IMG/VR virus record: IMGVR_UViG_3300030098_001581
Span: 586-29,861 of that record
DNA from: a virus
DNA: 29,276 nt
Strand: one strand, 5' to 3'
This document shows, in pieces, positions 1-29,276 of the stretch; positions within the stretch are counted from its first letter, which is position 1; each line of letters opens with the position of its first letter. The position numbers and the translations under genes were made by a program. Below the pieces are notes generated by a model. That model searched no databases, had not been told where the DNA came from, and worked only from the letters and a program-made list of their open reading frames with translations.

Positions 1-1436
1 GTGGATTAAAAGACTACTTTTTTTCCGACCATTTAAAAGAAGGTGGAGTTCCTTATGCGCAGCTTCATAAAAATATATTAGCTATGGGTGGTACTCAGGA
101 AGATATAGACTATTTAGCTAGAATGCAAGAGAAGAAAGCTGGTAGAGATCCTAACAAAGTACAGATGGCGGAGCTTGGTGGTGTAATGCAGTATGATGAA
201 GGTGGTCCTAAAGAAGGTAGATACCCTGTAGCATCTTATGAAACTTATGGTGATTTAGAAGGTGAACTTGGTACAGTTGCTGATTATCAACCAGGTCTTG
301 TAGTTAATGGGGTGCAGATGTATGCAGATAAAGATGATAAAGCATTTAGAGATCTTATAAAAGGTCAAGGTGCAGGAGATGCTTGGTTTGGTAATGTAAA
401 TGCTGAGGTTTTACAAAATGCGGGTATTACTAGCTTTGCTGATATGAATAGTAAAAAGAATGTATTGAGGTATCAACAAGAATGGAACAAACTAAATCCA
501 GACAATAAGATTGATGAAGATGGTTTGTTTGGAGAACAGACATTTAGAACAGCTTACAAGCCAAAAGACGACCCAGAACCAGATCCAGTAGAGCCAGAAG
601 ATCCAGGGGATGAGCCAGAAATAGATGACGGCTCAGGTACAGATATAGATCCAGAGCCAGTACCAACAAAGAAAAAGAAAGACTTTTTAGGAACTGCAAT
701 AGGTCTAGGTGCCATGATACCTGCTGTTTCAGCATTTATGGATAACCCTGATTATATGGAAAGCCCAGATCTTACAACTCCTGGTGTTGTTAAGGCAGAA
801 AGAGTTGCTAAACAACATTTAGATAGAGTTGACTTTAATGATCAGATAGCACGTAATGCAAATGACGCAACTGCTATGCAAAAATATATTGAAACGTCTG
901 GTGGAGGTCCTGCTAGTATGTCAAATAAAATGGCAGCTTATGCACAAAAACAACAAGGAGATAGAGAAATAAAAGCACAAGAGGCTAAAGCAAATATTGC
1001 AATAGCTAATCAAGAGGCGATGATGGATAATAAAAGAAAAGTATTTAACTCACAAGCAGCTCTTGATGCTAGTAAATTTAATGTTAGTTCTCAACAAAAG
1101 GCAGAGGTTGAAAATACTAGAAATAAAATGTATGTTGACGAGTTTAATAGGGCTGCTGATGCTGCAACTAAAGATAGGAAATTAATGGCAGTACAGTATG
1201 GTATTGACACTTTAGCTACATTACATAGAGATAGAAAAATGAATGAAGCTCAAGATAATCTTACGGCAGCTATAGATGGGCAGAGAGGCACAATGCAAAG
1301 ATTTTTAGATGCCCAAGCAGGTATTACAAACAACTCAACCACTACGGGTACAGAGGAATCAACAGAAACTACAACTACAGCTAGAAGGGGTGGTTATAGA
1401 AGCATGAAGAAAAAAAGAAATAAATATGGCAAATAA
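1..1436 (+). CDS. Partial virion-type protein with peptidoglycan-binding-like module and helical tail
   Basis: The reading frame is open from the first bases of the window into the ATG at 84, so that ATG is probably internal and the true start lies upstream. Numbering from that ATG, residues 123-158 look like a peptidoglycan-binding domain (PG_binding_1): a helix with Q-Q-x-W followed by I-D-E-D-G-L-F-G (143-150) and T-F. Residues 159-200 form an acidic, proline-rich linker (repeated PEP/EP/DP units) ending in a lysine run. A short hydrophobic stretch follows (about 202-218), then a long Ala/Gln/Lys-rich helical region, a Thr-rich segment and a very basic C-terminus. Gene order just before the giant RNA polymerase gene suggests an internal or ejected virion protein of a crAss-like phage; this is inference. 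Its end overlaps the next gene by 11 bases. A tail-associated cell-wall-binding role is an alternative. Confidence 0.85.
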   Translation, partial: GLKDYFFSDHLKEGGVPYAQLHKNILAMGGTQEDIDYLARMQEKKAGRDPNKVQMAELGGVMQYDEGGPKEGRYPVASYETYGDLEGELGTVADYQPGLVVNGVQMYADKDDKAFRDLIKGQGAGDAWFGNVNAEVLQNAGITSFADMNSKKNVLRYQQEWNKLNPDNKIDEDGLFGEQTFRTAYKPKDDPEPDPVEPEDPGDEPEIDDGSGTDIDPEPVPTKKKKDFLGTAIGLGAMIPAVSAFMDNPDYMESPDLTTPGVVKAERVAKQHLDRVDFNDQIARNANDATAMQKYIETSGGGPASMSNKMAAYAQKQQGDREIKAQEAKANIAIANQEAMMDNKRKVFNSQAALDASKFNVSSQQKAEVENTRNKMYVDEFNRAADAATKDRKLMAVQYGIDTLATLHRDRKMNEAQDNLTAAIDGQRGTMQRFLDAQAGITNNSTTTGTEESTETTTTARRGGYRSMKKKRNKYGK

Positions 1437-3795
1437 ATATAGTAGGTATGAACTAAGACCTTTTCAAAGTATGTATGTGGACAACAAACAGCCACAGATT
1501 GCAATGCTATTGTCACAAAGGTATGACCAGAATAAACAGTCTAAAGATCTTATAGATAGAACTTTATCCCAAATGCAACTTTTAGATGGAGACAAAGTTC
1601 ATGGCGAACGTGTAAAAGGAGAGGTTAAGAATATGCTCAAAAAGCATATAGATAGAGGGGACTGGGAAAACTCTACACTTGTAATGCAAGATGCTACAAA
1701 CTTAGTTAGCACAGATGCAGGCCTTCTTGCAGCTAATGAGTCGTTTAAGGTTAGGCAGGCTGAAATACAAGCTATAAGAGAAGCTAAACTCAACGGTATA
1801 CCTATGATTGATTTTGGGTCAGAAATGAGAAAGACACACGAGTCTTATTTTTACGATGGAGAAACTGATACATATATAACTAATATATATGAGCCTATGG
1901 CTGAAAAAATGCTAGACTATAGAACTAGAAAAGAAAGAATGATAGGTAAGATACCTGCAGATCAAAGAGGTAACTGGATGGGAATTGGTAGAGGTAAGAC
2001 TAACAAAATAGCTAACATGATGGTTGAGCAGTATATATCAGACACGCATGAAGGGGCACAAGAGTTTAGAAAATTAGTAGAAATAGATTTACCACAAACA
2101 CTGCCTATAGAAGAAAGAACTAGGCTTGCTAAAAATGCTATATTAGAAGATTTTAAAGAAGTTGCACAACAGCAAGAATTTAACAAAGTAACTGGTACTG
2201 CATCTGGCGGCGGCGGTGGTGGCGGTGCATTAGGATTAAAGAATGGACTAGCCTTCTTAAGTTCAGAAAGTACTCAAGTTAGCACAAGGTTTGATCAGTT
2301 TGATGATAAGGTAAAAGGATTAAATGCTGAAAACTTGGCACTAGTAAAACAATTAGAAAACTCAGATCTTACTCAAGAAGATAGAGATAAAATTAGTAAT
2401 AACATTAAAAACAATAATGAGATTATTAAAATGCAACTTAAGAAAGCTGCAGACGAAAATGGAGTAGAAGGAAAACGTGCATACGATAAGTTCTTAAAAC
2501 TTGAAGGAAGGTTTGATGAGTTTGGTGAAGATGGTCAAAAACTATTTGCATTGACACAATATTTAACATATGGTAACTCTGGTGGCGATACTGATTGGGG
2601 TAGACTATTAACAAACACAGCTATTGGTGCTGGTACTGGTGCTGTTGCAGGAGCTCCTTTTGCTGTTGTTGGAGCTGTACCAGGTGCTATAGGTGTTGGT
2701 GGTACAACTTTTCTTGTTGACGCACTAGAACAACTAAGTGAGTTTAGAAATGTTAGAGACTTTATGAGAAGACAAGAGCCTTTACTACACAAAGCTTTAG
2801 GAGATAGTGAGAGAGACCAGTTGGCTGAAGAGCTTTGGGGAGATGAAGATTTAGGAGATATGAGTGTAAATAAAATTAATAAAAGGCTTGGCACTAACTT
2901 TAATCAAAAAGATATAGAAGAGCTTTACAAAATGACTAATGCTTACTATACTTTTATGACTAAAAAGGGTAATGAAAAGAAAGGTAATCAAAGATTGTCA
3001 GGAGATGAAATGTTCCAAATATTTGCAGAAGAAGACTTAATAGCTACTCAACCTCTTATTGGTTTTGATTCTTCTAAAGAAGGTAAAGAGATGAGAAACA
3101 ATACATCTAGCTTTGTAAAAAATAATTTAAAATTATTAAGCTCTGGTTTAACTTCTGACGGTATGTTAAATGAAGGTGCTATTAATGATTGGATTGAAGA
3201 GGGTGAAGGAAATTTAATCTTTCAAGGTGTTAAGCCTGGAGATCTAATGAGAAACATACCTATGAAACTAAGTTTTGGTTTTGATGGGGACAATTCTGGT
3301 GGTAGCACTAGAGATTTTTATGTAACAGATCCTACAGTTATACAGCCAGGCGGATGGGTAGCTGATATGTTAGGAAATGAATTAGGATTAAATACAACTA
3401 TCTTTGATGAAAATGTTAGACAACGATTTGACGCTGAGGGTTATGATAATGTAACAGTAGCAGATTATACAAATGCACTAGCAGCAAAGCAAGTTGCATT
3501 TGCTGGAGGAACACAAGAAGATATTGCTGCAATGGATATGTTAATGCAAGATCAAATTATTCTGGATGTATTACTAAATCCTAGTGTAAACTTACAAAAC
3601 TTCCCGTTTAATTCAAATGGTCAGCGTACAGTATATTCTGGAACAACTAATCAACAGATACCATTTCAAAAAGCAGATGGATCATTTAATGAGGCAGCTT
3701 GGATAGCACTAAAAGCACAACCAGACAAACTTGCTGGATTAAGAAAAACTATTTTAGAGATGTCTTTAAATAAAGCTGCAAACTTAGACTTTTAA
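1426..3795 (+). CDS. Large virion-type protein with glycine run and glycine-zipper hydrophobic segment
   Basis: This 789-residue protein has no enzymatic motif I recognise. The first 250 residues are highly charged and predicted helical. Residues 261-267 are seven consecutive glycines. A charged helical section follows, and residues about 394-435 form a Gly/Ala/Val-rich hydrophobic stretch with small residues every three to four positions (AIGAGTGAVAGA, then VVGAVPGAIGVGG), the pattern of a glycine zipper that can insert in or oligomerise across a membrane. The rest is mixed alpha/beta-like sequence without repeats. The start overlaps the previous gene by 11 bases, and the next gene begins 11 bases after the stop, so the set is probably one late operon. 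By position it is a candidate internal or ejection protein that helps DNA or the polymerase cross the host envelope; this is inference from composition and context. Confidence 0.9.
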   Translation: MANKYSRYELRPFQSMYVDNKQPQIAMLLSQRYDQNKQSKDLIDRTLSQMQLLDGDKVHGERVKGEVKNMLKKHIDRGDWENSTLVMQDATNLVSTDAGLLAANESFKVRQAEIQAIREAKLNGIPMIDFGSEMRKTHESYFYDGETDTYITNIYEPMAEKMLDYRTRKERMIGKIPADQRGNWMGIGRGKTNKIANMMVEQYISDTHEGAQEFRKLVEIDLPQTLPIEERTRLAKNAILEDFKEVAQQQEFNKVTGTASGGGGGGGALGLKNGLAFLSSESTQVSTRFDQFDDKVKGLNAENLALVKQLENSDLTQEDRDKISNNIKNNNEIIKMQLKKAADENGVEGKRAYDKFLKLEGRFDEFGEDGQKLFALTQYLTYGNSGGDTDWGRLLTNTAIGAGTGAVAGAPFAVVGAVPGAIGVGGTTFLVDALEQLSEFRNVRDFMRRQEPLLHKALGDSERDQLAEELWGDEDLGDMSVNKINKRLGTNFNQKDIEELYKMTNAYYTFMTKKGNEKKGNQRLSGDEMFQIFAEEDLIATQPLIGFDSSKEGKEMRNNTSSFVKNNLKLLSSGLTSDGMLNEGAINDWIEEGEGNLIFQGVKPGDLMRNIPMKLSFGFDGDNSGGSTRDFYVTDPTVIQPGGWVADMLGNELGLNTTIFDENVRQRFDAEGYDNVTVADYTNALAAKQVAFAGGTQEDIAAMDMLMQDQIILDVLLNPSVNLQNFPFNSNGQRTVYSGTTNQQIPFQKADGSFNEAAWIALKAQPDKLAGLRKTILEMSLNKAANLDF

Positions 3796-3806
3796 TATAA
3801 ACCAAT

Positions 3807-6800
3807 ATGAAGGAAAAAAAAGAAACAGGAGGATTAGACAACACAGATTTAATCCAACCAGGAGATCAAACATTAGATGCTAACAACTTAATAAATACTG
3901 TTCAAAGAGAGCCAGGAATACAAGGTAATTTATTAGAATCTTTAACAAAGCTACAATACATAAACAATCCATCTTTTGCTCCTATAGACACAAAGCTAAA
4001 GAAGGGAGAGTTTGAAGAGTATGATAGACTAATAGATGGTCCTTTCTCATTAATGGATAGTTCTGTTGATGACAGAAGAGCGTCGGGCCAGGGTCTAGGA
4101 GAAAAGCTATGGAACAGTTATGGTGTTAAACTTGCCCCTAAAATAGGTACACATGTTGTAGGATCTACAATAGGTCTTTTAAATGGTTTTGCTGAGGTAG
4201 GGATGGATTTATATGAGAATGGTCCTGCAGCATCTAATTGGAATAAATTTTTTAATAATGATTTCCAAAGATCATTAGACGACTTTAACAAATCATTAGA
4301 TGAAAAATTTCCTGCATACTACACATCACAAGAAAGAGATTTAGGATTTTGGCAATCTATAATTGGACCGGGAGCAGCTAACTTTTGGACTGACCAGTTT
4401 TCTCAAGGATTGTCCTTTGTTGCCGGAGCTGTCTTAGCTGAGTATGCAACTGGAGGGTTAGCTACCGCTATAATACCAGCTAAAACTGCTAACACACTTA
4501 AAAGAATATCTGCTTTAAGAAATACTGCATACGCACAAAAATCTACTGCAGCATTAAATGCACTTAATAAAATATCTAGAGCTGATAGAATATATGACGG
4601 TTTAACTACAGGTAGACGTTTACTTACTGGTGCTTTTTATGAGGCAGGTGTAGAAGCTAGACATAACTATGACAGTGTAGTTCAAGGTTTAACTGAGCAA
4701 CATATTAAAGATAAAGGAATGCCTCCTACTAATGAGGAAATGGCAAAAATAAAAAACATAGCTACACAAGTATCTAATGGAGTCTTTGCAGGTAACGCTG
4801 CTTTGGTTGGGTATAGTAACATGTTACTCTTTCCTAAAATTTTTGGTAGTGGTATGAAAGCTAATAAGTCTTTTAAAGGTAAGATAATGAAAGACGATAA
4901 GGGTGTGTATAAAGCAAAGCACCAAGACTGGGGAGGATTTAGAACTTGGACTCATAGAAATATATATGGTAAAGGCGCTTGGGGTAGATACGCAGCATAC
5001 GAAGGTATGGTAGAAGAGGGAGGTCAAAAAACTTTAGATCTAGCAGGACAGTATGCAGCATCTGATATGTATACATCTAGCAAGAACCCAAGCCAAATGG
5101 AAGCTATAGGAGGTATAATGAATAATATTCATGACGGTATGGCTGATGCTTATAGTAGTACTGAAGGGCAAAAAGAAATATTTTTAGGGTTTGTATTAGC
5201 TGCAGTAGGGCTACCTAGTTTTGTTAAAACAAATGAAAAAGGGGAAAAACAATATGGATTCTTTTATGGTAGAGCAGGAGGTGTAAAAGATTACTTAAAG
5301 CAATATGCAGAAAGTAGAAAAGAGGTAGAGGATTTAGTTAAATATATGAATGAAAATCCTGATGCCTTAAAAGCTATAAAGGAAAACTTTGATATGCTTA
5401 ATGATATATCTACCGCAGAAGATAAAAGAGATTATGCTGATGCATCTAATAATGACTTTGCATATAAAAATGCAGATCATGATGCGTTTTTTGCTTTTGT
5501 ATTTAGTAGACTAAGGTCAGGGTATTATGGGGATGTTGCAGATACTATAAATGATATAAGAAACATGGATGATGATACTTTTGAAACCATGTTTAAGTAT
5601 GAAGAACAGACAAAAAACATGTCTGAAAAAGAGCGTAAAGAGTTTTTAAATAAAAGAAAAACTAAAGTTGCAGACTCACACCTAGAAAGAGCAGAAAAAA
5701 TAAAAAAGATATATGAAAGTCTAGATAATACTAAACTTGGAGATAAAGCAAAAAAGATGATGGCTCAAGCATTGTCTACTACTGCAGACTTAGATGCAAG
5801 AGAACAAAAACTTATCCAAGAGCTAGAAGAGCAAGGAGGATTTACCTTAACGGCAGTTGTAAATAGAGAGGAGTCTGACTCGCAGGCTAACCAAAACATA
5901 CTACAAAGAGTTGCAGAGTTTACTATGGAAAAACTTGGTCTTAAAGGTAAAGATATAATGGAAAACTCTGAAACTGGTAAAACGGTAAAAAAAGAAGTTG
6001 GTATAAAAGAGTTTACCACACCAGGATCTCCTGCCTTTGTTGCACACAGAATGATACTAAAACTAAAATCTCTTAAAAAACAAAGAGAAATATATGAAGA
6101 GAATGATCAGGTAGATGAGTACATAGAGATTACAGAAAAGATAGAAAGTTTAGAAGATGAATTAGCAGAATTACAAAAAGCTATAAGTCAAGGAATCGCA
6201 CCTAATATATCAGAAGAGGAAAAACAGATACTAGAAGAGTACAAGAAAAAAGATCCTGTTGGTTATGAAATGAACAAAGAGGAGATGATTACGAAGCTGC
6301 AAGATCTTAGAAGAATAAGAGCTAAGAGACATCAAATGTTAAACCTTGTACAACAAATGATAGATCCTGCTGCTGCTGAAGATACAATACAAGGCTTTGA
6401 GGAAATAGTAAATGATATACTAACAGAAGAAGAAAGAAAAAGTTTACCACCAGAAGAGCAAAGACTAGCTAGAAAATATAAAGGTAAAATAATAGAGTTT
6501 GACTATACAGATAAAAATGGAAACACTAGAAGACATAGAGTTCTTGTAAAAGATACAAGCACAAAGGGTCTTGTAAAACTACCTAAAGAAGAAACATTTA
6601 AGTTACTACAAAGACAAAAAGATTTAAATAATAAAGCTGTTAAAACACCAGATGATCTAGCAGAGTTAGAACTAATAGCAGAAGAATTAAAACAAGGTAA
6701 TCACATTACAGGGTTAGATCACTTTAATTTTAACATATTAGAAAAAGCAGCTGATATAAAAATAATGACTGAGCAAGAGTTATTGTTAAACCAGCTAGAG

Positions 6801-9800
6801 GCTGTTACATCTGTTATTCAAGAAGGTATAGGAGAGGATATAGCAAATGCTACAGAAGCTTTAGCACAATCTAAAGAAATGCTTTTAAACATTGCTAGAC
6901 AAGTAAGAGATATAAAAAAGGCTATACGAAATGCTAAATCAGACACTAGAGGTAGAACATATGTAAATCTAAATTCTATTGGTAGGAAAGGTGCATTCTC
7001 TATAGCTACGGCGCAGTCTATGATAGCTGAGCTAATAATACAAGAACAAGTATACAAACAACAGTTAAAAGACTTTACAGAGCGTGTAAATGCCTTACAA
7101 GAAAACGCACTAAGAATACAAGCAATTCACACAGCTTTAACTAACCCACAAATTGTTTCAGACTTTTTAAATAGAAATGCAACTAGAGAAGAGATATATG
7201 GTTTTATAGATGACATGTTAGGTTTAACTTCTTTAGAAGAGTTTAATAAACAACTAGGAGAATCAGGGTTCTTTAACATAAATGAGCTTACAGAGTTAAT
7301 AGGTACTAAAAACAAAGAGGGTGGCTATGATGTAGATAATCAATTATTACAAGACTTTTTAGATTTAGCGGGGCAAGACAACATATCTAAAGATTATCTA
7401 GATTTAATGAATAGTGAGTTAGCTAATTTTAGAAAAGAATTAGAGCTACTTACTCAACATAGACAGGACATAGAAAGAATTATAAACAAAATGGTTGATC
7501 CAGCTACTGGTCAAGCTATAATGTTCCCTGAAGAAGGTTTGACTCAAGATGATTTAATTTACTTACAAGCACAGTTACGTCTAGTTAATGAGGACCTTGC
7601 TACTATACAAAGCATTATAGATATGATGGAAGCAGAAGTAGATCAAGGTATTAGTGATGCTGTAAATTCTGATGTAATACAACAAAGAAGAATAGCTACA
7701 AATACAGCGCAGCAAATACTAGACACATTTAATGAATACCAACAATGGTTAATGAGCACTCAATTAGATCCTGCAGAAGAAGCAAAGCTAGATTCTGGTG
7801 AAACTGTTACAACACTAGAAGATCTATCTTCTCTGTCTGAGTATGAGACTAGATATAGTCCTTCTTTTACAGATGTGGGTTGGACTAAAACTTCAGGTAA
7901 TCATAGTGCTGCACTAGATAGATGGAGAAATGTATACAAACCATTAGTAGACAGTGGTAAAGAACTTACTAAAGCAGAGCAGTTAGAGTTACAACATATT
8001 ATGAGTCAGCTTAGATTCTTTAGAAAGACATATGATATAGTTGACTACAGTAAAACAAAAGGAGCTAGATTACAAATTGTAACTAGATATAATATAAGAC
8101 CAGAGTGGAAAGATAAAATTGTATTCTTTGACATTGCACAAGCAGAGAAGACAGGACGATATGATGATGAGTCTAACTTTAAGTATGTAGATGATTTAAC
8201 TCCTAATGAAACTAAAACAAAAGAAAAGCCAAGGTATAGTGATAACAAAGTTCCTGTTAAAAGAGAAACTTTTACTCAGACTTTAGATGATGGAACAATA
8301 ATAAAATATAGAGCCATTACTCGTTTAGATGGTTCTGTATATTTCCAAGCGATAAAAGAAGGAGAAAGTGATTTTTCAGCAACTTCTAAAAAGCTAGACA
8401 TAAAAGCTGGTGAAAATATTACTCCAAAACAAGTATTAGAAAATCTAGAGCCAACCTCTACTGTCACGCTTGATAAAACTGAGGGTTACAAAAGTGTAAT
8501 GAGGGAGCAGATGTTTGATAGGTTAACTCAAGAACAAAAAGAAAGAGTAGATCCTACAAGAGCAGCAAAAACAAAAACATCTGAAGTACAAAGAGATGAA
8601 ACTCTTGAGGATATTAAATTATTACTAGTAGATGCTAACGGTCAACCTATACTTGTAGATGGAGAGTTTGCTTATACTAATATGAACTCTTCTAGCACGG
8701 TTAATTCTAAAGGCGAGTTTAAAGGTGATAAAAGAGTAGATCTAGATGCTAATGGCAACTTAGTAGAAGATGTTCGTATTGCACAAGAGTCATTTATAAA
8801 TGAAAGAAATAAAATACTAAGTGATAATCAAGAAAGATTTTTCTATATAAAGAGTAAGTCTCAAGGAATGCCAATACCACAAGGTCAATCTTTTGGAGAC
8901 GTAAAAAGCTCTGTAATGGGAAGACTAAAGATAAACAAGGGTGGTAGATTTGTAGTTGTAAATAAAGAAGAAGATTTAAAAGATCTTAAACTTGAGCTAG
9001 CACTGCCTACAGAAGGAGTTAAGGGTCCTAATCAGAAAGTGACTCTATTTAATGATAGATTTATTGTTACAAGCAGGTTTGTTTATTTTGGAACACCTAG
9101 CAGAGGATACAACAACTCTCTAAACTTAGTTCCAGGGTTGATCTCTAGGTTAAGTGAAAACCAAGTTAATAATATATATAACCTGTCTAGGTATTTTGCA
9201 GAGAATGCAACAGAAGCCGGAATAAACTTAGGTGGTAAAGGATTTACAACTATACTTAAAGATCAAATCATGTATGGTAGTAGATCACAAGAGCGGGTAA
9301 GGCAAGAGTTTGCTATATATATGAAAGATGATACTATATACTTTGGTGAAAACGGTAGTATTACGTTAGAACAATTAAAAGATCCTGCTAAGTTTGAGGA
9401 TAAACATGAAGAGTATAAATCTTTTTTAAGGACATTGTATTTTAATGTTAATGCAACACAATTAAAAAAAGATAAACAAGCTAGAAAAGATGCATTAGAT
9501 AGAAAAAGAGCAACAAAGCAAACAGGATTTGTAGCACCTGAGTATACACCATTTATAGAAGTATTGGTAAGAGATGATTTAAGTGTAGAAACAGTAGAGT
9601 ATGATAACTATACACACTACTTAACATCTGAAAGAAATAGAGAACTAGAAGATATTCCTGTAAGAGTTGACATGCCGCTAGCATTTAATCCTTCTAAGAG
9701 TGTTAATCAGGCAGAGTTTCCACAGTTTATGAATATATATCTTAACCATTACAACCAGTCGTTTACTAAAGACAATGGTGATAATCAAAAGGCTGACTCT

Positions 9801-12800
9801 CAACAAACAAACCCTGACCAAATAGGTGACTCTCCCTTTACACAGTCAACAGAGTTAGAACTTGGAAAGAGTTCAACCTTGACTTACGTTGACCCGCAAA
9901 CAGGAGAAGTAAAAACTCTTCAGGTTGTTAATACTGATATAGAAGATAAAGATCGTATAGAAGTTAATACATCTAAAGCACAAGGGCCTACACTAGAAGA
10001 GCAGACTGGAGGAGCATTTTCAGATATATCAAATGAAGATCCTGATGATGTATTCTTCTTAGAGTCTATGCAACAACCAGCTCCTTTTGACTTAAACGAA
10101 GAGTTAGAATGGTTTAATGCTAATATGCCTAAAGATAAAAATGGTAACCCACTAGTAGGTATAGATCTAATAAGAGGACTAATAGATGGTAAGGGGCTTG
10201 GTAAGTTTACTAAAGATGGTAATATATTATTATCTGATTTACTTACTACACCTGGTATTGTATACCACGAGGCGTTTCATGCTATAACTAGAAAGTTTAT
10301 GTCTCCTGCAGAAAGAGCTCAGTTATATGCTGAGGTTAGAGGTATGAGAGGTTCTACTAAAACATTTAAGGGAGACACTAAAAAAATGTCTGAGCTTAGT
10401 GATAAAGAAGCAGATGAGTGGTTAGCAGAAGAGTTTAGAGAATATGTTCTAGCTGATGGTAACTATAAGGTAGGGTCAAGAGTTAAGAAAAGTCTTATTG
10501 ATAGAATATTTGACAAGATATATGCAGCGCTAAATTTCTTTGTGAACAACCAATCACAAGTAGAAACACTTATGTCTAGAATAAATAGTGGATACTTTAG
10601 TAATCCTACTACAGATGTTACTATATACGACGTAAAAGAAGGGGCGTATTATGAGGGATCAAAACTTACCGCTACAATGAAAAACAATGTAATGGAAGGT
10701 ATGACAGTTCTGCTATTTAACAAAGCGCTAAGAAACAACCAGTTTACATTAGATGACTTTGTGGGTGGTAATCCTATAACAGAGCTGATGTATGGAGGAT
10801 TTGGTATAGGTAATACAGTATATACAGAAATAGAAAGAACTCTTAGAAAAGCTATACAGCTTAATCCACAAGCAGAAGAAAAGCTAACTAATACAATGTT
10901 AGCTATAAAAAATAACTGGCAAGAGTTAAAAGAAGATCATAAAAAATACTTAGAAAGATTTAAAGTAGAAGTTACAGATGAGCAGAATGAAAATGATAGA
11001 GTTAGAGAACAGTTTGGTAAACCACAAAATGAGATAGATCCTAGTGTATATCTACCAAAAGCAGTTAGACTATTATTTGCTACATTACCAAAGAGTAGAT
11101 TACTAGATCCTAAAGATCCTAATAGTAAACGAGTTATGGATATGAATGAGCACGGTTTGCCTAAACTTGTTGACTTTGGTAGTATAATGAACTTTATGTA
11201 TAAAGAAATGGCTAATACTGATCCTCTAGACTTTATGAAGAATCTAGACATGTTAGCAAACAAACGACCAGAACTACGATCTGCGTGGAACAGGCTAGGT
11301 ATGCATCAAGATTTGTCTGATAAAAGTAGTAATCAAATTAAGCTTATAATACAGACTATGATGCAGTTTGATCAGTCTAACAATAAATTCTACACACAGC
11401 TAATGACTAGAGATAATAGTAGAGTTTTAGTAGATAGCAATCAAAATAGAGTAGAAGATAAAGTTAGGTTTATGTGGTCTGCTAACTTCAAAGATAATAT
11501 ACAAAACTACAGGGGGTTAGGTAAAGATGTAAACGGAGAGTTAATCCTAAATGAGAAAGCAAAAGTAAAAGTTGGTGCTAAGGAAAAAACCTTTAAAGGT
11601 TGGGGTACAACTAGAAAGACTCCAGACGAAGCATTGCAGGTACTAGATAGATTAGGTATACAATTTACAGATCCTGACCTATTTGCAGCATTATATGTAG
11701 AAGAGTTTTCTGGTGTGTCCGAGGCTGTTAACTTTGTACTACAGGAAGTATACAACAAACCGGTTAGTGATATATTTAAAGGCAACATACAAAGAAACTT
11801 AAGAACACTTATTGATATAGAAGCAAGCTCTAATCCTTTAGCGGTAGATGCGCAGCATGTAAACCCTGAAGGTAAAATTGTACATGGAGTTAATTTAAAA
11901 ACATATGCTGATGTCTTAGTATCTAAACTAAATGGTAGTAAAGGGAGAGTAGAGATAGAAAATCTTTTAAAGCATGACAACTTAGTTAATTCACACTATT
12001 TAAATACTATGCTAGAAAGAGGAGAGACAATGCAGGTAGTAGTATTAGAAGGTGTACAACAGCAGTTTGGTAGAGGCAAACCTTTATCAAGAACTGGTCC
12101 TGTAGATATAGGAGTTATGTATGTAAACTCTGTGCTTAGTAATGGTATAATACCTTTACTGAGAACTGCAGATAAAAAGACAGAGTTTGGTATACAGTTT
12201 AGTGCTCCAACACTAGCGCTATCAAGAGATGAAATGCTTACAAGGCTACAAGGATATTTATCTGATGAGTTAAGAGTTGCTTCTAAATTTAATAGTAGAA
12301 GAAACTCTAAACTAAGACGTGTAGATAAACTAAAAGATAATGGAGGTAACTTAAGATTTTTTGCAGGTATAGTTCCTAGTTTACCTAGAAGTGAATACAA
12401 TAAAAAGTTAAGTGAGAGTAAAATATTAGAGCTTGTAAATAGAGAAGATGTAGTAGAAGACTTAAAAACATACTTAGCAAATGAGGTAGAAAAAACTACA
12501 AACACATTGACTCAATATAATATTGCGCCTGCAGGTATAGATTCTAGTTTGATGGACATAGCAATGCAACGTGCTGTGTTGACCGGTCAAAGGCCTGCTC
12601 AAATTATAGGTGAACAATTTACATATGAATATATGACTGGTATTATAGAACAGAGTAAACTATTGTTAGGAGACTTTGCATTGTATGGTCAAGACTTGTT
12701 CAAACGAACGTCTGGTATAAGTGGTACTAAAACATACCCAACGTCCGATCCAGAAATATTAGAGTGGATGAATACTAATATGCCTAACTCTTTATCTAAT

Positions 12801-15800
12801 AAAGATCATTCTAACATGTTAAGAGTGTCTAACAGAGCTGCTGTACAGGTAGAAGCACCATACTTAGATCAGTATATAGATACTCTTACTGCACTGGGAG
12901 CGCCATTAGATTTTCTAGATGTTGTAAGAAGAACATACTCTGACATGGAAGAGTTTGATGGTGGAGGATTTATTACATTAGATGCATATAGAAGCTTAAC
13001 ATATAGAACAGGTAAGTGGACAGCCGCACAGGAAGACTTTTATCAAAAAGTTGTAGAGGGTGAACCTATAGCTCCAGAAGACATGGCTATAATACCGCCT
13101 ATAAAACCACAACTATTTGGACCACAAGTTATAGATGGTTCTAGACTTATGACATTCCACAAGTATGCACTATTCCCAATAATACCAGGTTTATTACCGG
13201 GTACTAACTTTGAAGCAATAAATAATGATATGATTAATAATGATATTGATTATATGATATTTGAATCTGCAGTAAAAGTAGGAGGTATAAAAGAAGGACA
13301 AGAGTATGATCCTTTCTATATAGAAGCTGATGACTTTAGTGTGTATAAGCCTATGTCTGTTGATGAAAGTGGAGAGGTAGTTGGATTACAAGAATTAGCT
13401 TTTTCTGATTTAGGTATACAAGTAGAAACTGCACCTAAAACAAAACAGGAGACTAGTGAAGGGTCACAGTTAAGATCTTTACTACCAATAAATATATATG
13501 ACAATGGTAATGTTGCAGAAGAATATGCAGACTTAGAAAGTGTAATAGATGATTACCATGCGATAAATAATGCATTAGTCAGCAAAGACCTTAACAGTTT
13601 ACTAAACAAACTTAAACTTGTTAAAGATGAGTCTGGTATGTACAAACTTAAGTCTAATGATTTAGAAGAGTTTAAAAAGGTTCTTATAGAAGAGTTTAAG
13701 AAGAGAGATAATCCTGTACACACAGTTAAGTCTATAGAAAGATTACTAGACAGTGATACAAAATTTATAGAACAGTTATTTGAAAAGAACAAGATAGAAA
13801 ACTTATTATTCTCCTTGGTAAACAATAATGTACTTAAGAGAAAAATGCCGGGCGGGCAATTTGTTTTACAAGCAGCTACAGGATTTGAAGCTAGTCTTAA
13901 GGCATTAAAGCAAGAAGATTTTGATAGAGCAAGAGAATTAGGTCTAGACTTAGACGACGTAAAATTAAAACCATTAAAGTTCTATAGGAAAGAGGATCCA
14001 AATAATCCTAACTCTAAGACACTTGCTATGCAGGTATACCTACCTAGTAGGTTTCAGGGTATAGTAGATGTGAATGACTCTAATCTAGACTCTGAGTTAT
14101 TACAACTTATAGGATTCCGTATACCAACTGAGGGTCCTAACTCTGTAGACTTTATAGAAGTAGCAGGATTCTTACCTAAGTCATTTGGTGACACAGTTGT
14201 TGTTCCGTCTGAAATTGTAGGTAAAGCAGGATCTGACTACGATATTGATAAATTAAATATATACTTCCTTAACTCTACAAGAGTAGGAGGAAAACTACAA
14301 TCTGTACAGTTTGACCCTAACAAGTCAATTGAGTCACAAAGTAAAAAGGCATTACAGAATGAACTACAAAGAATTATTAAGAAAGTATTAGAACATCCTG
14401 CCAGCTTTGACCAATTAATATCTCCTGTAGGAGCATATAAAATTAAAGACCTAGCAAAAGATGTAGCAATTCTAAGAAATCCTAAGAACTTTGACTCAGA
14501 AGGCAATAGAATTAAGAAACCATTAAGTGAAATGTTTGGGTTAGAGAATATGATAAACACATCTCACAGACTATTTTCTGGATTAGGTGGTATAGGTATA
14601 GTTGCTACAAGTTCTACACAACATGCTAAAGGACAAAGACCAGGATTAAACTGGAACTTTACAGAACATGATGATATTAGATTTAGGTTTGAAGGTCTTG
14701 AGCCTTTCTCTTTATCTAGGGTTAGAGATGTAAATAATGGTAATAAGATAAGTAGTATTATAGGTGAGTATGTAACTGGATATGTAGATGTTACAAAAGA
14801 AGATTTTATATTTGACATTAATGCAGGTATAGACTATGCACCACTACACATGTTACTAGTTAGATCAGGTGTTCCTGTAGATCAAGTAATATACTTTATG
14901 TCACAACCTATAATAGATGAATACATATCAGAAAAGAATCTAAACTCTCCGCTATATGCACCATACCCATTAAAAACAGATACGGAAATAGTCAGTGAAC
15001 TAAAGAAAAGATATGGAGGTCAAGCTTCTAATGCTAATCTTAATGCTGAATTACTACGAGGTATGATTGGAAGAGGTGTATTTGGTAGAAATGATTTAAG
15101 TAATGTAGAGAAACAAATACAAGTACAAGTGCTAGAAGATTTTAAAGTATACCAAAGTTTAGCAGAGGACTTATTACTTTTAAAAGATGCTACTAGTGTA
15201 GACACATCATTGCTAAACAACGGTATGGCTATAAGGTACCTGGTACAATCTATAAATACACTAGAGCAAGAAGGACGTTTTGTAAACCTAGATGAATTAT
15301 TATATGGTAACGATGAAGGAGCATCAACTGTAGCAGGATTTACAAAAGTACTTATGGAGTCAGATGGATTGTTTGCAGACTTTAAATTAAGTGAGTACAT
15401 AACAGATGCTAAAGAGTTTATAGATAACAAACTATTTGAGAATGTAGATAAGAATGTAAGAGTAAAGTCAGAAGACATTATATACAAAATGAAAAAGTTT
15501 GAAAACTTCTTAGCAACATCAGTTGTGCAGAGCACTCCGTGGGACTACAAAAAATTACACGAACGAACAAAAGAATTGTTTACAGGTGAGAATAGCTTAC
15601 CAAGAAGAATAAACAACCTTAAGAGAACTGGTCAGTATTCACAAAACTTATTAATGCAAGAACTTACACCGGTGTTACAAGTTTATACTCAAGAGAGTAA
15701 TGAAAGTTCTGTAGATGGTTTAAAACTATTTACTAAAAAATTACAACCGTATGATGTAGATCTATTAGCAGATTCTTTTATGGAACTAAAAGAAATAAAT

Positions 15801-16427
15801 CCAAAGCTTGCAGAAGATCTTATAGTATTTAGTGTACTACAATCTGGATACGAGTTTAATCCTAACTCATTCTTCCAGATTATACCTGGTACAGAAGCAT
15901 TAGAGTTTTTATCTAAATACTTTGCAACAAATAAAAAAGAAGATAGAACTAGTAACATATTGTATAAAGGTAATATGGAAAACTTATGGCAAGATTTTCA
16001 TAGAAACTATTACTCAGATAATAAGGTTGTTCCTAATGTATACAGAAGCAGTGTTAAGCTGTCTAAGCAAACCGGAAACCCGTTTGTAATATTAAATAGA
16101 TCAGACCAATACATATCAGTTACAAGTCCTAAAGGAATAGAACGTGTAGGTAACAGGGAGATTAAAACATACAACACACAATTGTTTAAGGCAAATAAAT
16201 TTTTAGAAAATGGTAAAACTTTGTATATTGCGGATTCTACAAAAGGTGTTAAAAATAATTTAATAGAAGCTACTGGAGAGAATAGTACGGTAGTAAATAG
16301 AAATATAGTGTATCTATCTGAAGACATAGCAGCATCAGAACCAGAAGTAGTTAATACTGTTCTAGACCTAAAAGCAAACACAGGTAAAGAGATAAATGAT
16401 GTTATTGAAGACAAAAAATGTAAATAA
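3807..16427 (+). CDS. Giant polyprotein: zincin metallopeptidase plus crAss-like virion RNA polymerase
   Basis: One uninterrupted 4,206-residue protein. The C-terminal third carries an RNA polymerase core of the crAss-like/QDE-1-like type. D3477-Y-D3479-I-D3481 matches the metal-binding D-x-D-x-D triad of the family, and R3438-I-P-T lies 39 residues before it, close to the spacing between R-A-P-T and DFDGD in bacterial beta'. Conserved-looking basic segments around K3119 (FHKYALFP) and K3157 (SAVKVGG) precede the core. Residues 2154-2158 are HEAFH, with a candidate third zinc ligand about 50 residues on (E2208 or E2209), indicating a zincin peptidase that could process the chain. Residues 1-480 include hydrophobic stretches at about 200-226 and 457-473; about 600-1320 is a long charged helical, partly coiled-coil region. 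In phage phi14:2 the related polymerase is packaged and injected to transcribe early genes. The stop overlaps the next start as TAATG, suggesting coupled translation. Confidence 0.93.
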   Translation: MKEKKETGGLDNTDLIQPGDQTLDANNLINTVQREPGIQGNLLESLTKLQYINNPSFAPIDTKLKKGEFEEYDRLIDGPFSLMDSSVDDRRASGQGLGEKLWNSYGVKLAPKIGTHVVGSTIGLLNGFAEVGMDLYENGPAASNWNKFFNNDFQRSLDDFNKSLDEKFPAYYTSQERDLGFWQSIIGPGAANFWTDQFSQGLSFVAGAVLAEYATGGLATAIIPAKTANTLKRISALRNTAYAQKSTAALNALNKISRADRIYDGLTTGRRLLTGAFYEAGVEARHNYDSVVQGLTEQHIKDKGMPPTNEEMAKIKNIATQVSNGVFAGNAALVGYSNMLLFPKIFGSGMKANKSFKGKIMKDDKGVYKAKHQDWGGFRTWTHRNIYGKGAWGRYAAYEGMVEEGGQKTLDLAGQYAASDMYTSSKNPSQMEAIGGIMNNIHDGMADAYSSTEGQKEIFLGFVLAAVGLPSFVKTNEKGEKQYGFFYGRAGGVKDYLKQYAESRKEVEDLVKYMNENPDALKAIKENFDMLNDISTAEDKRDYADASNNDFAYKNADHDAFFAFVFSRLRSGYYGDVADTINDIRNMDDDTFETMFKYEEQTKNMSEKERKEFLNKRKTKVADSHLERAEKIKKIYESLDNTKLGDKAKKMMAQALSTTADLDAREQKLIQELEEQGGFTLTAVVNREESDSQANQNILQRVAEFTMEKLGLKGKDIMENSETGKTVKKEVGIKEFTTPGSPAFVAHRMILKLKSLKKQREIYEENDQVDEYIEITEKIESLEDELAELQKAISQGIAPNISEEEKQILEEYKKKDPVGYEMNKEEMITKLQDLRRIRAKRHQMLNLVQQMIDPAAAEDTIQGFEEIVNDILTEEERKSLPPEEQRLARKYKGKIIEFDYTDKNGNTRRHRVLVKDTSTKGLVKLPKEETFKLLQRQKDLNNKAVKTPDDLAELELIAEELKQGNHITGLDHFNFNILEKAADIKIMTEQELLLNQLEAVTSVIQEGIGEDIANATEALAQSKEMLLNIARQVRDIKKAIRNAKSDTRGRTYVNLNSIGRKGAFSIATAQSMIAELIIQEQVYKQQLKDFTERVNALQENALRIQAIHTALTNPQIVSDFLNRNATREEIYGFIDDMLGLTSLEEFNKQLGESGFFNINELTELIGTKNKEGGYDVDNQLLQDFLDLAGQDNISKDYLDLMNSELANFRKELELLTQHRQDIERIINKMVDPATGQAIMFPEEGLTQDDLIYLQAQLRLVNEDLATIQSIIDMMEAEVDQGISDAVNSDVIQQRRIATNTAQQILDTFNEYQQWLMSTQLDPAEEAKLDSGETVTTLEDLSSLSEYETRYSPSFTDVGWTKTSGNHSAALDRWRNVYKPLVDSGKELTKAEQLELQHIMSQLRFFRKTYDIVDYSKTKGARLQIVTRYNIRPEWKDKIVFFDIAQAEKTGRYDDESNFKYVDDLTPNETKTKEKPRYSDNKVPVKRETFTQTLDDGTIIKYRAITRLDGSVYFQAIKEGESDFSATSKKLDIKAGENITPKQVLENLEPTSTVTLDKTEGYKSVMREQMFDRLTQEQKERVDPTRAAKTKTSEVQRDETLEDIKLLLVDANGQPILVDGEFAYTNMNSSSTVNSKGEFKGDKRVDLDANGNLVEDVRIAQESFINERNKILSDNQERFFYIKSKSQGMPIPQGQSFGDVKSSVMGRLKINKGGRFVVVNKEEDLKDLKLELALPTEGVKGPNQKVTLFNDRFIVTSRFVYFGTPSRGYNNSLNLVPGLISRLSENQVNNIYNLSRYFAENATEAGINLGGKGFTTILKDQIMYGSRSQERVRQEFAIYMKDDTIYFGENGSITLEQLKDPAKFEDKHEEYKSFLRTLYFNVNATQLKKDKQARKDALDRKRATKQTGFVAPEYTPFIEVLVRDDLSVETVEYDNYTHYLTSERNRELEDIPVRVDMPLAFNPSKSVNQAEFPQFMNIYLNHYNQSFTKDNGDNQKADSQQTNPDQIGDSPFTQSTELELGKSSTLTYVDPQTGEVKTLQVVNTDIEDKDRIEVNTSKAQGPTLEEQTGGAFSDISNEDPDDVFFLESMQQPAPFDLNEELEWFNANMPKDKNGNPLVGIDLIRGLIDGKGLGKFTKDGNILLSDLLTTPGIVYHEAFHAITRKFMSPAERAQLYAEVRGMRGSTKTFKGDTKKMSELSDKEADEWLAEEFREYVLADGNYKVGSRVKKSLIDRIFDKIYAALNFFVNNQSQVETLMSRINSGYFSNPTTDVTIYDVKEGAYYEGSKLTATMKNNVMEGMTVLLFNKALRNNQFTLDDFVGGNPITELMYGGFGIGNTVYTEIERTLRKAIQLNPQAEEKLTNTMLAIKNNWQELKEDHKKYLERFKVEVTDEQNENDRVREQFGKPQNEIDPSVYLPKAVRLLFATLPKSRLLDPKDPNSKRVMDMNEHGLPKLVDFGSIMNFMYKEMANTDPLDFMKNLDMLANKRPELRSAWNRLGMHQDLSDKSSNQIKLIIQTMMQFDQSNNKFYTQLMTRDNSRVLVDSNQNRVEDKVRFMWSANFKDNIQNYRGLGKDVNGELILNEKAKVKVGAKEKTFKGWGTTRKTPDEALQVLDRLGIQFTDPDLFAALYVEEFSGVSEAVNFVLQEVYNKPVSDIFKGNIQRNLRTLIDIEASSNPLAVDAQHVNPEGKIVHGVNLKTYADVLVSKLNGSKGRVEIENLLKHDNLVNSHYLNTMLERGETMQVVVLEGVQQQFGRGKPLSRTGPVDIGVMYVNSVLSNGIIPLLRTADKKTEFGIQFSAPTLALSRDEMLTRLQGYLSDELRVASKFNSRRNSKLRRVDKLKDNGGNLRFFAGIVPSLPRSEYNKKLSESKILELVNREDVVEDLKTYLANEVEKTTNTLTQYNIAPAGIDSSLMDIAMQRAVLTGQRPAQIIGEQFTYEYMTGIIEQSKLLLGDFALYGQDLFKRTSGISGTKTYPTSDPEILEWMNTNMPNSLSNKDHSNMLRVSNRAAVQVEAPYLDQYIDTLTALGAPLDFLDVVRRTYSDMEEFDGGGFITLDAYRSLTYRTGKWTAAQEDFYQKVVEGEPIAPEDMAIIPPIKPQLFGPQVIDGSRLMTFHKYALFPIIPGLLPGTNFEAINNDMINNDIDYMIFESAVKVGGIKEGQEYDPFYIEADDFSVYKPMSVDESGEVVGLQELAFSDLGIQVETAPKTKQETSEGSQLRSLLPINIYDNGNVAEEYADLESVIDDYHAINNALVSKDLNSLLNKLKLVKDESGMYKLKSNDLEEFKKVLIEEFKKRDNPVHTVKSIERLLDSDTKFIEQLFEKNKIENLLFSLVNNNVLKRKMPGGQFVLQAATGFEASLKALKQEDFDRARELGLDLDDVKLKPLKFYRKEDPNNPNSKTLAMQVYLPSRFQGIVDVNDSNLDSELLQLIGFRIPTEGPNSVDFIEVAGFLPKSFGDTVVVPSEIVGKAGSDYDIDKLNIYFLNSTRVGGKLQSVQFDPNKSIESQSKKALQNELQRIIKKVLEHPASFDQLISPVGAYKIKDLAKDVAILRNPKNFDSEGNRIKKPLSEMFGLENMINTSHRLFSGLGGIGIVATSSTQHAKGQRPGLNWNFTEHDDIRFRFEGLEPFSLSRVRDVNNGNKISSIIGEYVTGYVDVTKEDFIFDINAGIDYAPLHMLLVRSGVPVDQVIYFMSQPIIDEYISEKNLNSPLYAPYPLKTDTEIVSELKKRYGGQASNANLNAELLRGMIGRGVFGRNDLSNVEKQIQVQVLEDFKVYQSLAEDLLLLKDATSVDTSLLNNGMAIRYLVQSINTLEQEGRFVNLDELLYGNDEGASTVAGFTKVLMESDGLFADFKLSEYITDAKEFIDNKLFENVDKNVRVKSEDIIYKMKKFENFLATSVVQSTPWDYKKLHERTKELFTGENSLPRRINNLKRTGQYSQNLLMQELTPVLQVYTQESNESSVDGLKLFTKKLQPYDVDLLADSFMELKEINPKLAEDLIVFSVLQSGYEFNPNSFFQIIPGTEALEFLSKYFATNKKEDRTSNILYKGNMENLWQDFHRNYYSDNKVVPNVYRSSVKLSKQTGNPFVILNRSDQYISVTSPKGIERVGNREIKTYNTQLFKANKFLENGKTLYIADSTKGVKNNLIEATGENSTVVNRNIVYLSEDIAASEPEVVNTVLDLKANTGKEINDVIEDKKCK

Positions 16428-19400
16428 TGGCTTGTAATATAATAAGAAATGAAAACGGAAAATTAGTAAATGTTACTGCAGAAAATGGTAACAACTCTAA
16501 ACTGTTTAGAGATATAGTTAAATTAGGTTACGATAAAGAAACTGCTCTAAAAAAATGGGCTAATACATATACACCTACATTTAGACAATGGTTTGGAGAA
16601 GGTGTAGTAGATTCTAATGGTGAGCCTATGATAAGTATAATAGATAACCAGCCAGTGTTTACAGCTGACGACAATACAACAAAGCACGCTACAGAAAACT
16701 TAGGGACATACATATCTAAAAAAGATCCTAGTCCACTATTAAATTCTATAAAAAGAAGATTTGATTTAGTTAAAACAGACGGAACTGTAAAAAATATTTC
16801 TCCATCTAGAGATATATTTGCAATAAAAGATGCTATAGAAAAACAATATCCAGGTGTTAGAGCTTTTATATTAAAAGATGTAGGTGGTGATTTTATTAAA
16901 CTAGATGTTACACCGCACCTTGATGTAGATAATATATATCATCAGGTGCAAGCAGAACAAATGCTAGAAAGAGATAGACAGGTTGATAGGGCAATGAATC
17001 AGTTCTTTAGATCTCTAGGTATTAGGCTTAGAGAGGTAGACAGTATAAAAAATAGTAAAGGAGAGACTGTAAATGCTGTTGCTTTAGCAGACATGGTTAA
17101 CAAAATTGTACAGGTTGCTACAAATAAATCTGGTATAGATACATTACCAGAAGAGGCTGCACACTTTATAGTTGAGTTATTAAGAGTAGAGGGCAGCCCG
17201 CTATTTCAAGCAATGATGAATAACATAACAGGTTACAAAGTATACAGAGATGTTGTTGAGAATGACACATACCAAGAATTATATAAAGGAGATGTAAACA
17301 AACTTAAACAGGAAGCTATAGGTAAACTTATAGCTAAGCATATAATAAATAATATAAAAGGTGAGCCAGTTGTTAAAATAGTTAGAGCACAAACTTGGTT
17401 TGACAGAGTTCTTGAATTTCTAAAACAGGTATTTGGAAGAGTGCAATCAGATCCTTTTGCTGAAGCATCGCTTCTTGCACTGAATGATTCTATTAATGAC
17501 TATATAGATACAGAAAGAGGTATAGGAAATATAGAGGGTGAGTATTATCAGGTAGAACCTACAAAAAGAAACGAACCTAAAGATGTAACTAAGCCTATAT
17601 TAGAAAAGCTTAATCAAGAAAATGAAAACTGGTCTACAGAGTCTATGAGTTTAGAAGAGGCAGGACTAAAACAGCCATGGTTTGTAGAAGAGGGTAATGA
17701 GACAGAAAGATATGTAGGTAAAAAGAGTGGTCCTTATGCAGGTAAGTTCTTAAAAGGAAGAGTATCTGACGAAGTTAAAAAACATTTCTATAAAATAAAT
17801 AGAGGTAAGATTAGAGATCTGAGCGGTAAAGAGAAGCAGTTGCGTTTAGATAATAATGAGATGCGTAAAATGGTTGGTACAATGGGCCACAAAGTGTTAC
17901 AGGATTTAGTAGATCTATATGCAAACAGAAAAGGTAATAGACAACAGATATTAAATAACTCCTTGTTTACTGCAGCACAATTCCAGGTTTTAGAAAACGG
18001 AGTAAAAGACATTATATCTAAGATCAGAGCACAACAAAAAGCAATTGACCCAGAAGGTAAAGTTGTTATAAGAACTGAGCAGATGACTGTAAACAGAGCA
18101 GAAGATACCGGGGGAAGCATTGACTTGATGGCATTATTTAGCGATGGTAGTGCGTCTATATATGATTACAAATTTATATCACCATCTAAATATTCTGGAT
18201 ATGTAGATAAGATGACTAATAGAATAGTAGAGGACCCACACTCAGTTAAGATGCAGACTTACGACATGCAAATATCACAGTATAAAAACCACCTACTAGA
18301 TAACTATGGAGTTACACAGGTAAGGCAATCTAGAATTGTACCTATACACATAAGATTTAAAACTACTAATGATGGTAAAATTACAAACCAAATTAGTGTA
18401 GTACAAATGGGTACAAAGTACAGTGAGTTCTTGGAACAATTACCCGTAGCAGAGGAGATGACTAACTTTGATGATATAAATAAAATAATTAAAAAATTAA
18501 TATCACGTAAAGAGTTGGTAGACAGACAGTTACAGACTAAAAAATATAAAGCAGGTAATACTTTTGAGTCATTGAAAGCAAGACAGGCGCAGATAACAAA
18601 ACAACTAAGAGTATTACAAATAGATCAGGATGTTGCATATATAGTTAAGTCTTTAAAAAATGACATAGAAACTATAAACCAAAGATTGGGGGAGAACATA
18701 GATGTATTAAAAGATGGTAGTCCTAACCCAAACTACTTATCAGACATAGATCTAAATGAGTTGTTAAAAGATTTGACTTTCTATCAATCAATTGTAGAGC
18801 TACATGATTATGTAGATTACATGAAAAATACCAATAAAGAGAAGTATGAAGAGTATAGAGTGTTAAGAGATAGATTAGCAGGGTTTTTAGCACAAACAAT
18901 AACACAGGTAGAAGGTAAGATATTAGAAAGAATAAACGACAAGGCAATGGAGAGGGGTGTACAGGGTATAAAAAGCTTTAACGTTGATGTAAATTGGATG
19001 ACCTCTAACTTTGTAAACCTATCTAAACAAAATAATCCCTACCTAAGAAATCTATGGGAGATAATGGATGAGCTTAATTTTACTAAACGTAAACTAGTAA
19101 AAAATAAAGCTGAAGAAATACAAAGAGTGCAAGATGCGTTTGTAGGTAACCGTGGTATAAAAGCTTTTGATGATATACTAAACGAAGACGGAACATTTAA
19201 ATCTAAATTCTCTAAAGAGTTTTATGCGGCAAGATCTAAAGCACTACAAAGCGGAGACTATACTTGGTTTAATTTGGAAAATGGTAATGTAGTTATAGAC
19301 GAAAATTATTATAAAAAGAAATACAAAGAGTTTAGAGCAGGCAAACTAAAAGCTTTACAGGCAAAGTTTAAAGACAATCAAGCAGCAATAAATAGAGAAA

Positions 19401-21607
19401 TAAAAAAATGGGAACTAGCACATGATGTAAAGAACCACATGAATACAGCTGCAATAAACAAAGGAGGTCAGTACTTTTTGAGGCCAGCAGAAAAATGGAT
19501 AAGTGAGGATTATAAGAAAATACAAAACACACCAGAAATAAAAGAATTTTATGATTTGTATATGAAAACCGTACAAGAGGTAGAAGAAATGTATGGTGAA
19601 AGATTGGGACCTAACTTTACAGCTGAGGTTCATAAAGGATTTGTTGAGTCTGCATATGTTAATGGAACTATAAGTGAAGGTATTGATAGCGGTATAGAAC
19701 ATTTACAAATTAGAGAACATGATTTAACATATGGTATAAGAGACGAAAATACAGGGAGACTAGTAAAACAAATACCTAAACTATATATAAGACCTATAAG
19801 AGATAAAAATGGTAATATAGACCCATCATTAAAAACTAGAGATTTAGGTAAAGGGCTTTTGTTATTATATAATGCAGCTGTAGATTACCAACTTAAATCA
19901 CAGGTTCTACCAGAAATACAAGGTATGGAAGCTATACTTAGCAGTAAAAAAGCAATTGAGGTAGAGTCTACAGATAGTTTTGGTAACATTTTAACTAACG
20001 CTAAAAACATATATAAAAAATATTCAGAGCAACCAGAAAACTTATATAAAACGTATCAAAGATTTGTAGATGCATACATATATGGTACAGAATTAGACTC
20101 TAAAGATCTTAAGATAGGAAGTAAAAGTATTAGCCTAAGTAGTCAAAAGTCTATATTAGGATTAAAAAACTTACACTCGATCACACAATTAGGTCTTAAA
20201 GCTCCCGTAGCATTTGGAGCGTTTATAGCTGGTATGGTTGGTTTACAGTACGAAGCATCTAAAGGATCTTTTATAACTAAAAAGAATTTAAACAAAGCTA
20301 GAGCAGCACTTATAAAAGCAGACCCTAAAATGAGAGCTTTAGTAGAACATTTAGAATACTACCAAAAAGATGATGCAGAGTCTAGAGCACAGAGGTTGTC
20401 AGCTCAGTATGCAACAAGACATTTAACAAATGACAAGTGGTTTGCATTTTTATCTACAGCTGATAGAGGTATAGATGCTATAGCAATATACGCAACAGCT
20501 TTAAATATGGGTGTTGATGAAAATGGAAATGTAAAAAGATTAGAGTTTTTACCTGAAGGATCTAAAAACATTGTAGAATTAATGGAACTTACAGAAAATC
20601 CATTATGGAGAGGAACCACAACTAATGTAGCAGATGCGGCAGTAGATAGATATAAAGTTAACATTGAAGGGTTATCGGACCAGGGTCAAAGAAAATTAAG
20701 GAATGTAGGAAGAGAAATATCGAATAAAGTGAAGGGTACAATGAGTTCAGAAGATAAAGTATTGTACAATAGTAATTTCTTTTTAAGATTAATGATGCAC
20801 TACAAGTCTTGGTTGCCTGGTGTAGCGCTAGCTAGATTTGGAAAAACAAAGTATAATAATATACTAGAAACATTTGATGAAGGTACATGGACAAGTGTAT
20901 TTAGTAATATGGGAATCTCTAAAGATTTAACCGCACCTGAAGCACTAGATACAGAAATACACCTATTAGAATATGTTAAGTCGATTGGTTTAGACCTAGC
21001 TAAAATAGGAGTTGATGTAGTTACCTTTGGCTATTTTAATTTATCACAACCAAAAGAAGATTTTGCAAGAGCTAAGTTTGATTTATGGGCAGCTAACAAC
21101 GCTACTAATCCTCAATTTGAAGAGAAATTAAAAGATAAAGATGCTAGAGAAGAGCTATTCCAAGAGTTTATAAAAATGAAACAAGGAAATATTAAAGCTG
21201 TTCTTACAGAACTAAGAGCTAGTTTAGCATTTTTCTTGATGTTAGCGGCACTGGGTGGTGATGAAGATAAAGATGGGAAAACAGATATTAGACAAACATA
21301 TCTTGGTAGAAAATTCCATAATATAATGGAAAGAGCATCTAGAGAAACTAGAGTATTTACAAATCCAAGAGGATTCTTTGAGGGAGGGAGAGCTACAGGT
21401 ATACCATTGTTAAGTTTAGGTAAACAAATAGCTGACTTAGCAGGTAACACTATAGATGAAACTGCAGATATTATAACAGGAGAAGAACCTTACACTGAAA
21501 GAGATAGAGCAGAAAGATTTTACTACACATTTAAACTTACTCCGGGGTTAAACGCAATTACAAAAGCAGTCGAGTTCTTCCCACAACAAAAATATGAAAG
21601 ATACTAA
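16427..21607 (+). CDS. Giant polyvalent-type protein with RecB/Cas4-like nuclease and degenerate zincin
   Basis: This 1,726-residue protein follows the polymerase polyprotein. Residues 52-67 (FRQWFG, then VVDSNGEP) resemble the opening of ART-PolyVal domains, but the expected YHGT strand is not present. At 242-246 LPEEAAHF looks like a zincin helix with the first histidine replaced by Glu (EExxH). Residues 488-619 hold a PD-(D/E)xK nuclease of RecB/Cas4 type: H488 (MGHKVLQ), D566 (SIDLMA), D580-Y-K582 and Q615..Y619 (MQISQYK). A long helical part follows. Near 1455-1490 lies MMHYKSWLPG with an ARFG segment, which I recall as recurrent in crAss-like giant proteins. Hydrophobic stretches occur near 1262-1280 and 1594-1611, the latter followed by DEDKDGKTD (1612-1620), a D-x-D-x-D-G-x-x-D calcium-loop pattern. 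It is likely packaged and injected; the nuclease may act on host or phage DNA. Function is inferred. Confidence 0.93.
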   Translation: MACNIIRNENGKLVNVTAENGNNSKLFRDIVKLGYDKETALKKWANTYTPTFRQWFGEGVVDSNGEPMISIIDNQPVFTADDNTTKHATENLGTYISKKDPSPLLNSIKRRFDLVKTDGTVKNISPSRDIFAIKDAIEKQYPGVRAFILKDVGGDFIKLDVTPHLDVDNIYHQVQAEQMLERDRQVDRAMNQFFRSLGIRLREVDSIKNSKGETVNAVALADMVNKIVQVATNKSGIDTLPEEAAHFIVELLRVEGSPLFQAMMNNITGYKVYRDVVENDTYQELYKGDVNKLKQEAIGKLIAKHIINNIKGEPVVKIVRAQTWFDRVLEFLKQVFGRVQSDPFAEASLLALNDSINDYIDTERGIGNIEGEYYQVEPTKRNEPKDVTKPILEKLNQENENWSTESMSLEEAGLKQPWFVEEGNETERYVGKKSGPYAGKFLKGRVSDEVKKHFYKINRGKIRDLSGKEKQLRLDNNEMRKMVGTMGHKVLQDLVDLYANRKGNRQQILNNSLFTAAQFQVLENGVKDIISKIRAQQKAIDPEGKVVIRTEQMTVNRAEDTGGSIDLMALFSDGSASIYDYKFISPSKYSGYVDKMTNRIVEDPHSVKMQTYDMQISQYKNHLLDNYGVTQVRQSRIVPIHIRFKTTNDGKITNQISVVQMGTKYSEFLEQLPVAEEMTNFDDINKIIKKLISRKELVDRQLQTKKYKAGNTFESLKARQAQITKQLRVLQIDQDVAYIVKSLKNDIETINQRLGENIDVLKDGSPNPNYLSDIDLNELLKDLTFYQSIVELHDYVDYMKNTNKEKYEEYRVLRDRLAGFLAQTITQVEGKILERINDKAMERGVQGIKSFNVDVNWMTSNFVNLSKQNNPYLRNLWEIMDELNFTKRKLVKNKAEEIQRVQDAFVGNRGIKAFDDILNEDGTFKSKFSKEFYAARSKALQSGDYTWFNLENGNVVIDENYYKKKYKEFRAGKLKALQAKFKDNQAAINREIKKWELAHDVKNHMNTAAINKGGQYFLRPAEKWISEDYKKIQNTPEIKEFYDLYMKTVQEVEEMYGERLGPNFTAEVHKGFVESAYVNGTISEGIDSGIEHLQIREHDLTYGIRDENTGRLVKQIPKLYIRPIRDKNGNIDPSLKTRDLGKGLLLLYNAAVDYQLKSQVLPEIQGMEAILSSKKAIEVESTDSFGNILTNAKNIYKKYSEQPENLYKTYQRFVDAYIYGTELDSKDLKIGSKSISLSSQKSILGLKNLHSITQLGLKAPVAFGAFIAGMVGLQYEASKGSFITKKNLNKARAALIKADPKMRALVEHLEYYQKDDAESRAQRLSAQYATRHLTNDKWFAFLSTADRGIDAIAIYATALNMGVDENGNVKRLEFLPEGSKNIVELMELTENPLWRGTTTNVADAAVDRYKVNIEGLSDQGQRKLRNVGREISNKVKGTMSSEDKVLYNSNFFLRLMMHYKSWLPGVALARFGKTKYNNILETFDEGTWTSVFSNMGISKDLTAPEALDTEIHLLEYVKSIGLDLAKIGVDVVTFGYFNLSQPKEDFARAKFDLWAANNATNPQFEEKLKDKDAREELFQEFIKMKQGNIKAVLTELRASLAFFLMLAALGGDEDKDGKTDIRQTYLGRKFHNIMERASRETRVFTNPRGFFEGGRATGIPLLSLGKQIADLAGNTIDETADIITGEEPYTERDRAERFYYTFKLTPGLNAITKAVEFFPQQKYERY

Positions 21608-21613
21608 AATGAA

Positions 21614-21639
21614 AAAGGGGAACCATAAGGCTCCCCTTT
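21614..21639. terminator. Bidirectional hairpin terminator between convergent blocks
   Basis: AAAGGGGA (21614-21621) pairs perfectly with TCCCCTTT (21632-21639), and the loop can add a CC/GG pair around ATAA. On the + strand the stem is followed by TTTAATTTTTATG. On the - strand it is followed by a T-rich tract (TTTTTCATTTT). The hairpin starts 7 bases after the stop of the giant + strand gene and lies 32 bases beyond the stop of the convergent - strand gene, exactly where a shared terminator is expected. The structure is read directly from sequence; termination activity is inferred. Confidence 0.8.
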
Positions 21640-21670
21640 AATTTTTATGATGGCCATATAACTACCAACA

Positions 21671-22048
21671 TCACATTGACATTTTAAGCAATAATAAATA
21701 ACCAATTAAATCATCGACAGTATCTTCTGTCTTATCATTAATTCCTTTGTTACTTATTCTAGCTAACTTGTCATCTATTCTAGCACATATAGCTTCAGTA
21801 GCATTTAACTTACTAAATATATTAGTAGGATTAAGCGCTGTGTTACCATAAGCTTTATTTTTAGTTTTTAACAGATCAGTTATAGCTTTAACTTCTATAT
21901 CTAATTTCTCATCAAAAGAGAGACGTGCTCCTTTATTTCTGTCAAAATCATAATAATAATGGCTGTGTGTGCTGTTCAAAGAATATGGAGTATTAAACTC
22001 CATACCCTCTGGGACTGACATTTTTATATCTTTCTTTTCTTTTTTCAT
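21671..22048 (-). CDS. DUF1599 / Nmad1-type MazG-like protein
   Basis: A 125-residue protein whose second half matches the DUF1599 family (nucleotide modification associated domain 1), all-alpha and related to MazG-type NTP pyrophosphohydrolases. The matching segments are KNKAYGNTALNP (63-74), the helix FSKLNATEAICARIDDKLAR (78-97) and EDTVDDLIGYLLLL (108-121), whose acidic residues would hold metal and nucleotide. The first 50 residues are variable and Tyr/His-rich. Members occur in phages with nucleotide-pool or modified-base functions, but the exact substrate is not visible here. The start overlaps the upstream gene as ATGA, so translation is probably coupled. It is the last gene of the minus-strand block and ends with TGA just before the shared terminator. 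Confidence 0.88.
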   Translation of the reverse strand: MKKEKKDIKMSVPEGMEFNTPYSLNSTHSHYYYDFDRNKGARLSFDEKLDIEVKAITDLLKTKNKAYGNTALNPTNIFSKLNATEAICARIDDKLARISNKGINDKTEDTVDDLIGYLLLLKMSM

Positions 22049-22788
22049 AAATAATAATTTAAGTCTAAGGTTTCTTTATCTATATCCATAATACTGAGTA
22101 ACTCAGAATCTTCAGGAAGTTCTGCATCTAATTTTCGTTCCAACTCTACTTTTCTTTCATTAGATTTAAATAAAATTTTAGCTAGAGCTGATTCTACACC
22201 CATATTGTGAAAGTCTAAAATCTTAAGTTTATACTCATCACTTAGTTTAGAATACTTGCCGTCTTTAAAAAGTTTAAAGTTTTTTCTATGTTTTTTAGGA
22301 ACAGAAAATATATAAACTACATGGTTAGGATCTGCATCATAAGAAGTAACAAAATTTCTAAACTTCTTTAGAGCTAGATCAAACTTTGCAAACAACGGAT
22401 CTTGCGACCAGCTGTACAATAAAATTATATGATCTTCTATAGTATCTGTTTTTATAAAAGCATTTATTAAATGACTGTCATATAAAAACAAATTTCTGTT
22501 ACCAGAAAGCATAGGTAAAACAAAAATAGAAGACTTGGTTCTTTCTGCAGTTTTAAGATGATAGGTAAGCACACCATTATGCATTACTTTATTAATAATA
22601 TTTACTTTATACGGCTCATTTTTAATTTTAATTGTGTCCCCTACAGTAATAAAGTAATTGTCAGGCATTGCTAAAGAAACTATTTTTCCATCTTTATATT
22701 GTGGAGTGATACTCAAAGTCCCACCAGATATAATAAAATATAAAGGGGCCTTTGGTTTAAATATCACTTCCTTGCAATTTATACCCAT
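22045..22788 (-). CDS. Conserved-looking phage protein of unknown function
   Basis: A 247-residue protein of unknown function. The first 75 residues look beta-rich (alternating hydrophobics and VGDTIKI), perhaps a small barrel. From about residue 85 it shows alternating hydrophobic strands and charged helices, with LPML, DPLFAKF, IFSVPKKH and FKDGKYSKLSDEYK. This resembles a family I recall from other large phages without an assigned role. The C-terminus is a charged helix rich in Glu, Asp and Leu. It overlaps the exonuclease gene by 10 bases upstream and the DUF1599 gene by 4 bases downstream, tying it to DNA metabolism by context. No catalytic motif, signal peptide or membrane segment is evident. 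I do not assign a function. Confidence 0.85.
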   Translation of the reverse strand: MGINCKEVIFKPKAPLYFIISGGTLSITPQYKDGKIVSLAMPDNYFITVGDTIKIKNEPYKVNIINKVMHNGVLTYHLKTAERTKSSIFVLPMLSGNRNLFLYDSHLINAFIKTDTIEDHIILLYSWSQDPLFAKFDLALKKFRNFVTSYDADPNHVVYIFSVPKKHRKNFKLFKDGKYSKLSDEYKLKILDFHNMGVESALAKILFKSNERKVELERKLDAELPEDSELLSIMDIDKETLDLNYYL

Positions 22789-23558
22789 TCGTCTTCTTCT
22801 TTGGTTTTGTTAATTTCAAATAAATGTACATTAAGGTCTGATTCTTGGCAATCTGTTTCACGCCACACATCTTCTTTGTTTTTTAGTATGTATACCAACT
22901 TAAAGGTCTCAGCAAAGTTACTAATTCCTTTGGCATATCCAAACTTTTCTATATATTTTTGTAGTACAAATGTAGGCATTTCGTCTGTATTTACATCTTC
23001 TAGCCACTTGTCCGCAGTCTTTGGGCCCACTTTTGGTATACCTGTAATACCATCAGTACTGTCACCCATAAGCATTTGTTTCCACAAAAATCTTGTAGCT
23101 TCGACCTCATCAACTACAACAGTTTCTGCTTTACCATAGTTATAATGTGTACCAATGTTTTGATATAAAACATCCTTGTCAGGACTACATATAACTGTAC
23201 CACCAAAAGGATTAATATCTTCGTTAAATTCCATGTGAAATATAGAAACAAGATCATCAGCCTCAAGCTGACTAACAGATCTAAATCCCCAGTGCTGATA
23301 AAGATATTCTTTTATAGCAGGAAATATAATAGGCTTGGCTCCATATTTTCTATTACCTTTATAAGCTTTAGTTTTAGCTGCAGCATATCTAAAACATTTA
23401 CCTGTTGTTAGAAAACCCATATAGTGTGTTGCTTTAGTTTCTTCAAAGATCTGTTGCAATCTACCGTCTAGACTTTCTAGCGCCTCTTCTAGGGTGGGCT
23501 TACCCATTTCATAATAGATTAAACTATCGCCATCTATTAATGCTATTTTCTTCTTCAT
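22779..23558 (-). CDS. 5'-3' exonuclease, FEN / T7 gp6-like
   Basis: A 259-residue structure-specific nuclease of the PIN/FEN superfamily. Acidic metal ligands appear in the right order: D9 and D11 (LIDGDS), E99/D101/D102 (LEADDL), D127 and D129 (SPDKDV), D166 and D169 (MGDSTDG). The basic YKGNRK (66-71) fits the arch region. GDSTDGITGIPKVGPKTADK (165-184) is the helix-three-turn-helix that holds duplex DNA. Length matches stand-alone phage exonucleases such as T7 gp6 and T5 D15, so a polymerase domain is not fused. It probably removes RNA primers or flaps, or degrades host DNA. The start at 23558 follows an A/T-rich leader with AATTAAA (23562-23568). It is preceded by a 97-base gap and overlaps the next gene by 10 bases. 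Confidence 0.95.
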   Translation of the reverse strand: MKKKIALIDGDSLIYYEMGKPTLEEALESLDGRLQQIFEETKATHYMGFLTTGKCFRYAAAKTKAYKGNRKYGAKPIIFPAIKEYLYQHWGFRSVSQLEADDLVSIFHMEFNEDINPFGGTVICSPDKDVLYQNIGTHYNYGKAETVVVDEVEATRFLWKQMLMGDSTDGITGIPKVGPKTADKWLEDVNTDEMPTFVLQKYIEKFGYAKGISNFAETFKLVYILKNKEDVWRETDCQESDLNVHLFEINKTKEEDEWV

Positions 23559-23588
23559 GTTTTTAATTTTTAATGGTTAAACATATCA

Positions 23589-23607
23589 GGGGAGCATTAC
23601 ACTCCCC
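23589..23607 (-). terminator. G/C-rich hairpin in 97-base gap, possible terminator or leader structure
   Basis: GGGGAG (23589-23594) pairs with CTCCCC (23602-23607) around a seven-base loop. On the transcribed minus strand the hairpin lies between the stop of the 344-residue gene and the start of the exonuclease gene and is followed by TGATATGTTT, a weak T-run. It could attenuate or terminate read-through, or protect a processed mRNA end. The same 97-base gap also holds the palindrome CTGTACAG (23633-23640) and one copy of the recurrent 11-mer. Confidence 0.45.
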
Positions 23608-23615
23608 CTCTATGC

Positions 23616-23626
23616 AATCAATTAAA
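23616..23626 (+). repeat. Recurrent 11-mer AATCAATTAAA, copy 1 (inverted relative to the others)
   Basis: An exact copy of AATCAATTAAA lies on the + strand inside the 97-base gap before the exonuclease gene. The other two exact copies are on the - strand at gene boundaries. This copy is in the opposite orientation to transcription of its neighbours, which argues against a simple translation-start role. Confidence 0.5.
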
Positions 23627-23655
23627 CACGAGCTGTACAGGACAACTCTTCTCAG

Positions 23656-24690
23656 TTACTTCATGTACTTTCTATACTCGGGTTTAACTTGAACTTTAAA
23701 TGTATATAATTCTCTGTTACTAATTACTATCTCCTTGCGGCATTCTACCTCTAGCGCTCTAAAACATCTAGAGTCTAATATACCTTCTTGCTCAAAATGT
23801 TTAATAGCATCTTCAGCATTCATACGAGACAAATAACCACACTGGTGTTTCTGTAGCCAATATATAACATCCTTGTTTCTACTATACTTGTAATCTATAT
23901 TGCCTAAGAATTCTTTAGAATACTTATACAAAAGATATGGTTCTCCTGTAGGATCAATAGTGGGTATAATTTTACCTGCCATTTGTACTTCCTCCTCACT
24001 AGCAGAATAACCACTAATCATCTTATTAAGATCCTCCATGAGTTCTTCTGTCATAGGGACCCTGTTAGCAGACTGATTAAGTATAGTATCTGTCTCTACA
24101 ACCTGTAGCTCACCGGCTTCTACTAGATTAGCAATACGAATAGCCATATTACTAAATACAAAAGAGTCATAAGGTAAACTATCATAATTTATATTATGCT
24201 GATACCGGTCACCAAGACTTCTTTTATCTAGTATAACGCTATTTCCTGTATCATCATAATAATCTTCTACACATGTTCTATGATCATTACAATAATAACC
24301 ATTCTTTAAATGAAACATCATTTTAGTTTGCGGTATAGTTTCTATTGATCCATAGCTGTCATAAAAATTAATATGCGGTATAATAAAATCAGCTTTCTCA
24401 TAATCATTAGTAACAGTAATTTTATGTTCCTTAAGCGCTGACTTTAGTCTATCTGTAGACACATCAGCCATAGGTAATATAAAAGCTTTTTTAACTGTAG
24501 TTAAATCATTAGTTGTTTCAGTTTCTAAAAGTCCTTTTACTTTGTCATATTGAGCTTGAGATTCTGATAATATTACATCTATTACAGTTAAATTGTTTTG
24601 GACCATACCTATAACCTCTGCATCTTCAAATCCAAGATCAACCAATGCTTGGTCTGGGTATCCTCCGTCGTGTATATTTTTACTTGCCAT
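23656..24690 (-). CDS. Unrecognised 344-residue protein coupled to the MoxR ATPase gene
   Basis: A soluble 344-residue protein I do not recognise. No signal peptide, membrane segment or catalytic motif is obvious. The N-terminal third contains a predicted alpha/beta segment (VKKAFILPMAD, then KADFIIPHINFYDSYG), the middle part is rich in Tyr, Asn and Asp, and the C-terminal third is helical and then beta-like, ending in basic/aromatic residues. Only two bases separate its ATG from the stop of the MoxR-type ATPase gene, so the two are almost certainly co-translated and may act together, for example as an ATPase adaptor or substrate. That partnership is inferred from spacing. CAATTAAA (24696-24703) lies 5 bases before the ATG, inside the last codons of the ATPase gene. 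Confidence 0.85.
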   Translation of the reverse strand: MASKNIHDGGYPDQALVDLGFEDAEVIGMVQNNLTVIDVILSESQAQYDKVKGLLETETTNDLTTVKKAFILPMADVSTDRLKSALKEHKITVTNDYEKADFIIPHINFYDSYGSIETIPQTKMMFHLKNGYYCNDHRTCVEDYYDDTGNSVILDKRSLGDRYQHNINYDSLPYDSFVFSNMAIRIANLVEAGELQVVETDTILNQSANRVPMTEELMEDLNKMISGYSASEEEVQMAGKIIPTIDPTGEPYLLYKYSKEFLGNIDYKYSRNKDVIYWLQKHQCGYLSRMNAEDAIKHFEQEGILDSRCFRALEVECRKEIVISNRELYTFKVQVKPEYRKYMK

Positions 24691-24692
24691 AA

Positions 24693-25871
24693 TTATTTAA
24701 TTGTCATTTTGATAATGTGTGGATTCATCATCATTTGGTTAAACTTCGCTTTATTTCCATTAAATATTGTCCTAACAACAAGATACTTTAAATCGTTAGT
24801 AAAATAGCTTCCCGTGCACAGCGTAACGAGACGCTCTTGCATTTTTGGCGTTACAGTGTCAGTTTTTGAGTATGCAACAGAGAAATTAGCTATACGAGTA
24901 GCTAACAGACTAGCTATATCAGCTCTGTAGTTATCACCCTTACCTATACACTCAGTTAACTTAGGTAATACCTCCTCTTCTTTGCCAAGAACTATATCCT
25001 TTGGTGTAACTAGTTTGTCTAGTTTGTTATTAATAAACGTCGTAAACATAGAAGCAAACTCATTGCCAACAGAACCCTCACCAATCATTTGAATTAGCGG
25101 TAGCTGGTCTTCAAACACTTTTATACTTGATATAGCGTTAAAGAACGTTGATATAGAACGTGCGTTAGTCTCTTGTGTAACTAGCTCAGGATGCATTAAC
25201 AAGAAGTTAATACAACGAGTGTCAATGCCATTTTCCTCAGCCCATCTAGCCCATACATTTATATCAAACTTAAGGTTTGCTGTAATGTAACGAGTCTTCT
25301 GAGCAGCATCAACAGAGTTTACCATATAGTCACCATTATCAGGATTTGCAGTCAAGATAATGTGCCAGTCTTTAGGAAGAGTCCATGATATATATTGCTG
25401 TCTATCCACCAACTCCATACATGCTTGGATAAACCTAACATCAGCACGGTTCCAGTCATCAAGAAGCAAAACACCACCGGCTTTTTTGTCCGCAATCCAC
25501 TCCGGTGCACTGTATGACATCTTGCTTTTACCTGTAGTTTTCCAACCATCACTAGAATAATCTTTTACTGCTACCTCATCAACCCACTTACCTATTTTCT
25601 TACCATTTTTTGTAGTCCACATTTGGAACTGTTTTATAGGGAAGCCTACAAGGTCACCTAACTCCTCAATCTGTGCTAGGTTTAGTTTTACAAAGTCTAG
25701 ATTGTGGGCCCTAGACATGTCCATAATAGATGTAGTCTTTCCAATACCAGACTCACCTACAACCTCCACTGCTACAGGCTTTTTGCCTTGTGATTGCAAT
25801 ACACGGTTGTTTGTAATAATATGATCTACAAAGTCCTGCAGCTCATCAATGTTTAAATTTACTTGGTTCAT
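24693..25871 (-). CDS. MoxR-type AAA+ ATPase
   Basis: A 392-residue AAA+ ATPase. Walker A is GESGIGKT (39-46), Walker B is VLLLDDWNRA (134-143), and sensor 1 is the Asn in LTANPDNG (174-181). NARSISTF (236-243) sits where MoxR proteins carry the sensor 2 arginine. The DDWNRA form of Walker B and the following helix-loop with a Glu-Leu-Val-Asp stretch are typical of MoxR/RavA-type chaperone ATPases rather than helicase loaders or clamp loaders. MoxR ATPases work with VWA-domain partners, and the gene immediately upstream encodes one, only 19 bases away. The likely role is remodelling or metal-dependent activation of a protein complex; the target in this phage is unknown. The start at 25871 is preceded by AATCAATTAAA. 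Confidence 0.93.
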   Translation of the reverse strand: MNQVNLNIDELQDFVDHIITNNRVLQSQGKKPVAVEVVGESGIGKTTSIMDMSRAHNLDFVKLNLAQIEELGDLVGFPIKQFQMWTTKNGKKIGKWVDEVAVKDYSSDGWKTTGKSKMSYSAPEWIADKKAGGVLLLDDWNRADVRFIQACMELVDRQQYISWTLPKDWHIILTANPDNGDYMVNSVDAAQKTRYITANLKFDINVWARWAEENGIDTRCINFLLMHPELVTQETNARSISTFFNAISSIKVFEDQLPLIQMIGEGSVGNEFASMFTTFINNKLDKLVTPKDIVLGKEEEVLPKLTECIGKGDNYRADIASLLATRIANFSVAYSKTDTVTPKMQERLVTLCTGSYFTNDLKYLVVRTIFNGNKAKFNQMMMNPHIIKMTIK

Positions 25872-25881
25872 AATTATATTG

Positions 25882-25892
25882 TTTAATTGATT
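25882..25892 (-). repeat. Recurrent 11-mer AATCAATTAAA, copy 2
   Basis: An exact minus-strand copy ends 10 bases before the ATG of the MoxR gene and overlaps the stop codon of the VWA gene. It fills most of the 19-base gap between the two genes. It may be a translation-initiation enhancer or a promoter element of the phage polymerase; function is not shown. Confidence 0.5.
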
Positions 25893-27063
25893 AATTTAAT
25901 TGAATTTTAATTCCAGTCAACTCTTCGTTGATGCTAGAACGTGAGCTATGCACCCACAATGCGTTCTTTGGACAATTGTCCGGGTTAGGAGCCTCACCAT
26001 CAGTAAGACATATAAAAGCAGAGTATCTATTCTTAGGGTCATTGTAGTGATCTGTAACAGCCTGAAAGCATGTACCACCTCTACCTTTTATTTCCCAATG
26101 TTTTTTAGGATTAAACTCCTCTACACTAGTCAGCTCTGTGTCAAACTGTGCAACTGTAATTTTATTGCCAGTTCTATGCATATGTACTAGCTCATTCATA
26201 AACTCTACCAGCTCTTTGCTGCTAACGGACCCTGAAGTATCAACACCTACAAGCACATGATTTCTATGTTTTATCTTGAGGCCTGGATTACCTGAGTATC
26301 TTTTGTTATACTTTCTACGCAGTTTTTTAGTATAGATTTTAGATGCGTTGTTAATAAACCTTTTAAGATACTGTTTCCAATTGAACTTAGGAGGTTCTAT
26401 CTTAAATAATTTCTCGATAATTTCTGCAAGTTCCCCCGGTAGTGTGCCATGTTTCTTTTGTATCTCTTCTGCAGTCTGCTTCATCTGATGCTCATATTGC
26501 TTTTGCACTAGCTTCTTTGCTGCCTCAGGTAATTCTGTAACCTCTTTCCAATGCTTATGACAATACTGACTATTGCCATCCATCTGGTCTAGTATACCTT
26601 GCAATGCATCACAGCTACTGTTTCCATTTTTATCCATAGTTTGCTGCAGCAGTTTATAATACTCACTCGTACCAGCTTTTCTTGGCAGTCTAAGCTCTTT
26701 AAACGTATCCAAAGTTAGCCCGCCAGCTGGCAGCATGTTACGATCTATATATTGATTAATTTCTATATCTGCAGCTATGTTAAATAACTTTTTATCAGGA
26801 TATTTATCTGCCAAGATAAGATGCCCAAAAGCTATATGTAATAGCTCATGTTTTAGCAGACCTTGTTGATGTAGCTCACTAAGCTCTGCAAAGAAATCCG
26901 GATTTATAACAAGCCGCATTCCTATGCCGTGTTTTCCTACACCTGCAGTATCACAATCTTTAGTGAATTCTTTTTGTAATCCAATAAGGAAGATACCGTA
27001 GAAAGGCTCTGAGAATATTAATGTCTTTGATATTCTCGAGAGTTGATCTTGTACTGTTCTCAT
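25891..27063 (-). CDS. Metallopeptidase / VWA-like protein (DUF2201 type), MoxR partner
   Basis: A 390-residue protein with two recognisable parts. The N-terminal part contains HELLHIAFGH (72-81), a zinc-binding HExxHxxxxH helix, and NIAADIEIN (95-103), both typical of the putative metallopeptidase domain of the DUF2201 family. A charged helical linker (about 175-265) follows. The C-terminal VWA-like domain has a metal-ion-dependent adhesion site: D275-T-S277-G-S279, T331 in GRGGTCF and D355 in LTDGE. Such proteins are usually encoded next to MoxR ATPases, as here, and the pair resembles RavA-ViaA-like chaperone systems. Whether the peptidase is active or purely structural cannot be told. AATTAAA (27065-27071) lies one base before the ATG. 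The radical SAM gene upstream ends 7 bases away. Confidence 0.92.
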   Translation of the reverse strand: MRTVQDQLSRISKTLIFSEPFYGIFLIGLQKEFTKDCDTAGVGKHGIGMRLVINPDFFAELSELHQQGLLKHELLHIAFGHLILADKYPDKKLFNIAADIEINQYIDRNMLPAGGLTLDTFKELRLPRKAGTSEYYKLLQQTMDKNGNSSCDALQGILDQMDGNSQYCHKHWKEVTELPEAAKKLVQKQYEHQMKQTAEEIQKKHGTLPGELAEIIEKLFKIEPPKFNWKQYLKRFINNASKIYTKKLRRKYNKRYSGNPGLKIKHRNHVLVGVDTSGSVSSKELVEFMNELVHMHRTGNKITVAQFDTELTSVEEFNPKKHWEIKGRGGTCFQAVTDHYNDPKNRYSAFICLTDGEAPNPDNCPKNALWVHSSRSSINEELTGIKIQLN

Positions 27064-27070
27064 GTTTAAT

Positions 27071-27925
27071 TTAAAATATATACCTAATTGTATTCCAAGG
27101 TATAATTTGGTTATGTAATTGTTTGAATTGTCTTATATACTCAGATTTTAGACTGAGTTTGTATCTAGTATTTTCTCCACCATACTGTGAAACTTTTGTT
27201 TCTTGTCTCTCAGCAACCCACAGATCTATCTCTGTCTCAGGGTGCCTTGCTAGGTTAACAACATGTTTCTTAAAGTTGTGTGTAAGAAATATAACCTCTG
27301 ACAACACTTGGTCTTTGTATTGCACATAGTCGTTTACCATGTTAAACAGATCTGCATAGTCTTCTAGCCATCCGTCGTATACTATAACAGGACTAAAATT
27401 TATATGCACATCATAACCAGCATCTATAAATGCATCGATAGCTTTTATTCTATTTATAATCTTAGAAGTGCTTGGTTCATGTAGGTCTGACTTGTGCTGT
27501 GGCATAAGACTATATCTTATACGCACTTTACCTTGCGGATCAAATGAGGTTAGTTTAGGATTTACATATTTTGTAGCAAAACTACCCATAGCAATAGGAT
27601 GATCTCTAAAGAATTCAAATATCTTTTCCCACTGATGGTGTTTTGCATGCAGAGCAAAATCCTCATTGCAGCTTATATCGTATGTTGTGTACTCTGCGTG
27701 TGTCTGATTAGGTTTATCTACAGGTGTAAAGTATGCATGGTTATTTATAGCTGTAAGTATATCTCCTGTGTTAGTTGCTATAGTAAGACCTTTATCTTTA
27801 TGTCTTTTCATATAGCAATAAGAACAGTTATACAAACAGCCATAACCAAAGCTTGGACTAATAAAATCTGTAGATCTACCTGAAGGTCTAATAAGCATAG
27901 ACTTTCTGGTGACCTTATCTATCAT
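27071..27925 (-). CDS. Radical SAM protein, spore photoproduct lyase-like
   Basis: A 284-residue protein with C30-x3-C34-x2-C37 in GYGCLYNCSYCYMKRH, the three-cysteine motif that binds the 4Fe-4S cluster of radical S-adenosylmethionine enzymes. The preceding PSFGYGC and following YMKRH resemble the SplB / spore photoproduct lyase family, which reverses UV-induced thymine lesions. Downstream segments include the glycine-type strand ISCNEDFAL and HINFSPVIVYDGW. Length is slightly shorter than B. subtilis SplB, and the dedicated hydrogen-donor cysteine cannot be confirmed without alignment. The role could be repair of phage DNA or modification of a nucleotide or protein. The start overlaps the previous gene as ATGA. 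Confidence 0.9.
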   Translation of the reverse strand: MIDKVTRKSMLIRPSGRSTDFISPSFGYGCLYNCSYCYMKRHKDKGLTIATNTGDILTAINNHAYFTPVDKPNQTHAEYTTYDISCNEDFALHAKHHQWEKIFEFFRDHPIAMGSFATKYVNPKLTSFDPQGKVRIRYSLMPQHKSDLHEPSTSKIINRIKAIDAFIDAGYDVHINFSPVIVYDGWLEDYADLFNMVNDYVQYKDQVLSEVIFLTHNFKKHVVNLARHPETEIDLWVAERQETKVSQYGGENTRYKLSLKSEYIRQFKQLHNQIIPWNTIRYIF

Positions 27926-28152
27926 CTCTCGTCTCTTTCTCCGTCTGCCATCATCTCAGCATAAGCTTCTTTTCTAGCAGCTTCGTATTCATATTCTTCT
28001 ATAGGTACACATTGTTCTTTACATTGTGAACAAATATCACACTCATCTGTCAAGTCATGACAATATAAGTTTGCACCACAACAGTTGCTTACCATAGAGT
28101 ATCCGTAACCATCATCTATAGGGTTACTTAATTTCCATTGATCGTAATTCAT
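27922..28152 (-). CDS. Small cysteine-rich zinc-ribbon-like protein
   Basis: A 76-residue acidic protein with seven cysteines: C24, C25, C31, C38, C41, C44 and C48. The arrangement CCGA followed by CDICSQCKEQC fits a small zinc ribbon of the kind common in phages, although the extra cysteines leave the exact ligand set open. The C-terminal third is an acidic helix. Its last bases overlap the start of the radical SAM gene (ATGA), so the two may be co-translated. The function is unknown; a zinc-dependent DNA- or protein-binding adaptor is possible. The start follows AATCAATTAAA. Confidence 0.8.
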   Translation of the reverse strand: MNYDQWKLSNPIDDGYGYSMVSNCCGANLYCHDLTDECDICSQCKEQCVPIEEYEYEAARKEAYAEMMADGERDER

Positions 28153-28161
28153 AATTTTATA

Positions 28162-28172
28162 TTTAATTGATT
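28162..28172 (-). repeat. Recurrent 11-mer AATCAATTAAA, copy 3
   Basis: An exact minus-strand copy ends 9 bases before the ATG of the zinc-ribbon gene and overlaps the stop codon of the HTH gene. Its placement matches copy 2: stop codon of one gene, motif, short A/T leader, ATG of the next. Confidence 0.5.
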
Positions 28173-28386
28173 ATTGATTTCTTACTTTTTTCGCATGTTC
28201 AAATCTGCGATTTAATTCTTTAGCTAATATTTTACGTATTGAAGATTTGTCTACATCAAACTTTTTACTTATTTCTTCATGACTATTAGCGTGTGGGTTG
28301 CTAAAAAAATACTCAATAATTTTTTTACCCACTATTTTCCAAGACCTTGGACTTCTATTTTTTCTTCTTGGTTTAGGTTTTTCCAT
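28171..28386 (-). CDS. Small helix-turn-helix DNA-binding protein
   Basis: A 71-residue basic protein. After a Lys/Arg/Pro-rich N-terminus and an amphipathic helix (KKIIEYFFSN), residues 34-60 read as a helix-turn-helix: SHEEISKKFDV as the first helix and turn, then DKSSIRKILAKELNRR as the recognition helix. This resembles the HTH of sigma/transposase-like or replication-initiator proteins, not a full repressor. It is preceded by a 97-base gap with an inverted repeat, so it may regulate its own region or the early/late switch; this is inference. The leader is A/T-rich without AATTAAA close to the start. Confidence 0.8.
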   Translation of the reverse strand: MEKPKPRRKNRSPRSWKIVGKKIIEYFFSNPHANSHEEISKKFDVDKSSIRKILAKELNRRFEHAKKVRNQ

Positions 28387-28407
28387 AATAAATTTTTAAA
28401 AAAGAAA

Positions 28408-28480
28408 GAAGGGGGGAACTGTAATTGCACCCAAAGTATAACCGCCATTATTAAATTAAATTTAATTACTAACCCCCTTC
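28408..28480 (-). terminator. Long-looped inverted repeat with T-rich tail
   Basis: GAAGGGGG (28408-28415) is exactly complementary to CCCCCTTC (28473-28480), leaving a 57-base loop. On the minus strand the second arm runs into TTTCTTTTTT, as in intrinsic terminators, but the loop is far longer than usual. It lies between the endonuclease gene and the HTH gene. It could terminate transcription or form a regulatory RNA structure. The loop holds the palindrome at 28454-28467. Confidence 0.45.
28454..28467. repeat. 14-base perfect palindrome AATTAAATTTAATT
   Basis: A self-complementary 14-mer in the 97-base gap upstream of the HTH gene, and therefore a possible operator for a small dimeric regulator such as the downstream product. 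Its low complexity means chance occurrence in AT-rich DNA is plausible. Confidence 0.35.
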
Positions 28481-28483
28481 AAT

Positions 28484-28930
28484 CTATAGTTGTTTTATAA
28501 TATCTACTACTTCGTCTACTTGTTTTTTATTTCTAGGCATAAACAAGACATAACGATGTTCTTCATCCTTAAGATGTTTCTTAAATAGTTTCCACCTCAA
28601 TGGAAAAGACTCATTTGCGTATCCTTTTGTTTCTATGATAAATTTACCGCTAGGATCTACAAAATCAGGTGTATATGTAATAGGTCTAATTTTAGATCCT
28701 TTGTTATATAGCTTTTTAGCTGTACCCTCATAACAAGCTTGTGGGTATACAGTAGCAGGAAATATAGTAAATGTATGTTTCTCATAATCTACTGGTATTT
28801 TTGCTTCTTCTAGTTGTTTATAACAATACAATTCTAAATTAGACTGGAATTGTTTACCATCATATACTGACTTTTTAGCATTTTTTACTTTAGTCCTACC
28901 TGGTTTCTTAGCTTTTCTCTTCCACGCCAT
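28484..28930 (-). CDS. T7 endonuclease I-like Holliday junction resolvase
   Basis: A 148-residue PD-(D/E)xK nuclease closely resembling phage T7 endonuclease I. The aligned pattern is FQSNLE (28-33, catalytic E33), QLEEAKIPVDYE (39-50), YTPDF (86-90, D89) and IETKG (99-103, E100 and K102), corresponding to E20, D55, E65 and K67 of T7 endonuclease I. D48 occupies the place of T7 E35. Compared with T7, about 20 residues are inserted between the YE segment and YTPDF, and the N-terminus is longer and very basic, suited to DNA contact. The enzyme cuts branched DNA during replication and packaging. The start overlaps the upstream metallophosphoesterase gene by 23 bases. A 97-base gap follows its stop. 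Confidence 0.93.
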   Translation of the reverse strand: MAWKRKAKKPGRTKVKNAKKSVYDGKQFQSNLELYCYKQLEEAKIPVDYEKHTFTIFPATVYPQACYEGTAKKLYNKGSKIRPITYTPDFVDPSGKFIIETKGYANESFPLRWKLFKKHLKDEEHRYVLFMPRNKKQVDEVVDIIKQL

Positions 28931-29276
28931 AATTCATAACATTAGTTTGTAAATATCCTTCTAATCCTCTATTTTTATTCCATATATATGCCTGTCCACA
29001 TCGCAGTGTACCTACATATCCTTGTGTTTTATGCCAAGTGTCATTAGCACATATACTAGGAATAAACCTAACCTTAGTACCCATGTATTCATTAAGCATT
29101 TCTTTATGTTTATGTCCACAATGCACTTCTCTAACCTTACATCGGCTCCACATCTCTGGTTGCTCAGTGGCAATCAACAGTGGAAGCTCTTGAGGTTTTT
29201 CTTTGTCACCGTGTGTAAACATAATCATGTTTATACCATATTCATAATACTTACGTGACTCTAAACTATTGTCTAC
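28908..29276 (-). CDS. Metallophosphoesterase, C-terminal part (cut by window edge)
   Basis: The frame stays open from the window edge, so the N-terminus lies beyond base 29276; the ATG at 29228 is internal. The visible 122 residues contain the C-terminal metal-binding motifs of calcineurin-like phosphoesterases: MFTHGD (His/Asp region) and VHCGHKHKE (the G-H-x-H motif). The N-terminal D-x-H and GDxxD motifs are outside the window. The tail, with NDTWHKTQGYVG and YIWNKNRGL, resembles phosphoesterases I recall from Bacteroidota phages. It may act as a DNA nuclease or nucleotide phosphatase; the substrate cannot be told. The end overlaps the endonuclease I-like gene by 23 bases, suggesting coupling and a joint role in DNA processing. 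Confidence 0.88.
   Translation of the reverse strand, partial: VDNSLESRKYYEYGINMIMFTHGDKEKPQELPLLIATEQPEMWSRCKVREVHCGHKHKEMLNEYMGTKVRFIPSICANDTWHKTQGYVGTLRCGQAYIWNKNRGLEGYLQTNVMNYGVEEKS

Follow-up and report, generated by a model that had tools for sequence, protein, structure and literature searches.

What is the catalytic core of a multisubunit-like RNA polymerase doing inside a viral protein of several thousand residues? The question is raised by a stretch of 29,276 bp (the window) out of a viral contig of 29,861 bp, in which one open reading frame (P0002; 3807-16427, + strand) runs for 4,206 codons, uninterrupted under the standard code. The translation of positions 14112-14255, GFRIPTEGPNSVDFIEVAGFLPKSFGDTVVVPSEIVGKAGSDYDIDKL, contains the single RxPT of the protein (RIPT, R3438-T3441; 14118-14129, +), with the single DxDxD (DYDID, D3477 to D3481; 14235-14249, +) 39 residues further on. 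A first-pass annotation had pointed to this pair of motifs as the core of a crAss-like polymerase, and our analysis bears this out. The protein is best described as a fusion of a gp47-like cargo module, a predicted zincin and a predicted two-barrel RNA polymerase, and a sister contig encodes the same layout.

The polymerase module occupies residues ~2330-4206 (10794-16427, +; the start is approximate), and by homology and modelling is the counterpart of phi14:2 gp66 and crAss001 gp50. Pfam and NCBIfam searches of the whole protein gave no significant match. A single-sequence phmmer search matches the phi14:2 polymerase (6vr4_A) with E=1.8e-28, and the motifs are in register. The corresponding profile match has E=6e-266, although phi14:2 is itself one row of that profile. 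Relatives were taken from IMG/VR, and 65 polymerase cores were aligned, mostly 19-27% identical to that of the window. Residues K3100, K3157, R3438, P3440, D3477, D3479, D3481 and K3482, together with a few others, are identical in all 65 rows, and K3119 is kept in 64. In gp66 the eight listed invariant residues are K1012, K1065, R1322, P1324, D1361, D1363, D1365 and K1366. Such conservation among crAss-like polymerases rules out a chance occurrence of the motifs. The shared signature is R-[IV]-P ... G-x-D-[FY]-D-[IV]-D-K. The likeness to the R-A-P-T...DFDGD arrangement of bacterial beta' that had been proposed needs correction: the fourth position of RxPT is variable (T in 22 rows, N in 41 and V in two), and the residue before the third aspartate is I or V in all 65 relatives, where the DxDGD of bacterial beta' and QDE-1 has glycine.

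The fold was predicted with AlphaFold2 for residues 2850-3770 without templates, from an alignment that included phi14:2 as one row. The model has a pLDDT of 80.5 and a pTM of 0.81. Foldseek comparison with the PDB returns 6vr4 as the best match (E=1.2e-32, TM 0.71, 18% identity, 1,020 alignment columns); the ranks below are mostly chains of multisubunit RNA polymerases, with non-significant scores. Because phi14:2 sat in the input alignment, the fold match is not fully independent of the homology to 6vr4; the phmmer match is independent of that alignment. The model predicts two double-psi beta-barrels in one polypeptide, as in 6vr4. The first strand-rich block (13101-13424, +), identified from the model strands and the 65-row alignment, would form the beta-like barrel and carries K3100, K3157 and the near-invariant K3119. 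The second (14016-14303, +), which rests on the model strands and the match to 6vr4, would form the beta'-like barrel with R-x-P and DxDxD. The predicted active site is made up of D3477, D3479 and D3481 as the metal-binding triad, R3438, and the invariant K3100 and K3157. The comparison with gp66 and the structure prediction thus both uphold the original assignment, and we are highly confident that the reading frame encodes a genuine crAss-like two-barrel single-polypeptide RNA polymerase, the predicted catalytic chain of a virion RNA polymerase. It might in principle be a catalytically dead relative with a structural role. That is most improbable, as no residue of the catalytic site varies; the four nearest relatives, 67-69% identical over the region, still have them all. 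The enzyme family has already been published, and the window adds a divergent member to it.

Where does the extra length come from? The N-terminal part of the chain (residues 1 to ~1980; 3807-9746, +) is a cargo module that BLAST and profile searches relate to crAss001 gp47, phi14:2 g067 and phi17:2 gp039. The BLAST matches to gp47 have E-values of 5e-12 and 6e-8, and that to g067 of 1e-6; phrog_32390 matches the module with E 3e-35. Against phi14:2, residues 145-467 align with g067 and residues 2910-3705 with g066. Against crAss001, gp47 aligns at 89-285, 276-705 and 2017-2230, and gp50 at 3038-3703. In phi14:2 the two are separate genes, g066 (2,180 aa) coming directly after g067 (1,797 aa). 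By these alignments the additional length is an in-frame fusion, in which residues ~1-2330 are gp47/g067-like and ~2330-4206 gp50/gp66-like, with the joint near 2230-2330. The profile match of phi17:2 gp039 (L013 15860-21733) to the first ~790 residues of the window protein is strong (E 8e-38) and covers model positions 20-789. Phi17:2 belongs to the Epsilon group, which is reported to be without the transcription block (PMC7886860), and therefore this N-terminal ~790-residue module has no inherent tie to the polymerase.

A reading frame of this size on a single metagenomic contig could be an assembly artefact that joins two genes. This explanation is refuted, and its probability is negligible: independent contigs at ~60-65% identity cross the same joint, one of them (L004) with the whole fused layout in a reading frame of 4,079 aa and two more (L002 and L005) in part, and the layout recurs in named genomes. 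In cr108_1 the same chain is found as 2,967 + 798 aa, the two parts being separated by a group I intron that falls within DxDxD. All four of the Suoliviridae genomes checked (cr125_1, cr4_1, cr55_1 and cr118_1) encode the fusion as one reading frame of 4,491-4,946 aa. In the Steigviridae crAss001, cr85_1 and cr128_1 the halves are separate genes. Giant fused crAss-like polymerases of up to ~6,000 aa have already been published (PMC10136315, PMC10770324). The idea that a length about double that of gp66 marks a differently organised polyprotein is thus sound relative to phi14:2, but it does not stand as a novelty, since fusions of this layout are frequent across the order.

The intron of cr108_1 (L007, NC_055878) matches Rfam RF00028 with 80 bits and lies at 16769-17087, within the DxDxD codons of the polymerase. 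In the crAss001-like L021 there is also a break near the same place (7515-8364), with two partial intron matches.

The fused gene is one of four large reading frames on the + strand (3-1436, which is open and encodes 477 aa, 1426-3795, 3807-16427 and 16427-21607); smaller genes run the opposite way from 21.6 kb. Upstream lies P0003 (1426-3795, +; 789 aa), by gene order the positional counterpart of crAss cargo genes such as phi14:2 g068, with which BLAST and profile comparison found no significant sequence match. Downstream is P0004 (16427-21607, +; 1,726 aa), the counterpart of crAss001 gp49 (BLAST E 1e-15) and of cr108_1 gp052 (cr108_052, E 2e-59). The polymerase adjoins gp47- and gp49-like parts, as it does in the crAss transcription block. 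Residues 450-720 of P0004 (17774-18586) have a weak match to PD-(D/E)XK nucleases (PF12705, E 0.0098, below the cut-off). A similar region lies within gp47 in crAss001 (BLAST E 5e-4), and the domain may thus be passed from one large cargo protein to another. On the - strand are a 5'-3' exonuclease (22779-23558), an AAA ATPase (24693-25871) beside a DUF2201 metallopeptidase/VWA protein (25891-27063), a radical SAM protein resembling spore photoproduct lyase (27071-27925; Pfam E 1e-26) and a DUF1064 or phage endonuclease I-like protein, possibly a Holliday-junction resolvase (28484-28930).

The joint itself holds a further domain. Following a polar linker of low hydrophobicity that is probably disordered (residues 1981-2088; 9747-10070, +; model pLDDT < 50 for residues 2030-2090), residues 2089-2260 (10071-10586, +) form a predicted zincin metallopeptidase domain. 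Its HEAFH (residues 2154-2158; 10266-10280, +) is the predicted zinc-binding and catalytic motif, and E2204 (10416-10418, +), within E-x-x-A-E-x-F, the predicted third zinc ligand. All 23 seed sequences of the HExxH group share H2154, E2155, H2158, E2204 and A2207. HExxH occurs 36 times in the polymerase reading frames against 2.6 expected from shuffles, a count that includes near-duplicate loci, and in 29 loci, those with a degenerate motif included, it lies 1,281-1,523 residues ahead of DxDxD. The zincin profile finds the domain in most of the fused reading frames, and at the C-terminal end of gp47 in crAss001, cr85_1, cr128_1 and Dulem virus 41. Breaks between reading frames flank it, after the domain in crAss001 gp47 and before it in L045.

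In an AlphaFold2 model of the zincin (core pLDDT 77-92) a helix and short strands are followed by the HExxH helix (122-135 in model numbering) and a later helix carrying E2204 (170-186). Zincin-like MPTases of polyvalent proteins have an N-terminal helix, three strands and two C-terminal helices (PMC5512222); the predicted order of elements fits this, though an additional helix and strands are interposed. Foldseek gave no significant match with this model (best E 0.34), the weak matches including several zincins such as IrrE, selecase, Acel_2062 and Certhrax. The best PDB profile match of the region is also to a zincin, the Pro-Pro endopeptidase Zmp1, at only E=0.02. A relic of the zincin at the N-terminus of phi14:2-type polymerases was considered and found no support (hhalign probability 0.6%). 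The searchable text of the literature yielded no description of a zincin or metalloprotease domain in crAss-like phages, and of all that is described here only the zincin annotation may be new.

The motif is not intact everywhere. In one clade (L073, L078-L080, L088 and L093-L096) WEAFR replaces HEAFH and threonine replaces the glutamate of the third ligand. These phages carry gp47-like, polymerase and gp49-like parts in a single chain (>4,600 aa where there is enough sequence) and have no separate gp49-like gene downstream. The WEAFR domain cannot hold zinc as zincins normally do, and proteolysis at the joint is therefore not a general feature.

A second HExxH domain is found in the gp49/g065-like subunit of phi14:2-type phages (HEVVH, HEIMH or HEFGH, in the downstream reading frames of L022-L067). 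The gp49-like subunits of the window clade and of crAss001 have a conserved PEExAHF, with glutamate in place of the first histidine. In P0004 this is PEEAAHF, of the form EExAH (residues 242-246; 17150-17164), in what looks like the position of the second domain. Raw counts give a zincin at the joint only in 14 cases, downstream only in 27, in both places in 7 and in neither in 11 (Fisher p=0.007), the label of no joint zincin being uncertain for L074, L084 and L089, where the gp47-like gene may fall outside the examined stretch. These counts suggest that the two domains complement each other, but we do not claim a rule of exactly one active zincin per phage: the tree-aware test gave p about 1, with too few independent pairs, and the WEAFR clade has neither.

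To which phages does the window belong? In a quick tree of the polymerase core (75 rows), for which the program warns of long branches, the window and four sisters form one clade with support 100. This clade is joined by L075, L092 and the long-branched cr108_1 with support 99, a placement that is tentative owing to the long branches. The window contig has no capsid, portal or terminase genes, and its membership of Crassvirales therefore rests on homologous sister contigs. One of these, of 59.6 kb and with a polymerase 65% identical, encodes a TerL, portal and major capsid protein of crAss type; the TerL was found by PHROG, a Terminase_6N search of the sister contigs giving no match. A scan of viral contigs with a cr108 query also gave no match. 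The capsid and portal of the sister share only ~31-35% identity with those of the best-matching named phages, and the polymerase thus adds a lineage.

How might such a chain be used? In crAss001, gp47, gp49 and gp50 were detected in virions by mass spectrometry and are thought to traverse the tail partly unfolded (PMC10172136). For the phi14:2 enzyme, activity in vitro and a role in vivo in rifampicin-resistant early transcription have been reported (PMC10136315). By analogy, the fused chain would be made late and packed in the capsid as in phi14:2 and crAss001, polymerase and cargo module would leave through the tail, before the DNA or together with it, and the injected polymerase would transcribe the early genes; packaging, injection and early transcription are all inferred from these homologues. 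The zincin might then act as a protease on the chain, with the polar linker that precedes it as a possible site, so that the refolded polymerase could part from the translocated cargo half. That it frees the polymerase in this way during or after injection, and that many crAss-like polymerases are self-processing polyproteins, is an idea that we think unlikely. It is countered by the lack of a significant Foldseek match for the zincin model, by the WEAFR clade, which is fused without the ligands, and by N4, whose polymerase is packaged unprocessed (PMC5512222). Were it true, the packaging of a protease together with a polymerase would have arisen independently in crAss-like, N4-like and P23-45-like phages.

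A true fusion might also stay as one chain, the N-terminal half serving as a translocation or anchoring module that holds the polymerase at the entry pore and the zincin being structural; we lean tentatively towards this, at a probability that falls a little short of even. A coupling of DNA entry to transcription has been proposed for virion polymerase fusions, with crAss-like and N4-related ones named (PMC10770324), and the N4 polymerase that stays unprocessed also has an HExxH domain. The single chain of the WEAFR clade agrees with such a role. However, retention of the zinc ligands and the catalytic glutamate in 23/23 members of the HExxH group argues for catalysis there, and in steigviruses such as crAss001 each half has a gene of its own. 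The zincin could instead be an injected effector that cleaves host targets and has nothing to do with maturation of the polymerase, as has been proposed in some cases for the HExxH domains of injected polyvalent proteins (PMC5512222). Its retention on crAss001 gp47, a gene separate from the polymerase, would suit an effector, but the nearly fixed distance to DxDxD ties the domain to the joint, and we regard this role as improbable, more so than release of the polymerase by cleavage. The partners of crAss-like virion polymerases have been termed 'large proteins of unknown functions' (PMC10770324). With an HExxH domain that keeps its position, complete in most of the fused proteins but decayed in a single clade, single point mutations could test how a chain of >4,000 residues is injected and matured.

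Among the closest comparisons is phi14:2 gp66 (PDB 6vr4), which shares the two-barrel single-chain core, the R-x-P ... GSD[FY]DIDK motifs, the invariant lysines and a large adjoining downstream subunit. It differs in having RIPN where the window has RIPT, in being about 18-25% identical over most of the core, and in that neither gp66 nor the separate g067 has an HExxH zincin. The giant polymerase reading frames of the Suoliviridae (delta) are cr125_1 (4,502 aa), cr4_1 (4,491), cr55_1 (4,551) and cr118_1 (4,946). They share the order of N-terminal part, HEAFH zincin and polymerase with DxDxD in one frame, but belong to another polymerase clade, and those of cr125_1 and cr4_1 have in-frame stops under the standard code. 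Among the Steigviridae, crAss001 has the same three parts as virion proteins (PMC10172136), including an HEAFH zincin at the C-terminal end of gp47, but encodes them as three genes (gp47, gp49 and gp50), with gp47 on the opposite strand. In cr108_1 (gp054/gp053) the N-terminal part, zincin and polymerase are fused as in the window clade, with which it tentatively groups, aside from the intron that splits the chain. Further afield, the giant virion polymerases N4 gp50 and P23-45 gp96 each include a metallopeptidase domain in their polypeptide (PMC5512222, PMC12633501, PMC10770324). The N4 enzyme is a T7-type single-subunit palm polymerase, in contrast to the two-barrel core predicted here, while gp96 is a two-barrel polymerase fused to a tape measure protein, and we claim homology with it within the two-barrel core only. 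The presence of a metallopeptidase in the polymerase chain of N4 and P23-45 too suggests that this combination is a recurring theme.
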